Positions 1-64,000 of a DNA stretch of 64,000 nt are shown here, one piece after another. A program made the position numbers and the translations under genes. Location of the stretch: the NCBI RefSeq assembly GCF_013391475.1, contig NZ_JACBAZ010000002.1:62001-126000 (forward strand). Reading direction: 5' to 3'. This stretch comes from Oceaniferula marina (lineage in GTDB: Bacteria; Verrucomicrobiota; Verrucomicrobiia; Verrucomicrobiales; Akkermansiaceae). The notes beneath the pieces were generated by a model. The model did no database searches, was not told where the DNA came from, and saw only the letters and a program-made list of their open reading frames with translations. Numbering within the stretch: the stretch's first letter is position 1; each line of letters opens with the position of its first letter.

Positions 1-851
1 TAACCTTTTTGCAGGGCATCGATACAACGTTGTTGTGCGAGCTTTAACGGATTTTTAGCATCAGTGGTCGAGGTTACCGCCAGTGCTAACAATGTTTCAT
101 TTCCAACCCGTTTGCTTTGCACACATACGCAGTATTGGAATCCATCCATTGCATCTTGTATATACCAGGTGACGTTTCCTTTTGTTTCATGTTTTGCAGC
201 AGGGTAGCCTAACTTTGTCACAGCACCACCACTCGATGGTCCTGCACTGCCAGCATGGCGTTTTGATCCCGAGGGCAGCAACATGATCGACTCTGGAGCC
301 GCCCCTGGAATGCGTATGAAGGCAACGTGTTTATCAGCACTGAAAAACGCGCTGATTTTTTTTCTGTTTGCCATGTGAACCCAACCCTCTGCCGTTGCCA
401 AGTTCAACTCAAATGCTTGCATCTTGGTGCCTGGTGCTAGTTTGATTTCCAAACGACCAGCTGGCAGTTTTGTCGGGGTTACTCCGTTGTAGGGTGTATC
501 CCACCACCTGTTCACCTCACCTGACTTGCCTTGACGGACCATCTCAGCTCCTTTTGCCCATGTGTATTTTTTCCACCATTCCTTTTCGCCATTTGTTCGC
601 TCATCCCATAAGTCACCACGGTCCAGAGAGAGGCGTAATGTTTCTCCTTCACCCCAAAGTAAACCACCCATCAGACCATTGCCCAAGGGGATAGCATCGT
701 CCCATCGGTGTACTGGTGCTTTGAGCAGCAAGTTCGCATTGGGCTCCGGCATCACTGGTAACTCAATGGGGGGGGCTGCTGTGAGAGTTCCTATGCTTAG
801 TGTGCAGGTGAGTAATGCCCACATTTGCTGGTTAAAGATTTTGATGCTCAT
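1..851 (-). CDS. GH95-family glycosidase, N-terminal part (cut by window edge)
   Basis: The minus frame is open from ATG at 851 to base 1, so only about 283 N-terminal residues are visible. The product begins with a hydrophobic signal peptide (WALLTCTLSIGTLTAA) followed by APVHRWDDAIPLGNGLMGG and LRLSLDRGDLWDE. These match the conserved N-terminal region of GH95 enzymes (alpha-L-fucosidases and related alpha-L-galactosidases). The catalytic (alpha/alpha)6 domain would lie beyond the window. The start overlaps the end of the SMP-30 gene by 20 bp; an alternative ATG at 824 lies just downstream of that stop and gives a more typical signal peptide. Family assignment is by motif memory. Substrate (fucosyl or galactosyl linkage) is inference from the neighbouring GH2 and sugar-acid genes. 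Confidence 0.72.
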   Translation of the reverse strand, partial: MSIKIFNQQMWALLTCTLSIGTLTAAPPIELPVMPEPNANLLLKAPVHRWDDAIPLGNGLMGGLLWGEGETLRLSLDRGDLWDERTNGEKEWWKKYTWAKGAEMVRQGKSGEVNRWWDTPYNGVTPTKLPAGRLEIKLAPGTKMQAFELNLATAEGWVHMANRKKISAFFSADKHVAFIRIPGAAPESIMLLPSGSKRHAGSAGPSSGGAVTKLGYPAAKHETKGNVTWYIQDAMDGFQYCVCVQSKRVGNETLLALAVTSTTDAKNPLKLAQQRCIDALQKG

Positions 852-1743
852 GATTTTGTGCGTTTAATGATTTTGGAGGAATACGTTTACCTTTAGCTGT
901 TGTGCGGATGATAAAGACTTTACCTGCCAGCGGTTGAGCTGCTAATTGTTCTTCGCTCAGACCCTCTTTGGCTGTTGTTATGTAGAGATCTTGCAGGTCA
1001 TCACCTCCGAAGGTGCAGTTGGTGATCTGTGAGGTGGGGAGGCGGTAGAGATCGGTGATTTTGCCGGGTGTGGGATCGATGCGGGCGACGGCACTGCCGC
1101 CCCAGAGAGCGACCCAGAGTTTACCCTCTGCATCGATGTTCATGCCATCAGGGTAGCCAAGATCAGTGGGAATTTTGCAGATCGGGCGGCGGTTGCTGAT
1201 TGTTCCTGTGGCGTTGTCGTAGTCAAAGGCCTCGACTATGGAGGTTAGGGTATCGATGTAATACATGGTGTCGTTTGACCATGCTATTCCATTGGAAATA
1301 GAGACATTACTTACCATCCGTGTGAGTGAGTGGTCTTTCTCCATGCGGTAAAGATTTCCACAGTGTGGAGTGGCATCCATATCCATCGTGCCAACCCAGA
1401 AACGCCCTGACGGGTCACATTTTCCATCATTAGCTCGATTGTTGGGAATGTCTGATTCTAGATTTGTTAAATGGTGCGTTTTTCCATCGGCAAAGGAAAA
1501 CCGGCAAATAGCATGTTGTAGAGCAATGATCAATTGGTCTTGTTCCTCTGCAATAGGATGAATGGTGCCAATGGGTGAGGAGACATCGCGCTTGCAGGTT
1601 TCCTGTGTTTGAGGATCCCATTTCCAGATGGTCTTGCCCAGAATATCCACCCAGTAAAAGGCGCCCTTCCACCACGCCCCGGATTCACCTAGTTGGGATG
1701 CAGGGGCTGGTAGGGTAGTAAACGCAGTCTGGTGAATTTGCAT
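832..1743 (-). CDS. SMP-30/gluconolactonase-family sugar lactonase
   Basis: 303 residues, the normal length for the SMP-30/gluconolaconase/LRE-like six-bladed propeller family. Visible landmarks are the early metal-ligand Glu in LGESGAWW (E20), NRANDGKCDPSGRFWVGTMD near residue 105, SNGIAWS near 150, and GYPDGMNIDAEGKLWVA near 200, which together carry the E/N/N/D metal site. Family members hydrolyse sugar lactones to aldonic acids. There is no signal peptide, so it should be cytoplasmic. It sits in a minus-strand run between GH2 and GH95 genes and upstream of nothing but carbohydrate genes, which fits hydrolysis of a galactono- or fucono-lactone made by a dehydrogenase (inference). It starts 17 bp after the preceding GH2 stop. 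Confidence 0.88.
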   Translation of the reverse strand: MQIHQTAFTTLPAPASQLGESGAWWKGAFYWVDILGKTIWKWDPQTQETCKRDVSSPIGTIHPIAEEQDQLIIALQHAICRFSFADGKTHHLTNLESDIPNNRANDGKCDPSGRFWVGTMDMDATPHCGNLYRMEKDHSLTRMVSNVSISNGIAWSNDTMYYIDTLTSIVEAFDYDNATGTISNRRPICKIPTDLGYPDGMNIDAEGKLWVALWGGSAVARIDPTPGKITDLYRLPTSQITNCTFGGDDLQDLYITTAKEGLSEEQLAAQPLAGKVFIIRTTAKGKRIPPKSLNAQNHEHQNL

Positions 1744-1760
1744 TCTTTGCGATGGCTTTA

Positions 1761-4700
1761 TTATTGAATCTGAAGCGTCATTTTACCGCTGACGGTAGCA
1801 CCTTCTTTGAGGGGGTGACGGAAGCGGCCGAGATGGCCTCCGAGGAAGAGTTCGGCGCCACCGGTGTCGATATCGATGCAGTAGAGGCGAACTTGGTCGC
1901 CATCGATGCGGCAGCGTCCAGCCTGCGTGCCATCGGAGAGGATGATGAGGTGGTCGCCCGCAGGGGAGGACATTTTGTAAAAAAGGATACCGGTGCGGGT
2001 GCTGCGGAAGTCGGCTGAGCCGAGCTCGTTGGCATCCTGGCTCCATGGGTGTGTAGGCTGCTCACGGATGAACTTTCGCTGCACCTTGCCATCAGCACTG
2101 ATGGCGTAATTGGGTTTTTCTCCGTAGAATGCAGGGGCGGTGCCTTTGAGTCGACCGATGTGTTCCTCGGGGAAACCGGAGAATGCGGATTGGCGCTCCC
2201 AGCTGACCTGGGTGAACTCTGGTGCAAGGTTGAGCGCGAGTCCTACCTGCCGTGGATCTACTTTTGCGAGGGTGGTAAACTGATAACCGATCGCGAACAC
2301 ACCGTTGCCGTTGATGGTGTAGGTAAAGGTGCCATCTGCCTCTGCGTATTTTCCGGCGACGTTGATTGTCACAGCGTTGGCTGTGGCTGTGGCTTTTACG
2401 CTGCTGGCTTTCCAGCCTGAGCAGAGCGGGTCGTGGGCGGGGGTGTCTGCGGAGTGGTTCGGGAAACAGCCGCCTCCTTTGAGTGGGTTGATGACGAGAT
2501 GGGCACCGTCATGGATGAGGGTGGTGTCGCCTTTTTTGACGGAGGTGATCATGCCGGTGGTTTTGTCCACGGTGCAGGTGAATCCCTTGCCTGTGAGGGT
2601 GAAATGGGAATCGTTTTCTGCCAGCTTGACCGGGGCCGCGGGAAGATCGCTCTCCGAAGGTGTTGCTTTTGCTTTTCCTACCGGGATGTCAAACTGATCG
2701 ATGAGGTATCCTTTCGGGCTGTAGAAGGAAAGGGTGAGCTCGTCACCGTCATTGAGCGGGGTGTCAATACTGAGTTTGCCCTTGCTACGCGGGGCGATGT
2801 CAGCGGTGGTGGTACCTTTTTTCTCACCGGTACTCCATTGGATCTTGAGCTCGTTGACGTTGGTGAAATTGTGGCGGTTATCGACTTCAACCACGGCAGT
2901 GTTTCCAGCTGGAAGATCGGCGGTATTGAGGCGGATGGGGGAATAAACTTTTTTCTGATAGAAATATTCAGGTTTGGGGCGTCTCCATCCGTCGATCGGT
3001 CCCCAGGCACCGTAGCCAACAGCGCGTCCATCGGGCAGGAGAAAGAGGTCGTCGATACCGGACCAGATCGAGCCACCGAGGCATGCCTGGGTGTTGTACA
3101 TTTTGTTCCAAATGTGATCGAGGCAATCACCCCAGGTGTTTCGAATGCCGGGGTCGGCAACCAACTCTTCCCGGTTGTAAACGTTGAGGTGGCAGTATTC
3201 ACCGAAGACGATGGGGCGGGTGTAGTCTTTGACGGATTGATCGCCATTGGGCCCGGGGTAGTGAATGTTGGCTACTGGGGCGTTGCTGCCGAGGTTGTTA
3301 AAGCCACCGTAGTCCTGATCGTGGAAGGCGACTGGCCGGGTGCGGTCTTCGGCTTGCGCGTGTTTCATGACTTCGACAAAATTTTCCGACCAGTAGGACT
3401 CGTTGGCGAGCGACCAGAGGATGATACTTGGGTTGTTACGATGGAAACGGATGGTTTCCAAGTTTGCTTGCAGGATGTAGGGATACCATTTGGCATCACG
3501 GTAGTCGTTTTTACGCCATGAGTAGTTGGCGTGGTGTCCCACCCAACAGACAGGGGCCTCGAGTTCGACAAAAAGGCCGAGTTCATCGCAAATTTCGACA
3601 AACTCCTCAGCTGGCGGATAGTGTGAGGTGCGGATGAAATTGACGTTGCCTGTCATGTAGAGCTCGGCGTCCTTTTTCCACTGCTCCATCGTTAGCGATC
3701 GTCCTAACAGCGGGTGGGCCTCATGGCGGCAGACGCCGGCGAGTTTGATGGGCTTGCCATTGATGAACATCTGCTTGCCGCGCACTTCTACCTGACGGAA
3801 GCCGAAGCGTTTGTTGACTGTTTCAATCTTCTGCCCCGCGTTGTTTAATGTGCATTCGAGCGTGTAGAGGTTCGGGTGTTCGTTGTCCCACTTTTTGGGC
3901 TTTTTGATGGGAATGGCTGCGGTGACGACGGTGCTCTGGTTGTTTTCCAGGTAAGGGACCCAGATGCGGTAATGTTCGAGTGCACCAGGGACCTTGACGT
4001 CGAGGTGCACATGGGTGGCAGACTCGAGAGATCGGTTGCTTACCTCGAACTGGAGCTTAAGCACGGCGTCTTCAAAGGCGCTATCGAAGGTGGTGGCGAT
4101 ACGCATGTCCGTGAGATGAAGCTCGGGAACAGCAAAGAGGGTGACCTTGCGCAGGATGCCTCCCATCGGAAAATTGGCATACTGGTTGAGGCTACCGAGT
4201 ACGTCCGCCTGGGAGTCGTTTCGAACGCGTAGCGCGAGGGTGTTTTTGCCGGGGCGAAGAAGCTCGGTGACATCCAGTTCAAAGGCGGTAAAGGTGCCGA
4301 GGTGTTTGCCAGCTTCCTGACCGTTGATATAAACGATGCAGTCGCTGAATACAGAATCGAAGCGGAGGCGGATGTGCTTGCCACCCCAGTCGGAAGGCAG
4401 GTCAAACTCCCGGAGGTAGCCGGCGTGCGTGCCATCTTTCACGGTGAACCCCTGCATCGTCCAGTGGCCGGGGACTTGGATAGGTTTCCAGCCTGATCCT
4501 TGCTTTGAAGGAAATTCTTTGTGAGGTTCAGGGTGAAATTGCCATTTGCCATTCAGGCTCATCACTGGTTGGTCTGTGCCGGCCGTGGTTTTTGGAAAAG
4601 GGGCATAGATGGGCTGGGGGACAAGGAATTTGCTGTAATCGACGACCTGGTTGGCCTTGGCTCCTTTTTCAGCTTTGAGTTTTTTCGGGTTGCTGGAAAA

Positions 4701-5177
4701 CACTTTGATGGTTGAAACCAGAGCGTTGGAACCCTCGACTTTCTCGAAGATGAGACGCATTTTACCATAGGCGTAAGCGAACTTAGGGAGGTCAATTTCC
4801 TTATGGATGAGTCTGCCTGGAGTGAGGGTGATGGTGGCAAGTTCGCGTGTGTCTGAGAGAACTTTGAGCACTCGTTTGTGATCACCTGGAGCACTGAAAA
4901 AGCTGAGTTTGATGGCGTAGTCAGCCTGAATATCCATGCCGTCGTAGACGTAAACGACCTTGTCGCCAAACGTGCATGTGCGGTCGGATTTATCAATTTT
5001 TTGACCAGCGGGATTTCCAAAGGCGTGGGCTTGCCCTTCAACGAGGTGGGGTTCTTTGCCACGAACTCCGCAGTTGTCTTGTGCGACCAGGCTCATGTTT
5101 TTTGTTGTTTGTTCGGCGTGGATTTGTCCCATGAGGGGTAACACGTAGGTCAGGATGATGGCGATGTGTGTTTTCAT
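1761..5177 (-). CDS. GH2 beta-galactosidase-like enzyme with N-terminal NPCBM-like domain
   Basis: 1138 residues with a signal peptide ending near HAEQ. Residues 30-165 read like an NPCBM/galactose-binding module. The sugar-binding, immunoglobulin-like and TIM-barrel domains of GH2 follow (GKWQF at 210, VPGHW at 235, GFRQVEVRGKQMFINGKPIK at about 458). Catalytic residues appear intact: acid/base E593 in LWSLANES and nucleophile E660 in VFGEYCH. H485/H519 regions (CRHEAHP, RTSHYPP) are typical of GH2. The C-terminal 350 residues form a beta-galactosidase small-chain-like region. The product is likely exported to the periplasm and acts on beta-galactosides or a related beta-linked sugar; glucuronidase or mannosidase activity is not excluded. 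The downstream neighbour at 5194-8517 is a paralogue. Confidence 0.9.
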   Translation of the reverse strand: MKTHIAIILTYVLPLMGQIHAEQTTKNMSLVAQDNCGVRGKEPHLVEGQAHAFGNPAGQKIDKSDRTCTFGDKVVYVYDGMDIQADYAIKLSFFSAPGDHKRVLKVLSDTRELATITLTPGRLIHKEIDLPKFAYAYGKMRLIFEKVEGSNALVSTIKVFSSNPKKLKAEKGAKANQVVDYSKFLVPQPIYAPFPKTTAGTDQPVMSLNGKWQFHPEPHKEFPSKQGSGWKPIQVPGHWTMQGFTVKDGTHAGYLREFDLPSDWGGKHIRLRFDSVFSDCIVYINGQEAGKHLGTFTAFELDVTELLRPGKNTLALRVRNDSQADVLGSLNQYANFPMGGILRKVTLFAVPELHLTDMRIATTFDSAFEDAVLKLQFEVSNRSLESATHVHLDVKVPGALEHYRIWVPYLENNQSTVVTAAIPIKKPKKWDNEHPNLYTLECTLNNAGQKIETVNKRFGFRQVEVRGKQMFINGKPIKLAGVCRHEAHPLLGRSLTMEQWKKDAELYMTGNVNFIRTSHYPPAEEFVEICDELGLFVELEAPVCWVGHHANYSWRKNDYRDAKWYPYILQANLETIRFHRNNPSIILWSLANESYWSENFVEVMKHAQAEDRTRPVAFHDQDYGGFNNLGSNAPVANIHYPGPNGDQSVKDYTRPIVFGEYCHLNVYNREELVADPGIRNTWGDCLDHIWNKMYNTQACLGGSIWSGIDDLFLLPDGRAVGYGAWGPIDGWRRPKPEYFYQKKVYSPIRLNTADLPAGNTAVVEVDNRHNFTNVNELKIQWSTGEKKGTTTADIAPRSKGKLSIDTPLNDGDELTLSFYSPKGYLIDQFDIPVGKAKATPSESDLPAAPVKLAENDSHFTLTGKGFTCTVDKTTGMITSVKKGDTTLIHDGAHLVINPLKGGGCFPNHSADTPAHDPLCSGWKASSVKATATANAVTINVAGKYAEADGTFTYTINGNGVFAIGYQFTTLAKVDPRQVGLALNLAPEFTQVSWERQSAFSGFPEEHIGRLKGTAPAFYGEKPNYAISADGKVQRKFIREQPTHPWSQDANELGSADFRSTRTGILFYKMSSPAGDHLIILSDGTQAGRCRIDGDQVRLYCIDIDTGGAELFLGGHLGRFRHPLKEGATVSGKMTLQIQ

Positions 5178-5193
5178 ATGGCAAATTAATTGA

Positions 5194-8100
5194 TTAGGGC
5201 TTGTTGCGTTCCACGGAGAATTGGATGGTGCCGGTCAGGCGTTTTCCAGCTTTGAGGTGCTGGTCATTTTTTCCGGTAAGGCGGCGTAAGAAGCGTTCAC
5301 AGCCTGCGTTTGAATACCCGAGAATGGATGCTTTGGTGCTGTTCTCCAGCGCCATTGCTTGGATGTGGGTGCCGTCTTGATCTGCGACAACACGAAGTGA
5401 AGCTGCACTCGATGAGAGCCTGGCCAGACGAATGTGATGTTTGGTTGATCTGAAATCGTTGGAGCCAAGAGCATTGTTGTCCTGAGACCATGAGGTAATC
5501 GGGCGTTGACGTGGGCCAATTTCGATCGAATCTATGGCTTGAGCATTGTGTCGTTTGGCTGTGCCGTTCAGGCGGCCGATATGGTCTTCCGGATAATACG
5601 TCCATTGGCCGTGCCGTTGCCATGCGAGCTCGTTGAATGCCGAAGGGAGGTTGAAGCTGATGCCTGTCTGGCGAGGGTTGATGTTGGTTTTAAGGGTGAA
5701 GTCATAGCTTAGTGAAACCTGCTTTCCCGGACGGAAGGTGTAAGTGTAAGCCCCTTCTGCTTCTTTATAGGTCATTGGGACACGGATCGTGACGCCCGTA
5801 TCGGTGCTTTGCAGGGTGGGCGTTCCGCTTTGGCCGTCACTGCCAATTTCGTGGAAGGGCGCAAACACTTTGGTTTCACCCTTCATCTGGGTGTTGCCCT
5901 CGTTATTGAGTGGAGTCATCAGGAGGAAGGGCCCGCTTTGGATGACCGGATGGTTGCCATACTTGGCGCTGAGACTACCAGTTTTGCGGTTGATGGTGTA
6001 ACTGGCATCTTCCTGTGTGACCGTGATGTTTTCTGACGTGGTGGTTGATTTTATTGGTTTGCCTGCAGCGTGTGTCACGGATGTGGTGGCCTCTTTTTTG
6101 GGAGTGGTGGGAAACACATATCGATCGATCATGTAGCCCAGAGGGTGGTTTACATTCAGGGTGATGGGGGTGCCTTTTCTAATCCCCAAGGGAGGAGTAA
6201 CGGTGATCACTCCTGAGTCGCGAGGTGCAATGTTGGGCTTGAGACTTCCACCCTGCGAACCATGCTGCCAATTGAATTCCAGTTGGTTGAAATTAAGAAA
6301 ATCTCCTCGGTTTTCAATTTGGATACTTAGTGTGTTTTTAGTTACCTTGGGGTGGTGACGGTTGATGACATGTACAGGTGAGTATACTTTTTTCATGTGC
6401 CAGTATTCCGGCTTGGGTCGTCTCCATGGATCGAGTGGTCCCCATGCGCCATACCCAAGTGTTAGATTGTCGCCGATGAAGAAGGTATCATCGATACCTG
6501 ACCAGATCGCTCCTCCTGTTATGTTGGATGTATTCCACATCGTCTCCCACATTTCAGCGAGCGGATACCCCCATTGATCCCGCAGGCCGGGGTCGGTGAT
6601 GAGTTCGCGTCGGTTGTAGGCATTCAGGTGGGCATACTCACCGAATAGAAGGGGGCGCTTGGTGTATTTTTCGGCGGTAGGCTTTCCGTTGAACCCCGGG
6701 TAGTGGATATTCCCCAATTCACACTGGGCTTCATCGGCGATGTTGAGCCTTTGGGACATCCAGTTGAAGGTTTGTGGTCGTGTGGGATCGAGTTCCCGCA
6801 TGACCTTGGATGCCATAATGAAGTTTTGTCCCCATGAGGACTCATTGGCAATCGACCAGTAAAGCACGGATGGATGGTTTCGCCACGCTTTGACCATTTC
6901 AGCGAGTTGCCTTACTGTGAGATCCCGATGGCTTGGGTTGTTGGGACCATTTTCCCAACAAAACGGTCCTTCTATTTCGAGCCACATGCCAAGTTGGTCA
7001 CTGGCGGTTCCCAGATGCAGTGCGGGTGGGTAATGGCAGGTGCGGATTAGGTTGACGTTGGCATCGCGGAACAGGAAGACATCTTTTTCCCAGAGACCTT
7101 TGGGTAAACTACGTCCACGGAGAGGGTGGGCTTCGTGCCGGTTGATGCCACGTATCGTGACCGGCTTGCCGTTGACGAGGATCTGGGTCTTGGTGGTGGT
7201 GATTTCACGGAATCCTACCGGGTGGGAACTGGTCGCACCATCCACCGTGACTTTAAGGGTGTAGAGATTCGGGGTTTCGGGTGTCCAGTGCTCAGGCTGT
7301 TGAACCGGGATGTTCAAGGTATTGCTTCCGGCTTGCAGGGAGTATGCCTGCTTGTGGATGGTTTTTGCATCTTGGTCGACGAGATGCAGTGATGCCTTGC
7401 CAGAGCCAGACATATCGAGGTCGAGACCAAGAGTGGCGTTTTGAAATTGATCATCAAAGTCCGTCCGGATGAATAGATCCTTGAGGTGGACTTGGGGAAC
7501 GGAAAAGAGAGTCACATCGCGTGAGATGCCACCCAGGTTGTGGCAGGCGTATTTACTGGCACTCGCCATTTGATCGGCCAGTGACCATGAAGTGACGCGC
7601 AGCGCCAAGGTGTTGAGCCCCTGAACGGTAGCTTCGGTGATATCCAGCTCGAAGGGGGTGAATCCTCCGGTGTGTTGACCAGCGGATTTGCCATTGATGT
7701 AGACTTCGCAGTCGGAAAATACGGCATCAAAACGAAGTTTAATCAGACGGTTTTTCCATGCTTTTGGGACTTTAAATTGGTGAAGATAGGCTGTTGCCTG
7801 CTCTTTGGGGATGTCATGTCCCTGATTGTACCATTGGCCGGGGACTTCGATGTCCGACCAGGCGTGGTTCAAATTTGTGTTAGGAAACTCGGTGGGAAGT
7901 TTTGGTAAAAACTTCCACGTTCCGTTGAGGGAATGGCTCCAGATTGTATCCGGACCGCTGTTGATCGGAATCGGGGTGTATTGAATGGTGTCCAGTCCGA
8001 AATCAGGTAGGCAGGCAGTGAGCCGCGTTGAGGACGAGGAGAGAATACGAACCGAGCTGACGGCCGCATTGGTACTTTTTGCTCCGGCGATGATGCTGAG

Positions 8101-8517
8101 TTCAAACTGCCCGTCTGCGGTAGCCGCTTTCGGGATGTTGACGACCACCGTCTTTTCTGAGTTCGGTGGAATGGTGATATCTTTGTTGACCTCTTCTCGA
8201 TCAACGGAGATGGAGACTTGGCGTTGTTCCTGGTCCGATGAGAGAACGATTTCAGCGGTATAAGTCGCATCAGCTTGGACTTGTCCGTAATTGAGGCTCA
8301 CGGTTTTGGCAAAGGCAATGTTGCGGTCCTCAACCGAGGTGGGGACACTATCAGGCCAGACGTAGGGGCTTCCGGAAATAAGGTGCTCTGATTGTTTGCT
8401 ATCCCCCAGATTGTCAAAGGCAACCGTGTGATCGGCCGATGATGCCATTGCGGATAACCCCCAGAAAAAGGCCGAGGATATGGAGAAAGTTTTTAAAAAG
8501 AAAGAAGGTGTGTTCAT
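5194..8517 (-). CDS. GH2 beta-galactosidase-like enzyme, second tandem copy
   Basis: 1107 residues; signal peptide FSISSAFFWGLSAMASS. It has the same layout as the next gene down: an N-terminal module (about 30-165), GTWKF at 199, IEVPGQW, LVNGKPVTIRGINRHEAHP at about 447, acid/base E559 in YWSIANES, nucleophile E627 in LFGEYAH, and a C-terminal beta-sandwich region. The two proteins share many stretches (DDxFxxGDNLTLGYGAWGP-type segment, WRRPKPEY) but are clearly diverged, so this is an old duplication rather than a recent one. The spacing of 16 bp to the next GH2 indicates co-transcription. The two enzymes may split related linkages of one glycan (inference). Confidence 0.9.
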   Translation of the reverse strand: MNTPSFFLKTFSISSAFFWGLSAMASSADHTVAFDNLGDSKQSEHLISGSPYVWPDSVPTSVEDRNIAFAKTVSLNYGQVQADATYTAEIVLSSDQEQRQVSISVDREEVNKDITIPPNSEKTVVVNIPKAATADGQFELSIIAGAKSTNAAVSSVRILSSSSTRLTACLPDFGLDTIQYTPIPINSGPDTIWSHSLNGTWKFLPKLPTEFPNTNLNHAWSDIEVPGQWYNQGHDIPKEQATAYLHQFKVPKAWKNRLIKLRFDAVFSDCEVYINGKSAGQHTGGFTPFELDITEATVQGLNTLALRVTSWSLADQMASASKYACHNLGGISRDVTLFSVPQVHLKDLFIRTDFDDQFQNATLGLDLDMSGSGKASLHLVDQDAKTIHKQAYSLQAGSNTLNIPVQQPEHWTPETPNLYTLKVTVDGATSSHPVGFREITTTKTQILVNGKPVTIRGINRHEAHPLRGRSLPKGLWEKDVFLFRDANVNLIRTCHYPPALHLGTASDQLGMWLEIEGPFCWENGPNNPSHRDLTVRQLAEMVKAWRNHPSVLYWSIANESSWGQNFIMASKVMRELDPTRPQTFNWMSQRLNIADEAQCELGNIHYPGFNGKPTAEKYTKRPLLFGEYAHLNAYNRRELITDPGLRDQWGYPLAEMWETMWNTSNITGGAIWSGIDDTFFIGDNLTLGYGAWGPLDPWRRPKPEYWHMKKVYSPVHVINRHHPKVTKNTLSIQIENRGDFLNFNQLEFNWQHGSQGGSLKPNIAPRDSGVITVTPPLGIRKGTPITLNVNHPLGYMIDRYVFPTTPKKEATTSVTHAAGKPIKSTTTSENITVTQEDASYTINRKTGSLSAKYGNHPVIQSGPFLLMTPLNNEGNTQMKGETKVFAPFHEIGSDGQSGTPTLQSTDTGVTIRVPMTYKEAEGAYTYTFRPGKQVSLSYDFTLKTNINPRQTGISFNLPSAFNELAWQRHGQWTYYPEDHIGRLNGTAKRHNAQAIDSIEIGPRQRPITSWSQDNNALGSNDFRSTKHHIRLARLSSSAASLRVVADQDGTHIQAMALENSTKASILGYSNAGCERFLRRLTGKNDQHLKAGKRLTGTIQFSVERNKP

Positions 8518-8538
8518 CGTGATGAAGTGAGGTTGGTT

Positions 8539-9342
8539 TTATGAATGGAATGGATGCCCGTCCTGCATCATTGCGGAACGTCCCCCATCCATCAGAATGG
8601 TATTGCCGGTAATAAACCGGGCATACGGGGAAGCGAGGTAGCAGCAGAGTGCACCAACATCTTCTGCCTTTCCGATGGATCGCGTGAGATGTCTCTGCTC
8701 CGTTTGCCTTTTTTCCTCTTCTGGGTTTGGAAACTGGTCAAACCAGGATTGGTTGCCCGGAGTATCAATAAACCCAGGGGCAATGCCGACAACCCGGACA
8801 TCTGGCCCCCATTCGATGGCACAGCTTTGGACGAGACCTAACAATGCAGTCTTGCTGGTTTGATACGGAAAACACCCGGCAATGGTGGAGTAGGCATGGT
8901 TCGAGTTCATGACCTGAAACACTCCCTTGTTTTTTCGGAGCTCAGGGAGGGCGGCCTGCCCCAACCTCCAGTGCGAGCTCAGGTTAAGTTGAATGTTGTA
9001 TTCCCAGTCTTCTTCACTGCAGGATTCGACTCCCTTGAAGATGTTGAGCCCGGCGTTGGAGATCACAATATCCAGGCCACCAAGCCGTTCGACGGCATCG
9101 GCGACATGCTGGGCGGGTGTTTGTTTGAGGCTGAGATCACCTTCGAGGTAGTGGCTCCGATGGCCCTGAGCTTCGAGGTGTTGCAGCAATTCCAGTGCGC
9201 GTTCATGGTCCGGGGCAACGCGTCCGGTGCCGACAACATCGCATCCAGCTTTTGCTAGTGTGATGGCGATGGCTTTTCCCAGGCCGTCGCTGGCTCCGGT
9301 GACGAGTGCTCGTTTCCCGGCGAGATTGATTTCTAGAGACAT
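8539..9342 (-). CDS. SDR-family oxidoreductase (sugar dehydrogenase candidate)
   Basis: 267 residues, classical short-chain dehydrogenase. The cofactor motif TGASDGLG is at 15-22, SNAGLN at 95-100, catalytic Ser near 147 (MNSNHAYS), Tyr160 and Lys164 in YQTSK, then PGFIDTPG near 189 and the terminal GNTILMDGG. There is no signal peptide, so it is cytosolic and NAD(P)-dependent. In this cluster it could oxidise the free sugar to its lactone or act on the 2-keto-3-deoxy acid, as in non-phosphorylative L-fucose/D-galactose routes (inference). It is 14 bp from the dehydratase gene upstream and 21 bp from the GH2 gene downstream, consistent with one operon. Confidence 0.9.
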   Translation of the reverse strand: MSLEINLAGKRALVTGASDGLGKAIAITLAKAGCDVVGTGRVAPDHERALELLQHLEAQGHRSHYLEGDLSLKQTPAQHVADAVERLGGLDIVISNAGLNIFKGVESCSEEDWEYNIQLNLSSHWRLGQAALPELRKNKGVFQVMNSNHAYSTIAGCFPYQTSKTALLGLVQSCAIEWGPDVRVVGIAPGFIDTPGNQSWFDQFPNPEEEKRQTEQRHLTRSIGKAEDVGALCCYLASPYARFITGNTILMDGGRSAMMQDGHPFHS

Positions 9343-9356
9343 GATGGATAGTTTGT

Positions 9357-10523
9357 TTAGACGTAAAAGTTATCCTTGGCATCGAGTTCACGAATGCCCG
9401 GGTGTTTAGCGAGTTCTTCTTCGACGAGATCGACGCCGAGTCCTGGACGGTCTGATAGATGGAGATGGCCATCACGCACATCGAGTGGGTGGGTGATCAC
9501 CTCATCTCGCCACGGGACGTCATTTTTCATGAACTCACAGCGGAAGAAGTTTGGGATGGAAGCGCAGACATGGGCGCTGGCAAGTGTTGAGAGGGGGCCG
9601 TTCGGGTTGTGAGGTGCGACCAGGACGTTGTAGGCTTCAGCCATCGTGGCAATGCGTTTCATCTCGGAGGGGCCACCGCAACGGGTAATATCCGGCATGA
9701 TGATGTCGCAGATATGTTGTTCCAGCACAGGGCGGAACCCATGACGTGTGTAGTGGCGCTCCCCGACACAAATGGAGACGTTGCCGGGTAAGCGGTCGCG
9801 TAGTGCGCGCAGGGTGTTGGCATTTTCCGGACCAGCTGGTTCCTCATACCAGGTCATTCCCAGTGGGGCGAGACGTTCGGCCATCTTGACTGCCATCTGT
9901 CCGTTCATCATGGCGTGGGTTTCGATCATCATATCGGTGCCGGGCCCGATGGCATCACGAACCGCTTTGGTGACATCGTAGGCTTTGTCCTGCATTTCCT
10001 GGGTCAGCGACAGGTTGGTATTGAGGTCGGTGCCGTAGAGGTAGTTGGTGTGGGCGAAGGGATCGAACTTGAGCCCGGTGAATCCGTCATCCATGACCAC
10101 CTTGGCTTGTCGGGCGTAGTCATCCGGGCTGTGGCCGCCGCCGGTGAACCAGTAGTTTGCATAGAGGGGGATTTCATTACGGAAGGCTCCTCCGAGGAGC
10201 TCATAGCAGGGGACGCCGAGCACTTTTCCTTTGAGGTCGAGCAAAGCCATGTCCAGCCCGCTGATCGCGCACATCGAAGCTCCAAAGGGCCCCAGCCAAT
10301 TCAGGTCACGGTAGAGTTTGGTCCAGATAAAGTCGGTGCGCATCGGATCGAGGCCAATGACGCGTTCTCCAATATGTTTTGCTGCAGCTTCGACGATGGG
10401 AGCTCCCGGCCAGTTGGTGGCTTCACCAACCCCAGTGTGCCCGGTGTCGGTATGGATTTTGAGCATCGTCCAGTTGTATTTGACTCCTTCTACAAGCCAG
10501 ACGTCGACGTGGGTAATTTTCAT
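9357..10523 (-). CDS. Enolase-superfamily sugar-acid dehydratase (galactonate-dehydratase-like)
   Basis: 388 residues, mandelate racemase/muconate lactonizing enzyme family. Putative metal ligands E201 (ETHA), E227 (WYEEP) and E255 (GERH) are spaced as in the galactonate dehydratase subgroup. Catalytic-type H203 directly follows the first ligand and H305 (APHNPNGP) sits at the expected distance; KFDPF at 152-156 and MPDITRCGG at 276 also fit. The reaction expected for this subgroup is dehydration of an aldonic acid to the 2-keto-3-deoxy acid. Substrate stereochemistry (galactonate, fuconate or other) cannot be read from sequence. The neighbours supply a lactonase upstream of this step and an aldolase-type protein downstream, so the metabolic assignment is coherent. 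Confidence 0.88.
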   Translation of the reverse strand: MKITHVDVWLVEGVKYNWTMLKIHTDTGHTGVGEATNWPGAPIVEAAAKHIGERVIGLDPMRTDFIWTKLYRDLNWLGPFGASMCAISGLDMALLDLKGKVLGVPCYELLGGAFRNEIPLYANYWFTGGGHSPDDYARQAKVVMDDGFTGLKFDPFAHTNYLYGTDLNTNLSLTQEMQDKAYDVTKAVRDAIGPGTDMMIETHAMMNGQMAVKMAERLAPLGMTWYEEPAGPENANTLRALRDRLPGNVSICVGERHYTRHGFRPVLEQHICDIIMPDITRCGGPSEMKRIATMAEAYNVLVAPHNPNGPLSTLASAHVCASIPNFFRCEFMKNDVPWRDEVITHPLDVRDGHLHLSDRPGLGVDLVEEELAKHPGIRELDAKDNFYV

Positions 10524-10568
10524 GGTTTTTTCTTGGTTTTGAAAGTTGTTACTTAGAATTTAGATTCG

Positions 10569-11258
10569 TTAGAGGATGCCGTAGGTATCGTAAGCTTCAC
10601 GCGCGGACATGCCTTCTTCGATTTTCTGCTGCACGGTTTTCTCTCCGGTGGCCTTTTCGTAAGCGCCGAGGATGACTTCTTTTTCAACTTCGCGGGGAAT
10701 GACGAGAACACCATCGAGATCACCAAAAATAATCTGACCAGGTTCGATGCGGATGCCGCCGATTTCAATCGGGCAGTTGTAGTCGATGACTTTACCTCGG
10801 GGGGCCTGATCCTGGGCATAACGACCGTGCGAAAAGGTGGGAAAGTTCAGTTGGTAAATTCCTCGGGTATCGCGGGAAAATCCATCGACCACAGCACCCA
10901 CGGCACCACATTTCATGGCGCGCGTGCTCATCAGTTCACCCCAGAGGGCGTAGCTCGGGGATGCCCCTGCGCAGATATAGACGTCATTTTCTTTCAGTGA
11001 GTCGAGGGCATCGAGCATCAGGCCGAATGGCTGGGAAAGAACCGGGTTGTTGCCGGTTTCAGAAAGTTCCTCGAAACAGTCAGCTTCGAGGACAGTCATG
11101 GCGCGACCTGCCACGACCATATCTTCCCGCAGCGGCTGGAGTCGCTGAGGTAGGAATTGATGGTAATATCCCATTTTGTCCAATATGTCCCCGACCACCG
11201 CAGTGTAGAGGTATTGGCGCATGTGTGAAAAAAATTCGGTGTCGTTGTTCCAGTGCAT
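10569..11258 (-). CDS. RraA-like / HMG-aldolase-family protein
   Basis: 229 residues. The GFSRDTRGI motif (R129, D130) and the segment IRIEPGQIIFGDLDGVLVIP are characteristic of the RraA/4-hydroxy-4-methyl-2-oxoglutarate aldolase family. That family includes metal-dependent pyruvate-releasing aldolases and misnamed menaquinone methyltransferase-like proteins. In this cluster an aldolase cleaving a 2-keto-3-deoxy sugar acid, or an oxaloacetate decarboxylase side role, is the best guess (inference). It is the first gene of the minus-strand carbohydrate operon, 45 bp upstream of the dehydratase. An upstream in-frame extension to 11326 exists, but the start at 11258 fits family length. Regulatory RNase E inhibition is unlikely as the role. 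Confidence 0.82.
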   Translation of the reverse strand: MHWNNDTEFFSHMRQYLYTAVVGDILDKMGYYHQFLPQRLQPLREDMVVAGRAMTVLEADCFEELSETGNNPVLSQPFGLMLDALDSLKENDVYICAGASPSYALWGELMSTRAMKCGAVGAVVDGFSRDTRGIYQLNFPTFSHGRYAQDQAPRGKVIDYNCPIEIGGIRIEPGQIIFGDLDGVLVIPREVEKEVILGAYEKATGEKTVQQKIEEGMSAREAYDTYGIL

Positions 11259-11403
11259 GGCTGATTTAATACAAATTCTTGGTGTTCACGATTCATCGCT
11301 ATCAACTCGATGACCATTAAAAACACCGTGCTAGGAAGGTTCAGGCTACGAATTTTTCTTTCCCTTGCACTTTTTGTCCATTTGTTGGATGGTATTGATC
11401 ATC
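11259..11403. promoter_or_regulatory. Divergent intergenic region between the carbohydrate operon and its AraC-type regulator
   Basis: This 145-bp gap separates the first operon gene (minus) from the AraC-family gene (plus). By position it must hold the operon promoter and probably the regulator-binding site. I could not pick a convincing -35/-10 pair or a clear direct repeat by eye, so this is a positional call only. Confidence 0.4.
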
Positions 11404-12285
11404 ATGTCTTGGCCGAGTTACCCAGAACGCAACTTCGAGCGACGTCAGAAATTTGGTTTTTATCTGTCGCCAAGGGAAGACGCTCACCCATGGGGCTTGC
11501 GAATTCACGGCCTCGGGAGCTTTACCAGTCAAATCGATGATATCCCAGTGGCCGGCAGGGTTCTGGATGTCTATGCACTGGTGATGGTCCGTGCTGGTGG
11601 TGGTTTTTTACGCAATGCAGATGGCCAGGAGTTTGAATTGTATGCTGGTGATGTCGTTGCCATTGTTCCCGGGTGGTGGCATCTGTATAACCCAAACCAA
11701 ACGAGCGGTTGGACTACCGCCTGGGTGTTGTTTGATGGCCCGGTGGCGGACTCCCTTCATACTGCCGAAGAGCTGATGCCTGGGATTCTGGCTTCCGGGG
11801 TGGGTGAATTAGGCGTGCAGTCGCTTGGCGCGATTGTCGATGGTATGATTGGGATGGCCATGAACCGTCCCGACTCAATCGAACTCCAAGCTCGTCTGGC
11901 TGGAGAGTTGTTAGGTCTTCTGGCGAGGGTCAAAGATTGGAGAGGGCACCAGGCGCGGGGCGCAGGAAGGGCACCGATGGCGGATGCGATCGAATATGTT
12001 GAAGAGCATTACACCGAGACCATTGATTTTGACCGACTGCTGGAGCTCTCCGGCATGAGTTCCACCCATTTCCGCCGTCAATTTAAGAAGATTACAGGCG
12101 ATAGCCCACAGACATACCAACAACGGTTGAGGATTCGCTTGGCGAAAGAGCTCTTGAGGCACTCAGATTTGTCGATTGCCGAAGTAGGGCTGAAGGTTGG
12201 CTACGAGAGCCCGGCCTATTTTTCGCGGGTCTTTAGTAAACGGGTCGGAATGTCCGCAAGTGCCTGGAGTTGCTCAGGATTGTAG
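11404..12285 (+). CDS. AraC-family transcriptional regulator
   Basis: An N-terminal cupin-like sensing region (GSFTSQIDDIPVAGRVLD, then NADGQEFELYAGDVVAIVPGWWH) is followed by a C-terminal double helix-turn-helix. The first helix pair is DFDRLLELSGMSSTHFRRQF, the second is LSIAEVGLKVGYESPAYFSRVF, the AraC signature. I chose ATG 11404 (MSWPSYPE), which gives 293 residues; the longer frame from 11365 adds 13 hydrophobic residues that look untranslated. It is divergent from the sugar-catabolism operon and so likely senses a pathway sugar and activates that operon (inference). The 3' end overlaps the convergent glyoxalase gene by 12 bp. Confidence 0.9.
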   Translation: MSWPSYPERNFERRQKFGFYLSPREDAHPWGLRIHGLGSFTSQIDDIPVAGRVLDVYALVMVRAGGGFLRNADGQEFELYAGDVVAIVPGWWHLYNPNQTSGWTTAWVLFDGPVADSLHTAEELMPGILASGVGELGVQSLGAIVDGMIGMAMNRPDSIELQARLAGELLGLLARVKDWRGHQARGAGRAPMADAIEYVEEHYTETIDFDRLLELSGMSSTHFRRQFKKITGDSPQTYQQRLRIRLAKELLRHSDLSIAEVGLKVGYESPAYFSRVFSKRVGMSASAWSCSGL

Positions 12286-12648
12286 AATCTCGACTTCGTA
12301 GCCATCGGGGTCGGTGACAAAGGCCATTTTGCGCTCTCCAGCGCTGAATTTTTCACGCCACTGCTCAGGCCAGATTTCGATGCCGTCGTTTTCCAACTGG
12401 TCGCAGTAGGCAATGATATCCGGCACGCCAACACAGGTGTGCATCAGATCCTCGGGGAACTCGACTTTAAAGTCCGGGGAGTAGGTGAGTTCGAGGAAGT
12501 GATCGTTTCCGGGTAAGTGTAAAAAGGCCAGTTGGTTTCCTTGCGGTGATGTTTTTTGTTCACCGAGTTCGAAACCAATTTTTTGATAGAAGGCGATGCT
12601 GGCAGCCGGGTTGGATACTCGGATACGGGTGTGGAGAAACTTAATCAT
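12274..12648 (-). CDS. Glyoxalase/VOC-family protein (lactoylglutathione-lyase-like)
   Basis: 124 residues from ATG 12648 (MIKFLHTRIRVSNP). A longer frame to 12669 adds seven residues with no support. It is a single VOC fold: HTRIRVSNPAASIAFYQKIGFELG at the N terminus, ELTYSPD in the middle, HTCVGVPDI, and FVTDPDGYEVEILQS at the end. Metal ligands H6, E near 54 (FLELTY), H near 72 and E near 121 are in the usual places for glyoxalase I. It probably isomerises the methylglyoxal-thiol adduct, although other VOC chemistry is possible. It is convergent with and overlaps the AraC gene; the 171-bp gap to the clpC stop holds nothing I could identify. Confidence 0.85.
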   Translation of the reverse strand: MIKFLHTRIRVSNPAASIAFYQKIGFELGEQKTSPQGNQLAFLHLPGNDHFLELTYSPDFKVEFPEDLMHTCVGVPDIIAYCDQLENDGIEIWPEQWREKFSAGERKMAFVTDPDGYEVEILQS

Positions 12649-12819
12649 GATAATGAGTGGTGAAACCACGAATCTTAGGAATTGGTCGAATGATTTTTTA
12701 GTAGAGAGTTCATTTTAGCACCACGGAATACACCGAATACACGGACGGGTGCCGGATTAATCTGCAATGTCGGGAGTGACACACTGGCAAAGATCCAAGG
12801 TATCCATTATTGCCTGGCC

Positions 12820-15336
12820 TTAGGATGACTTGCTGGTTTTGCTTTTCGGTTTGGGTTTCACCGGTTTGAACGTGAGCTCTTCAGCACCTTTGCGGCGCGT
12901 GACTTTGACCGTGTCACCCTCTTTGATATCGGCGCGGAGTAGCGCCTCGGCCAGTGGGTCTTCGAGGTATTTTTCGACGGCTCGGCGCATCGGGCGGGCT
13001 CCGTAGTTGGGGTCGTACCCTTTGTTCATGAGCAGTTCGCGGGCATTTTTGTCGAGGCTGAGCTTGATGCCTTTGTCCTTCAATCGTTCGATGAGTTTCG
13101 CGCTTTCGAGGTCGACGATGACATTGAGCGCCTTTTTCTCCAGCATGTGGAATACGACGGTGTCGTCCAGACGGTTGAGGAACTCCGGCTTAAACTGCTT
13201 TCTCGCCTCTTCCAGGATCTTGGCTTTCATGCCATCGAAGTCGGCTTCGTCTTCCTGCATGGCTCCAAAGCCGAGGGATGTCTGACGTTTGACACTGCCG
13301 GCACCCACATTGGAGGTGAGGATGATGATGGTATTACGGAAGTCGATCTTGCGGCCAAAGGAGTCGGTCACCATCCCTTCTTCGAGAATTTGAAGCAGCA
13401 GGTTCATGACGTCCGGGTGGGCTTTCTCCACTTCGTCGAAAAGAACAACCGAGTATGGTCGGCGTCGGACAGCTTCCGAGAGTTGGCCACCTTCTTCATA
13501 ACCGACGTAGCCCGGAGGGGATCCGATCAGGCGCGAGGTGGAGAATTTCTCCATGTACTCGGACATGTCGATCTGAATTAAAGAATCCGGATCACCAAAC
13601 ATGAATTCGGCGAGGTTGCGGGCCAAGTAGGTTTTACCCACACCGGTGGGTCCGAGGAAGAGGAACGAGCCAATCGGGCGGCGCGGGTCCTTGAGGTCGG
13701 CGCGCGAGCGGCGCAGTGCTTTGGAGATGGTGACCACGGCTGTGTCCTGACCGATGACGTGGCTCTTGAGCTCTTCTTCCATCTTGAGCAATTTTTCGGC
13801 TTCTTTTTGCTCCATGCGTTGCAGGGGCACGCCGGTCCACTTGGAGATCACGGACATGATGTCGTCCTCGGTGACTTCCACGATGGTTTCCTCACTTTCG
13901 GCCTTCCAAGTATTGACGATGTTTTCGAGTTCGGATTTTGCCTGCTTTTCGGCATCGCGCATCGAGGCTGCTTGTTCGAAGTTCTGTTCGTTGATTGCGG
14001 CCACTTTGTCGGCTTGAATGCTTTCGATTTTGGCCTCCAGCTCCTTGACGACCGGTGGGCGGGTCATTTGCCCGATCCGCGCCCGGGACCCGGCTTCGTC
14101 AATGATGTCGATGGCTTTGTCCGGAAGGAAGCGATCGGACAGATAGCGTGATGATAGTTTCACGGCTGCCTCGATGGCTTCCTGGGTAAAGGTGGCTTTG
14201 TGGTGCTCTTCATATTTGAATTTGAGCCCCTCCAGGATGGTGATGGTGTCTTCCTGGGACGGCTCGTCCACTTTGACTTTTTGGAAGCGTCGCTCCAGGG
14301 CGGAGTCTTTTTCGATGAATTTGCGGTACTCATTCAGGGTGGTGGCACCGACGCATTGGAGTTCTCCCCGGCTGAGTGCCGGCTTGATGATGTTGGAGGC
14401 ATCCATGGCGCCTTCCGCGGATCCGGCACCGACGATGGTGTGCAATTCATCGATGAAGAGGATGACGTTTTCCGCTTTGCGAATTTCGTCCATCACGGCT
14501 TTGATCCGTTCTTCAAATTGTCCACGGTATTTGGTGCCGGCAACCATCAGTGCGAGGTCCAGAGTGACCACGCGTTTGCCGCGCAGGATTTCCGGAACGT
14601 TGCCGCTGGTGATCTCCTGGGCGAGGCCTTCCACAATAGCTGTTTTTCCCACACCGGCCTCCCCGATCAGAACCGGGTTATTTTTGGTGCGGCGGCACAG
14701 GATTTGGATGACGCGTTCAATTTCCGATTCACGTCCGATGACGGGATCGAGTTTGTCTTTTTCCGCAAGCTGGGTGAGATCACGACCAAAGGCTTTCAGA
14801 GCGGGGTTTTTACTTTTTCCTCCCTTGCCGCCTCCCTGGGGTGCCTCTTCGTCGTCATCTTCAAACTCTTCAAATTCGTCCTCGATGTCGTCCGGGTTGA
14901 AGTTCGGATCGATTTCAGCGAGAATCTCCTGACGGGTGTGGTTGATGTCCACCTCAAGGCTGGCCAGGACACGGGCTGCTACGCCGTCACCCTCGCGGAG
15001 CAGTCCCAAGAGAATGTGCTCGGTTCCCACATAGGAGTGCTCAAGCTGTTGGGCTTCCTTATTGGAAAGAGAAAGCACTTTTTTCACCCGCGGAGTGTAG
15101 GGGATGTTGCCCGAGATTTTTTGTTCGGGTCCCGAGCCAACGTGTTTTTCCACCTCAATGCGCACGGTTTCCAGATCCAAGCCCATGTTCTTTAGAACGG
15201 AGACCGCAACCCCCTGACCAAGTTTGATCAGTCCTAACAATATATGCTCGGTTCCGACATAATTGTGGTTGAATCGGTCCGCTTCCTTGCGGGCAAGGGC
15301 GAGAACCTGTTGGGCTCTGGGTGTGAAATTATTCAT
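12820..15336 (-). CDS. clpC: ATP-dependent Clp protease ATP-binding subunit ClpC
   Basis: 838 residues, full-length class I Hsp100. The N-terminal double Clp-N repeat ([12 protein letters not shown] at 4, [12 protein letters not shown] at 26 and 102) precedes an acidic linker (150-165). The first AAA module has Walker A GEAGVGKT at 225-232 and Walker B FIDELH at about 294-299. The middle region holds a UVR-like coiled segment (436-470), and the second AAA module has Walker A GPTGVGKT at 562-569, followed by the D2-small domain. It unfolds substrates for ClpP; in Bacillus, ClpC takes arginine-phosphorylated proteins. The mcsB and mcsA genes lie directly upstream on the same strand, supporting that pathway here. 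The gap to mcsB is 134 bp, so a separate promoter is possible. Confidence 0.97.
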
Positions 15337-15470
15337 GTCTGGGTACGGTTGAAAGGGCGGTGGGTGAATGGGGTGTGTTGCTCGCCACGCGTTGAGTTCG
15401 CTGCGATCCCTTTAGATGGAAATCGCTGTCGTTGATCGCTGTGTGGCTGGTCTGGGCTTGGTCGCTGATA

Positions 15471-16577
15471 CTAGTCGTTTTCTTGTTTTGATTGATTATC
15501 AAGGGTACCTATATCAGGTGTCGGGATGTTTTGCAACCTGTCTCGGATGATTTCTGCCCGAATGATGTCACGTTGCTCGGGGGTGAGCTTTTTATCGGAG
15601 ATGTGCTGCAGGTGTGCGGGCTCAATATCCATCAGTAAGGTGTCACAGAGGGAAATCACCTCTTTCGGGAAACACCCCATGTCGCCACCAAGACGAATCA
15701 GGGAGAGGTGGGTGAGAGCTTCCTTGGAGTCGATCACGTAGGCGTGGCGCAGCAGACCGTAGGCTCGGCCGATTTTATCAGCGAGCATCTGTGGGTCGTC
15801 TTCTGCGAGTTTGATCCGGGCGTTGCGTTCGTGGTCGCGCACTTTGCAAATGACACGTTCCAGGCGATTGATGATTTCGTCCTCGGTTTCGCCCAGCGTG
15901 GATTGATTGGAAATCTGGAACAAGTGACCGAGGGATTCGGTCCCTTCGCCAAAGATGCCGCGGACGGCCAGGCCAAGTTTGGCGACCGCTTGGATCACCT
16001 GGCCGATGTGGTCGCTGATGACCAGACCGGGGAGGTGGAGCATGGCTGAGGCGCGCAGGCCGGTGCCGACATTGGTGGGGCAGGCGGTCAGGTATCCAAG
16101 TTCATGATCGAAGGCATAGGGCAGGCTTTTTTCCAGTTGCTGGTCGATTTTGGTGATCAGCTTGTAGGCTTCACGCAGATGCAGACCGGAGCGGATCGAT
16201 TGCAGACGCAGGTGGTCTTCCTCGTTGATCATGACGCTGAGTGTCTGGTCGCGGTTGACAACGGCAGCGCTGCCTTCGTTTCTGGCTGCTTGTTCACGGC
16301 TGATCAAGTGGCGCTCGACCAGGACTTGTTTTTGTACGGACGTCAGCTCGCTGAGTTGCTGGGAGAAAGCATTGCGCATTTCGGTCAGTGATTCGACCGC
16401 TGGGCGAAGTCGCGTCATGATTTCGATGCGCTCAGGTTTACGTGCCCATCCGGGGAATGGGACGTCGGAGATGTTGCGGGCGAGGCGGATACGGCTGGTC
16501 AGGACGATCGAGCTGTCGTCTGAGGCGCCGGTCATCCATTCGGCCGGATGTTTCATCAATGTGGAGAATCGCATCAT
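15471..16577 (-). CDS. mcsB: Protein-arginine kinase McsB
   Basis: 368 residues, ATP:guanido phosphotransferase family. SSIVLTSRIRLARN at 22-35, the NEED motif at 118-121 (INEEDHLR) and CPTNVGTGLRAS at 166-177 are kinase signatures. The C-terminal RDIIRA at 336-341 matches the RDXXRA phospho-arginine-binding motif described for McsB, so allosteric regulation may be conserved. McsB phosphorylates arginines on proteins to mark them for ClpCP. It lies between mcsA (73 bp upstream) and clpC. Metabolic arginine/creatine kinases are excluded by the neighbours and the RDXXRA motif. The alternative ATG one codon in cannot be excluded. Confidence 0.95.
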   Translation of the reverse strand: MMRFSTLMKHPAEWMTGASDDSSIVLTSRIRLARNISDVPFPGWARKPERIEIMTRLRPAVESLTEMRNAFSQQLSELTSVQKQVLVERHLISREQAARNEGSAAVVNRDQTLSVMINEEDHLRLQSIRSGLHLREAYKLITKIDQQLEKSLPYAFDHELGYLTACPTNVGTGLRASAMLHLPGLVISDHIGQVIQAVAKLGLAVRGIFGEGTESLGHLFQISNQSTLGETEDEIINRLERVICKVRDHERNARIKLAEDDPQMLADKIGRAYGLLRHAYVIDSKEALTHLSLIRLGGDMGCFPKEVISLCDTLLMDIEPAHLQHISDKKLTPEQRDIIRAEIIRDRLQNIPTPDIGTLDNQSKQEND

Positions 16578-16650
16578 GGAGTGATCGCTTATCAGTAATG
16601 GGTTATCAGTTATTCGTTAACGGAGAACAGGGGGCGTCGTGGATGGATGA

Positions 16651-17190
16651 TCAGGCTTCCTGAGCCGGGCTTTCTTGTTTGTCTGGAGTAGCCGCTTGTT
16701 CGAGTTGGCGGAGTTCATCGCGCAGGGCGGCGGCTTTTTCGTAATTTTCATCCTGGATCGCCAGAGTCATTTGCTCGTGGAGTTTTTCGATTTGTTGTTG
16801 TTTTTCGTAGGCTTCGAGCATGCCTTTGGGCACCCGGCCTTTATGACTGATGCCTTTGTGCATTCCTCCGAGGTTGTGTTTGATGTCCTCACGGAAAAAC
16901 TGGTAGCACTCGCTGCAGCCGAGACGTCCGGTTTTTTTGAGGTCATCGAAAGCAAATCCACATCCTGGGCATACTGGAGGGGCGCTGACCTTGACCGGGT
17001 TTTCCGGTTGGTTGACCACCTCGGCCGTTTTTTGGGGAATGGGTTGCAAGTGGCCGATTAAAAAACCTTCGGGGTCAGTAACCCCTTGCTCAGTAGCACA
17101 TTGCTCACAGAGAGATGATTTTTTTGTCTGGCCATCAATGATCTGGGTGAAGAACACAGTGGCTTTGCTTTCACAGTAATCGCATTGCAT
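16651..17190 (-). CDS. mcsA: McsA-like zinc-finger activator of the arginine kinase
   Basis: 179 residues. Four CxxC pairs are visible: C3/C6, C28/C31, C74/C77 and C92/C95, as in the zinc-binding part of McsA. A C-terminal UVR motif (about 136-170, with DENYEKAAALRDELRQLE) follows. McsA binds and activates McsB. Start ATG 17190 places the first CxxC at the N terminus, as in the family. It is first in the mcsA-mcsB-clpC set. CtsR, which precedes mcsA in Firmicutes, is absent; the region upstream is non-coding and then divergent. Confidence 0.92.
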   Translation of the reverse strand: MQCDYCESKATVFFTQIIDGQTKKSSLCEQCATEQGVTDPEGFLIGHLQPIPQKTAEVVNQPENPVKVSAPPVCPGCGFAFDDLKKTGRLGCSECYQFFREDIKHNLGGMHKGISHKGRVPKGMLEAYEKQQQIEKLHEQMTLAIQDENYEKAAALRDELRQLEQAATPDKQESPAQEA

Positions 17191-17526
17191 CGCTGGGAGA
17201 ATCCTAGACCTGTCCGACAGAATTGCGAAAGGAAAAGCGTGGCAGCGGTCGATTTTTTTTGCATCGGATCACCCGGTCTGGAGCTGGAGAGTTCTCAGAG
17301 TATGGAGCAAATGACCTGATTGGACTCGGCGGAGGCAGAAAAAGCGCTTGTGTTGTTGGCGCTGGATCCGGCAAAGGCATCCTGGAGATCGATTTTTGTT
17401 TTTGTCACCTTGGAAGATGCTAGGGGGGCAGATGCGATGCATTTTGAAAACGACTTTTAATGTAAGGCTGGCCTCCAGATTGGAGTATCATTTCTTGCCT
17501 CATTTTTAATTGGGGGGAATCAAACC
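17191..17526. promoter_or_regulatory. Divergent intergenic region mcsA / epimerase-like gene
   Basis: A 336-bp gap with no supported gene. It should contain the promoter of mcsA-mcsB-clpC (minus) and of the aldose-epimerase-like gene (plus). I looked for a CIRCE inverted repeat and for CtsR-type heptad repeats and saw neither. A run of six G residues (GGGGGG at about 17512-17517) ahead of the ATG at 17527 is a plausible strong ribosome-binding site for the plus-strand gene. Confidence 0.4.
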
Positions 17527-18435
17527 ATGCGTGACAGCGTTCAACTGAGCAACTCCGAGTTGTCCTTATCCCTGAGCCCGGATCTGGGAGGGAAGGTGGC
17601 GTCTCTCAAGGATCTTAGGAGTGGCCGGGAATGGCTGTGGAATAACCCCTATCTGCAGGCTCGTCTCCCGGTGTATGGGGAGTCCTATATTGAGCAGCTT
17701 GATGTCGGCGGTTGGGATGAAATTTTTCCTTCCGTGTCTCCAGACCAATTGGAGGACGGGACAAAGATCCCGGATCATGGTGATTTGGTTTTTCTGCCTG
17801 CTGATGTCAGTTGTGAAGACGATCGAACATTGACCTGTCGTTATCATACGCGATGTTTCAAAACAATATTTACCCGGACTCTGAGACTGGAAGGGGAGCG
17901 GGTGATGGTCTTTTATTCCCTGAAATCGGAACAAGCTGCACCCGTGCCTTATCTGTGGGCGGCTCACCCCCTGATTGCGCTAGAGTCAGGGATGAGCTTG
18001 GAGTTGGGGGCTGGAAGTGAGGTTTATCCTGGAAGTGATGCTGACCAGGGTGGGGAGATGATTTTCTCCAGGCGTCCCTCCGGTTCATGGACTTATGAGG
18101 TCAGCGATCCTGATCTGGATGAGGGGGTAAAGCCCCAAGCCCACAAATGTTTTTTCCGTGTCGGTTCCAAACCAGAAGTTGCGATTCGTTGCCGAGACGG
18201 GTCGGGGCTCAAGCTGTCCTGGGAAGGTGAAAGCGTCCCTTATCTGGCGCTTTGGATGAACCTTCGCGCTTGGTCGGGGTCCGGCTCTCTCCCTTACTTT
18301 AATCTCGGTGTGGAACCAACCACCGCACCATTCGATGCTCTCAGCGATGCGATCCAACATCGACACCAGCGTGTCCTCGGAGCCGGTCAGACGCATTGCT
18401 GGGGGATGCAATTTGAGCTTAAACATCCGGTTTAG
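17527..18435 (+). CDS. Aldose-1-epimerase-like (galactose mutarotase superfamily) protein
   Basis: 302 residues without a signal peptide. ELSLSLSPDLGGKVASLKDL at the N terminus, WLWNNP, GGWDEIFPSV near 62 and KIPDHGDLVF near 80 are the usual landmarks of galactose-mutarotase-like beta-sandwich proteins. AHPLIAL near 146 carries the mid-protein catalytic-type His, and PYFNLGVEPTTAPFD near 257 carries the C-terminal Glu. It probably binds a hexose and may interconvert anomers. It precedes an exported SGNH-GH97 enzyme by 39 bp and is likely co-transcribed. Annotation as a true mutarotase rather than a DUF4432/DUF5107-like relative is uncertain. Confidence 0.75.
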   Translation: MRDSVQLSNSELSLSLSPDLGGKVASLKDLRSGREWLWNNPYLQARLPVYGESYIEQLDVGGWDEIFPSVSPDQLEDGTKIPDHGDLVFLPADVSCEDDRTLTCRYHTRCFKTIFTRTLRLEGERVMVFYSLKSEQAAPVPYLWAAHPLIALESGMSLELGAGSEVYPGSDADQGGEMIFSRRPSGSWTYEVSDPDLDEGVKPQAHKCFFRVGSKPEVAIRCRDGSGLKLSWEGESVPYLALWMNLRAWSGSGSLPYFNLGVEPTTAPFDALSDAIQHRHQRVLGAGQTHCWGMQFELKHPV

Positions 18436-18474
18436 CACAACCCATTTTATTTCAACTCGATACCATAAATAAAG

Positions 18475-21129
18475 ATGAAATTATCATACAATCGATTACG
18501 GGTTCACTTATTCAAAACCGCATCCTTAGCTGTGATGCTACACCTACCTTTATGTGCAAACGCCGCCCCTGCAGACAAAGCGCTGGGCTTGCACTCGGAT
18601 GGTGGAGCCTGGAAATTTTATCCAGCCAAAGCGGCTGTGGATGGGCGCACCAATGTCCTCTTGATCGGAGACTCCATTATGAACGGGTACCGCGCCAAGG
18701 TGATTCAATCTCTGAAACAGACAGCCAATGTGGATTGTTGGTTAACTCCCCTGCATTTGAAAAGCCCCGAGCTGCTTCCTGATTTGAAAAAAGTCAGTGC
18801 TTATCGAGGCTACGATGTGATTCATTTTAACATCGGATTACATGGATGGCCCAAAGGGCGTATCCTGAATAAGAATTATCCTGATTTACTGAGGACTTAT
18901 GTCCGAACCTTGAAACAGCAAGCGCCAAAGGCACAGTTGATTTGGGCGAGCACCACTCCGGTTCATGCCCGGAACACGACCCAGCTACACGAGGAAATTA
19001 ACCCGACGATTGTGACCCGCAATCAGTTGGCACTCAAGGTGATGAAAGAAGAGGGGGTTGCCGTGAATGATTTATATGGCAGTACCGTGCAGAAGCTTCA
19101 ATGGGTGCGCGGAGATCGGTTTCATTGGAAGAGGCCAGCCTATGATTTGATGGCCAAGCAGATTGTACAAACCATCGAATCGACACTCAAGCAACAGCCT
19201 GGCAATGCCGCAGAGGATCCAACAGCGCACACGCTTCATTCTCCTGGCCAAAAGGCCGTGGTTAATCTTCAGTTAGACTCCGGTGTGCCTCACTGGGTGG
19301 TTAAGCTCAACGAGAAGACCATTCTCAAGCCCTCGCCCTTGGGTTTGGTTCTGAAAGATAAAGATTTTGCAGCGTTTCGCTCCGTTGATTTTGTGACAAG
19401 TGAAGTCAACAATACGTGGAAGCCAGTTTGGGGGAAAGCTTCCAGCGTGCAGAATCACTACAAGCAAGCGATCTGGACCCTCGAGGAAAACGGCCCGAAG
19501 AAAAGGCGCCTGCAGATTGTGCTGAGGGCTTATGACAATGGCGTTGCTGTTCGCTATCGCCTGCCGGGCAGTGGACAAGCTCAGGTTCTCGGCGACCGTT
19601 GCCAATTTCAGTTTGGTGGCGATTTTACCTGCTGGAGTGCCAATGGTGAACGCGCCAACCATGGCCCTGTTCCGCTGAGTCAATGGAAGGGCTCCCAGCT
19701 TCCCCTGACAGTTAAAGTGGCAGATGATTGTTACGCTTCGATTTTAGAAGCTCAGATTGATCAGTATGCGCCCATCAGCATGAAACGTCTGAGCCCTACC
19801 TCGTTCCAATCCCAGATGGGAGCATCATCCGTGACTCTTCCCTCGGATAGTTCCTGGCGGGTTGTTCTTCTGGGTGAGTCACCGGGCGAACTATTGGTTA
19901 ATCACACGATGGTTAATCTCAACCCGGTATGCAAGATCGAGGACCCCTCCTGGATCAAGCCGGGAATCTCGATGTGGGACTGGCGTGCCTGGGGAGCCAA
20001 AACCGAGGACGGATTCACCTATAATCTGGGGATGGAGTCCTGGAAGCGCCACATTGATTTTGCTGCCAAACATCAGCTCGCCTACCTCTTGCTCGATGCC
20101 GGGTGGTATGGACTGGAATTTGATCCCAAGGAGGATCCCACAACGAGCCGGGATCATTTGATCATTCAGCCGCACCCCTTCAAACCGCATTTGGTGCGTA
20201 AACCCGCGCCCAAAGACTGGAAGCATCCAGTCGATGTGCCGGCATTGATCAAATATGCCAAAAGTAAAAATGTCGGTATCATCCTCTACCTGAACGATGC
20301 GGCGCAGAAAAATCATGATTTGGACAAAACCTTGGCAACCTATCAGCAATGGGGAGCCGCAGGAATCAAGTACGGATTCATGCGTGCAAAGCCACAGGCA
20401 AAGGTTTTGAAAACCAGAAAAATCGTCGAACTCTGCGCCAAGCATCAGTTGCTTTGTGACTTCCACGATGGACCGATCGCACCCTCCGGCGATCGTCGAA
20501 CCTATCCGAACTACATCACCCGCGAATTTTGTCATTCGCAATCGGATGCCATGCGGACCTTTTCACCGCAGACGTTTTGCACGACGGTTTTTACCAACAT
20601 GTTAGCCGGACCGCTCGACATGTGCAACGGGCTCTACAGCATCGACAACGCCAAGCAGGTCCGCCCCAAGATTTTTGCTGAACTGTATTCGACGGTCACG
20701 GCTGAAACAGCACGGGTGCTGATTACTTATTCTGCTGTTAGTTTGCTGCCTGATATCCCAGAGGCATACGAAGCCAAAGCCGACCTGTTTGAGTTCATCG
20801 CCAAGCTTCCGATGAACTGGGATGAAACCAGAATCCTTCATGGTGAGATCGGCCGTTTGATTACGACGGCCCGACGTTCCGGCGACGATTGGTTCATCGC
20901 CACCTGCTGCGATGAAAAAGGAGCCACGCTGCCGATTCAACTGGATTTTCTCAAGGATGGCGTCAGCTACGATGCCACCCTCTACGAAGATGGTGACGAC
21001 GCTCATTACAAAACCAACCGTGAGGCATACAAAGTCCGCAAAAGAACAGTAAAAAAAGGCGATGTCATCCAAGCCAAACTGGCACCAGGTGGCGGCCACT
21101 GCATCCGCCTGACGCCTGCGAATCGCTGA
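18475..21129 (+). CDS. SGNH-hydrolase / GH97 two-domain exported enzyme
   Basis: 884 residues with a signal peptide (LAVMLHLPLCANAAP). Residues 55-240 form an SGNH/GDSL-type hydrolase: LLIGDSIM with Ser67, FNIGLHGW near 118 (block III position) and DRFHW with D214/H217. Residues 255-884 are GH97: PGISMWDWRAWG at about 497, LAYLLLDAGWYG at 535, GIILYLNDA at 601, GIKYGFM at 630, CDFHDGP at 661, PNYITREF at 678. At the place where retaining GH97 alpha-galactosidases carry an Asp nucleophile this protein has Gly634, which suggests the inverting branch or altered activity (inference from remembered family papers). The fusion would let one protein remove an acyl group and an alpha-linked sugar. Confidence 0.85.
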   Translation: MKLSYNRLRVHLFKTASLAVMLHLPLCANAAPADKALGLHSDGGAWKFYPAKAAVDGRTNVLLIGDSIMNGYRAKVIQSLKQTANVDCWLTPLHLKSPELLPDLKKVSAYRGYDVIHFNIGLHGWPKGRILNKNYPDLLRTYVRTLKQQAPKAQLIWASTTPVHARNTTQLHEEINPTIVTRNQLALKVMKEEGVAVNDLYGSTVQKLQWVRGDRFHWKRPAYDLMAKQIVQTIESTLKQQPGNAAEDPTAHTLHSPGQKAVVNLQLDSGVPHWVVKLNEKTILKPSPLGLVLKDKDFAAFRSVDFVTSEVNNTWKPVWGKASSVQNHYKQAIWTLEENGPKKRRLQIVLRAYDNGVAVRYRLPGSGQAQVLGDRCQFQFGGDFTCWSANGERANHGPVPLSQWKGSQLPLTVKVADDCYASILEAQIDQYAPISMKRLSPTSFQSQMGASSVTLPSDSSWRVVLLGESPGELLVNHTMVNLNPVCKIEDPSWIKPGISMWDWRAWGAKTEDGFTYNLGMESWKRHIDFAAKHQLAYLLLDAGWYGLEFDPKEDPTTSRDHLIIQPHPFKPHLVRKPAPKDWKHPVDVPALIKYAKSKNVGIILYLNDAAQKNHDLDKTLATYQQWGAAGIKYGFMRAKPQAKVLKTRKIVELCAKHQLLCDFHDGPIAPSGDRRTYPNYITREFCHSQSDAMRTFSPQTFCTTVFTNMLAGPLDMCNGLYSIDNAKQVRPKIFAELYSTVTAETARVLITYSAVSLLPDIPEAYEAKADLFEFIAKLPMNWDETRILHGEIGRLITTARRSGDDWFIATCCDEKGATLPIQLDFLKDGVSYDATLYEDGDDAHYKTNREAYKVRKRTVKKGDVIQAKLAPGGGHCIRLTPANR

Positions 21130-21183
21130 TAAAAACATCACGCGACAAGGTGAATGAATAAATATGGCCATGCTTTGCGTAGA

Positions 21184-21262
21184 GTGTCCTCATTTATGAG
21201 GCAACGGGAGCTATTCCAGTCATTCCAGCTTCTTGCTTCGGTGTCCGCTTTAATGAGGCAAC
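21184..21262. repeat. Two imperfect 22-bp direct repeats
   Basis: GTGTCCTCATTTATGAGGCA (21184) and GTGTCCGCTTTAATGAGGCA (21241) begin 57 bp apart; over the full 22 bp they differ at three positions. They lie between the GH97 stop and the lipoprotein gene. The first copy also contains the small palindrome CCTCAT-TT-ATGAGG. Function unknown; a pair of regulator sites for the lipoprotein gene is possible. Confidence 0.45.
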
Positions 21263-21350
21263 ACGCACGGTGGTAGTTTTAAAATCCATGCTGGTGAATT
21301 GGATGCAGTTGAATTAGGTTGGGAGTGTCCCCCCAAATTTTATCGTGCTC

Positions 21351-21971
21351 ATGACTGGTCTCCATTTTTTACCCGGGCGCTTGTTCGCCTGTTTGGTGCT
21401 TGTGTCTGGCCTTTCTTCGTGTGGTCATATTTACACTAAAAGCCATTCCTATTCTGGTGGTGGGGTAGTGACGGTGAATGGAGCGCGTATTACGAGCGCG
21501 GTGAAGCCGATGGGGGGTGAAGGTGGCTTTTCGATGTCGGCGATGGTGTATATGGCGGGCTCGGCGACCCTCGACGGACCGTTTATCTGGAGAATTGAAG
21601 CTGAGGGCGAGCAAGGGCTGCACGAATCGATGACGGTACACCGAGTAAAAGTTACAACATCGACAACCAAACGTAGCGAGTGGTTTCCGAGTAGGCATTT
21701 AGGGGTGGTTGAGCCCTTCAAGCCATTTAAAAAAGAGCCAGGTAAAGCTTATGCTGTATTTCAAATTCCCGGAAAGTTGAAGGTTTTTCCGGAGACGGAT
21801 GGCGCTATCACTGTGCTCGCGGACCTCTCAGTGAAAAGCACTAAGGGGACTCGGCGCAAGGTGGTCCAATTTCAATTACAGCCGGGAACGACCTCTGATC
21901 TTGAGTTCATCAATCTCCCGGCAGAAATCATCGAGGATCTGGAAAACGATCCGAGAGAATGGAAATGGTGA
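21351..21971 (+). CDS. Hypothetical lipoprotein
   Basis: 206 residues from ATG 21351; a GTG two codons upstream is an alternative. The N terminus (GRLFACLVLVSGLSSC) is a lipoprotein signal with lipobox LSSC at about 26-29. The mature part has a short Gly-rich stretch (SYSGGGVVTV) and is otherwise predicted beta-rich with no family I recognise. It would be membrane-anchored in the periplasm. It is the last chromosomal gene before the integrated element, 69 bp from the left attachment repeat. Confidence 0.75.
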   Translation: MTGLHFLPGRLFACLVLVSGLSSCGHIYTKSHSYSGGGVVTVNGARITSAVKPMGGEGGFSMSAMVYMAGSATLDGPFIWRIEAEGEQGLHESMTVHRVKVTTSTTKRSEWFPSRHLGVVEPFKPFKKEPGKAYAVFQIPGKLKVFPETDGAITVLADLSVKSTKGTRRKVVQFQLQPGTTSDLEFINLPAEIIEDLENDPREWKW

Positions 21972-22040
21972 TTTGCTCCTACGGTGTTTTTTCTATGGCT
22001 ATATCATTTGGTGGCATCAAAACACGCCTCAAAAGAAAAT

Positions 22041-22082
22041 ACCCCCGACAGGAATCGAACCTGTATCTAAGGTTTAGGAAAC
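22041..22082 (-). repeat. Left attachment repeat: fragment of tRNA-Arg 3' half
   Basis: 42 bp from ACCCCCG to GAAAC match the complete tRNA-Arg(CCT) at 53190-53231 with only two differences. They cover the anticodon loop, anticodon 3' stem, T arm and acceptor 3' strand. The two differences are opposite each other in the T stem and preserve pairing. Identity stops at the anticodon stem, so the crossover was probably in the anticodon-loop region. The fragment has no tRNA 5' half and cannot be functional. Confidence 0.88.
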
Positions 22083-22121
22083 TATAGTTTTTCTATATTT
22101 TGCAAGGATTACAGCTTTACT

Positions 22122-22143
22122 GTCTCACTTTAGTCTCACTTTT
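22122..22143 (+). repeat. Candidate integrase arm-type sites (two adjacent copies)
   Basis: GTCTCACTTTA (22122-22132) is followed directly by GTCTCACTTTT (22133-22143), 40 bp inside the left attachment repeat and 39 bp before the integrase start. One further GTCTCACTTTA is at 53061-53071 near the right end. Short direct repeats near both ends of an element are typical arm sites of tyrosine recombinases; binding here is inference. Confidence 0.5.
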
Positions 22144-22181
22144 TCGTTGCGGTTCGCCTGTATTTTGCTCTATTTGCAAGC

Positions 22182-23342
22182 ATGAATAATAAGGTGTCCG
22201 TCCTGAAGAGCAGGAAGAAAAACTTCCCGTGGTACGTCTCCTACCCGGACGGTGGTAAACGAAAGAAGAAATACTTCAAGAAGAAGGAGCGCAAGGGTGG
22301 TGCCGACGAGTGGGCCAAGAAGAAGCGCAATGAGTTGAAGGACATGGGCAGCCGTCATGCCTCGATCACTGAAACGGAACTCCAGGCGGTCATCAACTTC
22401 CGGGAAGCCATCTCAGAGCTTCCTGAGCACGCGCAGGAGGTCACCCTGGTTGATGCCGTGGCCAGTTTCGTAGAGGGATTAAAAAACCGACACAAGTCCA
22501 TCACCTGCCAAGAAGTCACCGATAGCCTGAAAAACAAGCTCCTCACCGAAGGAAAGAGCAAGGGCCACCGCGACACGCTGGGGTACCGTCTGAAACGCTT
22601 CAATGCCTCATACGGAGACTGGCTGGCATGCGACATCACTACGGAGATCATTGATGACTTTCTGACCAATCTCGAAATGGCACAGCAGACCCAGCTTCAC
22701 TACCGCAGGGCAATAGGACAGATGTTCAATCATGCCATCATCTTGAAAGCGGCAACCTCCAACCCCGTTACCCATGCCCTCAGGCCCAAGGTAAATGCCA
22801 TAGAGACTGGGATCCTCAAACCACAGGAGGTCGCCAGTTTACTTTCTCACGCAGACGACGATACACTTCCTGGACTGGCAATTTCATTCTTCGCCGGAAT
22901 TCGCAGAGCTGAGATCGAGCGGCTTGACTGGTCCGAGATCGACCTGGATGAAAGGCTAATCGAAATCAAGGCCGCGAAGGCAAAGACAGCACAACGCAGG
23001 CACGTTCCCATCGGGGACAATCTTGCCTCCTGGCTGATACCTTACAAAAAGCACAAAGGCCCCGTCATCAAGAGCCATGCAATCTGGCGCAAGGGTCAGC
23101 AGCAGGCTAGAGAAGATGCCAAGTTGGAAAGCTGGCCCCATAATGCGGGTCGGCATTCGTTCGCAAGTTACCACCTTGCGCATCACAATGATCCAGGGAA
23201 GCTCGCCATGGCACTGGGACACCCCGACCCCCGACTCCTGTATAAACACTACCACAAGCTGGTCACCCCCAAGACTGCGGCCCTCTACTGGAGCATCACC
23301 CCGGAAGAAGCCAAGAACATCATCAAACTCAAAACCGCATGA
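22182..23342 (+). CDS. Tyrosine recombinase (site-specific integrase)
   Basis: 386 residues. Residues 1-60 are very basic and resemble an arm-binding domain; 90-190 is a SAM-like core-binding domain; 210-365 is catalytic. Catalytic residues visible: R241 (FFAGIRRAE), a beta-hairpin Lys near 267, R324 in HNAGRHSF (the first His position is probably Asn321), H347 in LGHPDP and the nucleophile Y357 in YKHYHKL. The gene lies 100 bp inside the left attachment repeat, reading into the element, the usual place for an integrase. It should catalyse integration into, and excision from, tRNA-Arg(CCT). Phage versus ICE origin cannot be decided from this gene alone. Confidence 0.95.
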   Translation: MNNKVSVLKSRKKNFPWYVSYPDGGKRKKKYFKKKERKGGADEWAKKKRNELKDMGSRHASITETELQAVINFREAISELPEHAQEVTLVDAVASFVEGLKNRHKSITCQEVTDSLKNKLLTEGKSKGHRDTLGYRLKRFNASYGDWLACDITTEIIDDFLTNLEMAQQTQLHYRRAIGQMFNHAIILKAATSNPVTHALRPKVNAIETGILKPQEVASLLSHADDDTLPGLAISFFAGIRRAEIERLDWSEIDLDERLIEIKAAKAKTAQRRHVPIGDNLASWLIPYKKHKGPVIKSHAIWRKGQQQAREDAKLESWPHNAGRHSFASYHLAHHNDPGKLAMALGHPDPRLLYKHYHKLVTPKTAALYWSITPEEAKNIIKLKTA

Positions 23343-23483
23343 ACCTCATTGCTCCTGTTTTCCAAGCCAGGAGGTGTTTGCGAAGAGAAAAATCCCCTTG
23401 GAGGATTCAAGTTTTGTGGATAAATTGAACGCATGGCAATCAAATGCCCTGGTACACCAAGGGAGCCTGCCAAGGAACTCATC

Positions 23484-23639
23484 ATGAAAGATGAATTGGC
23501 AAAGCGACTGAAGGTGTGCACGCGTAAGGTTGAACTAATGGTGAACGCCGGAGAAATTCCGGCAATAAAAATTGGTACAGCCGTGCGGTTCAATTGGGAG
23601 AAAGTGCTTGAAGCACTGGAAGCCAATCAGGCCGCATAA
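23484..23639 (+). CDS. Small excisionase/AlpA-like HTH protein
   Basis: 51 residues from ATG 23484: MKDELAKRLKVCTRKVEL followed by VNAGEIPAIKIGTAVRFNW, the MerR-like winged helix layout of excisionase/AlpA proteins. I chose 23484 because AAGGA lies 7 bp upstream; the longer frame from 23433 adds 17 residues without a good ribosome-binding site. It sits 141 bp downstream of the integrase and is followed by a strong terminator, so the two may form a short integration/excision unit. It likely acts as a recombination directionality factor or a regulator. Confidence 0.78.
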   Translation: MKDELAKRLKVCTRKVELMVNAGEIPAIKIGTAVRFNWEKVLEALEANQAA

Positions 23640-23715
23640 GGTAACCCGACAGTTACCGCCGCGAGATAATATGATTGTGTAAACGTCATAGAGTACATGG
23701 CCTCAATCTTACACG

Positions 23716-23755
23716 GCCCCCGGGTGTTCCTTCCCGGGGGCTCTTGTAATTTTTA
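23716..23755 (+). terminator. Rho-independent terminator after the excisionase gene
   Basis: GCCCCCGGG (23716-23724) pairs perfectly with CCCGGGGGC (23733-23741) across an 8-nt loop, followed by a T-rich tail. It would stop the integrase/excisionase transcript and separates it from the convergent defence block. The rest of the 334-bp gap 23640-23973 shows no gene. Confidence 0.85.
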
Positions 23756-23973
23756 AACACCTCTATTAACAATCATCTGTGTATTCAAACTGGCGATGGT
23801 CAGATATCATTTCCAAATTGACGTGCGGCGACAATACTCTCCGTGTCGAGGTTCGCCAACATTATCATTCCCAGCCCTTGATCGACACACGACCAACCAA
23901 ACACACCAAGCTGCTCCATCAGTGATTTCTTAATGGGCTAATACTAAGACATCGTCATCAGATTATACATCAA

Positions 23974-25470
23974 CTACTTTCGGAGCTTCTTATGCGGCTT
24001 ACTCGGGAAAGATCTCATATGGTTCAATGCATACGAGCTGAAGTAGTCCATCACAGACTTCATATCCTCGAAATACACTCCAACAGGAATTGGCAACGGG
24101 CAATTCACGGATCCAAAACTATGACTTAATACAAGCCCTCCAACTTCGCCAACTAAAATGATTTCCACATTAGGAGGCAAGCCTACGGATCTAAAGTATT
24201 TGACGGCATCAAAAGCCTCATAATTCTTTCGAGATTGGTATAGCTTTAAATCCGGCAACTTTACCCGTTGATCCTCTGAGTATCTATTTTCAGCTAGGCA
24301 TAAAGAGATCACTCTCTCAGATCCTGCTATCTCTTCCACTCCCTTTCTGAGGTCTGCTATAGCCATGAATAAGCTTTTACTCCTCCCCCAGGATGGGGTT
24401 TGTGGTCGAATCCACGTCACCTGCAGTGGGGTATCTTTAGTATACTCTCCAGCCCCAATCCCTCTATATATCAACCGGGATATAAGTTCGCGATTCCTAG
24501 ATAACTCCCCCGAACCAAAAATAACAGACGCCCCAGATTGGAGCTTGGGAGCGACCCCTTCAATAAAGTGCTTCATCAGACACGGCCAATTGAGCATTCC
24601 AGAATGAAGAGAGTCAGCCAAAAAGTCATCTCCAAACAAATGACGCAAGAGGGTCACATCATCACTTAGATCATGATCTGATGGTGGATTTATTTCTACC
24701 AAACCGATAAGCTGCTTACGCAACATCGCTCGCTCTTCAGTCTTTGGGTCAAGGTGATCAAAAGGAAGTACGGAAACTTCGGCCACACCACTCTGTTTAA
24801 CTTTCATGATAACGTCTGCTGCGAGCACAAGGTCTTCCTGAATTCGACAATAATCTACCTTATGCAAACTCAACTTGTCGGATCGATAATCCTCCAGATC
24901 ACCAGTAGTTTGAATAAAAGAAGGAAAGTGACGGCTAAACTGTTCCGCAACCTGTTGCTGGTAGTCAGGCCTTTTTTGCTCATGACCGGGCACACAGTCT
25001 GGTATCAGACGAGCATATTTAGATCCAAACTCCATGCGAGATCGATCGTCACGAGATAAAGGCAAACAACAATGATTCTCTACACAAAAAAATCCACTCT
25101 TGGCTTCAGCCTGGCTTATAGAGGGGATAGATTCATCATTTGATACGAACAGCTGCAGACCAGCATTGGTCAATCGCAAATTACCATTCTCTCTCATTAG
25201 CAGCTCCTGCCCGAGTAATGGAGCTAACACTATTCGCAATTCCTGATCACTGAAGTTTAAGAACCCGCACACGCTCCCCTCCCTTACTTCTCCCCCCATC
25301 GTTTTGATAAAACGCAAGACCATTTCCTGAACAACAGGAAAGTCAGTCTGCTTACGGATGGAGTAACCAATCTTAAACTTCATACACGGAACAAAAACCG
25401 TATGCACATTGGTTTCCTCTGCTGGAGTTGCACTATCCGTAAATGCCTCATATTTTAGGTATGTATCCAT
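23974..25470 (-). CDS. Unrecognised companion of the kinase-helicase protein (defence block)
   Basis: 498 residues, no signal peptide or membrane segment. I do not recognise the family. Residues 30-110 look like a winged-helix region (IRKQTDFPVVQEMVLRFI, then LRLTNAGLQLF). The C-terminal part has hydrophobic strands (VIFGSG near 317, VEIILVGEVGGLVLSHS near 448) in an alpha/beta pattern. A very degenerate phospholipase-D-like fold crossed my mind, but no HxK motif is present. Its ATG is 1 bp from the stop of the 1624-residue gene, so the two are almost certainly translated from one message and likely work together. It is the last gene of the minus-strand defence block, ending next to the integrase module. 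Confidence 0.8.
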   Translation of the reverse strand: MDTYLKYEAFTDSATPAEETNVHTVFVPCMKFKIGYSIRKQTDFPVVQEMVLRFIKTMGGEVREGSVCGFLNFSDQELRIVLAPLLGQELLMRENGNLRLTNAGLQLFVSNDESIPSISQAEAKSGFFCVENHCCLPLSRDDRSRMEFGSKYARLIPDCVPGHEQKRPDYQQQVAEQFSRHFPSFIQTTGDLEDYRSDKLSLHKVDYCRIQEDLVLAADVIMKVKQSGVAEVSVLPFDHLDPKTEERAMLRKQLIGLVEINPPSDHDLSDDVTLLRHLFGDDFLADSLHSGMLNWPCLMKHFIEGVAPKLQSGASVIFGSGELSRNRELISRLIYRGIGAGEYTKDTPLQVTWIRPQTPSWGRSKSLFMAIADLRKGVEEIAGSERVISLCLAENRYSEDQRVKLPDLKLYQSRKNYEAFDAVKYFRSVGLPPNVEIILVGEVGGLVLSHSFGSVNCPLPIPVGVYFEDMKSVMDYFSSYALNHMRSFPSKPHKKLRK

Positions 25471-25471
25471 A

Positions 25472-28400
25472 CTAGTGATCTCTCTTTATTAAATTAAACT
25501 CTTTACTACCCTTTAAAGCCTCACGCTCAATATACTGATTTACGCGTCCCAAAGGAGTATCTGGTAGCTGTGACCAAAACTGAAAGCTTCCCACGATTAT
25601 GAGCCTCTCTTGAGCCCGCGATAAGGAAACGTTAATCCTTTCCTCACTGTCCGTGTGACCTGTAATCTTCTTCCTGTTCGTGCGAGTCGGCGAAAAGATA
25701 ATTATAGGGTTCTCTTTCCCTTGGTAACTATCAACAGTATCCACTTTGCACAAATCTTGGAGCTCGCGAGAGAGCGAGGCTGCCCATATTTTTTCTTGTA
25801 TCTTCAATGCCTGCGCTTTGTAAGCGGTTATGATACCAATAGAGGCTTCTACTCCCTTCTTGACCTGTTCTTCAGCAAGGCCTTGCACCAGTTTCTTATC
25901 CTCATCAATCATCTGAAGGATTTGCATAATGACCTCGATCTCACTCAGGTTGAGATAGCTGGTATAGTCCCTTTTTTCTTCAGCCTCAGTAGGGTTCCCC
26001 GTATCAATCCATGTCACTTCGGATCTGATCTGCTCAGGCAATAACTCATAAGCCTCAGGGCTTCCTAAACGCCCATTGGACAATCCTCCTATCTCTGGAT
26101 AAAAACAATCAGACACAAGCCGATTGATCGGATCAACCATTCGATACTGAGTATCCAAGCTCTTAGCAATATCCCCCCCTATTGACGATCTGAACACCCG
26201 ATGAAAATCACTCTGTTTAACGGCTCTAGGATCACACCCTAAACTATGCACGACTTTATCGATTAACAATCTATCGAAATGAGGAGGCAGCTGCTTATGA
26301 TCTCCCACTAATATCACTTGGTGACCAACCTGCATAGCGACTGACAATTCACTAGGGCCGCAGCGAGCAGCCTCATCGATTATCACCCAGTCAAAATCTT
26401 TCTTTTCGACACCTAGGTTCCAGCGACCTATACCTACACAAGTGCCTGTAACAATCTGACTTGTATCAACCAAAAAGCTATCAAAGCCACTTACCGGTGA
26501 TTCTAGAATCTTAACCCAATCCAGTGCCAGCTCAATGACATTACCTAAGGTCCGCACTGCTGACATATTAGATACACTATACCTTTCCATTAATAGAACC
26601 TCCAATGTATCATATGATCCAAATGGATCAGCCTCATCTAGGTAAAGGTCACCAGCATGCTGTTCACAAATCTCAATTATCCTCTTCTTCAATCGGTTTC
26701 TTACCTTCTCGCTATCATCCCGGTTTGACAGCTCAGACTTAGACAATCGCTGTAGCTCATCAAATAAGGGCAAGAGTCTGGCTCTCACAATTGTAAACTC
26801 CTCAACAAAGGGTTCAGGCAATCCTAACTCTACTCCAACTGGGGCTACACGCTCTACCAAGCGCTCTCTGAAAAAGTTTCTATAGGTCGCTTGTAATGTA
26901 TCTGAGTGATAGGATATTAAATCGTCACTCAGTGAACTTCTTCTACCAACACGAACCAAAGAAGGTTCCTGACCTTCCGAACCGAAGAGTCGCACAATCT
27001 GATCTGTTGCATTATTAACAGCCTCATGCGACTGACTAACGACTAATATTTTCGAGGATGGCTTTTGAGTTGCGATATAATGCACAGCAGCTGCGATAAC
27101 TCTCGTCTTACCTGTTCCTGGAGGTCCCTGTATCAGGCTTAATGGACATTGTGTCAGTGAGTTGACCAACGCTTGCTGCTGAGGCTCATTGAGGCCATAG
27201 CTTGCAGGTAGCACTAGATCTTGGTCAAACTCATCAGAATGACTGATCGACCCCTTATCCCCTGAGAATGTATCAATCAGTGCATGAGCCGTGGACCTAC
27301 GTTGAAGAATTCTCTCTGCCGCTTTTCTTCTACGTTCATATGACATCCTCGCCCTCTTATCCTGCAAACGTATAATGCTTCCGTTCTTTGGTGGAAAGAA
27401 TGACGGATTATTATTATTAAACACTAACTTACCCACTTCCGCATCGCCAACTTCTGACTTATGTATGTTCATCTTACCTATGAATCTCCATCCATTTGAG
27501 GTCTTGGTTTCCAATGTTACATCAAGCCAGTCATTGGTAATAACACCATCAAAATTCTGAGATACGATTAACTGGTATTCCCCAGGGCGCTGATACAATG
27601 AATTGATATCTTCCACCTTCACTGTCGGAATTATTTCCTCTTCAGCATTCAGAATAGCTTCCCACAGTCTAGGAACATCAACAACAGGTTCAACATCGCT
27701 CCCATTCATAGCCCCCCTGTCTGGGCGATTAACAAACTCAATAGGTTCTATCTTCTCAGTCTTGTCTCGAGGCGAATCAAAGGATTGATTCAGGTCAATA
27801 CCTTCGTGCAATCCCTTTAAGCCAGACAAATTCATACAGTCCCCCTTCATTAAATGAACCCGCCCCTTATACTTGTGCTTGTTATGCCTCATTGCTGTAG
27901 CAAAACGCCCAGCTGAAGAGTCCTTCAACCAACAATTTTCCACGGCACCTGAATCTCGGTCTACTGCGATATCCAGCCTCATCGTTTGAGTATAAATCGA
28001 GATTCTGCATTTCGTAGGGTCTTTCCTATCATCTTGTAACTGAATAGGCATTCCTCGCTCATCCCCGGCAAAAACCACGTTATCCGTAATGAACCGCGAG
28101 TGCGCTATCAAGATATGAACTTTCCCATCCTCTTCTGTCTGAGGCAGCCGCATCAGCTCTGCAATAGCTGTAAGGGTTCCCTCAAAATCCGGGTTTGCAA
28201 CACCAGGACTATATAAAGGATCTATGCAATCTCCTAAGCGCTCTATAAAACCTTCATCAATATGCTGATACTCACGCTCCAACACATTGACGATAGTCTG
28301 CTTTAAAGCATATCCATCACGAGCTGGGGTTGCAACCTCATCCCCCTCATCAGGAGTGTATGCAGGACTCAGTCTCTCTGAACCCACTGGTGAGTAATCC

Positions 28401-30346
28401 ACAACATCCAAAAGCTTAACCGTGAAGCCATGGTCTTGCTTCTTCGTCAGCAGAATATTTGAGGGCTTGATATCCCCATGATAGATAGACCGCCTATGTA
28501 AATCCCAAACGGCTTCAACCAAACTTGTGATAAGATCTACGACTACCTCATCCTGAATCCTTGATAAATCTTCTTCCTCCAAAGTTGAGCCCTCGCACCA
28601 CTCCATCTCCACATAGCCTCCCATTCCAGTGAGACCAAAATCAGTAATGTTTTGGAGATATGGCAAAGAGTGCTTCTGTAGAGTGAGGCACCGTTCCAAG
28701 AAATTCAGCAAATGAAGATTTTGCTCTTCAAGACCTTCTTGATACCGCGCCAACATCCACAGCTTCACCTGACCAGCCTCAGACTCGGCGCCTGTTCTAT
28801 AATGGATACATTCCTGATTTTGCTTCAGGATGGTGTCCTCAGCTAAATTCGGCATAAGCAAACGTTCCCGTTTAAACTCATCGAAATAACGCTCCGAAAC
28901 CACTTTCTCTTTCTCCACCTTGATGCACCGATTAAATGCATCTAGCGCTGCCTTGGCATTTGCAAAACGAGCCTCTGGCTCCCAGTCCAACGCTCTGTCA
29001 AACCAAGCTTCAAACAACTCAGCTTCTTCGCCTTTCCTTGCAGACCAATGCGGAACACCATCATCCAGAGAAGGGAGTTCACCGAAGATAATTTGATGAA
29101 CCGATACAGCGGCAAGGAAAACATCTTTACGATAATGGTCTGATATACAATCCAACCGATCTTCCGGTAGCGTAGTCGTATTGGCCTTCACCGTAGTCCG
29201 GACCTGACTGATGGTTTTTTCATCCGGGACATGAGCGGTAGCGAAGCCTGACAAGGAAACCCTCTCAGGAACGTCCACCCAAACACAATGGTCGCCTAAA
29301 TCCCGGTGAGCAACTTTCAACTCATGGAGCTCAGCCACTCTTCGAAGAAGCATCGTAGCCATGCTCACTCGGTCATTAAATTTGAGCTTGTTCTTATACT
29401 GGGCTGAAGACTCCCTCAACCGCTTCATAGAAACGGGCAAATCATACAGCTCAAAAAAGTCGTTTGTAACGGAGGATCGGCCCTCGTTAGATATAGGCCT
29501 TAGAAATGCTCCACTCTGATCCAGAATTGGGTTCTGCTCTTTCAGGTAACCAATTGCATCCTCTTCCCTAAGGGCAATCTGCTTACGATTGGACTCTTCC
29601 CGGTAAGCGCCATCAATGTCCGCCAAACTTTCAAAGTCCCAAACTCGAAGTAGCGCACTTGAACCCTTCACCCCTGGTTTCTTAGCGAAGAACTCTGAAT
29701 AGATCTTCTGTGGATGTTGAAAACAGTAATCATCCTCAGCTTTAAATTCATTATATGAACGTGAGCTCCCTTTAAAGTTCTGCTTACCCTTGAAGAAGTA
29801 ATCCAGCTCTGTCTTCATATCCGCTATCTCCGTCGTTTGCTCCAATCGATGTCTTGAGACCAGCCAGCTCCCCTTCTTTGGGAAAGCCTCCATAAAAGTT
29901 TTGAAACTTCCCAGCCTCACAAAGTAATCTAAATCAAACGTATGCTGCTTGCTTTCTTCACTTAGTGTCGCTCTGCTTGCTCGCCCTGTTAATAACACAC
30001 AATGATCAACCCATGGAGCATCAGCCTTTTTAGTCAAATGTCTCTTGAGACGGCCGGCCAGCACCTTAGCTTTCTCTCGAATAGTTATGACTGGAGACTT
30101 CTCAGTTCTCCCAGCTGTCTGCCACCTCTGCCCTTGATCATCAATAGGGTGATCCCAGTCTTTGATTTCAACTGCAATCAATCGATCCCATGCACATATA
30201 ATCAAATCAATTTCACCTCCATCTCGACCAATCATCTCGAGTGAGGCATACGCAAACCACTCATTCGGAAGTTTTGATGCTAATGCTGTAAGAGCTTTTA
30301 TTTCGCGACGATGGCACCCGCTAGGGTTAAGAGTATGAATTTTCAT
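25472..30346 (-). CDS. NERD / pseudokinase / protein kinase / SF1 helicase fusion (defence candidate)
   Basis: 1624 residues. An N-terminal NERD nuclease-like domain has GGEIDLII (D47) and VEIK (E60, K62). Around 290-470 is a kinase fold with HRDLGDH at 347 but SGF in place of DFG, probably a pseudokinase. Around 510-720 is a second kinase with HGDIKPSNIL (D625, K627, N630) and DVV instead of DFG. The C-terminal 1050-1600 region is an Upf1-like SF1 helicase: Walker A GPPGTGKT at 1074-1081, Walker B IIDEAA at 1322, VGDHKQLPP at 1347, VDSYQGKE at 1538, NVSLSRAQERL at 1572. It is translationally coupled to the 498-residue gene. Defence function is inferred from the DISARM-like neighbours; nucleic-acid cleavage plus signalling through phosphorylation is plausible. 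Confidence 0.9.
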   Translation of the reverse strand: MKIHTLNPSGCHRREIKALTALASKLPNEWFAYASLEMIGRDGGEIDLIICAWDRLIAVEIKDWDHPIDDQGQRWQTAGRTEKSPVITIREKAKVLAGRLKRHLTKKADAPWVDHCVLLTGRASRATLSEESKQHTFDLDYFVRLGSFKTFMEAFPKKGSWLVSRHRLEQTTEIADMKTELDYFFKGKQNFKGSSRSYNEFKAEDDYCFQHPQKIYSEFFAKKPGVKGSSALLRVWDFESLADIDGAYREESNRKQIALREEDAIGYLKEQNPILDQSGAFLRPISNEGRSSVTNDFFELYDLPVSMKRLRESSAQYKNKLKFNDRVSMATMLLRRVAELHELKVAHRDLGDHCVWVDVPERVSLSGFATAHVPDEKTISQVRTTVKANTTTLPEDRLDCISDHYRKDVFLAAVSVHQIIFGELPSLDDGVPHWSARKGEEAELFEAWFDRALDWEPEARFANAKAALDAFNRCIKVEKEKVVSERYFDEFKRERLLMPNLAEDTILKQNQECIHYRTGAESEAGQVKLWMLARYQEGLEEQNLHLLNFLERCLTLQKHSLPYLQNITDFGLTGMGGYVEMEWCEGSTLEEEDLSRIQDEVVVDLITSLVEAVWDLHRRSIYHGDIKPSNILLTKKQDHGFTVKLLDVVDYSPVGSERLSPAYTPDEGDEVATPARDGYALKQTIVNVLEREYQHIDEGFIERLGDCIDPLYSPGVANPDFEGTLTAIAELMRLPQTEEDGKVHILIAHSRFITDNVVFAGDERGMPIQLQDDRKDPTKCRISIYTQTMRLDIAVDRDSGAVENCWLKDSSAGRFATAMRHNKHKYKGRVHLMKGDCMNLSGLKGLHEGIDLNQSFDSPRDKTEKIEPIEFVNRPDRGAMNGSDVEPVVDVPRLWEAILNAEEEIIPTVKVEDINSLYQRPGEYQLIVSQNFDGVITNDWLDVTLETKTSNGWRFIGKMNIHKSEVGDAEVGKLVFNNNNPSFFPPKNGSIIRLQDKRARMSYERRRKAAERILQRRSTAHALIDTFSGDKGSISHSDEFDQDLVLPASYGLNEPQQQALVNSLTQCPLSLIQGPPGTGKTRVIAAAVHYIATQKPSSKILVVSQSHEAVNNATDQIVRLFGSEGQEPSLVRVGRRSSLSDDLISYHSDTLQATYRNFFRERLVERVAPVGVELGLPEPFVEEFTIVRARLLPLFDELQRLSKSELSNRDDSEKVRNRLKKRIIEICEQHAGDLYLDEADPFGSYDTLEVLLMERYSVSNMSAVRTLGNVIELALDWVKILESPVSGFDSFLVDTSQIVTGTCVGIGRWNLGVEKKDFDWVIIDEAARCGPSELSVAMQVGHQVILVGDHKQLPPHFDRLLIDKVVHSLGCDPRAVKQSDFHRVFRSSIGGDIAKSLDTQYRMVDPINRLVSDCFYPEIGGLSNGRLGSPEAYELLPEQIRSEVTWIDTGNPTEAEEKRDYTSYLNLSEIEVIMQILQMIDEDKKLVQGLAEEQVKKGVEASIGIITAYKAQALKIQEKIWAASLSRELQDLCKVDTVDSYQGKENPIIIFSPTRTNRKKITGHTDSEERINVSLSRAQERLIIVGSFQFWSQLPDTPLGRVNQYIEREALKGSKEFNLIKRDH

Positions 30347-30572
30347 AAGTGGGCTGGGAAAAGGAGATGACCGCTAAAACATAAGCTGACAAATATCTAT
30401 ACTGATATTGCCGCTGATATTGATCAAATCGGCCCAACAATTCTAGTAATAAAGTAACAAATTGCTGACGGAGCTACAAAGACTTCTACTCGCCCCCCCG
30501 AATGATTTTTCTGGCTGCTCATACCTTGCTTAATTAAACAGAGACCTCAAACGTAGACAACCTTTCCGCAAC

Positions 30573-32141
30573 TCAGTATTTACCTTTAGGTCTTCGTCCA
30601 AGCATCTGAGCGACTTTACAGGCTATCTGCCATGCCAAGTATGGTGGTACGGCGTTACCAACTTGGTGGAACTGGGCAGTGCGGGGGCCTTGGAAAAAGT
30701 AATCGTCGGGGAACGTTTGAAGACGTGCCGCTTCTCGCACAGTCAGACTCCTGCACTGTGTAGGATCATAATGAATGTAGTAATGCCCATCCTTGGAAAT
30801 ATGAGACACAACCGTAGTCGAAGGTTGATTTTTACACTGCACACGAAAGCGGTCATCGAAGACTATCTTCCCTCCTGGCTTCTTAACATTCTTGTGAGCT
30901 GGAAGGAGAGAGCTGGGGTAATGGGTCAATTTAGGGCTGACATTATGCTCAAGAGCGTAGCAAGCGGCATAAAAATAACGCTGCAAATCACTGCCCATAT
31001 GATTCCTGCACACGTGATTGAAGACGTAAGGAAATTTTTGTTCCTGATACCATTTTTCCAGAGCCTTGGGTTTTGTTTGCAACTCTTCAGATGACCTCGT
31101 TTCGATATTAACTCCGTTATTCTGAGCCTTCCTCAACTTACCAAGCTGGTGAGTGAGTCTGCTTGCCAGACCTGCATCTGTTTGTTTGAGCTCCTTGACC
31201 CAAGAGTGCGTTTTAATTTCTCGAATGCTTTTACACCAATCACCATTAGAACGCCGAGAAAAACCACTTCTGAGCTTGGGAAGATCTTCTATAACATCGG
31301 ACACCGACACTCTGGTTTCAGGGTCAGGAACAAGGTGTTGCATCTTTATTTTAGATCCACGCTTAATGCCGATGATGAACACTCGATGACGTTTCTGAGG
31401 AACTCCAAAGTCCTCTGCACGAACCAGAAAATCCGATGGCACATATTCACCTTCGATATCTTTCTGAACAGGTTCAACCAAGGGATAAAGATCGTATATA
31501 GCTTTACTGGGCTTCTTCTTAATTGAAAGGTCTGTCGCTTTGCCCGGCTCATGTAAGTCAGCCAGTATTTGCTTAAAGATATCTATCTTCTTTACATTGG
31601 CAGATAAAATCCCTTTGACGTTCTCCATAACAAAGACCGATGGGGAATGATCGGCAACGATACGGAGATACTGCTTGTAGAGAAAGTGTCTGTGATCTTC
31701 CTCAAAGTCAGGATCAGTGCCTCTCATGCGAGCCCTACCAGCAAGTGAATATGCCTGGCAAGGTGGGCCTCCGATAAGAACCCATTCTTTAGCTCCTTTG
31801 AGAGCATCATTAATTCTTTTTGATATCGCAGTGTCAGGAAAGTCATCTCCGCCAAGCTCGGCCTGCCATGCTTCGTGAGCAGCCTCTTTATATGCTTTGG
31901 GGTGATGGCGCTTAAGTGCTTTTAGAGCCTCTTCAGGTGCAGCCTGAGCCTCCACAAAATATTTATCGAGACTCGATCTCCCATTTGGGGTTTTGCGAAG
32001 TATGCGTGTAAACGAACGAAACAACAAAGTTTCATGAGCTTGGGCATCACATTCGATCGATAACTTAATGTCAAACCCTGCCCGGGTGAATCCCTCACCC
32101 AAGCCACCAGGACCAGCGAAGATATCAATTATTGGTAACAC
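30573..32141 (-). CDS. drmMII: C5-cytosine DNA methyltransferase (DISARM class 2 DrmMII-like)
   Basis: 522 residues with all core m5C motifs: I FAGPGGLGEGF at 8-18, IV GGPPCQAYSLAGR with catalytic C128, VI MENVKG (E173), VIII QKRHRVFIIG near 258, and X QVGNAVPPYLAWQIA near the C terminus. An extra segment of about 60 residues separates motifs I and IV. It should methylate a cytosine in a specific DNA sequence to mark self DNA. It is 74 bp downstream of drmB on the same strand, matching class 2 DISARM composition. A stand-alone restriction-modification role is less likely because no dedicated endonuclease gene adjoins it. Confidence 0.9.
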   Translation of the reverse strand: MLPIIDIFAGPGGLGEGFTRAGFDIKLSIECDAQAHETLLFRSFTRILRKTPNGRSSLDKYFVEAQAAPEEALKALKRHHPKAYKEAAHEAWQAELGGDDFPDTAISKRINDALKGAKEWVLIGGPPCQAYSLAGRARMRGTDPDFEEDHRHFLYKQYLRIVADHSPSVFVMENVKGILSANVKKIDIFKQILADLHEPGKATDLSIKKKPSKAIYDLYPLVEPVQKDIEGEYVPSDFLVRAEDFGVPQKRHRVFIIGIKRGSKIKMQHLVPDPETRVSVSDVIEDLPKLRSGFSRRSNGDWCKSIREIKTHSWVKELKQTDAGLASRLTHQLGKLRKAQNNGVNIETRSSEELQTKPKALEKWYQEQKFPYVFNHVCRNHMGSDLQRYFYAACYALEHNVSPKLTHYPSSLLPAHKNVKKPGGKIVFDDRFRVQCKNQPSTTVVSHISKDGHYYIHYDPTQCRSLTVREAARLQTFPDDYFFQGPRTAQFHQVGNAVPPYLAWQIACKVAQMLGRRPKGKY

Positions 32142-32215
32142 GGCTTGATGTTATGTATGAAATCCGAAAAAATCATCACAAAAAACATCAAGATCCGGGA
32201 TCTCTATGTAATATC

Positions 32216-34177
32216 TCACGGCTTTATTAATATTGATGCTCTGTGTGATTCCAACACAAGGGACCTGTCGAGATAGCGGTTAAAGCATTCACAACTTGTT
32301 TCAGGTAACAATGCGCAGCTGTGGCATGCTGCCAGATTCAACGACTCCGGCCCCTGACCGGAATCTGCAGATTCTCGGCAAACAGGATCCGCAGAACACC
32401 ATTGAGCCTCCTCAATAGCATTAGAAACCAGTCGTGATAGGTTCTCCGGATCAGCAAGCCTTACAAGCCCTCCCAACGTGCCTTCGGAATCACCAGCGGC
32501 TGTATATATTAAAAGGCCAGCCATCGGATCTGCCGAGTCGTCCGACACATAAAGTCTTTCTCTCAGGGCTGACGAACCATAACCACACTCGAAAACCAAA
32601 CGATTAATCAAAAGGTGCGACAAAGTATGTATCAGAACCATCCTCGGGCTGATTTCCAAGGGCTCCCAATCATATTGCAGAACACACTCATCATGATTAT
32701 CCTGCAGTTTACTTACGTGTTGTTTTACTGCTTTAGAGTTCTCCCACTTATTTATAAGCCCCTCATCGAATGTAATAAAGATGCCTTCGCCCCTTACCAC
32801 CGATGCAGGAAGCCACCTTTCTTCTGGATTAGCCGGTAAATTATCCCATAGCAAGTTTGTTGGAGATGGTGCTCCATGAGGCGGATAGCTTAGAAGGCGA
32901 GAAAAACCTGCGAAGACACGGGTTTCCTTGAGGCTTTCTACCGCTATGATTTGATCCACCAACTTACTTGCCACCCCATCAAGTTGAGTGGAGTCAAGTT
33001 TCCTGAGGATGAGATCGCCTGATCGATCTGTATCTTTGAGCAACGCTTGGTATTCGTCAGCACGGATCCTAGCTTCCTGCTCCGCTCGGCTTAAAACCCC
33101 AATATTAGCGGGTTCCTCTGGTGGCATTGGAGGAGCTTCGGCATGCCCTTGCAAGGCGGATTCTATCTGCTCATCAGTATAACCACCAAGTCGGGGCTGT
33201 TGTGATTGGGTATCGAGCTTTCTCACCCCCCTGACTATGTCTGGGATTTCCATGTCCGACATGCGTAACATTTGAATCCGTGTTCTAAATGAGGATTCTT
33301 CAAGGATCAATGAAAGTTCATTGGGGTTGGGGGTATATTTTGGGGGGACGTGGATGGCGCTTCTCACATCTGCATAGTGAACATTCGTCGAGTTAATGAG
33401 TACCGCGCGCAGGGGGCGTTCACAGCTATCGTTATTTACTGGGCCTAGCCATGATTTCTTTCCCTCGCAAAGGTAAGGATCTGGATAAGCGGCCGTATTG
33501 TTCTGGTTTTTTTTGACGCGTAAATAACGACTCAAACCGCTCCACCCTTCAGGCTGGCTGCTATCGCCCCTCATTTCTCCCTGCATAACTAACCCCAGAG
33601 ACCTAGATACATTGCATCTTGTGCACTCTACTCGAATCGAGTCAAGAGAACCTGACCCTTGGGCTTTGTATACCAGCGAATTTGTGCAAGCCCTATGATC
33701 ATCTGATGAACGATGTACCCATTCGAGCCACGGAAGGTCCTGAAGATGGCCATGATCACACACTGCAGCAAAACGCACTTGTGAAAGTCTGGCCCGTTTA
33801 CAATCTTCGCCCGAGCATGTCAGGTGCCCGAAGTTGGTCAGGGATGCTTTCTTCATTCTGCCGCAGCGTGGACAAGCAAACCAAGTAGGGAATCGAAACA
33901 CAGGAGTCATAAGTACAGGAGCCTCTCCGCTGCTGCGATTTTCCGGGCCAGGCGCCATGCGAAAGTGCGATACATTGAGATCTTTCTCAAGGCGAGGTTC
34001 CCTGATCACTAGGGGACCTTTAAGTATCTCCTCGTGACTCGCCTTGTTTCCGTTTCGGTCCTTAAACCAGTGATCAAGACCACCGGTTACGACCCCTATG
34101 CCACCTTCCAATACGTGGAGTGCTCCGGGACCAAAAGGAGCTATGAGCTGTGAACGTCTTATCGGATTTAATCTCAT
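32216..34177 (-). CDS. drmB: DrmB-like DUF1998 protein of DISARM
   Basis: 653 residues. RLNPIRRSQLIAPFGPGAL at the N terminus, a zinc-type cluster (FACPRCGRM near 115, then TCSGEDCKR and CTRCNVS) and the C-terminal DUF1998 region (VLIHTLSHLLINRLVFECGY near 513, LLIYTAAGDSEGTLGGL near 554, CHSCALLPETSCECFNRYLD near 620) are the hallmarks of DrmB. DrmB pairs with the DrmA helicase to form the core complex that recognises incoming DNA. Its start overlaps the drmA stop as ATGA, implying translational coupling. No catalytic function is known for DUF1998. Confidence 0.92.
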   Translation of the reverse strand: MRLNPIRRSQLIAPFGPGALHVLEGGIGVVTGGLDHWFKDRNGNKASHEEILKGPLVIREPRLEKDLNVSHFRMAPGPENRSSGEAPVLMTPVFRFPTWFACPRCGRMKKASLTNFGHLTCSGEDCKRARLSQVRFAAVCDHGHLQDLPWLEWVHRSSDDHRACTNSLVYKAQGSGSLDSIRVECTRCNVSRSLGLVMQGEMRGDSSQPEGWSGLSRYLRVKKNQNNTAAYPDPYLCEGKKSWLGPVNNDSCERPLRAVLINSTNVHYADVRSAIHVPPKYTPNPNELSLILEESSFRTRIQMLRMSDMEIPDIVRGVRKLDTQSQQPRLGGYTDEQIESALQGHAEAPPMPPEEPANIGVLSRAEQEARIRADEYQALLKDTDRSGDLILRKLDSTQLDGVASKLVDQIIAVESLKETRVFAGFSRLLSYPPHGAPSPTNLLWDNLPANPEERWLPASVVRGEGIFITFDEGLINKWENSKAVKQHVSKLQDNHDECVLQYDWEPLEISPRMVLIHTLSHLLINRLVFECGYGSSALRERLYVSDDSADPMAGLLIYTAAGDSEGTLGGLVRLADPENLSRLVSNAIEEAQWCSADPVCRESADSGQGPESLNLAACHSCALLPETSCECFNRYLDRSLVLESHRASILIKP

Positions 34178-37100
34178 AATTCTGAAATAGTTTTGGTTTC
34201 TGATTCAGTGTCGCTGGCATCAGCGTAACTAGGTATAATGGGCTGACACTCTGAGTCCACACCTCGTAATGAATTTGGTGTGGGCCAGACTTTGTTGACC
34301 CATCCTATAGGGTAGGGGCTGCCCGGGGGCAGTATCAACGGCTGGTCGCCGCTGTTCTCCTTAGGGAAGTATTCCTGCCATCGAACGGATCCGAATTTTT
34401 CCCACTCTTTTCTTCGTTTCCTATAACAATCATCAAGATCTGAGAGCACACGTTTTTGCTCCTTCGGGTTGGTGCACAATACTTTAACACGCTGCTTCAA
34501 CAAGTCGTAGGCTCTATCTGCAGCAAGCTCAAGAGGCGTACCATCAAATGGCCAAGGGGCGGACAGTTCATCCAAGGGCAAAGTCTGCCTGACCCACGCG
34601 ATCATGATTGCGTGTAATGCACGTTCCATTACCGGAATCGTAAACGGTGTCACACTTGCCGGCTCTACCTGAGCATAAAGTCTCGAATGATATGATTGAA
34701 ATTGTTCATAATGTGAACGATCCCTTGCCTTAGTTGCATTGTAATGAGTTAGAATAAGACCTTGAAGATTACGGCCGACGCGACCTGTGGCTTGGATATA
34801 CTGGGCCGTCGTTTTAGGTTGACCCGCTACTGCCATTAAAGCCAGTCGGTCAACATCAACACCAACTTCAATGATGTTCGATGCCAAGCAACAGTCCACA
34901 GGATAGTGCCCCCTTGCTGGCTTGCTTGTGTAGGCCCTTGACAGTGATTCGAGGGCCTGTGGAACTTCGCTGTTGCTTAATCGTCCTGTTAGCTCAAGAA
35001 TTTCATATATATATCTGTGCTTTTGGTTGGGAAACCATCTGCGTTGGATATTCTTTAATCGTTCGGGAATATCAGACCCGAATAACGTTAAACCACCACC
35101 GAGTTCCCGCAGACTATTATAAAAAATTAGCAAAGACCACCAAGGATCTCTGTCATCATCATTGGGAAATCCTTGAGCAGCGGCTATTAGTGCAGCATAA
35201 GTTCTAACACTTGCAGTTAGTAATGACGAATAATTCAAAGGGAGAAGGCCAACATAAAGTCGGCCGGGTCTCCTTTTACCCTTTTCATCACGCGAGTACC
35301 TGGCAAAAAAAGAATCCGATGCATCCACCCCTGGAGGAGGAAAAATGGATGTTTGGGGACGCGCATAAAGATCTTTGATCTGAGACTCTGACGCTCTTGT
35401 AGTGGCTGTAGCAGCAATAAGCTTTGGCTTTACGGGCTGACCTAAATTGCGATCATCGGTTGCCAAAGCATCCACTAGTGTTTCATACAAACCTACCATA
35501 CTCCCCAGAGGACCTGTAATCAGGTGGAGTTCGTCCTGTATTATCAAGCCGGGAGGGGATACCCTGCGCGTTCCTTCGCTGTCTATACCGAACAGGCTTC
35601 TACAGTTCGACTTCCATGCAAGTGATGCAAACTTATCCACTGTAGCGATGACAAATGTAGGGGGCTCGTCATACAGATCTTGGTCGATTACACTTATGGG
35701 TAGAGCTCTGGCGAAATCACATTTTCTGTCCGGGCAATGCACTATTACCGTACCGTTACCGCGACGTATACCGCTGACATCATAACTGTTGCCTCTTCCC
35801 TGGGTTTTACGGGGACCGATTTCAGCACCACACCAAGGACACTTAAGCAACACCATTTTATAGTCTTCCGCACCGTTCCTTCTGGTTTGGGCTATCGATG
35901 TCACAGCCCCATCGCGGCTATTGGGGGTGGTCGAGCTTCCGACCCAGATCCCAATGGTGAAGGGGGTAGTACCAAGTCTTTCCGCTAGATTCTTGCGAAT
36001 AATCTCCATGGCGCAGATCAAAGATGACGCCCTCTGAAATTGTTGTGCGGTCAGCAGCCGGAGTGTGTATCTCATTAATACATCAGTGCCAACATCAGCA
36101 GGATTTCTTAACCTACGCATGAAGATTGAAAAAGCAGCACAGCCCAAATAAGCCTCTGTTTTACCCCCGCCTGTTGGAAACCAGATAAGGTCGACTATCT
36201 CTCGTCCAGGATCGGATGGATCGGCAAGTGATGTGAGGTTCATCAGCAGAAATGCAATCTGAAAAGGTCTCCATGATCGATCTATTGCCTCCTTGGATGT
36301 CAAATCAGGAGCGACATACTCAGGCTCATAGATATTCCTCTGTATCTTTTCATCCCTTATACGGATACGGGTTCTGGCTCGTGAGGCCAAGGCCTGCATA
36401 AGCATTGATTTATTAGTAAGACGAAAAGCTATCGAGGCCTCTGAATCAGGATCGGCTTCAAGAAGACGAACACCCCGTTGCATACGGTTCATAGCCTCGA
36501 GGCAATCCTCGATATGCCTTGAAGCCGCAGCCTTGTACTTTTCTTCCAAATCAACTATCTCCTCTTTTTTTTCATTGATCCAGTTTTCATATAAGCTGAC
36601 CAACTGCCGTAAGTGGCCCAATGCCTCTTCAGTTCTATTTTCATCAGCCAGCGTAGTGAGAGGTATTCGGAGCTCCTCAAGCTTGCCCGTTGAAGAGTCC
36701 TTGTAAGTTAAAATTGGTGTGATAGAGGGGCTTTCATGGGACGGCAGGGCCTCCGCTATTACCTTTTTCGCGTGGAATGCTTTTTCATCAGCTTTCCAAG
36801 TTCCGGCACACCCGTGACCCGTGGAGAAAGTTCTCTCGTGTCTGTAAAGAAGATCAAGGGATTCCTGCTCCTCACCCGCGTTTACTATTTTACTGCTCGG
36901 GTAGTGAAGTATGGCCTGATCTGAATCCTGCGATACCACCTCAAAGCGTGCTTGAAAAAATGAATGCTCCTCGGCAAGATCTTTACGACATTCGGTTCTG
37001 TTTACCAAACTCAAGGTGATCAAGCGCGCAGTGTCGGGATGCTCAGTTCCGGGAATCCGCTCCCGACCTCTTACGAGAAATTCCATCTGCAGCTTAAGCG

Positions 37101-37881
37101 GCGGCAGTCCCGGCAAAACAGGCACATCAATAGGAACGGGTTCTACCGGGGCCTCCACATTCTTGAACTGATGGAGTGGAATCGAAATCTCGTGTTTCAC
37201 CGGATGACGAACCCACCAGTTTTGGTTTGTTGTTTTCCCTTTAATACGGACATTACCTGATCTTTTGTACCGTCCTCCAGTGACATTTATTGATATGTTG
37301 CCGCCCACTCCAGAGTCAACTACAAAGGATAAACCAATACTGCGTTGCTTTCGTTGATTAGCCAAACGTAGATCCGAACTGTCAGAGTCCGAATCACTGT
37401 CATCCTGGCTTCCTTCGGATAACGCTTCCCCCGAAAGCTTGGCTCTTTTTTCCATATTTTTAGCCAGTTTGACCTCACGCTTCCCGATCTGATTTCCAGC
37501 TTCATAGGATTCATCCTCATTCTCTGAAAACTCTTTTTTTCCCACTGAAACGGCCTCCTCGACAGCATGGACTTCGCTATCATTACCAATCTCCTGATCA
37601 GTTTGTGGAAACAAAATCCCAAGACCATATCGACTGCTGGGTTTTTCATCTTTGAGAATTTCTTCACCTGTAATTTTGTCCACAGGCCTGGTAGCATGGT
37701 AAGCTTTCCAGTCGTCAAATTCTATACGTTCGCCAACATCGTAGGGAGTAGACTCCACAAGCAAAGATTCTTTCCCCAAGTCAAACGGGCTATCTGGCCC
37801 AAAAATTTCACCTGCCAATGCAGCTAGCAGCTTGGCTCGATTATTAAGGTGATGGTGTTCTTTTTTGGATACTACTGACAT
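34174..37881 (-). CDS. drmA: DrmA-like DISARM helicase
   Basis: 1235 residues. The SF2 helicase core has Walker A PTGGGKTEAY at about 567, a zinc-type CPWC...CPDRKC insert near 690-735, Walker B QDELH near 782, TATATTRAS near 815, and the C-terminal lobe with SNIIEVGVDVDRLA near 1005 and QATGRVGR near 1032. The N-terminal 560 residues are a long non-helicase region with an acidic Ser/Asp stretch near 155-170. In DISARM, DrmA with DrmB translocates on DNA and discriminates foreign DNA. Coupled to drmB by a 4-bp overlap and 7 bp after the NERD-helicase gene. Confidence 0.92.
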   Translation of the reverse strand: MSVVSKKEHHHLNNRAKLLAALAGEIFGPDSPFDLGKESLLVESTPYDVGERIEFDDWKAYHATRPVDKITGEEILKDEKPSSRYGLGILFPQTDQEIGNDSEVHAVEEAVSVGKKEFSENEDESYEAGNQIGKREVKLAKNMEKRAKLSGEALSEGSQDDSDSDSDSSDLRLANQRKQRSIGLSFVVDSGVGGNISINVTGGRYKRSGNVRIKGKTTNQNWWVRHPVKHEISIPLHQFKNVEAPVEPVPIDVPVLPGLPPLKLQMEFLVRGRERIPGTEHPDTARLITLSLVNRTECRKDLAEEHSFFQARFEVVSQDSDQAILHYPSSKIVNAGEEQESLDLLYRHERTFSTGHGCAGTWKADEKAFHAKKVIAEALPSHESPSITPILTYKDSSTGKLEELRIPLTTLADENRTEEALGHLRQLVSLYENWINEKKEEIVDLEEKYKAAASRHIEDCLEAMNRMQRGVRLLEADPDSEASIAFRLTNKSMLMQALASRARTRIRIRDEKIQRNIYEPEYVAPDLTSKEAIDRSWRPFQIAFLLMNLTSLADPSDPGREIVDLIWFPTGGGKTEAYLGCAAFSIFMRRLRNPADVGTDVLMRYTLRLLTAQQFQRASSLICAMEIIRKNLAERLGTTPFTIGIWVGSSTTPNSRDGAVTSIAQTRRNGAEDYKMVLLKCPWCGAEIGPRKTQGRGNSYDVSGIRRGNGTVIVHCPDRKCDFARALPISVIDQDLYDEPPTFVIATVDKFASLAWKSNCRSLFGIDSEGTRRVSPPGLIIQDELHLITGPLGSMVGLYETLVDALATDDRNLGQPVKPKLIAATATTRASESQIKDLYARPQTSIFPPPGVDASDSFFARYSRDEKGKRRPGRLYVGLLPLNYSSLLTASVRTYAALIAAAQGFPNDDDRDPWWSLLIFYNSLRELGGGLTLFGSDIPERLKNIQRRWFPNQKHRYIYEILELTGRLSNSEVPQALESLSRAYTSKPARGHYPVDCCLASNIIEVGVDVDRLALMAVAGQPKTTAQYIQATGRVGRNLQGLILTHYNATKARDRSHYEQFQSYHSRLYAQVEPASVTPFTIPVMERALHAIMIAWVRQTLPLDELSAPWPFDGTPLELAADRAYDLLKQRVKVLCTNPKEQKRVLSDLDDCYRKRRKEWEKFGSVRWQEYFPKENSGDQPLILPPGSPYPIGWVNKVWPTPNSLRGVDSECQPIIPSYADASDTESETKTISEL

Positions 37882-37888
37882 TTTATGA

Positions 37889-39604
37889 TTAGATAAGTGA
37901 TCTTACGAAGGGTTTCAGATCTGAGTTTAGAAATATACCAAGCCGGTGCAGTGCACGAGAGAGACCCACATAGAGTAGTGATTGTTGCTGGTCAGTCGGC
38001 ATACGCTCAAAATCAGCTACAATCACAATGGGTGCCTCCAGGCCTTTGAAACTCTGAATAGTACAATACGATATACGATTCGTTCCGGCGTGGTATGGTT
38101 CAACACGATTCACCCAGTCGGGATGAAGTTCTAAATCCCTGCCCAACGTATTCTCTTTGTTTGGGCTAAGTATGACTATGTCCTTCATGGAGTAACCGTC
38201 ACTCAAGCATTCCTTGATGAACCGGGATACTTGTTCCGTCTGATCTTCCCGCGTTTCCCAAAAATGGAGTTCAGGGTCCGACTTGTCATCCCCACGAAGC
38301 ACTCTGCTGTATGGAGGGGATAGGGCTCCGAAGGAAACCACATAATCTGATATGGGTAATGTATTGCGGCAGTTGGTAGTAATTTGATAACGTGCAGCTG
38401 ATGGGCTTCGCTGAGCTATAAACTCTTCGACACTCACTTCTCCCCGGGTGAATATATCTTGGCCTAAAAAGTCGCCGAAAAACAACCAATTGCCACCCGC
38501 AAGACCTCCTTTAAGAGCTAAGTCTATCACATCTAGATAATGGTTCCGCAAAAGATCTTGGGCTTCGTCTAATATCAGATAGTCAAATGGCTCATACTGA
38601 TTATCTTCAAGCAAACGATCCGAAGCTATGCTTGCCAACCTACCTTCGAAGTAATCCGTAGATTTTTTATCTTCGGGAGTCAACAGAGGTTTCGCTATGT
38701 TAGTCAGCCACGCATCTATGTTGCAGACCGTGCATCGGGGGGAGCTTGCTACTAGACTCTTGGATAGCTCATCCCCAAGCAACTTGTTAAAACAAAACAC
38801 ACCTATTTTAGCATTAGGATTATCAGCTGTAATACGTCTAGCCGACTCCATGGCTAAAACCGTCTTTCCTGTTCCAGCGGCACCACTGAATACAACGCGT
38901 GGATTCCAAGCCATTTGATCGAGCGCCATGTACTGTTCTTCTGTTAATTCAAGCAGCTGCTGATCTTCTTCTTTTCTCCGAGACTTAGGAGAGACTGCAA
39001 TTTCAAAACGTGGACGTAATGCAAAAAGCAGCGATTGACATCTTTCACTGGACGCGTGGACTTCAGGAGTCCGGGCAGCTCTCACTTGGTTTTCCATAAG
39101 GGTGTCGCGACCATGCTCCAGAATCTGGCGGATGGTTTTTGAGATAGGACGGCTTGTAAGTTTACGTCGATCGATCACCTGCCAATCGTGCCATTCCGGG
39201 CTTTTGATCAGAAAGTCCAAGCGTGGAAAACTCACAGCCGACCACATGACAATTTTGTTATATGATGAATCAATGCCGATAAGATATTTCCTGATAGAAT
39301 GTAATGCTGATGATGCTTGTTTGAATGGTCCTCGAAGCTCCGGAGTATCATGTCCAAGGTGCCATCCCTGTTCGTCGTACCTTACGGAGTTATGGGATTT
39401 AACCTCAAGAACCAGCACTCCCAAATCGGGCACTATGACTATGAAGTCGGCTTCGCCGCTAACTTGAGTTGTATGCTTGGCTAAATCTAAACTATGCAGG
39501 ACAATCCAGTCGTCTGTATCTGGATCATTTTTCAATAAATGCATTACACGATGCTCCCCGGGTGGAGCTTTGCTAGGACAAGTAGAAGGGACCAATAGAG
39601 CCAT
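37889..39604 (-). CDS. NERD-domain UvrD-like helicase
   Basis: 571 residues. The N-terminal NERD nuclease-like domain shows GEADFIVIV (D53) and LVLEVK (E67, K69). The SF1A helicase follows: Walker A GAAGTGKT at 241-248, LILDEAQD at 343-350, FFGDFLGQ near 383, TIQSFKGLEAPIVIV near 523, and YVGLSRALHRLGIFL near the C terminus. It could combine DNA unwinding with cleavage. It sits between drmA and the two DrmE-like genes with gaps of 7 bp and 2 bp, so it belongs to the same operon. Canonical DISARM lacks this gene; it may substitute for a missing nuclease-type component (inference). Confidence 0.9.
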   Translation of the reverse strand: MALLVPSTCPSKAPPGEHRVMHLLKNDPDTDDWIVLHSLDLAKHTTQVSGEADFIVIVPDLGVLVLEVKSHNSVRYDEQGWHLGHDTPELRGPFKQASSALHSIRKYLIGIDSSYNKIVMWSAVSFPRLDFLIKSPEWHDWQVIDRRKLTSRPISKTIRQILEHGRDTLMENQVRAARTPEVHASSERCQSLLFALRPRFEIAVSPKSRRKEEDQQLLELTEEQYMALDQMAWNPRVVFSGAAGTGKTVLAMESARRITADNPNAKIGVFCFNKLLGDELSKSLVASSPRCTVCNIDAWLTNIAKPLLTPEDKKSTDYFEGRLASIASDRLLEDNQYEPFDYLILDEAQDLLRNHYLDVIDLALKGGLAGGNWLFFGDFLGQDIFTRGEVSVEEFIAQRSPSAARYQITTNCRNTLPISDYVVSFGALSPPYSRVLRGDDKSDPELHFWETREDQTEQVSRFIKECLSDGYSMKDIVILSPNKENTLGRDLELHPDWVNRVEPYHAGTNRISYCTIQSFKGLEAPIVIVADFERMPTDQQQSLLYVGLSRALHRLGIFLNSDLKPFVRSLI

Positions 39605-39606
39605 GA

Positions 39607-41217
39607 TTATACTGAAAAATAGGTCGGGTGATTAAGGAGTTGTCGTGGAACTTCTATGGAGGTTCTGGATATCCCCTCAACAAAGTATGCTGTTTTTACA
39701 TTTGGTAAGTTAGTGGTTCCCCCGAAGTCCTGTTCTCCCTTGTCGAACAACTCGCGCAACGATCTACCATTGAGATCAGCTCTGAGCTTCTTATTTAGTT
39801 GAGAGCCGGCTCTGTGGCGCATTTTTCGGATTTTCGCAACGACATCAAAAAACAAATCCTTGCTGTCTTGAAGCCGGCATAATGTGAGCACAGCTTCGAA
39901 ACTTCTCCATGTTCCCGGAGCTATGTTCTCTTGGGACATCCAGTTGCGAACGTTTGTTTCTCTAGCAATTTTTGACCCCTGCTGCTTAAGCATTGAGATG
40001 ACATATTCCATTCCATGTGTATTCACATAATCACGGAATGCCAACTTCCAAGTGTTTTGAGCTGCATAGAACTTTTCTACTTCAATTTTACCGTAGGATT
40101 CCTCAAGTAACTTGTTGCCCAACTCCGCAACCATATCACCACCACCTGCGGTAGAAAATAGGAGTACATCGTCAGTATGAATTGTTTCGGAGCCTGCGGT
40201 TTCGACGTCTTCACAGGTGTAATTTTCAGTATCGATTTGTATACGTGTCACTGAGCCGGAGGCCGAAACAAGCACAAATTTGTCACCTGATAGCTTAACT
40301 CGGTAAGCAGGCACAATTTCACTATGTTCGGAAGTTCCACTTTCACGGTCTATTAGTAGCCTAATCGCAGAATCCACTTCCTCTACATGTTCATGATAAC
40401 CAGCGCCATCATCCTCATCATTAATCTGACCTTGATCCGCAGAAACATTCCCGATGTAATGTTCACAGGCAAAAGTGTTTACCGGTTTACCTAATTTATT
40501 GGCATATTTCTTTTTTGAAGAACCAGCCAAGCCGTATGGTGCTGGCATGATAGCCTTAGGACCAGGCGGAAGAAACAACCAGAGATGCTCAGCTCGTGGG
40601 GAGGTGAAAATATGGTGATGGTTACGCTCTATATGTCTCCTTGTTGAACCAAATACGATCAAATGATCATAGAGATAGACTTGCCGCAAATCAGTAGGAC
40701 ATATCACCCAGTAATTGGGAATGCCCTCCGGAAGATACTTTTTATAGAATGCATAGTGACTAGGTACGGACCTGATGCCATTGCTCATAAAGGCGACCTG
40801 CCCTTGGGGGTCAGTCCATTGAGCTATTTGCTTCATCGCGGCACTCCACAAAGGATTTTCATCATCAAGCTGAAGTTGCGAAAAGTTATGGTTGAGTTGC
40901 TGATAAAGCTCCTGAACATCGCTAGGTGATGACGAAAGTAAATGAGGAATCGAAGCTCCCGCATCTAACCTGACCAACTTGACTATTTCGTGATATGGCA
41001 GTGGAGATGTAGTTAGGTGATATCGAACGAGGAATATAAATTTCATCACAGGTTCCCATTCCTCCTTGATATCGAGATCGAACACAAGCTTGCGAAAAGC
41101 CGACAATGATTTATTCAGCTTTGTGAGATTTGGCCATTTAACCTGATCAATTTGCCAACCGCGGTGAGCGGCTTTTTCTGCCGTATTGAAAGCGTAATCC
41201 GCATCTTCGATATTCAT
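39607..41217 (-). CDS. Unrecognised defence protein, possible C-terminal half of a split DrmE
   Basis: 536 residues from ATG 41217 (MNIEDADYAFN), 5 bp after the stop of the upstream gene; a longer frame from 41262 would overlap that gene by 40 bp. No catalytic motif is recognised. The segment NYWVICPTDLRQVYLYDHLIVFGS near 170-195, followed by EHLWLFLPPGPKA, resembles a helicase-C-like Rossmann region. The C terminus has NVRNWMSQENIAPGTWRSFEAV near 433. Together with the preceding 324-residue protein the length (about 860) and layout recall DrmE, the uncharacterised class 2 DISARM protein that precedes drmA. This assignment is tentative. Confidence 0.75.
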   Translation of the reverse strand: MNIEDADYAFNTAEKAAHRGWQIDQVKWPNLTKLNKSLSAFRKLVFDLDIKEEWEPVMKFIFLVRYHLTTSPLPYHEIVKLVRLDAGASIPHLLSSSPSDVQELYQQLNHNFSQLQLDDENPLWSAAMKQIAQWTDPQGQVAFMSNGIRSVPSHYAFYKKYLPEGIPNYWVICPTDLRQVYLYDHLIVFGSTRRHIERNHHHIFTSPRAEHLWLFLPPGPKAIMPAPYGLAGSSKKKYANKLGKPVNTFACEHYIGNVSADQGQINDEDDGAGYHEHVEEVDSAIRLLIDRESGTSEHSEIVPAYRVKLSGDKFVLVSASGSVTRIQIDTENYTCEDVETAGSETIHTDDVLLFSTAGGGDMVAELGNKLLEESYGKIEVEKFYAAQNTWKLAFRDYVNTHGMEYVISMLKQQGSKIARETNVRNWMSQENIAPGTWRSFEAVLTLCRLQDSKDLFFDVVAKIRKMRHRAGSQLNKKLRADLNGRSLRELFDKGEQDFGGTTNLPNVKTAYFVEGISRTSIEVPRQLLNHPTYFSV

Positions 41218-41222
41218 ATTGG

Positions 41223-42197
41223 CTAGTAAGTAAAAATTTGAAAATCGACCAAAGCTGGACACAGTTTATTCAATTCATCATCACCGGGCAGGTCATCAAC
41301 CCTTTGGTAATAACCCTCGTTAGCTTGTTCTAATGCATCTTTGTAATGTGGTTCCGACGTTCCTAAGACCCCTACTTTTAATGATGAATAACAATCCTCC
41401 CAGTGATTGATATAGTTCAAAGAACCGCATATGACCGAGGCATCCCACCCGTCCTCGATATTGTGACTGACCATTGAGCAATAACTGTCCCTGATGCCCT
41501 CAGGCCCTGCACATGAGGGGCGAATCAAATCCCGTAAATATAGAACCTCCTCTGTTTCGAGCCCTAACTCCATAAGAGGAATTTCTGCCCTCAACTCATC
41601 GCTTACGCGACCAATTATATCAATAATCAGGCAAGTATGGTGTGAATGCTGCAAGAGACGTCGCGTCCCATCTAATCCGATTAACGCGGTTAAGGCTTTA
41701 ACATTCTGAGCTATTAAGCTCCCCGGCCTGAACCGTATCAGATCGGGAGCGTCATCTACAGGCTGCACCAAATGCAACCAGTCTGGCTGGATAAATCTCG
41801 TAAAGTGCCTATTTCCTTCGTCTTCAATAACAGCAACTTCCAACCGATCCACGCCAAGGCTCCTATCAATGCCATCTATGAGCCCGAAGACCTTCTTAAG
41901 CTCTGCATGACCTATCTTCTGATAACCAAAACTTACAGCTTGATCATCCTTGTATCTACTCAGGTCAGAGCTATTAATCAGCTCTTTACTGTGAATAAAT
42001 TTTTCACTAATTATACCCGCCGAAATTAAGGTGGAAGCAAAATTAACAAATGGAACTGTAATAATGGCATTCACAGGATCATCATGCTGACGTTCCAACC
42101 TGGCAACATGCCGCCCTAGGTCGAAATAGAATCGGATCCATTCCAGCCGTTGTTCATCTTGACTGGTAAGCTCTAATTCAGGCTGAAAGGTCTCCAT
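41223..42197 (-). CDS. Unrecognised defence protein, possible N-terminal half of a split DrmE
   Basis: 324 residues, soluble, no known motif. The C-terminal third (ASVICGSLNYINHWEDCYSS, then VGVLGTSEPHYKDALEQA) has the look of a Rossmann-like alpha/beta unit. It is the first gene of the minus-strand defence operon: AAGGA lies about 8 bp upstream of its ATG, and the next ORF starts 5 bp after its stop. Its position ahead of drmA and its combined length with the next gene suggest a DrmE equivalent divided in two (inference). No frameshift is needed, because both ORFs have their own start codons. Confidence 0.78.
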   Translation of the reverse strand: METFQPELELTSQDEQRLEWIRFYFDLGRHVARLERQHDDPVNAIITVPFVNFASTLISAGIISEKFIHSKELINSSDLSRYKDDQAVSFGYQKIGHAELKKVFGLIDGIDRSLGVDRLEVAVIEDEGNRHFTRFIQPDWLHLVQPVDDAPDLIRFRPGSLIAQNVKALTALIGLDGTRRLLQHSHHTCLIIDIIGRVSDELRAEIPLMELGLETEEVLYLRDLIRPSCAGPEGIRDSYCSMVSHNIEDGWDASVICGSLNYINHWEDCYSSLKVGVLGTSEPHYKDALEQANEGYYQRVDDLPGDDELNKLCPALVDFQIFTY

Positions 42198-42507
42198 ATG
42201 TAATGTCCTTATCTATCGACGTATAGGAAACTAAACAGACCGCTAATTCTAGCAAGAAAATTTTCACAAATAATCACCCACTCAAATAAAAAATATAAAT
42301 AAACGCATCTACCTGCAATCAAGCTGTCAACGCCACACCATTAACAATAGCCGCTTCTGACAATCTGGGCAGGTGACAGCGCCCGGCGAGCCCGAGCATA
42401 CAAGAGCCATTGCTCAGATCTACGCCTGATAGACAAAGTTCCTGATATTCTACGAGCCTTAAGGGTGGGAAAGTAGTATACAAGGAAAGCAACACACAAG
42501 GCCATTT
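42198..42507. promoter_or_regulatory. Divergent AT-rich intergenic region ahead of the DISARM-like operon
   Basis: A 310-bp gap between the first defence gene (minus) and the 151-residue gene (plus). The stretch 42280-42305 is very AT-rich (AAATAAAAAATATAAATAAA) and is a reasonable place for the operon promoter, but no -35/-10 pair or operator is clear by eye. No ORF is supported. Confidence 0.4.
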
Positions 42508-42963
42508 ATGAACATTACAGCTGCATCACCAAACAATATGGAACTCGTCGCAAACATCTGGCCTATCGTAGACGAACAATCAGGTCTCATTTACAGAATC
42601 CTTGCCAGGGCTTACACCCTGGAAGCCCCGGATGATGTCATCAGCTCCACCCTGAAGGCTTTGGCTCCAAAGGACTACCATCTGGCATCATCATTCGCTT
42701 TAACAGCTCGGTTCCGGCATGTCACCGAACATGGAACACTTGAGGGATGCTTGCATATTTCGGATTTTGCAACGTATGAATCCATGATCATCGTCCCCAT
42801 CATCGAGCAGCTTGAAGGGCAATTTGCAAAGTTGCAGGGAGTGAACATGAGCACAGGGGAACCTATTGCGGTTGCTCACATCCCACGTTTCGGCAAGGAA
42901 CCTTATGTGATCACTACCTTTGTCATGGAAAGTATCAATGGCGAACTCACTCCCAGCCTCTAG
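42508..42963 (+). CDS. Hypothetical protein of the integrated element
   Basis: 151 residues, soluble, no known motif seen. It contains ARAYTLEAPDDVISSTLKAL near 33 and ends in ITTFVMESINGELTPSL. It lies between the defence operon and the XRE regulator; its stop TAG shares the CTAG palindrome with the convergent XRE stop, so the two coding regions overlap by 4 bp. Start ATG is preceded by GGAAAGCAACACACAAGG. Function unknown; a regulatory role for either neighbour is possible but unsupported. Confidence 0.7.
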   Translation: MNITAASPNNMELVANIWPIVDEQSGLIYRILARAYTLEAPDDVISSTLKALAPKDYHLASSFALTARFRHVTEHGTLEGCLHISDFATYESMIIVPIIEQLEGQFAKLQGVNMSTGEPIAVAHIPRFGKEPYVITTFVMESINGELTPSL

Positions 42964-43235
42964 CCCCGACCCTGGCGTAGCACATCGCTAAGCCCCTTCA
43001 CCCTATTAGGGTAAAGATCCCCCACCTCACACTTCAGAGCACGCGCCAATACGAGCAACTCCGCATCATTGACCCGGCGTAGCTGGGCCTCGATCTTGGA
43101 CAGGCCTCCACGGCTGAGATCCCAACCAGCCACCTGAATCTTGGCGGCCAGCTTCTCTTGAGACAACCCCGCCTCCACACGCATGCGGCGGATCACCGGG
43201 CCAACTACATTCTTATGATTCTCCATCTGCTCCAA
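42960..43235 (-). CDS. XRE-family HTH regulator
   Basis: 91 residues (start at 43235 or at the in-frame ATG 43226). IRRMRVEAGLSQEKLAAKIQ is the typical XRE recognition region, with LSKIEAQLRRVNDAELLVLARALKCEVGDLYP completing the five-helix fold. It is divergent from a set of membrane-protein genes; a 20-bp palindrome between them is its likely operator. It probably represses itself and/or those genes. Confidence 0.88.
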   Translation of the reverse strand: MEQMENHKNVVGPVIRRMRVEAGLSQEKLAAKIQVAGWDLSRGGLSKIEAQLRRVNDAELLVLARALKCEVGDLYPNRVKGLSDVLRQGRG

Positions 43236-43272
43236 ATTCGGATCTTGACCATAGGATGAAAAATACTGATGT

Positions 43273-43292
43273 TTGCTCCATTATTAGAGCAA
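43273..43292. promoter_or_regulatory. Candidate operator palindrome for the XRE regulator
   Basis: TTGCTC (43273-43278) and GAGCAA (43287-43292) are exact inverted half-sites separated by CATTATTA. The site lies in the 76-bp gap between the divergent XRE gene and the CxxCxGxG gene, 38 bp from the XRE start and 20 bp from the plus-strand ATG. Size and spacing fit an XRE dimer site; binding is inference. Confidence 0.55.
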
Positions 43293-43311
43293 TAAACAAC
43301 CGTCTAAAATC

Positions 43312-43596
43312 ATGAGCAAGAGACACAATAGGTTAGAAAGAAAGTTAACAATACCAATTAGCCTTCCATACATAGTCATCTTAGCCCTCTTCGTCTTCAC
43401 GTTCCTGAATACAACTGTCTCTGACTCATACAACCTAGATGCCCGACTCTACTGGCACAAATCAACACAAGCCTGGGCGGGGGTGAAAATCGACCAAACC
43501 AAACACGGAGTCAAATGCAGGTCGTGCAACGGCACAGGTTGGTTCAATGGTCAGAAGTGTCTACCCTGTGGTGGAGACGGCGTTCGGGGAAACTAA
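43312..43596 (+). CDS. Small membrane protein with a CxxCxGxG motif
   Basis: 94 residues. A basic N terminus precedes one membrane helix (PYIVILALFVFTFLNTTV, about 20-37). The C terminus has CRSCNGTGWF...CLPCGGDG, one CxxCxGxG pair as in the DnaJ zinc-binding region. It is likely anchored in the inner membrane with the zinc-type motif at the tail. First gene of a plus-strand set with the GYF_2-type and PrsW-like proteins, 21 bp before the next ORF. Role unknown. Confidence 0.75.
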   Translation: MSKRHNRLERKLTIPISLPYIVILALFVFTFLNTTVSDSYNLDARLYWHKSTQAWAGVKIDQTKHGVKCRSCNGTGWFNGQKCLPCGGDGVRGN

Positions 43597-43617
43597 TCAA
43601 CACAAACTACTCCTTCC

Positions 43618-44376
43618 ATGAAAGAGAATGCCGAGAACTGGTATTTCCTAGAGGATGAAAAACCGAAGGGGCCGCACCCTGAAAGGGTCATCCAACTTCT
43701 CCTGAAATCCGGTGAGATCAATGCCGAAACCATGGTTTCGTCTGACGGCAAAAAGACATGGCAAGCAGCTCAAATAAGACTTTTTCAACAAGCTACAACT
43801 TCCCATACTCTGGATTCTGAGTCATGGGATGTCAATTTCGGACGCTTCATACTACACAAACCTCGAACCCTCTGCATAGGCAGAGGTCAGTTATCCGTCA
43901 AACAGGGAGAGCTCCACGCCCGAGGCAGCAAACGGCTAAAATGGTGGGCCAGATGCCTCGTTGGGCTAGCCTTCACACCTGTGGCTCTATTAGTAGGATT
44001 CCTGACAACGGCCCCAGCTGCGCATGTGTTGGTCACTGAGATAAGAACAGGCGAAAGCTTCCCTTCGCTCATGTCGATGTTCCTCTCACTTCACGGCAAT
44101 GACTACCAGTTGGCATCCTACGCATACCAGCACACACTTGCCTCCGTATCATTCAGCTTCGGATTCTTTGGATCGATCTTCCTTGTCACGACACAATTCC
44201 CAGTCTCAAAGGGTAAAGAAACTATCAATCCGGTTGAACAACCAACGCGAGATGGGTGTGAGGTTAAGATTAAAATCAAGCCTGTCGACAGCTCTACATC
44301 TCGCTACACCCGCATCACCTTTAACTCTGAAATGGAGGCCCGGGCCTTTGTGTCCTGTTTTAGCCATCACTCCTAA
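43618..44376 (+). CDS. GYF_2-domain membrane protein
   Basis: 252 residues. Residues 5-60 (WYFLEDEKPKGPHPE, then INAETMVSSDGKKTWQ) match the GYF_2/DUF4339 domain, usually a peptide-binding module of membrane proteins. Two membrane segments follow (about 122-140 and 170-192). The C-terminal 60 residues end in TRITFNSEMEARAFVSC, a small PH-like or beta-rich tail. The neighbour at 44402 carries a GYF_2 domain at its C terminus, so the two may share a partner. No enzymatic motif. Confidence 0.75.
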   Translation: MKENAENWYFLEDEKPKGPHPERVIQLLLKSGEINAETMVSSDGKKTWQAAQIRLFQQATTSHTLDSESWDVNFGRFILHKPRTLCIGRGQLSVKQGELHARGSKRLKWWARCLVGLAFTPVALLVGFLTTAPAAHVLVTEIRTGESFPSLMSMFLSLHGNDYQLASYAYQHTLASVSFSFGFFGSIFLVTTQFPVSKGKETINPVEQPTRDGCEVKIKIKPVDSSTSRYTRITFNSEMEARAFVSCFSHHS

Positions 44377-44401
44377 GTTACATCTCACCCCATCTATCCA
44401 C

Positions 44402-45748
44402 ATGCCCACCAATCAACATAACGATACCGTCTCGCAACCTGCCGCCGGCTCCTTTCAATTTTCCTGGAAACACTTTTTCTCGGATGTCTTCAAAAGGCAT
44501 AAGAACCGATCCATAGAAGAATCTCTTAGTTGGGGGCTACCCCATAAAACTCCGAGCCTTCAGGACATCCCCCTCGAGTTCCCTCGCCCCTGGTTGTTTG
44601 TCCGTTTCCTAGTACTTGGCATCTGCGCCTATTGGTTCTTCGGCATAGTATGGCAATATTACGACAACCCCACACTCATTCCCGGAGTCATTCTGCTGGG
44701 AAGCTTCGTGGGTCCATGTGCCGTCCTCCTACTGTTCTACGAAATCAATATCCTTAAGAACATATCTATCATTAGAGTCGCTGGAGCATTTATTGCGGGG
44801 GCTGTTCTTAGTCTTACGGTCACTCACCCCATACAGGCTTTGGCTAATTCGTGGGGGCTTACCACATGGCTGAACGCGTCAGTTGCCGGACCCGTCGAGG
44901 AAACAGCCAAACTCGTCATTGCCATCCTGCTACTGAAAATGGTTCCACGCAAAACCATCTTTACAGGCTTACTTGTCGGTGGAGCTGTAGGCGCCGGATT
45001 TGCCGCATTTGAATCGGCGGGATACGCCTTCAACATCTTCCTGTCTAAATATAACATGATCGTTGAAGGTGCATATATGAACGTACTTGAACAAAAGTTT
45101 AACTCCGAAGAAGAATTCTTCTCAATGGTTTCTACGGCTTACCCTCTAGCCAGCGAAGCTATGAACGACAATATCCGGTTGAGGGCCATCCTGAGCCCAT
45201 TCGGACACGTCATCTGGACGGCTTTAACAGCTGCAGCGTTTTGCCGAGTCACAGCATCCTCTAAGGTCACGATGGAAACCTTCCAGGACCAACGCTTCTA
45301 CAGCATCTTTGGGCTGGCTGTCATTCTGCATATGACGTGGAACTCTCCGGTCGGAGGAGACTCGGGTGTGGCGCACTTCATTTCCAGAGGTATTCTCGGG
45401 ATCATTGCCTGGGCCGCCGTAGGCAAGATGATCTCCCACGGAGTAAAACAAGTAAAGGCAATGAAGATGGCTATGGAAATGGGCGATTCTTCGGTTCTTG
45501 ACGAGAAAACGATGAATGCCCGGGCCGAGGGAGATCGGCAGATGTATTACAAACGGGATCACAAAACTCTCGGCCCCATCAGCTTCACCGAGATCAAAGA
45601 ATTGGCTGAGGCCGGGGTCATCGAAAAAAGCACACTCATTAGTGACGGGGAACAATGGCAGCCTCTTTCCTGGTGGACAGGAGAAACCCAGAGCAAAACC
45701 TCCACCGCCACGAAACATTCGGTCGAAAAGGAAGAGATCATTCTCTAG
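44402..45748 (+). CDS. PrsW-like intramembrane protease with C-terminal GYF_2 domain
   Basis: 448 residues from ATG 44402 (MPTNQHND), 25 bp after the previous stop; the longer open frame from 44099 overlaps the preceding gene out of frame and is rejected. Several membrane helices span about 60-350. PrsW/CPBP-like motifs are visible: GPVEETAK near 163-170, FESAGYAF near 201, FGHVIWTAL near 270 and LHMTWNSP near 311, which supply the Glu/His catalytic set. The C-terminal GYF_2 module (QMYYKRDHKTLGPISF near 382) ends with ISDGEQWQPLSWW. PrsW cleaves membrane anti-sigma factors in Bacillus; the substrate here is unknown. Followed by a strong terminator. Confidence 0.85.
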   Translation: MPTNQHNDTVSQPAAGSFQFSWKHFFSDVFKRHKNRSIEESLSWGLPHKTPSLQDIPLEFPRPWLFVRFLVLGICAYWFFGIVWQYYDNPTLIPGVILLGSFVGPCAVLLLFYEINILKNISIIRVAGAFIAGAVLSLTVTHPIQALANSWGLTTWLNASVAGPVEETAKLVIAILLLKMVPRKTIFTGLLVGGAVGAGFAAFESAGYAFNIFLSKYNMIVEGAYMNVLEQKFNSEEEFFSMVSTAYPLASEAMNDNIRLRAILSPFGHVIWTALTAAAFCRVTASSKVTMETFQDQRFYSIFGLAVILHMTWNSPVGGDSGVAHFISRGILGIIAWAAVGKMISHGVKQVKAMKMAMEMGDSSVLDEKTMNARAEGDRQMYYKRDHKTLGPISFTEIKELAEAGVIEKSTLISDGEQWQPLSWWTGETQSKTSTATKHSVEKEEIIL

Positions 45749-45793
45749 GAAAGAAGTTAAACCGGGGACAGCGAATGTCCGCCTATGACCTTC

Positions 45794-45830
45794 AAAGAAG
45801 CTCCCAAAAACCATGGGGGCTTCTTTTTGT
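45794..45830 (+). terminator. Rho-independent terminator after the PrsW-like gene
   Basis: AAAGAAGCTCCC (45794-45805) pairs with GGGGGCTTCTTT (45815-45826) with one G-T wobble, followed by TTG. It closes the membrane-protein set. The remaining gap to 45973 holds no gene. Confidence 0.8.
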
Positions 45831-45973
45831 CTGCCTTATCATTAGGCAATCCCGTGCAGGCTTAACAAGCTGATATCACTGCCTCGCTCAAATTATTTTC
45901 AGCCCCATCACACATTTTCGCTGTACATCACCAGTCCCTCCGGTATGATCGTAGATAATTAATTACAACGCTC

Positions 45974-47365
45974 ATGAACCCGGACGAGCAAGACCAACTC
46001 GATACATTCCTCAATACCTTCAACGCCCATGCTTTGGGTGAAGGCGACCTTAACGCTGGCATCAATACACTAGCTGCCATGCTCTGCACCCTGGCCAACA
46101 TCGCACGGCCCGGCAGCGCTATCATCAGCCCCGATGCAAAATGCTCCCCTGTCGGAACCAGTCTGCTAGTCACTGGGGCATTAAGTTCTAGTATCATCAC
46201 GAACGACGTACTTACCGAACTGCGGCTACGGCAAAATAACATCGTCAGTCAGCTTAAACATGCAAAAGCCATACAGACCAAGGAAGATGAAGCTAACCGC
46301 CCCAAGCAAGTGACATTCCTGAAGCGAAAGAAAACCAATCAGGCGGAAAGCTCACTGCATGCAGCCCTTAATCATTCACAAGGAGCCATGAATTCGGCAA
46401 CCGGTAACTGGGCCATGGCGGCAAACAGTCCTCCGAATCCTGACTTCGACACACTGACCCAAGATGCCAAGATCGTGGTGAGTGCTTCCAATGCCCGTGA
46501 ACTAAAAACGCAAGTGCAGGGATCTCATCTTGGCAAACCGCTTGTCCTACTGGGTCTGAACCACAGCTCGTGCTACGATCGGATGTCCGAACTCTGTAGT
46601 GCTCTGCAGCACGGCCTGCTCCCGGACACCGAACACGGCAAAACGGTTAAGGGGAATCTGATCATTACTGATCCTGATGACATGCTAAGTGATCTGATCA
46701 AAAACACCACCCATAATACCGCTTACCTCAACCACTGCGTCTGGTTGGTTGACGGTAACGCGGGACCCGAACCCCATAACCATGTTCATGACATATCCTG
46801 GATCGGTAATCCAACCAATCGATTCAAGGAAGCATTGTCCCGGGGCTTTGGTCAACGTCTCAACCACGAGTCACAGTATCCAGTGCTCCACGAACTGGAT
46901 ATGATCGGGGCTCAGCACAGGTGGATCGAATTTCTCAAGGGCGTCGAAGACTCTCTTCCGGGTATCAACGGCCATGCACGCAACTTGCTGGCCTCTCTCG
47001 TCTTCGGCGTTCTTGAGCTTACCTCTTGTTTAAGGGTAGCCGACGCCGGTAATCCAATGGAAGGCATAGAGGTGTTTGCACGCCTTCTGGTTCAGCGCAT
47101 GGCCAACGCCCGCAGCCTCATGACATATTCCAAGCAACAGGCCCGAAACGACAGGCTCAAACAAAGCATACTGCATAAACTTGACAGGGGTCCACATTCT
47201 GTTCGCGACCTAACCCGAAGATTCAACAGGCTGAGCACGGCTCAATGTCGGGAGCTGTTATTCGAACTGGAAGATGGTGATTATGTACAAAACAACACAA
47301 ATGGTGAATGGAGCCTGACCGGAAGACTCGCAACCTCAATCCACACCCAAACCATCGAAGTATGA
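45974..47365 (+). CDS. Hypothetical element protein with C-terminal winged helix
   Basis: 463 residues. The N-terminal part (TLAAMLCTLANIARPGSAIIS, then VGTSLLVTGALSSSIITNDVL) and the central QYPVLHELDMIGAQHR segment resemble the layout of plasmid/phage DUF3987-type proteins, but I see no Walker A, so the family is not assigned. Residues 395-455 (ILHKLDRGPHSVRDLTRRF, then LLFELEDGDYV) look like a winged helix. It starts 18 bp after an AT-rich leader. The downstream 59-residue ORF begins within its stop codon (ATGA), indicating coupling. Confidence 0.75.
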   Translation: MNPDEQDQLDTFLNTFNAHALGEGDLNAGINTLAAMLCTLANIARPGSAIISPDAKCSPVGTSLLVTGALSSSIITNDVLTELRLRQNNIVSQLKHAKAIQTKEDEANRPKQVTFLKRKKTNQAESSLHAALNHSQGAMNSATGNWAMAANSPPNPDFDTLTQDAKIVVSASNARELKTQVQGSHLGKPLVLLGLNHSSCYDRMSELCSALQHGLLPDTEHGKTVKGNLIITDPDDMLSDLIKNTTHNTAYLNHCVWLVDGNAGPEPHNHVHDISWIGNPTNRFKEALSRGFGQRLNHESQYPVLHELDMIGAQHRWIEFLKGVEDSLPGINGHARNLLASLVFGVLELTSCLRVADAGNPMEGIEVFARLLVQRMANARSLMTYSKQQARNDRLKQSILHKLDRGPHSVRDLTRRFNRLSTAQCRELLFELEDGDYVQNNTNGEWSLTGRLATSIHTQTIEV

Positions 47366-47541
47366 CTGAAGCCGACATCGCATGCGAACAACTCACGGAG
47401 CCTGTACATGAGGTTCTGGCTGAATTCATCGGCAAGTGCTTCAGTGATCCGTTGATGCGGACCATGACGATCTCGTCCCTTGTCCTCAACTTCTGGCAAC
47501 TGTCGGCAAACTGCACGGCAGGTTGCTTGAGATGTAACTAA
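47362..47541 (+). CDS. Small hypothetical protein, translationally coupled
   Basis: 59 residues starting at ATG 47362, which overlaps the preceding stop as ATGA. MTEADIACEQLTEPVHEVLA leads to a cysteine-containing tail (SANCTAGCLRCN). No family recognised. The coupling and the terminator 20 bp downstream support a real gene, but it could also be a chance frame. Confidence 0.5.
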   Translation: MTEADIACEQLTEPVHEVLAEFIGKCFSDPLMRTMTISSLVLNFWQLSANCTAGCLRCN

Positions 47542-47561
47542 GTCCACACCCAGACATACAT

Positions 47562-47595
47562 AAGGTCGTCACATGTCCGTGGCGGCCTTTTTTGT
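47562..47595 (+). terminator. Rho-independent terminator
   Basis: AAGGTCG (about 47563-47569) pairs with CGGCCTT (with one wobble) followed by TTTTTTG. It ends the 45974-47541 transcript. The 393-bp gap 47542-47934 has this and a second hairpin but no supported gene. Confidence 0.65.
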
Positions 47596-47841
47596 GGCCG
47601 GGAAGTAAGGACAAGTATGTTGGAAGGGCAGATATGGTGCCGAACAACGAGTCAGTAACATTTAGCTTGTTGTGCTGACACTGACACAGCTTCGCCTCAC
47701 GACCCCAGTGCAGCCTGAATGCAGCGGTGTCAGTGGTGTCAGTGGACAACTCTGAGCCCTCCGAGACAGCCGACTCTCTTTTTTCTGACAGTAAACTCCT
47801 CCCCCGTGCAATCCTCCCACCTTTCAGGTTATATAAAGATG

Positions 47842-47873
47842 AACGGCTCCCAGCATATCTGGTGGCCGTTTTT
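47842..47873 (+). terminator. Second terminator-like hairpin in the leader of the 47935 gene
   Basis: AACGGC (47842-47847) pairs with GCCGTT (47865-47870) with an inner CCAG/CTGG stem and a following T run. It lies 60-90 bp upstream of the next ATG, so it may end a short leader transcript or act as an attenuator (inference). Confidence 0.55.
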
Positions 47874-47934
47874 GCGTCCCGACGAGCCCTTTCGTCTGGA
47901 CCATCAACACCAACCTAGAAAGGAACAAACTATT

Positions 47935-48438
47935 ATGGCAGTTAAACTAATTGCAAACTACTCCAAGCGTCTGGGCCTCCCTGGCTATTCGTCACATCAG
48001 TTCAGTGTCTCCGTTGAGACCGAACTTAACACCACCGATGATATTGCCTTTGAAGCAGAACGCTTATACATCCAACTCCAGTCCAACGTCGACGGTCAGA
48101 TTCAGCAAACCGGGTTTGTGCCGTCCCCCGATTACGGTATGGAGTCCCCGGCCCCAACACAGGCCGACACCACGCAACCTAGCAACGTCACACCGATTTC
48201 ATCCGAACCCGGCTGGCAATGCTCACCGAAGCAACAGGAACTTATCCTGAAGCTGATCTCGGAGAACGGATTGGATAAGAACCAGATCGAGCAGCAGAGC
48301 CGCCAACGCTTCCGCAAGGGAGTCAAGCAACTCAACAAGCTCGAAGCTTCAGGATTAATCGACATGATCTTCCAAGAGCAACTGAATCAATCGCCCGAGT
48401 CAAAACCCAAGGCCTACCGGAAAGGAGGTCAACGATGA
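47935..48438 (+). CDS. Hypothetical phage/plasmid-like protein next to a Cas4-like nuclease
   Basis: 167 residues from ATG 47935, with AAAGGA about 10 bp upstream; a longer frame from 47719 is rejected for lack of a ribosome-binding site. The N terminus (VKLIANYSKRLGLPGYSSHQ) and a Pro/Thr/Ser-rich linker (about 68-90) precede a helical C-terminal segment (SPKQQELILKLISENG, then KGVKQLNKLEASGLIDMIF). That pattern is common in phage/plasmid proteins encoded with recombination nucleases. No catalytic motif. The stop overlaps the start of the nuclease gene (ATGA). Confidence 0.72.
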   Translation: MAVKLIANYSKRLGLPGYSSHQFSVSVETELNTTDDIAFEAERLYIQLQSNVDGQIQQTGFVPSPDYGMESPAPTQADTTQPSNVTPISSEPGWQCSPKQQELILKLISENGLDKNQIEQQSRQRFRKGVKQLNKLEASGLIDMIFQEQLNQSPESKPKAYRKGGQR

Positions 48439-49301
48439 TCAGTGCCGTCCTCGATCATCCTGTGGCCATGGAGACTGTCGTTGATAACCCAGAGTCCATT
48501 CCTGATTACGGACGGGCATTGGATTACATCTCGGCGTCCCGGCTTAGTTGCTGGCAGCAGTGTCGGCGTAAGCATTACTTCCGCTACATTGCCGACATTC
48601 CGTCGAAACCATCACCGGCCATGCACTTGGGTAAGGTGGTCCACGCCACTCTCCAGCAATGGAACCTATGGCGATGGGATCAGATCCAATACACCCGCTC
48701 CGACCTGATACGCACCTTCCTCGGCGCCTGGCAAAAGGAGAAGCTGGACAACCCCGTGAAATGGAAGTCGGATCTGGAGGAGGTCAAGCTACGTAACAAG
48801 GCCTGGAGTCTGGTCTCAACGTATCTGGATGAGCAGGTCATTGATGAAGACGAAGACATTGCCGGGGTCGAGGTTAGACTGGAGGCCAAGCTTCCGGACT
48901 TACCCCCTGTGATCGGCATCGTCGATCTTGTCCGTGAAGGCGGGCGGATCGTCGACTTCAAGACCGCCGCCAAGTCACCGTCCGAGGGCAGCATTGCCCA
49001 TGTGCACGGAACCCAACTCGCCATCTACGCTCTGCTCTACCGGCATTGTACCGGAGCGCGAGAAGGAGGACTTGAGCTGCACCATCTGGTGAAGACCAAG
49101 GAGCCCAAGGTCTGTGTGTCTGAGATCGATCCTCTGGGTGACCGGGAGATCGTCAATGTCATCGAGCTACTGCATCGATACGTCAATGCGGTGATGGCTG
49201 AAGACTACACGGCATCGCCATCGTTTATGTGTGCCGGGTGTGAACACCTGGAACGCTGCAAGCAGTGGCCGGACAGTATGGTGAAGGGAGATACTCAATG
49301 A
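48435..49301 (+). CDS. Cas4/RecB-like PD-(D/E)XK nuclease
   Basis: 288 residues. RecB-family motifs are visible: GKVVH (H70), GIVDLV (D164), VDFKTA (D174, K176) and QLAIY (Q194, Y198). Cysteines at 39, 43, 266, 269 and 275 could hold an iron-sulfur cluster as in Cas4/AddB. A strong AAAGGAGG ribosome-binding site precedes ATG 48435. It should be a 5'-3' or single-strand-end exonuclease acting in element recombination or replication. There are no CRISPR repeats or other cas genes in the window, so a CRISPR role is not supported. Confidence 0.88.
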   Translation: MISAVLDHPVAMETVVDNPESIPDYGRALDYISASRLSCWQQCRRKHYFRYIADIPSKPSPAMHLGKVVHATLQQWNLWRWDQIQYTRSDLIRTFLGAWQKEKLDNPVKWKSDLEEVKLRNKAWSLVSTYLDEQVIDEDEDIAGVEVRLEAKLPDLPPVIGIVDLVREGGRIVDFKTAAKSPSEGSIAHVHGTQLAIYALLYRHCTGAREGGLELHHLVKTKEPKVCVSEIDPLGDREIVNVIELLHRYVNAVMAEDYTASPSFMCAGCEHLERCKQWPDSMVKGDTQ

Positions 49302-49525
49302 TTCGATTCATCGGGCCTCTCATCATTAGCTGTATGATGATTCTCCTGTCGCTGACACTTGTCAGTTGTGGAGGAAAGCCAAAGCCACCCGAGCCGCCAC
49401 CGGTAATCGTTCAGGCCCCGGACTACAAACCCATCGGTGAAGGTATGAAGGTGCACAGCTACGCCCTGATCGGTGTGGCTGTGATCATTGCCGTCGCTCT
49501 CATCAGCAGAGGTAAAAACAACTAA
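49298..49525 (+). CDS. Small proline-rich lipoprotein
   Basis: 75 residues from ATG 49298, overlapping the nuclease stop as ATGA and preceded by GAAGGGAG. Signal and lipobox LVSC near residue 24 are followed by a proline-rich stretch (KPKPPEPPPVI) and a C-terminal membrane helix (YALIGVAVIIAVALIS). Size and proline content recall spanin or entry-exclusion lipoproteins, but I do not assign a role. Confidence 0.68.
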   Translation: MIRFIGPLIISCMMILLSLTLVSCGGKPKPPEPPPVIVQAPDYKPIGEGMKVHSYALIGVAVIIAVALISRGKNN

Positions 49526-49536
49526 CCCCTACAGCT

Positions 49537-49683
49537 ATGAAGCACGGCAATACCATCATCTATGCCTTCGCGGCACTATCCATCACAGCACTCAGCCTGT
49601 GGCTGATTCACGACCTCTGGGTCGTTTTACTTGTGCTCTTCTGTATTACCGGGGTCTATGCCCTGATGACCAGCAAGAGATAA
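49537..49683 (+). CDS. Small two-helix membrane protein
   Basis: 48 residues from ATG 49537. Two hydrophobic segments (TIIYAFAALSITALSLWLI and LWVVLLVLFCITGVYAL) are separated by a short polar turn. It starts 11 bp after the lipoprotein stop and is followed by a terminator-like hairpin, so the two small genes likely form a pair. Function unknown. Confidence 0.55.
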   Translation: MKHGNTIIYAFAALSITALSLWLIHDLWVVLLVLFCITGVYALMTSKR

Positions 49684-49708
49684 GACATCCCCCAAATAAC
49701 CCCAACCG

Positions 49709-49745
49709 TGGCCGATTCCTCATTCCGAGGTTCCGGCCATTTTTA
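49709..49745 (+). terminator. Terminator-like hairpin before the DUF932 gene
   Basis: TGGCCG (49709-49714) pairs with CGGCCA (49734-49739) followed by TTTTTA; the loop contains CCTCATTCCGAGG, itself a short inverted repeat. It would end the nuclease/lipoprotein transcript. Confidence 0.6.
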
Positions 49746-49779
49746 TATCAACCAATAACATTAGAAAGAAACCAAAACC

Positions 49780-50616
49780 ATGAACAACATCATTGCGCTA
49801 GAACAGCCGCAGAACGTGGCAGCCCGGCCCATCCCGTTTGAGGTCGTTGAAAACCCACCTGAGCTAAACACCGAAGTACGTCCCAAAGGACTTTTGCTAC
49901 ACTGTGGAGCGCAGGTGGTAGATCGCCAGGACCTTTTTGAGGTCATCACCCCGAACGGCACGAAAAGTTGGTACCCGATCCCTCATCGAAACTTGCTTGC
50001 CGAGATTGAGCACCAACTGAGTGAAACCGGGTTCATCATTCAAGGGGAAACGCATTCCATCACCCATGACGGGGCTCGCTACTTTGGAGTAATCCAAGTG
50101 AGCCTACCAACTCGTAATGAGCAGGATTTCAACTGGGTGGTGGGACTGCGTAACAGCCATGACAAGAGCTTGCCCGCCGGACTCGTTGCCGGAACCCAGG
50201 TATTCGTCTGTGACAACTTGTGCTTCAATGGCGAGGTAAAACTCAGCCGCAAGCACACGCGTTTTGCCATGCGTGATCTACGCCAACTGACAGCACGTGC
50301 CGTTGGACAGCTTGGTGATAAGTTCCGGGATCTGGATCGTCGTGTTGCCAGTTACAAGCAACATTACCTGCCTGACAGGTCCGCTCATGACCTCGTCATC
50401 CGCGCAGTCGATTGTGGTGCTGTCACCGCCAGTCAAGTACCTGCTGTGCTTCAGGAGTGGCGCAAACCCCAGCATGAGGAGTTTATGCTTCGCAACGGTT
50501 GGTCGCTGTTCAATGCGTTCACCGAGGTCTACAAGACCGTGAATCCTCAGACCGCCGTGAAGCGCGGACAAGCCTTGCACGGGCTATTCGATAGCCACGT
50601 AGCACTCGCAAGCTAG
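49780..50616 (+). CDS. DUF932-family phage/plasmid-like protein
   Basis: 278 residues. The central region (WVVGLRNSHDKSLPAGLVAG, then VFVCDNLCFNGEV) is the landmark of the DUF932 family found in phages and plasmids. The C terminus is helical (HEEFMLRNGWSLFNAFTEVY). Biochemical role is unknown; the family is often encoded near replication or recombination genes, as here. Single gene between a terminator-like hairpin and an inverted repeat. Confidence 0.8.
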   Translation: MNNIIALEQPQNVAARPIPFEVVENPPELNTEVRPKGLLLHCGAQVVDRQDLFEVITPNGTKSWYPIPHRNLLAEIEHQLSETGFIIQGETHSITHDGARYFGVIQVSLPTRNEQDFNWVVGLRNSHDKSLPAGLVAGTQVFVCDNLCFNGEVKLSRKHTRFAMRDLRQLTARAVGQLGDKFRDLDRRVASYKQHYLPDRSAHDLVIRAVDCGAVTASQVPAVLQEWRKPQHEEFMLRNGWSLFNAFTEVYKTVNPQTAVKRGQALHGLFDSHVALAS

Positions 50617-50627
50617 TTAGTCTGGGA

Positions 50628-50655
50628 GGCGTAGTCGCGTACTGCGTCTCCCATA
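50628..50655. repeat. Inverted repeat between the DUF932 and AAA genes
   Basis: TGGGAGGCGTAGT pairs with ACTGCGTCTCCCA over 13 positions, of which two are G-T type mismatches, with a very short loop. There is no T run, so it is not a standard terminator; it could be an operator or a processing hairpin. Confidence 0.45.
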
Positions 50656-50669
50656 ACTCCAACACCAAG

Positions 50670-51398
50670 ATGAAACACCTAACTAGAATTGAAAGCGGGA
50701 TTACCTTCGGCCAGCTTGTGGGATTCGAGAATTACCGCCTGTGGGTCGATCCACTTGTACCTGTGCTCAAGTCGGGCGACCCGCTGGCACCACGTGGCGT
50801 GCTAATTGCAGGTATGCTCGGTACCGGAAAAGCCGCATGTGTGAAGGCAACCGCAAAACACCTCAACCGCGCAGTCCTGCGATATCATCCCGGGGAGAGT
50901 AAGGCTACCGACATTATCGCCGAGCTACCGGACGGTCCGGCGGTCCTTTGGATCGATGAACCTGATGAAAGCTGCATTGAACTACTCAGACTTCTGGCAC
51001 TGCAACCGGATATCCAGAATCGGGTATTCGTCATGGTCACCACAAGCATACCGCACAAATTGCCTGCACCGCTCATCCACTCAACATGGTTTGACCGAAT
51101 TTTCCACATCGACTTGCCCAACCTCCAAGAGCGGGCGTTTCTGTGGGACTGTCTGATCGAACGGTTCGAAGGTGATCCGACCCGCTATGATAACGTAAAG
51201 CTGGCCGAGGTCAGCGCCCTATTTACCCCCGGGGAGATTGAGGTCGTTGTCCGGTCAGTCCACTGCGCAAAAGACAATTGTCCGGGAGAGAAGGATATAT
51301 TGGCTGCCATTGTACGTAAAACGCCCGCTGCTGCGTCGGACGACGAGGAGGTGGCCAGTATCCGATACTGGGCTCAGCGTACGGCAGAAGCGATCTGA
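50670..51398 (+). CDS. AAA-family ATPase with altered Walker A
   Basis: 242 residues. The Walker A region GMLGTGKAA (48-56) lacks the usual Ser/Thr after Lys54, while Walker B VLWIDEPDE (92-100) and a sensor-1-like FVMVTTS near 118 are intact. A helical lid follows (FTPGEIEVVVRSVHCAKDN). Nucleotide binding may persist without normal hydrolysis. The protein could load or regulate replication or partition proteins of the element; no closer family is recognised. Confidence 0.72.
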   Translation: MKHLTRIESGITFGQLVGFENYRLWVDPLVPVLKSGDPLAPRGVLIAGMLGTGKAACVKATAKHLNRAVLRYHPGESKATDIIAELPDGPAVLWIDEPDESCIELLRLLALQPDIQNRVFVMVTTSIPHKLPAPLIHSTWFDRIFHIDLPNLQERAFLWDCLIERFEGDPTRYDNVKLAEVSALFTPGEIEVVVRSVHCAKDNCPGEKDILAAIVRKTPAAASDDEEVASIRYWAQRTAEAI

Positions 51399-51422
51399 AC
51401 ATAATTACGGGTACATTAGACA

Positions 51423-51466
51423 AGACGACACCCTGACTGCCCTTGATGGGTAATCGGGGTGCCGTT
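51423..51466 (+). terminator. Terminator after the AAA gene
   Basis: GACACCC and GGGTGCC flank an inner CCC/GGG hairpin and are followed by GTTTTTT. Of the remaining gap to 51816, 51497-51661 is an open but unsupported 54-codon frame rich in GC repeats, and 51770-51816 is AT-rich; no other gene is seen. Confidence 0.55.
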
Positions 51467-51816
51467 TTTTACCTACCCAATCCATCTTCTCCTTCAATGT
51501 CTTATATCAATCACCAGCCTATCATCGGATGGCAGGTTCCGGACAATGCCCCAGTTGATGCCTACGGTGCTTCGCACCGCCCTGCGGGGCCCCCGTCGCA
51601 AGATTGGCTGCGTTGCTCGCCTACGGCGATCCCCTCCGCCAACTTGACTCCGGATGGCTAGGCTCACGTGGGGCTGGGTCCTTCACGCTGAGTGGCTGCT
51701 CGCCACTCAGCGATCACTCATGACACCGTGGAAAGCATCCATGCATTCACCCTACACCATGATAATGTTAGTCAGAATTAACACCTTAACTATATAATTA
51801 TATAGTAAACCGTGTA

Positions 51817-52947
51817 TCAATCGGAATAATCAGAAGCGCCAAGCCGATGCGAATCCACCTCGATAGGCTTGATTTTTCCCCAGCGATCTTTGCCTAAACC
51901 ACATCGATATCGAGCATTTCTCACCAACCTCTGGAGCACAGTCTCATTACCGTCAGAGCTAATGAGCAGCCCCTCACTGACCGGATGAGTTGCTATCCCA
52001 GGGTGGAATACATCCTTTATCTCATTGGGATAAAACAGTTGAATTTGCACAGGCGGTCGATCCTTTGGCATTACATCGGACCACGGGATTTCATTTTCAC
52101 CAATGGTAGTGGCCATCCTTGCGACCTCCCTCATTTTCTTTCGCCTTGATGGACTCTTTCCTTTGCCCTCGCGTTCAATGTAAGGCATTAACAAGCTGGG
52201 GTCCTGCCTATACAGCCAAGCCAGATAACTATCGGTATCGGTGACTTGAATGGCCTTTGTTGCTGGTGCTACTTCAAGCACGTGCTCCCTTAGCACCTCA
52301 TAGCTCTTCATGTAGTCAAGCCCAGTAACTGGTAGAGCGCCGCCAGTGAAAGCATCCTTCAAGTCCTCCCCTTTCAGGGAAAGTTCAACTCTTACAAAGG
52401 ATTGAAGTGACGCTGCCCCAGGTACGTCCTTAGCTTGGGTTCGGATTGCCTTGTCATAAAATTTAAGCTCGGTGGCGGCGCGTCTGAAAGTAATGGATTC
52501 CCTGGGGTAAATCATCGGTGTCTTGCGTCCCTGCTTTAAAGCAGAACCCCAGAGCCCATACTCAATATCTCTGTATTTGATATTCAAGTTGAGAGCTATA
52601 TCCACCCTTGTGAAGCTTCTGGGACCGTCTGGTTTTGAGACCATAGCCAGCAAACCCTCAAGGACGTCAAAGGCTGCCGCTACCTCTTGAGGCCCTTCCA
52701 ATGGCTGACCATTTTGACCATGCAAAAGCGATGCCAAGCTCGGGACTTTTACTTTTGTGAACCCTTCATCAAGTGATCCGCTTAAGGTGATTTTGGTATC
52801 CTTGTGCTTGGCAGATATGAACTGCGGGCTTCCATCACCGTCCTCGGCTTTCAAGGGCTTCCTCAAGGTCACGTACCAATCATCATGCTCGCCAAGACTC
52901 TCCAACCTCTGATCGAAATACACTGTATCAAACATCAGAGTCAACAT
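51817..52947 (-). CDS. Phage/plasmid replication initiator (gpII/X-like) candidate
   Basis: 376 residues. The N terminus (MFDTVYFDQRLESL) and the middle part with ATELKFYDKAIRTQ near 170 and SFVRVELSLKGEDL near 195 match the general pattern of filamentous-phage/plasmid replication initiation proteins of the gpII/X type. The catalytic Tyr cannot be assigned by eye. It would start rolling-circle replication of the excised element. It is the last gene before the right attachment site and reads leftward. Confidence in the gene is high, in the family moderate. Confidence 0.6.
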   Translation of the reverse strand: MLTLMFDTVYFDQRLESLGEHDDWYVTLRKPLKAEDGDGSPQFISAKHKDTKITLSGSLDEGFTKVKVPSLASLLHGQNGQPLEGPQEVAAAFDVLEGLLAMVSKPDGPRSFTRVDIALNLNIKYRDIEYGLWGSALKQGRKTPMIYPRESITFRRAATELKFYDKAIRTQAKDVPGAASLQSFVRVELSLKGEDLKDAFTGGALPVTGLDYMKSYEVLREHVLEVAPATKAIQVTDTDSYLAWLYRQDPSLLMPYIEREGKGKSPSRRKKMREVARMATTIGENEIPWSDVMPKDRPPVQIQLFYPNEIKDVFHPGIATHPVSEGLLISSDGNETVLQRLVRNARYRCGLGKDRWGKIKPIEVDSHRLGASDYSD

Positions 52948-53060
52948 TACAGAGATAAATACTCTACGGCGATATAAAACCGATCCTTGTCGGGCTGGTC
53001 CGGCCAGCTACTAACAATACAAGTTTAATCATGCAATCGAGGCCTATCAGTCTCCGATTT

Positions 53061-53071
53061 GTCTCACTTTA
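53061..53071 (+). repeat. Right-end copy of the candidate arm site
   Basis: GTCTCACTTTA repeats the 11-mer found twice at 22122-22143 and lies 119 bp inside the right attachment repeat. The gap 52948-53185 otherwise shows no gene. Confidence 0.45.
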
Positions 53072-53185
53072 TCTCCGCAAATTAGCCCGAATCACCCCGA
53101 ATACACCCGCATGTTGATTTTTCAGTCAGGCTTACTAAGTAGCCTATAAACTATTGAATATATTGACTTTATGCCGTTTTTTAGG

Positions 53186-53260
53186 TGGTACCCCCGCCAG
53201 GAATCGAACCTGGATCTAAGGTTTAGGAAACCCTTGTTCTATCCGTTGAACTACGGGGGC
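53186..53260 (-). tRNA. tRNA-Arg, anticodon CCT
   Basis: Read on the minus strand: acceptor GCCCCCG pairs with CGGGGGT; D arm GTTC..GAAC; anticodon stem AGGGT/ACCTT around loop TTCCTAA; T arm CCAGG-TTCGATT-CCTGG; discriminator A and encoded CCA. All four arms fold. The anticodon CCT reads the rare Arg codon AGG. The 3' half forms the right attachment site of the element, and the 5' half is copied twice in the adjacent tandem repeat. Confidence 0.95.
53190..53231 (-). repeat. Right attachment repeat (within tRNA-Arg)
   Basis: Matches 22041-22082 over 42 bp with two differences. It lies in the 3' half of the intact tRNA, so the element restores the tRNA on integration. Confidence 0.88.
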
Positions 53261-53427
53261 GTTGGAGATGGTTTGCCTTGAAGTGACTCAAAGGTCAAGT
53301 CGTCATGCTGGGTTTCCACCGGAAACCGTTGACTGCACTCCGCTCCGCCTGTGCGTGAAAAGCGCCTTCCTCCTCCGGAAGGCGGAGCCTTGGAAAGGCA
53401 TGCTCGCTATGCTCACGTGCCCGCGCT

Positions 53428-53452
53428 GTTCTATCCGTTGAACTACGGGGGC
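53428..53452 (-). pseudogene. tRNA-Arg 5'-half fragment
   Basis: 25 nt identical to the first 25 nt of the intact tRNA (GCCCCCGTAGTTCAACGGAT and on), then the sequence diverges at the end of the D stem. No anticodon or T arm follows. A second identical fragment is at 53620-53644. Confidence 0.8.
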
Positions 53453-53619
53453 GTTGGAGATGGTTTGCCTTGAAGTGACCCAAAGGTCAAGTCGTCATGC
53501 TGGGTTTCCACCGGAAACCGTTGACTGCACTCCGCTCCGTCTGTGCGTGAAAAGCGCCTTCCTCCTCCGGAAGGCGGAGCCTTGGAAAGGCATGCTCGCT
53601 ATGCTCACGAGCCCGCGCT

Positions 53620-53644
53620 GTTCTATCCGTTGAACTACGGGGGC
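53620..53644 (-). pseudogene. Second tRNA-Arg 5'-half fragment
   Basis: Same 25-nt 5' half as at 53428-53452, ending at the same base. It is the outermost copy and may be the remnant of the original chromosomal tRNA 5' end (inference). Confidence 0.75.
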
Positions 53645-53769
53645 GCTGGAGATGGTTTGCCCTAAGCTTTATCCACAAGTGTATGATTGAGCATCGGCAG
53701 TAGAATGCATTCGCTTGATTGACTCTGAGCCTTGGTTGACATAAGCACCAAAGGTGCGAACGATCATGG

Positions 53770-53823
53770 CCTAGGGCAACGCCCTAGGAACCAAGATTAA
53801 AAGTTCATAAGCCCTGAAAGGGC
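53770..53823. repeat. REP-like double hairpin
   Basis: CCTAGGGC-AAC-GCCCTAGG (53770-53788) is followed by GCCCT-GAA-AGGGC (53811-53823). Paired GC-rich hairpins of this type recur in intergenic regions of Verrucomicrobiota and Planctomycetota as I remember them; copy number in this genome cannot be seen here. Confidence 0.4.
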
Positions 53824-53909
53824 GAATGAATAGGACTGATGTTTCGGTGGGCGATTTTTTAATATGGACCTTACAGGTATAGGTGGCCATTGGAACCAAC
53901 AAGCTCCCC

Positions 53910-54662
53910 CTATTTGCGGCGGCGCAAGAGGAGAGCGAGTCCACCAAGACCAAGCAATGCGACTGAGCTTGGCTCAGGAACAGAGGAAACATCACCATGA
54001 ATGACCACATTGGCGAAGTCTGAATCACTTGTGCCAGGGTTGCCAGCCGTGCCTCCGGCATGCCATGTGAAGGTTATTGTCGTGTCGGTGAGCCCTTGAT
54101 AGGCAGGATCAGAAAAGATAATACTTTCGTTCGGGGACCGGTTACCAGAGCGGTCCTGGGCATCATCGGTCCCATTGGATGTTTCGGTCGCTATCTCACT
54201 AAAGATCACTTTATCTTCGATGCTGGTTGAAAAAGCAAGCCATCGCGTATTTGTAGCGGCTGTGGTGGCAGCTCTCCAACTAAAATCGACGCGAGTGAGA
54301 TCAAAGACGGTATTTGCATCAATGGTAATTGTAAAATAGGTATTCCGACCACCATTATCAATCAGGGATGCCTGCGAGCCGATAACGGGCAGAGCGTAGT
54401 TATTGTTGCCATTAATCTTCGCTGCAAACCCGGATGTCCCAAGGCTATTTCCGTTTGTGTCTTGGCTAATGTGATTGGCATTTCCCCATGCTGTCGTTGT
54501 GATGCCGTCTGCAATGTTTAAATCGTCCACCAGTTCGTCATAGTTGCCACCAGTGGCATTAAACGTACTGGCATCAGAAAAATCCGAACCAATCACGGCA
54601 GCTCCATGAGTTGACGCCAAGCCAAGGGCAGCCACGCCTATTTGAATGTTATAAGATTTCAT
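53910..54662 (-). CDS. PEP-CTERM sorted exported protein
   Basis: 250 residues. A signal peptide (IQIGVAALGLASTHGAAV) precedes a beta-rich domain, and the C terminus has the PEP-CTERM signal: VPEPSS at 228-233, a hydrophobic helix LLGLGGLALLL and terminal RRRK. Such proteins are exported, cleaved and probably anchored at the outside by exosortase. The domain (GSDFSDASTFNATGG, FDLTRVDFSWRAAT, YQGLTDTTITFTWHAGG, VVIHGDV) is homologous to the N-terminal domain of the large CotH protein downstream. A 13-bp perfect hairpin lies 20 bp upstream of its start. Confidence 0.92.
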   Translation of the reverse strand: MKSYNIQIGVAALGLASTHGAAVIGSDFSDASTFNATGGNYDELVDDLNIADGITTTAWGNANHISQDTNGNSLGTSGFAAKINGNNNYALPVIGSQASLIDNGGRNTYFTITIDANTVFDLTRVDFSWRAATTAATNTRWLAFSTSIEDKVIFSEIATETSNGTDDAQDRSGNRSPNESIIFSDPAYQGLTDTTITFTWHAGGTAGNPGTSDSDFANVVIHGDVSSVPEPSSVALLGLGGLALLLRRRK

Positions 54663-54681
54663 TTTTGTGTGTGTTTGTAAG

Positions 54682-54716
54682 GAGTGATCACGCAGCCATC
54701 GCTTGCGTGATCACTC
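54682..54716. promoter_or_regulatory. 13-bp perfect inverted repeat upstream of the PEP-CTERM gene
   Basis: GAGTGATCACGCA (54682-54694) and TGCGTGATCACTC (54704-54716) are exact inverted repeats with a 9-nt loop. It lies 20-54 bp upstream of the PEP-CTERM ATG, in its 5' leader. No T run follows on either strand, so operator or mRNA hairpin is more likely than terminator. The remaining 54717-55340 interval shows no gene I can support. Confidence 0.55.
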
Positions 54717-55340
54717 AATCAAATTGAGCTATAGGTGAGGTCATAGTTCGCATCAATCATATTGGGGTGAACTGTTCATATTTGAATAAGATATTATCAA
54801 TGGATCATAGCGTTTTTAGACTCTTGTGTGATGTTTTCAGGTGCTTCCGTAACAATACCGTTCAGTCGTCAATCGTCCTTCGCTGCCGATAAATAACGAC
54901 CAATGGTGACAAGCCTCTTGGTTCGCTCCGGAAGAACCACTCTCAGGCGGAGAGCCACGCATTGGCTGAATTTATGCGGGTTCAGCAGCAAAATCAGGTT
55001 CTCATCAGTTGATGCAACTGGTAGAGCATCCAAGCCATGGATGCATTTTCAGAAGTGGTGTTCATTCAGAGTAGAGTCAATTTTCGCCCTGAAAAATCAC
55101 CAAAATTTCACGTTCACCTGTGGCAGTCAAATCAGACGGATGCCCCAATGAATGTCGCAAAAACCTCAATCGAGCGAAGTTTTCCTGCCTTGACTGCTTG
55201 GATATGAACGTTTTGTTTGGATGCAGGCTGATCTCACTGCGGTTGATCGTTTTTGATCTCGTGAAGCACATCCTACGCATGCACCAATGAATCGGGTGAC
55301 TCATACTCTGATCTATTTGGGCAGGTTTTCCCTTTCTCCA

Positions 55341-58300
55341 ATGAAACATCCATCACTCATTGCCATCGTTGTTTCACTATGGAGTTTTGTTGCTTTGTCT
55401 GGATCATCTCTTGGGGCGGCTCCGATTGCTGGTTCTGACTTCTCAACGTCAACGGTATTCGATGCGGCGGGTGGTCAATTAGACATTTCCCTGGGAAGCT
55501 CGGACGACCTTGCCCCAGATGATCACGTCACCGTGAGTGATTGGGTATTCGTGAATGGAGGAAAGTTTCTGACCAGCGACAGCGCCGCCATTGGTATGCC
55601 CAGCGGTCCTGCAACCAAGATCGATGGTGGCACTGCCAGCCAACCCACCGTAGGCAGCCTACCAGCGGCCGACCTCAATGCGGTCAGCTTTTCAATCCAT
55701 ATCCCAGCCGATACGATCGTCGATCTGAGCTCGGTCACATGGCTTTCACGACAAGCCACGGACTCGACGTCCAACGCCCGGTGGATTGCATTTAAAACCA
55801 GCCTCGATACCGGTCTCATCTACAGCGAGGTAGGAAGCCACCGCTACGATGTCGATACCGTAAGCGTAGATCTCACAGGAGCGGCATATCAAGGGCTGAC
55901 CGATACGACCGTGACCTTCACCTGGTATGCAGGCGGTTCGGGTTCGGGGGATCAGGATTTTGACACTCCGGTGGTTCACGGTGATGTGCGTATGGCGGCA
56001 TCCGATCCTCCCACGGTCACCAACGCGAATGCTGTCGATATCAATCCTACTTTTGCGACCTTCGGAGGTGAGGTCACGGAAACCGGCGGCGCAAACCCGA
56101 CGGTCACCCTCTACTGGGGTGACCATGATGGCGGCACCACCGCGGAGGCGTGGGACCACTTCATTACCTTGGGAAACCAAGATGCCACGTTCTCCACCGG
56201 GGTCAGTGGTTTAACGCCATCAACCACCTACTATTTCCGTTGTTTTGCGAGCAATAGTGCAGGTCAGGATTGGGCTGACTCAACAGCCTCGTTTACAACG
56301 GGAGCACTGCCGGATCCCCCGGTGGTGGTCAACCACGCCGCTAGTGAAGTCTCATACATTGAAGCTTATCTCAATGGAGCAGTGACCGGCACCGGAGGTG
56401 AAACTCCAAATGTCACCATCTACTATGGCGACAACGATGGCGGCACAGTCGCAACATCCTGGGATCATTCCGTCAGTATCGGTGCGCAGTCAGGAGCGTT
56501 TACCACCGATCTCTTTGGTCTGACCCACAACACGACTTACTACTACCGTGCTTTTGCGCAAAACTCGGGCGGCTCAGCCTGGGCAAGTGCAAGTGGCCAG
56601 TTTACCACTGCCGCTTTCTCCCTTCCCACAGTGGCCCATAGCGAGGCGGGTCATCTCACTGGGACGTCCGCTCAGATTGGAGGGTCGATTGTCTCCACGG
56701 GCGGGTCCCCGCCGGAGGTCACCCTTTACTGGGGCGACAACGATGGCGGCGAAAATCCACTGCATTGGGACGCATCGGTCAGCCTTGGCGAACAGAGCTC
56801 GGACTTTTCATCCATCGTGACGGGCTTAAACCCTCTCACGACCTACTACTTTCGGGTCTACGTGGAAAATGAAGCGGGCTCGGTCTGGGTAGACTCGACA
56901 GCCAGTTTCACCACTCTTGAGCTGAGCGCCTTGTTGATTAGCGAGTTTATGGCGTCGAACGATGGAGGAGACACGCATAATACGAACACGTGGTACCCCA
57001 TTGCCAACCAGGTGCCGGGGTCCACCGATGATTGGATTGAAATCCACAACACCAGCAGCACAACACTGGACCTCGGCGGATGGAAACTTACCGATAGCGC
57101 CGATGAACTCAACCAATGGACATTCCCATCGGCGACCACGATCGTTGCCGGAGGTTATTTGGTTGTTTACGCTTCCGGTGCCAATAGCCCCGATGCTAAT
57201 GGCAACTTGCATACCAACTTCAAGCTATCCGCCAAAGGAGAATACCTCGCCCTTGTGCGTCCTTCCGGAACGGTTGCAAGCGAGTTTGGTCCCAGCGGAG
57301 CAGACTATCCTCCGCAGGACAAGGATGTGTCCTATGGTTTACATCCCAGCCTGGGAGCCTCCGTCTATTTTTCTTCTCCGACACCAGGGGCTGCCAACGA
57401 CTCTTCCGGTATCACCCGAGTGGAAGCCATGGCTTTTTCCCCTGACCGCGGCTACTACCAGACCGCGATCGAGGTCACCCTCTCCAACCCAACACCCGGG
57501 GCAACCATCTATTACACCACCGATGGCAGCAAACCTATCGACGGTAGCGGGAACCCGACTGCCACGGCTGCGATTTATACGACACCCGTTCCTGTGACCC
57601 AAACGACGGCGGTTCGCGCGGCTGCCGTCAAAGCCGGCTACGCTCCGACAACGGTTGATACCCGAACCTACTTGCTGCTGGATATCGATCATGCCAATGC
57701 CGACGGCACGGACAGCTCAGGTTTGAATACCGCTTTCCTTCAGCAGACTCAGCCAGCCGGTTGGGGCAGCCTGACGTCTGGCGACTACAATATGAACACC
57801 GCCGTGTCTCAATCGACAGCAACGGCTACCCATCATAGCACCTCAACAGCCCAGACCATGCTGTTAGGCATGCGTGATATTCCCACCCTTTCCATCGCCA
57901 TGAACCATGCTGATTTCAGCGGTAGCAACGGCATTTATACCAACTCAACCGATAGCAGTTTGGAACACGAATGTTCTGCGGAGTTTATTCCGGCGCGAGG
58001 CGACACCCGCAACGACTGGCAGGTCAACTGCGGCATCAAAGTTCAAGGGGGGGCGAGTCGCAATCCAAGCAGCAGTCCAAAACACTCGATGAACTTTCGG
58101 TTCAGGGAAGAATACGGGACGGGGAGGTTAAACCAGGCACTCTTCCCAGGATCGAATGTGGAGGAGTTTAATTCACTCGCCCTGCGCGCTGGGTATAACA
58201 ACTCCTGGATTCATCGTGACGCCGGACAGCGTGGTCGCGGCTCCATGATTCGCGACCAGTGGATGCGTCAGTCCATGCTTGATATGGGGAGCCCGGCTGC

Positions 58301-61300
58301 AGGTCACGGCATGATGGTCCATATCTTTGTCAATGGTCTCTACTGGGGGGTCCACAACCTCTGCGAGCGTCCCGAAGCCTCGCACTACGCATCCTATAAC
58401 GGAGGCGACGACGATCTGCTTGATGCGCGTAACGGAGGGTCGGTTGTCGATGGCAATGCAACCGCGTGGAATGAGGTCTCTCAAGTGGTGGCTGATGGAG
58501 ATTGGACAAAGATCCAAGGGGTGATTGATATGGATCAATACATCGATTACCAGATCATCAACCGGTATGGAGCCAATCACGATTTAAAATCAAATGGTAA
58601 CTGGCGAGCCGCTGGCGGCGGTCCATTTCCGGAAGGTCAGCCAGAGTTGATGCAACCGTGGCAACTTTATTCCTGGGACGGGGAGCGGACCTTGGAAAGT
58701 GAAACGGCGACCAATGCGCCGGTTGATCCGATGGGCGTGCGCAGCACACTCGAGACCCATGCCGAATACAAGATGCGCTTTGCAGACCGGGTACAGAAAC
58801 ATTTCTTTAACGACGGGTCACTGACCCCCGGAGCCTGTGCCGACCGTTGGATGAAGTACGCAAACAACCTTGACCGAGCAATCATCGCTGAATCGGCGAG
58901 ATGGGGCAACCACCGACGGACGCCGGCCTATACCCGCGATGGTGAGTGGTTGACAGAGCAGTCCCGTTTGATCGGTAGCTATTTTCCAGTGCGGACAAGC
59001 AATGTGCTGGGCCTTTACGTCAGTGAGGGGTTATTCCCACAGATCAATGCTCCGGAGTTTTTAGTGAATGGCTCCCCACAGCATGGTGGTGAAATAGCTG
59101 CTGGTGGAATCTTAACGCTCACAGCGGGAAGCGGCACAATTTACTATACCCTTGATGGTAGCGATCCTCGCTTGGAAGGTGGTGCAGTCAACCCTTCGGC
59201 AATCGCTATCCTTTCAGGGCAAACGGTGAATTTACCCTCCAGCCAAACGGTCAAAACCCGCTTGAAGGAGGGCGACACGTGGTCGGCACTCAACGAGGCA
59301 ACTTTCTTCCTGGAAGCGTTGGCGCTGGCTGACGATTTGGTGCTGACCGAGATTCACTATCACCCCTCTGAAGCGACCGCCGTGGAACTGGCCGCAGGAC
59401 GAGCTCTGGCTATCCCACGGGACTTGTCCGATGCGGATGTATTTGAGTTTGTAGAAATAAAGAACATCTCAAGCTATCCGGTGAATCTTGCTGGTGTTCA
59501 TTTTGGAGAGGGACTGGATTTTACATTTGGAAATACCGTCTTGAATGCCGGTGCGATGGCGGTTCTTGTGCGTGATGCCGAGGCCTTTGCCATCAGATAC
59601 CCCGGTGTCCCTATCGTTGGCAGCTACGAGGGCGGACTCTCCAATAGCGGGGAGCAGATCAGTCTCATCTTGCATGACGGTGGTCTTGCCCAGAGTTTGA
59701 TATACAGTGACCAGGGGCAATGGCCGGGGCGCGCCGATGGGGAGGGATCTTCTTTGGAGTTGATCCATCCGACTGGAGAGGTGGCATATTCAGAAAGTTG
59801 GCGGTCGAGCAGTGAGTTTCATGGCTCGCCGGGAGTGGCTGGCAAGGGGTTGGACCAGCGGGTGGTGATCAACGAAGTCTTCACCCATAGCGAACTCCAA
59901 GCCTTGGATCAAATTGAACTCCACAATACCACGGAGGCGTCCCTTGATATTTCAGGCTGGGTATTGTCGGACCGGTCCAGCACCTACCGATCTTTTAGGG
60001 TTCCCAACGGAACAGTGATTGCCGCCGGAGCGTACGTGACCTTTGACGAGAGTGACTTTAATGTCGATCATTCGAACATCATTTCGACTTACTCGGGGGT
60101 AGCCGGGCAGGCTCCCACAGCAGTGACATCACCCTCCCATGGTCTTACGACCGGAGATGTGGTGACCCTTTCTGGCTATGGTGGATTTGGCGGCTACAAC
60201 GGAACATTTGAAGTGACCGTCCTCAACGAAAATCATTTTTCGATCAACACCGAGTTTCTTGATAACCATGCCAGCAAGGGAACCTGGACACCGGGTAGAC
60301 CCTTCTCCTTGAGCAGCTCCCATGGCGACAAACTTTGGTTGCTGGAAACAACGAACGATGATCGATTGGTTGGATTTGTCGATCAGGTGGATTTTGAAGC
60401 CGCTTTTGCGGGGGAGTCCCTCGGTCGCTGGCCCAATGGTGCCGGCACGGGCACCTTGGTGACGATGACGGAAAATACCTTCGGTCGGAACAATGCAGGA
60501 CCCGTCATGGGACCGGTGGTGATTTCCGAGTTGATGTATGCTCCCGCTGGATCCGCCGGGGATTTGTTGGAGTTTGTGGAACTCTATAATACCGGTGACA
60601 CAACCGAGCACTTGGACCACTGGACTGTGAGGGGAGGGGCTGATTTCGACTTCACCTCCGCACACAGCCTCGAGCCAGGTGGCTGTCTTGTGTTGGTATC
60701 GTTTGATCCACTGGTGGATGTTGCCGCGGCTGCTATCTTCCGGGCTGCATTTGGTATTGATTCATCCGTGCAATTGGTTGGACCATTTCTCGATGGTCCG
60801 CTGGACAAGGTCTCCGGAGCCGTTCGCTTGCGGCGTCCGGACTCCCCTCCGGAGGATGACCCTGAGTATTATCCTCAGGTTACCGAAGATGAAGTGCGTT
60901 ATTCCAATGCCTCACCATGGCCAGTCACGGCTGCCGGATCGGGTGATTCATTACATCGAGTGCATCTTTACGGCGGCTTTGGAAATTTTGCCTCAAGCTG
61001 GTCGGCATCGACGGCGAATCCCGGAACATGGGCGATCGACTACTTGGCTTGGAGCGAATTGTTCTTTGGCGACGGCTCTCCAGAGAAGGGTGGGCCAAGT
61101 GATGATTTCGACTCCGATGGAGTGGTTAACCTGATGGAGTATGCCCTGGGTATGCACCCCTTGCAGCCGGATCACCTCTACCTCCCAACGCAAGAGGTCG
61201 ATGGAACAGATTCGGTCTTTACCTACACCCGCTCGATAACCGCCAAAGGGATCGACTTCAAGGTCTACAGCTCGACAGACCTGATCACTTGGAAACCTGA

Positions 61301-61409
61301 AACGGATCGTTATCTTTCGAGTGATGGCTTTTTCGAAACCCGTGAGGTCCGGATTCCAACCGGGGGAACGAAGCAGTTCATCCGCTTAAAGGTAAGCCAG
61401 AGCCCCTGA
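55341..61409 (+). CDS. Large secreted CotH-kinase / lamin-tail / Fn3 protein
   Basis: About 2022 residues from ATG 55341 (MKHPSLIAIVVSLW), which gives a normal signal peptide; an upstream ATG at 55287 adds 18 residues. Order: domain homologous to the PEP-CTERM protein (about 27-215); three Fn3-like repeats with LYWGD-type openings (220-520); lamin-tail domain (LISEFMASND, about 531); chitobiase C-terminal-type domain (GATIYYTTDGSKP, about 712); CotH kinase domain (IFVNGLYWGVHNLCE near 990, QLYSWDGERTL near 1110); a second chitobiase-type segment near 1268; further lamin-tail domains near 1332, 1507 and 1725; a C-terminal DSDGVVNLMEYALG region near 1922. CotH domains phosphorylate proteins outside the cell in Bacillus; here the role may be surface binding of polymers. 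Confidence 0.9.
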   Translation: MKHPSLIAIVVSLWSFVALSGSSLGAAPIAGSDFSTSTVFDAAGGQLDISLGSSDDLAPDDHVTVSDWVFVNGGKFLTSDSAAIGMPSGPATKIDGGTASQPTVGSLPAADLNAVSFSIHIPADTIVDLSSVTWLSRQATDSTSNARWIAFKTSLDTGLIYSEVGSHRYDVDTVSVDLTGAAYQGLTDTTVTFTWYAGGSGSGDQDFDTPVVHGDVRMAASDPPTVTNANAVDINPTFATFGGEVTETGGANPTVTLYWGDHDGGTTAEAWDHFITLGNQDATFSTGVSGLTPSTTYYFRCFASNSAGQDWADSTASFTTGALPDPPVVVNHAASEVSYIEAYLNGAVTGTGGETPNVTIYYGDNDGGTVATSWDHSVSIGAQSGAFTTDLFGLTHNTTYYYRAFAQNSGGSAWASASGQFTTAAFSLPTVAHSEAGHLTGTSAQIGGSIVSTGGSPPEVTLYWGDNDGGENPLHWDASVSLGEQSSDFSSIVTGLNPLTTYYFRVYVENEAGSVWVDSTASFTTLELSALLISEFMASNDGGDTHNTNTWYPIANQVPGSTDDWIEIHNTSSTTLDLGGWKLTDSADELNQWTFPSATTIVAGGYLVVYASGANSPDANGNLHTNFKLSAKGEYLALVRPSGTVASEFGPSGADYPPQDKDVSYGLHPSLGASVYFSSPTPGAANDSSGITRVEAMAFSPDRGYYQTAIEVTLSNPTPGATIYYTTDGSKPIDGSGNPTATAAIYTTPVPVTQTTAVRAAAVKAGYAPTTVDTRTYLLLDIDHANADGTDSSGLNTAFLQQTQPAGWGSLTSGDYNMNTAVSQSTATATHHSTSTAQTMLLGMRDIPTLSIAMNHADFSGSNGIYTNSTDSSLEHECSAEFIPARGDTRNDWQVNCGIKVQGGASRNPSSSPKHSMNFRFREEYGTGRLNQALFPGSNVEEFNSLALRAGYNNSWIHRDAGQRGRGSMIRDQWMRQSMLDMGSPAAGHGMMVHIFVNGLYWGVHNLCERPEASHYASYNGGDDDLLDARNGGSVVDGNATAWNEVSQVVADGDWTKIQGVIDMDQYIDYQIINRYGANHDLKSNGNWRAAGGGPFPEGQPELMQPWQLYSWDGERTLESETATNAPVDPMGVRSTLETHAEYKMRFADRVQKHFFNDGSLTPGACADRWMKYANNLDRAIIAESARWGNHRRTPAYTRDGEWLTEQSRLIGSYFPVRTSNVLGLYVSEGLFPQINAPEFLVNGSPQHGGEIAAGGILTLTAGSGTIYYTLDGSDPRLEGGAVNPSAIAILSGQTVNLPSSQTVKTRLKEGDTWSALNEATFFLEALALADDLVLTEIHYHPSEATAVELAAGRALAIPRDLSDADVFEFVEIKNISSYPVNLAGVHFGEGLDFTFGNTVLNAGAMAVLVRDAEAFAIRYPGVPIVGSYEGGLSNSGEQISLILHDGGLAQSLIYSDQGQWPGRADGEGSSLELIHPTGEVAYSESWRSSSEFHGSPGVAGKGLDQRVVINEVFTHSELQALDQIELHNTTEASLDISGWVLSDRSSTYRSFRVPNGTVIAAGAYVTFDESDFNVDHSNIISTYSGVAGQAPTAVTSPSHGLTTGDVVTLSGYGGFGGYNGTFEVTVLNENHFSINTEFLDNHASKGTWTPGRPFSLSSSHGDKLWLLETTNDDRLVGFVDQVDFEAAFAGESLGRWPNGAGTGTLVTMTENTFGRNNAGPVMGPVVISELMYAPAGSAGDLLEFVELYNTGDTTEHLDHWTVRGGADFDFTSAHSLEPGGCLVLVSFDPLVDVAAAAIFRAAFGIDSSVQLVGPFLDGPLDKVSGAVRLRRPDSPPEDDPEYYPQVTEDEVRYSNASPWPVTAAGSGDSLHRVHLYGGFGNFASSWSASTANPGTWAIDYLAWSELFFGDGSPEKGGPSDDFDSDGVVNLMEYALGMHPLQPDHLYLPTQEVDGTDSVFTYTRSITAKGIDFKVYSSTDLITWKPETDRYLSSDGFFETREVRIPTGGTKQFIRLKVSQSP

Positions 61410-61507
61410 GAGTACTCAAGCATTCTGCCAGGTTTGTATTTTCAGGGATTCACGCAAAGGCGCTAGGTCGCCAAGGGAAGAGCATGTTGCCAGCTTTGCG
61501 GCTTGGA

Positions 61508-61563
61508 GGCTTAGCGGCTTAGCGGCTTAGCGGCTTAGCGGCTTAGCGGCTTAGCGGCTTAGC
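61508..61563. repeat. Octamer tandem repeat GGCTTAGC x7
   Basis: Seven perfect head-to-tail copies of the 8-mer GGCTTAGC, preceded by a degenerate copy. It lies in the non-coding stretch 61410-61761 between the CotH gene and the sulfatase stop; no gene is seen there. Such repeats can change copy number by slippage. Confidence 0.9.
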
Positions 61564-61761
61564 GTGAGATCATTTGATCACCCACATCCTATGTCAAAGT
61601 TTGTTTTGGTACGCCTTTGGCGATCTAAAAATCGATGGGGACTCGCTTCAACAGTGGTGCCAAAACAACGGACGACCCGAAGTCGTTAGATGAGTTGGAA
61701 AAAGCCAGACAATAGATGCACCATTTCTTTGACTGACCCATTTATAGATGGATCTGCCCGA

Positions 61762-63786
61762 TTATTTGTTCTTTTGAATGGTGATGCTGCCACCTTTGGG
61801 GGAGATTTGTTCAGGGAAGCGTTCTGCCAATTGTTTTGCCGAATAGACACCAGAAGTTAAGCTCTTCCCTTGAATCGTCGCCTCAGAAAATACCATGGAT
61901 TGACTGAGAATAAGCTGGCCATTTAGTGTGAGTTTACCTGCTGCCGTGTTTAGTGGGGCTAATAAGGGCTTCGTAATGTGAAGAGAGCTTCCAGAGGCTA
62001 CTGTGACATTGGTTGCCACACGGGGAATTAATGGCAAATCGATAAATGCTTGAGATGCTGTTCCTGAGACAGAGATGCTTGGTAGCCCGCCTTGCTCATT
62101 AGCCACCAAGGTGACGGGATTCCCCGCAAGGGTGATTTTCCCTTGGTCTCCTTCAAAACGAAGGCTGTTTACAATAAATGCATGCCCCGACATGCTAGTG
62201 AGGTTATTTTCCGCAGTATAACTGTTTCCTGAATTGACTGGAAATTTTAAGACTGTGTTGAGACAGCCATCTTGATTGCTCATATGCGGGCTCTTTACAG
62301 AGCTATTTAATTCTTTCCACCCCTTTAGGTCGTTCCACTTGGAGATGCTCTTATTTTGGTCATGCCCCTGATAGGTAAATGTATTGGCGAGGTTCCGGTC
62401 CTGTTTACCAAACCTGCCCCAGCGAGGTTTCGGAAAACTAGTTTCATAATCAACAAAAAGCCTCAGTAATTCTTTCACTTTTTTGGGATGCTTGCTGGCG
62501 AGATCATTTTTTTCGTAAGGGTCGTCCGTCAGATTATAAAGTTCATAGCTCACTTTTTGTGGTTTATCTCCTTTTGCTTTATGAGTCTCATAACCAGACG
62601 GGGCGTTCACTGTCTGAATTTTCCAATCACCATGGCGTAAGGATTGATTGCCTATATGACGGAAAAAGAGGGTTTGGTGAGGTCGTTCGGAAATTTTTCC
62701 GTTCAGGTAGGGGAGTAAATTGACACCATCTGTTGGAAAATGAACTTTGCCTCCGGCTAAATTTACAAATGTAGACATGAAATCGAGTGAACTCACAGGG
62801 TGAGGGTAATGCGCCCCTTCTTTTATATGAGGTCCGGCAAAAATCATGGGCGTACGAATACCTCCTTCATAGGTGCTCCCTTTTCCTCCACGCAGTTCAC
62901 CATTATAATTTCCATATGCAATTTGCCCTCCATTATCATTGATAAACACAATCAGGGTGTTTTTACGAATCTGATGTTTATCCAGCTGGTTCACAATTTT
63001 GCCCACAGAGCGATCCATAGCTAAGTTCATGGCTGCTACAATCTTACGCTTCCCTTCCAGCTTTGGAAAACGAGCTAAATCCTGACTTTTTGCCTGCAAT
63101 GGCGTATGAGGACTGTTGAAGGCGACGTAGAGGAAAAACGGTTTTGTTTCCTTATGATGCCTGTCGATAAAAGCAGCCGCTTCATCACCTAAGGCATCGG
63201 TAAGATATCGTCCTTTTTTAGGGTCATTATCCTTGGCGTTTCCTTCGTTTTGCCAGAGAGCACTGATATCTTTTTGGTTACGCATCACGCGCTGGTTTTC
63301 TGCCTTGGCTATTCCAAAATACTGGCGCCCCCCTCCTAAAAAACCATAAAAATCATCAACCCCCTGGTCTTCTGGGCGGTTATAGCCTTTCACCGCCCCA
63401 ACATGCCACTTTCCAATGACTCCTGTTGTATAGCCAAGCTTCTTCAAACGTTCAAAAATAAGCACGTTATCAGGCTCAAGCCCGTCATTTTTAACCGTGG
63501 TCGAGTTTCCATTATTGCGATCAAAACCAAGCCGCTGTTGGATCAACCCTGTCATTAGGCTTGCCCGTGAAGGACTACACGTGGATTGCACATACGCTTG
63601 AGAAAAAATAGTGCCTGAGGATGCAAGTTTATCAATGTTCGGTGTGATCATCTCCTTGCTCCCCATAAATCCATAATCCACATAACCAGCGTCATCTGAT
63701 ATAATAAGAATGATATTCGGTGGAGCTGCGTGAGAAACTGTTAAAGTAAAAAAATATAAAGCAATGAGTGAAAATAGAGAGCGCAT
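61762..63786 (-). CDS. Exported formylglycine-type sulfatase with C-terminal extension
   Basis: 674 residues, signal peptide IALYFFTLTVSHAA. The catalytic motif CSPSR (C70, R74) lies in STCSPSRASLMTG, with metal-type D31/D32 in IISDDAGY, K126/H128 in GKWHVG, H227 in NSPHTP and D284/N285 in INDNGGQ. C70 is expected to be converted to formylglycine. Residues 1-490 are the sulfatase; 500-674 are an extra beta-rich region (for example GDQGKITLAGNPVTL) resembling autotransporter-associated or PEP-CTERM-type repeats but without a PEP motif. It likely removes sulfate from marine polysaccharides. The remaining 214 bp to the window end show no gene. Confidence 0.93.
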   Translation of the reverse strand: MRSLFSLIALYFFTLTVSHAAPPNIILIISDDAGYVDYGFMGSKEMITPNIDKLASSGTIFSQAYVQSTCSPSRASLMTGLIQQRLGFDRNNGNSTTVKNDGLEPDNVLIFERLKKLGYTTGVIGKWHVGAVKGYNRPEDQGVDDFYGFLGGGRQYFGIAKAENQRVMRNQKDISALWQNEGNAKDNDPKKGRYLTDALGDEAAAFIDRHHKETKPFFLYVAFNSPHTPLQAKSQDLARFPKLEGKRKIVAAMNLAMDRSVGKIVNQLDKHQIRKNTLIVFINDNGGQIAYGNYNGELRGGKGSTYEGGIRTPMIFAGPHIKEGAHYPHPVSSLDFMSTFVNLAGGKVHFPTDGVNLLPYLNGKISERPHQTLFFRHIGNQSLRHGDWKIQTVNAPSGYETHKAKGDKPQKVSYELYNLTDDPYEKNDLASKHPKKVKELLRLFVDYETSFPKPRWGRFGKQDRNLANTFTYQGHDQNKSISKWNDLKGWKELNSSVKSPHMSNQDGCLNTVLKFPVNSGNSYTAENNLTSMSGHAFIVNSLRFEGDQGKITLAGNPVTLVANEQGGLPSISVSGTASQAFIDLPLIPRVATNVTVASGSSLHITKPLLAPLNTAAGKLTLNGQLILSQSMVFSEATIQGKSLTSGVYSAKQLAERFPEQISPKGGSITIQKNK

Positions 63787-64000
63787 AACAGGAATGTTCA
63801 GAGGTTACAATTTACTGATATTGCCACAAGTAGAAAAGCCCTCCTTGATCTCGTCCAGAGCTACCTCACATTGAATTCTGAGGAAACAAGATCTTCTATC
63901 GTCACATCCATCAATTGAAAGACTCAGATCTCAAGCCTTTGCAGACTCTGGCTAAAACCCTGATCGATTGAAAGGAACCAACTGCCTGCATGTGACGTTG

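What the first reader, a model, noticed from the sequence alone, without database searches (positions are those of the whole stretch)
23974..30346. NERD-pseudokinase-kinase-helicase fusion coupled to an unknown protein
One polypeptide combines a NERD domain, a kinase fold lacking DFG (SGF), a second kinase with intact HGDIKPSN but DVV for DFG, and a complete SF1 helicase. A 498-residue partner starts 1 bp after its stop. This pair lies beside DISARM genes but is not part of known DISARM, and could be a separate two-gene antiviral system using phosphorylation with nucleic-acid processing.
Basis: partly seen in the sequence, partly recalled or inferred. Interest (0 to 1): 0.78.

Follow-up and report, generated by a model that had tools for sequence, protein, structure and literature searches.

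The report
Mokosh-type phage defence, nuclease-swapped branch
This two-gene unit is a relative of a known bacterial anti-phage system called Mokosh, sitting next to a second known system (DISARM); what is unusual is that its branch seems to have lost the usual nuclease and may use a different one attached to a pair of kinase domains.

Summary
In detail: a 1624-aa protein (NERD, pseudokinase, kinase, SF1 helicase) is followed after 1 bp by a 498-aa partner. The pair is not new: PADLOC's Mokosh type I models match both genes (MkoA E=0 nearly full length; MkoB 1.7e-43). In 19 of 19 complete relative loci the partner follows directly, and no DISARM homologue was seen in their flanks, so the pair is independent of the DISARM operon beside it. 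What seems new concerns its branch. Mokosh is described as helicase plus PLD nuclease, but the catalytic HxKx4D motif is absent from MkoB in 20 of 20 members of this NERD-bearing branch, and present in 9 of 9 actinobacterial and cyanobacterial NERD-less loci. NERD catalytic residues are kept in 21 of 21. The NERD-pseudokinase-kinase part aligns with PglW of BREX type 2 (hhalign E=2e-35). I infer a helicase sensor that unleashes NERD under kinase control. Against a simple one-for-one swap: four Hyphomicrobiales loci have neither NERD nor HKD, but a PP2C phosphatase gene. The window protein probably branches first in its clade (91/93).

The parts
25472..30346 (-). mkoA-like gene, 1624 aa: NERD + pseudokinase + kinase + middle region + SF1 helicase
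   Evidence: PADLOC PDLC03921 MkoA E=0, 1328.5 bits, residues 1-1614 to profile 1-1594 of 1607
29990..30307 (-). NERD nuclease-related domain, residues 14-119; D47, E60, K62
   Evidence: Pfam PF08378 2.2e-9; D47 and K62 in 21 of 21, E or D at 60 in 21 of 21
28910..29764 (-). pseudokinase domain, residues 195-479 (R234, E261, HRD347-349, C354, S366)
   Evidence: AlphaFold model, VIA Z 21.7 to PknB; Arg234 in 21 of 21, Ser or Thr for the DFG Asp in 21 of 21
28211..28831 (-). second kinase domain, about residues 506-712 (K528, HGD623-625, N630, D647); limits approximate
   Evidence: Pfam Pkinase best stretch 557-647; profile positions 539-639 of A4 match PknB structures; D647 in 21 of 21
27227..28129 (-). 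middle region, about residues 740-1040, mostly beta in the model, no family assigned
   Evidence: secondary structure of model m3f3ecdb2c372; barely tested by the fold search
25586..27193 (-). SF1 (UPF1/IGHMBP2-like) helicase, residues 1052-1587; Walker A K1080, DE1324-1325
   Evidence: Pfam AAA_11 2.1e-38, AAA_12 2e-36; TIGR00376 5.2e-42, below that family's cut-off; K1080, D1324, E1325 in 21 of 21
23974..25470 (-). mkoB-like gene, 498 aa: winged helix + degenerate PLD-like domain
   Evidence: PADLOC PDLC03923 MkoB 1.7e-43, residues 20-473
25129..25350 (-). MkoB winged-helix domain, residues 41-114
   Evidence: VIA Z 12.9, rmsd 1.6, 72 aligned, to OhrR (MarR family)
24031..24573 (-). MkoB C-terminal PLD-like region, about residues 300-480, catalytic HxKx4D motif absent; limits inferred
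   Evidence: Foldseek matches to PLD-family structures from E 4.8e-5 (no ranges printed there); motif lost in alignment with HKD-bearing MkoB

Best explanation
A divergent, NERD-bearing branch of Mokosh type I, an anti-phage unit that acts on its own beside an unrelated DISARM operon. Proposed working: (1) MkoB, with its winged helix and PLD-like scaffold, forms a complex with MkoA and holds nucleic acid (inferred). (2) The UPF1-like helicase of MkoA engages phage nucleic acid or an RNA-DNA intermediate and hydrolyses ATP (motifs shown, activity and target inferred). (3) The conformational signal passes through the pseudokinase to the second kinase, which keeps its catalytic loop and phosphorylates MkoA, MkoB or a host protein (residues shown, activity inferred). 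(4) This releases the NERD nuclease, which replaces the dead PLD site as the cutting effector (conserved triad shown, role inferred).
For: MkoA and MkoB PADLOC matches. Partner directly after mkoA in 19 of 19 complete relatives, and 8 of 8 MkoB tblastn hits in plasmids lie beside a MkoA hit. Window plus 20 relatives: NERD D47 and K62 21 of 21, E/D60 21 of 21; kinase 2 D647 21 of 21, HGD and N630 20 of 21, K528 19 of 21. HxKx4D in MkoB 0 of 20 in this branch against 9 of 9 actinobacterial and cyanobacterial short loci, and no NERD in the 13 short MkoA or elsewhere in their loci, while PglW and another NERD protein were found by the same HMM. No Pfam PLD match in 19 long-branch MkoB, window included. 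Profile match of the NERD-pseudokinase-kinase part to PglW, E=2e-35, where a recent paper suggests a backup nuclease role for NERD (PMC12839542, section 23 and passages).
Against: Four of 13 short-type loci (Hyphomicrobiales) also lack HKD yet have no NERD, so loss of HKD does not need a NERD. HGN and Lys for Asn in L024, and Arg or Asn for the beta-3 Lys in L010 and L016, weaken the case for an active kinase 2 in those. MkoB keeps Glu or Asp at 436 (20 of 20) and mostly His450 (18 of 20), so a changed active site is possible. The PLD-like fold rests on a middling model (mean pLDDT 71.4) and low TM-scores. A published table lists both NERD and a PLD-like domain under Mokosh type I. No activity was measured.
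Confidence: 0.5

Rival explanations
1. The kinase is the effector: on sensing, kinase 2 phosphorylates host proteins and stops growth; NERD only binds nucleic acid or serves as a backup.
For: Kinase 2 is largely intact. A PP2C phosphatase gene follows mkoB in 4 of 4 Hyphomicrobiales short-type loci that have neither NERD nor HKD, which suggests that phosphorylation matters there. PADLOC defence kinases (PD-T4-6) resemble the kinase region.
Against: The NERD triad is kept in 21 of 21, unexpected if it were idle; kinase 2 residues are broken in L024 and altered in L010 and L016.
Confidence: 0.22
2. MkoB remains the nuclease, with a rebuilt active site in the PLD-like fold (Glu/Asp436 and His450 in place of HKD).
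For: Foldseek finds PLD-family folds. Position 436 is Glu or Asp in 20 of 20 and 450 is His in 18 of 20.
Against: HxKx4D absent in 20 of 20; no Pfam PLD match; residue 450 is Met in L022 and Asn in L016.
Confidence: 0.15
3. mkoAB is an accessory of the adjacent DISARM operon.
For: Same strand, 226 bp behind DrmMII; no terminator-like or promoter-like match in that gap, though both scans gave no more than chance overall.
Against: No match to the window's DISARM-side proteins at 1e-5 in the other loci held then; DrmA in 0 of 9 relative genomes; in samples of 288 genomes of the phylum MkoA was found only in the window's own genome, DrmA in that and 9 others.
Confidence: 0.04
4. A housekeeping RNA helicase-kinase pair unrelated to defence.
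For: UPF1-like helicases include housekeeping proteins (recalled).
Against: Patchy occurrence: apart from the centre genomes themselves 0 of 287 in the phylum and 0 of 368 in another class at the cut-offs used; on 61 plasmid records at 80% coverage or more and, with MkoB, in a phage record between integrase genes; PADLOC defence models match.
Confidence: 0.02

Closest known systems
Mokosh type I (PADLOC MkoA PDLC03921 + MkoB PDLC03923)
   Same: Both genes, order, tight spacing, helicase and Ser/Thr kinase; full-length model match. A published table lists NERD among Mokosh type I domains (PMC10952713, passages).
   Different: A published description calls the second type I gene a PLD nuclease (PMC11672841, passages); here the catalytic motif is absent. 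The window protein lies outside the other 19 long MkoA in the tree (91/93).
Short Mokosh type I (PADLOC PDLC03920 + PDLC03922), L029; and tblastn relatives of L029: L107-L113, L118
   Same: Kinase-helicase plus MkoB in the same order (PADLOC was run on L029 only).
   Different: No NERD; one kinase with HRDxxxxN and DFG or DFA; MkoB has intact HxKx4D.
PglW of BREX type 2
   Same: NERD, pseudokinase, kinase in the same order; hhalign 99.9%, E=2e-35, MkoA 11-724 to PglW 14-785. Both have Arg where the beta-3 Lys of the first kinase is expected.
   Different: The C-terminal half is described as wHTH and inactive STAND domains, not a helicase (PMC12839542, section 23). PglW has lost the HRD Asp of the first kinase (6 of 6) but keeps an Asp at the DFG place (6 of 6); MkoA the reverse. 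Far below the NCBIfam PglW cut-off (86.6 of 990 bits).
MAD6 kinase of the methylation-associated defence system
   Same: NERD plus kinase model resembles residues 14-505 (167.1 bits).
   Different: Below the family's cut-off of 460 bits; the model (612 positions) is much shorter than MkoA (1624 aa).

Membership tests
Mokosh type I | MkoA homologue over full length | tested here: met
   PDLC03921 E=0, 1-1614 to 1-1594/1607
Mokosh type I | MkoB homologue directly downstream | tested here: met
   PDLC03923 1.7e-43, 1 bp gap
Mokosh type I | RNA helicase (COG1112 family) and Ser/Thr kinase (published description) | tested here: met
   AAA_11, AAA_12, Pkinase; TIGR00376 match below cut-off. COG1112 itself was not searched
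Mokosh type I | PLD nuclease with catalytic HKD motif (PLD nuclease: PMC11672841 passages; HKD as its active site is recalled) | tested here: not met
   HxKx4D absent from the window MkoB and 19 of 19 branch relatives; no Pfam PLD match. The fold resembles PLD proteins. So it is filed as a Mokosh-type-I-related branch, not as a textbook type I system
Mokosh type I | anti-phage activity | not testable with these tools
   needs cloning and phage challenge
DISARM | mkoAB is a DISARM component | tested here: not met
   no match to the window's DISARM-side proteins in the other loci tested, DrmA 0 of 9 relative genomes; DISARM set without mkoAB in L139 (only 2.4 kb of contig beyond DrmMII) and L148
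BREX type 2 PglW | N-terminal NERD-pseudokinase-kinase | tested here: met
   hhalign E=2e-35 over 678 columns
BREX type 2 PglW | score above the NCBIfam equivalog cut-off | tested here: not met
   86.6 bits against 990
BREX type 2 PglW | neighbouring pglX and pglZ | not tested
   not every window ORF was scanned
MADS MAD6 | score above the NCBIfam cut-off | tested here: not met
   167.1 bits against 460

The most novel reading that the evidence does not exclude
The NERD-pseudokinase-kinase block is a portable, JAK-like sensor-to-nuclease unit shared by MkoA and PglW (and, by the literature, a subset of DndF). By taking it up, one Mokosh branch moved its cutting activity from MkoB's PLD site to NERD, leaving MkoB as a non-catalytic nucleic-acid clamp. 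A second branch in Hyphomicrobiales lost the PLD site independently and took up a PP2C phosphatase instead.
Probability: 0.4. Interest if true: 0.65.

Novelty: new variant of a known kind. Interest (0 to 1): 0.42.

Why it matters
Mokosh is usually presented as a helicase plus a PLD nuclease. The branch studied here has no PLD catalytic motif but a conserved NERD, and it is not rare: a near-identical form of one member covers at least 80% of the pair in 309 of 5426 complete E. coli genomes searched. If NERD is the cutter, the stated effector would be wrong for those systems. It would also link Mokosh to BREX type 2 through a shared signalling-nuclease block, and E. coli laboratory strains make the idea directly testable.

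Tried and rejected
A part of DISARM or a new two-gene system: rejected. Integrative element with visible ends: a tyrosine integrase gene (22182-23342) lies beside mkoB, but no plausible att repeat was found in 17400-48000, the only tRNA is at 53186-53260, and the two flanking genes tried are hardly kept in 39 relatives, own genome included (each in 2 of 39), so no empty site could be shown. A strict NERD-for-HKD swap: weakened by four loci. Viral-contig scan with MkoA as a single protein: no relative. Promoter scan 14 found against 29.9 expected by shuffling, terminators 16 against 16.7: uninformative. PLD families are absent from the VIA list for MkoB, which the winged helix fills; that tells nothing. 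In the phylum and class searches few candidates per genome were scored, so misses are possible.

Rows dropped or added: L015 (record unannotated, near L021 in the tree) was left out of A1, A2, and L027 (cut by the contig end) has no room for mkoB; the residue counts were therefore redone with both (21 rows), while the HKD and tree counts hold the window plus L008-L026. Nine of the 19 loci helped to build the MkoB HMM (A2); L015 and L018-L026 did not. L024's mkoB is cut at the contig end after the motif region. L117 entered the tree untrimmed because the trimming motif was not found. Two of eight PglW loci (L120, L121) were dropped because the ORF picker chose a wrong frame. Of 61 plasmid records with 80% coverage 10 regions were fetched; of 23 short-type records, 12. 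In one search the last part of the script failed (no short-locus scan) and was rerun.
Full report
WHAT IS THERE. The two ORFs are as described. After a co-directional DISARM-like run, 42197 down to 30573, come 226 bp, then mkoA (25472-30346) and, one base later, mkoB (23974-25470), all on the minus strand. Pfam gives NERD, Pkinase and SF1 helicase domains to the long protein and nothing over a cut-off to the partner.

WHAT IT IS. PADLOC identifies the pair as MkoA (PDLC03921, E=0, 1328.5 bits, full length) and MkoB (PDLC03923, 1.7e-43), the two proteins of Mokosh type I. In 72,556 plasmid records MkoA has 177 matching records at 1e-30, 61 of them with at least 80% coverage. MkoB has 8, and each lies directly beside a MkoA hit (compared). 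An HMM of MkoB found the partner directly downstream in 9 of 9 that were not cut by the contig end, and in 10 of 10 plasmid loci; 9 of these 10 were in the HMM, but their annotated genes show the same. Gaps run from -41 to +14 bases (the two most negative depend on the start chosen).

INDEPENDENCE FROM DISARM. Blast of the window's DISARM-side proteins found no match at 1e-5 in the other 96 loci held then; flanks there are at most 10 kb and short in L018 and L024. The same queries do find DISARM elsewhere. DrmA is absent from 9 of 9 relative genomes tested, and found in the window's own. In samples of 288 genomes of the window's phylum, DrmA is in 10, own genome included, and MkoA in the own genome only. 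The order DrmE-like, NERD-helicase, DrmA, DrmB, DrmMII recurs without mkoAB in L139, where 2.4 kb of contig remain beyond DrmMII. L148, a Rhodococcus plasmid, has the NERD-helicase, DrmA and DrmB in that order, after an unmatched hypothetical gene. The adjacency is therefore best read as a defence-island neighbourhood, not a functional unit.

DOMAINS AND CATALYTIC RESIDUES. Counts are for the window plus L008-L027 (21 rows; parts of them already). NERD: D47 and K62 21 of 21, E or D at 60 21 of 21. First kinase: Arg at the beta-3 Lys place 21 of 21, HRD Asp kept 21 of 21, Ser (19) or Thr (2) for the DFG Asp, catalytic-loop Asn kept in 1 of 21 (L017); hence a conserved pseudokinase. Second kinase: DFG Asp 21 of 21, HGD and Asn 20 of 21 (L024 differs in both), Lys 19 of 21 (L010 Arg, L016 Asn). 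The first kinase folds like PknB (VIA Z 21.7, rmsd 3.5, 240 aligned). The best Foldseek hits include two-domain kinases such as JAK, but TM-scores over the whole are low (0.18-0.19), so that is an analogy only. The middle region of MkoA is unassigned.

MKOB. The model (mean pLDDT 71.4, pTM 0.64) has a MarR-like winged helix (residues 41-114, Z 12.9). Foldseek matches PLD-family proteins (Vaccinia F13, NucT, Nuc, Zucchini; E 4.8e-5 to 4.4e-2, TM low) and TrmBL2. In the branch with NERD, HxKx4D is found in 0 of 20 MkoB, namely the window and L008-L026. Thirteen short-type loci (MkoA 1130-1161 aa, one HRDxxxxN kinase near the start) were read. A NERD HMM from the long branch finds nothing in the 13 short MkoA at E up to 10 and nothing in the 880 ORFs of their loci at 0.01, while it does find PglW (2 of 2) and the window's NERD-helicase. 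Nine of 9 actinobacterial and cyanobacterial MkoB have HxKx4D. Four of 4 from Hyphomicrobiales do not, and each of these four has a PP2C phosphatase gene right after mkoB (PP2C domain checked by Pfam in L114 only). In the alignment the HKD Lys column is Glu in the long branch (19 of 20; Asp in L016).

EVOLUTION. A helicase-domain tree of 37 rows puts the 20 long MkoA on one side of a branch (support 100/99) with the window sequence outside the other 19 (91/93, not starred; its own branch is long, 1.08). The four PP2C rows stand together (100/100), nearer the cyanobacterial HKD rows (87/83, not starred). The root is a midpoint and four outgroup rows have long branches. All 19 others are from Pseudomonadota. 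HKD loss thus probably happened at least twice: in one case NERD and pseudokinase are present, in the other PP2C is.

SHARED BLOCK WITH BREX. PglW and a subset of DndF are described as NERD, inactive kinase, active kinase (PMC12839542, section 23 read); the listing shows no occurrence of Mokosh in that paper. In the first kinase PglW has lost the HRD Asp but has Asp at the DFG place (6 of 6 each), MkoA the reverse; Arg at the beta-3 Lys place is common to both.

LITERATURE. PMC11672841 (passages) describes Mokosh as an RNA helicase plus PLD nuclease, with an additional kinase domain in type I. PMC10952713 (passages) lists both NERD and a PLD-like domain under Mokosh type I, so a locus with both may be known; I could not see the original paper. 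PMC11291487 (passages) says Mokosh degrades viral transcripts; a 2026 review table gives the mechanism as unknown (PMC12926258, passage). Searches for Mokosh with NERD, phospholipase D, pseudokinase, phosphatase 2C, or RNA helicase plus nuclease plus kinase listed no paper whose seen text describes loss of the PLD site, a pseudokinase or a PP2C partner in Mokosh; one search listed only 10 of 392 papers, and the library lacks most subscription journals.

MECHANISM. Shown: domain content, conserved residues, gene pairing, motif loss. Inferred: sensing by the helicase, signalling through the kinase pair, NERD as cutter, MkoB as a clamp. I hold the identity as a Mokosh-type-I relative at about 0.95 and the NERD-effector mechanism at about 0.5.

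VERDICT. Ordinary as to system, since it is a relative of a known defence system beside another known one. Unusual as to its effector: it fails one published defining feature, the PLD nuclease. PADLOC already holds models of this long branch, so the branch itself is not unknown to databases. I therefore call it a new variant of a known kind.

Noticed in passing
window 30573-42197 (-): DISARM variant without a DrmC match: DrmMII, DrmB, DrmA, a NERD-UvrD helicase (37889-39604, PADLOC RTasNERD-Hel 5e-34), a DrmE-like C-terminal protein (39607-41262, below NCBIfam cut-off) and an unmatched 324-aa protein. Of 9 other DISARM genomes of the phylum the NERD-helicase was found near DrmA in 3 and the DrmE-like protein in 2 (several contigs are short); NERD-helicase, DrmA and DrmB also recur in L148.
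   Followed up: partly
L114, L115, L116, L117 (Hyphomicrobiales plasmids): Short Mokosh type I with a third gene for a PP2C-type protein phosphatase directly after mkoB, and no HKD motif in MkoB.
   Followed up: partly
E. coli genomes, query L015:8830-15233: A long-type mkoAB matches at high identity in 350 of 5426 complete E. coli genomes (309 with at least 80% of the pair), 355 of 357 places on chromosomes.
   Followed up: partly
L149 (Pseudomonas phage vB_PaeS-D14H), 2204-8711: A phage record carries mkoA and mkoB (MkoB HMM 2.8e-125) between integrase genes.
   Followed up: partly
window 22182-23342 (+): Tyrosine integrase gene beside mkoB; no att-like repeats found.
   Followed up: partly
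window 12820-17190 (-): Clp ATPase, ATP:guanido phosphotransferase domain and a UVR-motif protein in a row; it recalls the ClpC-McsB-McsA set (names recalled).
   Followed up: no
L109 6381-8150 (Mycobacterium gallinarum plasmid): MkoB there is annotated with an S1 RNA-binding domain besides its HKD motif, which hints at RNA as ligand.
   Followed up: no
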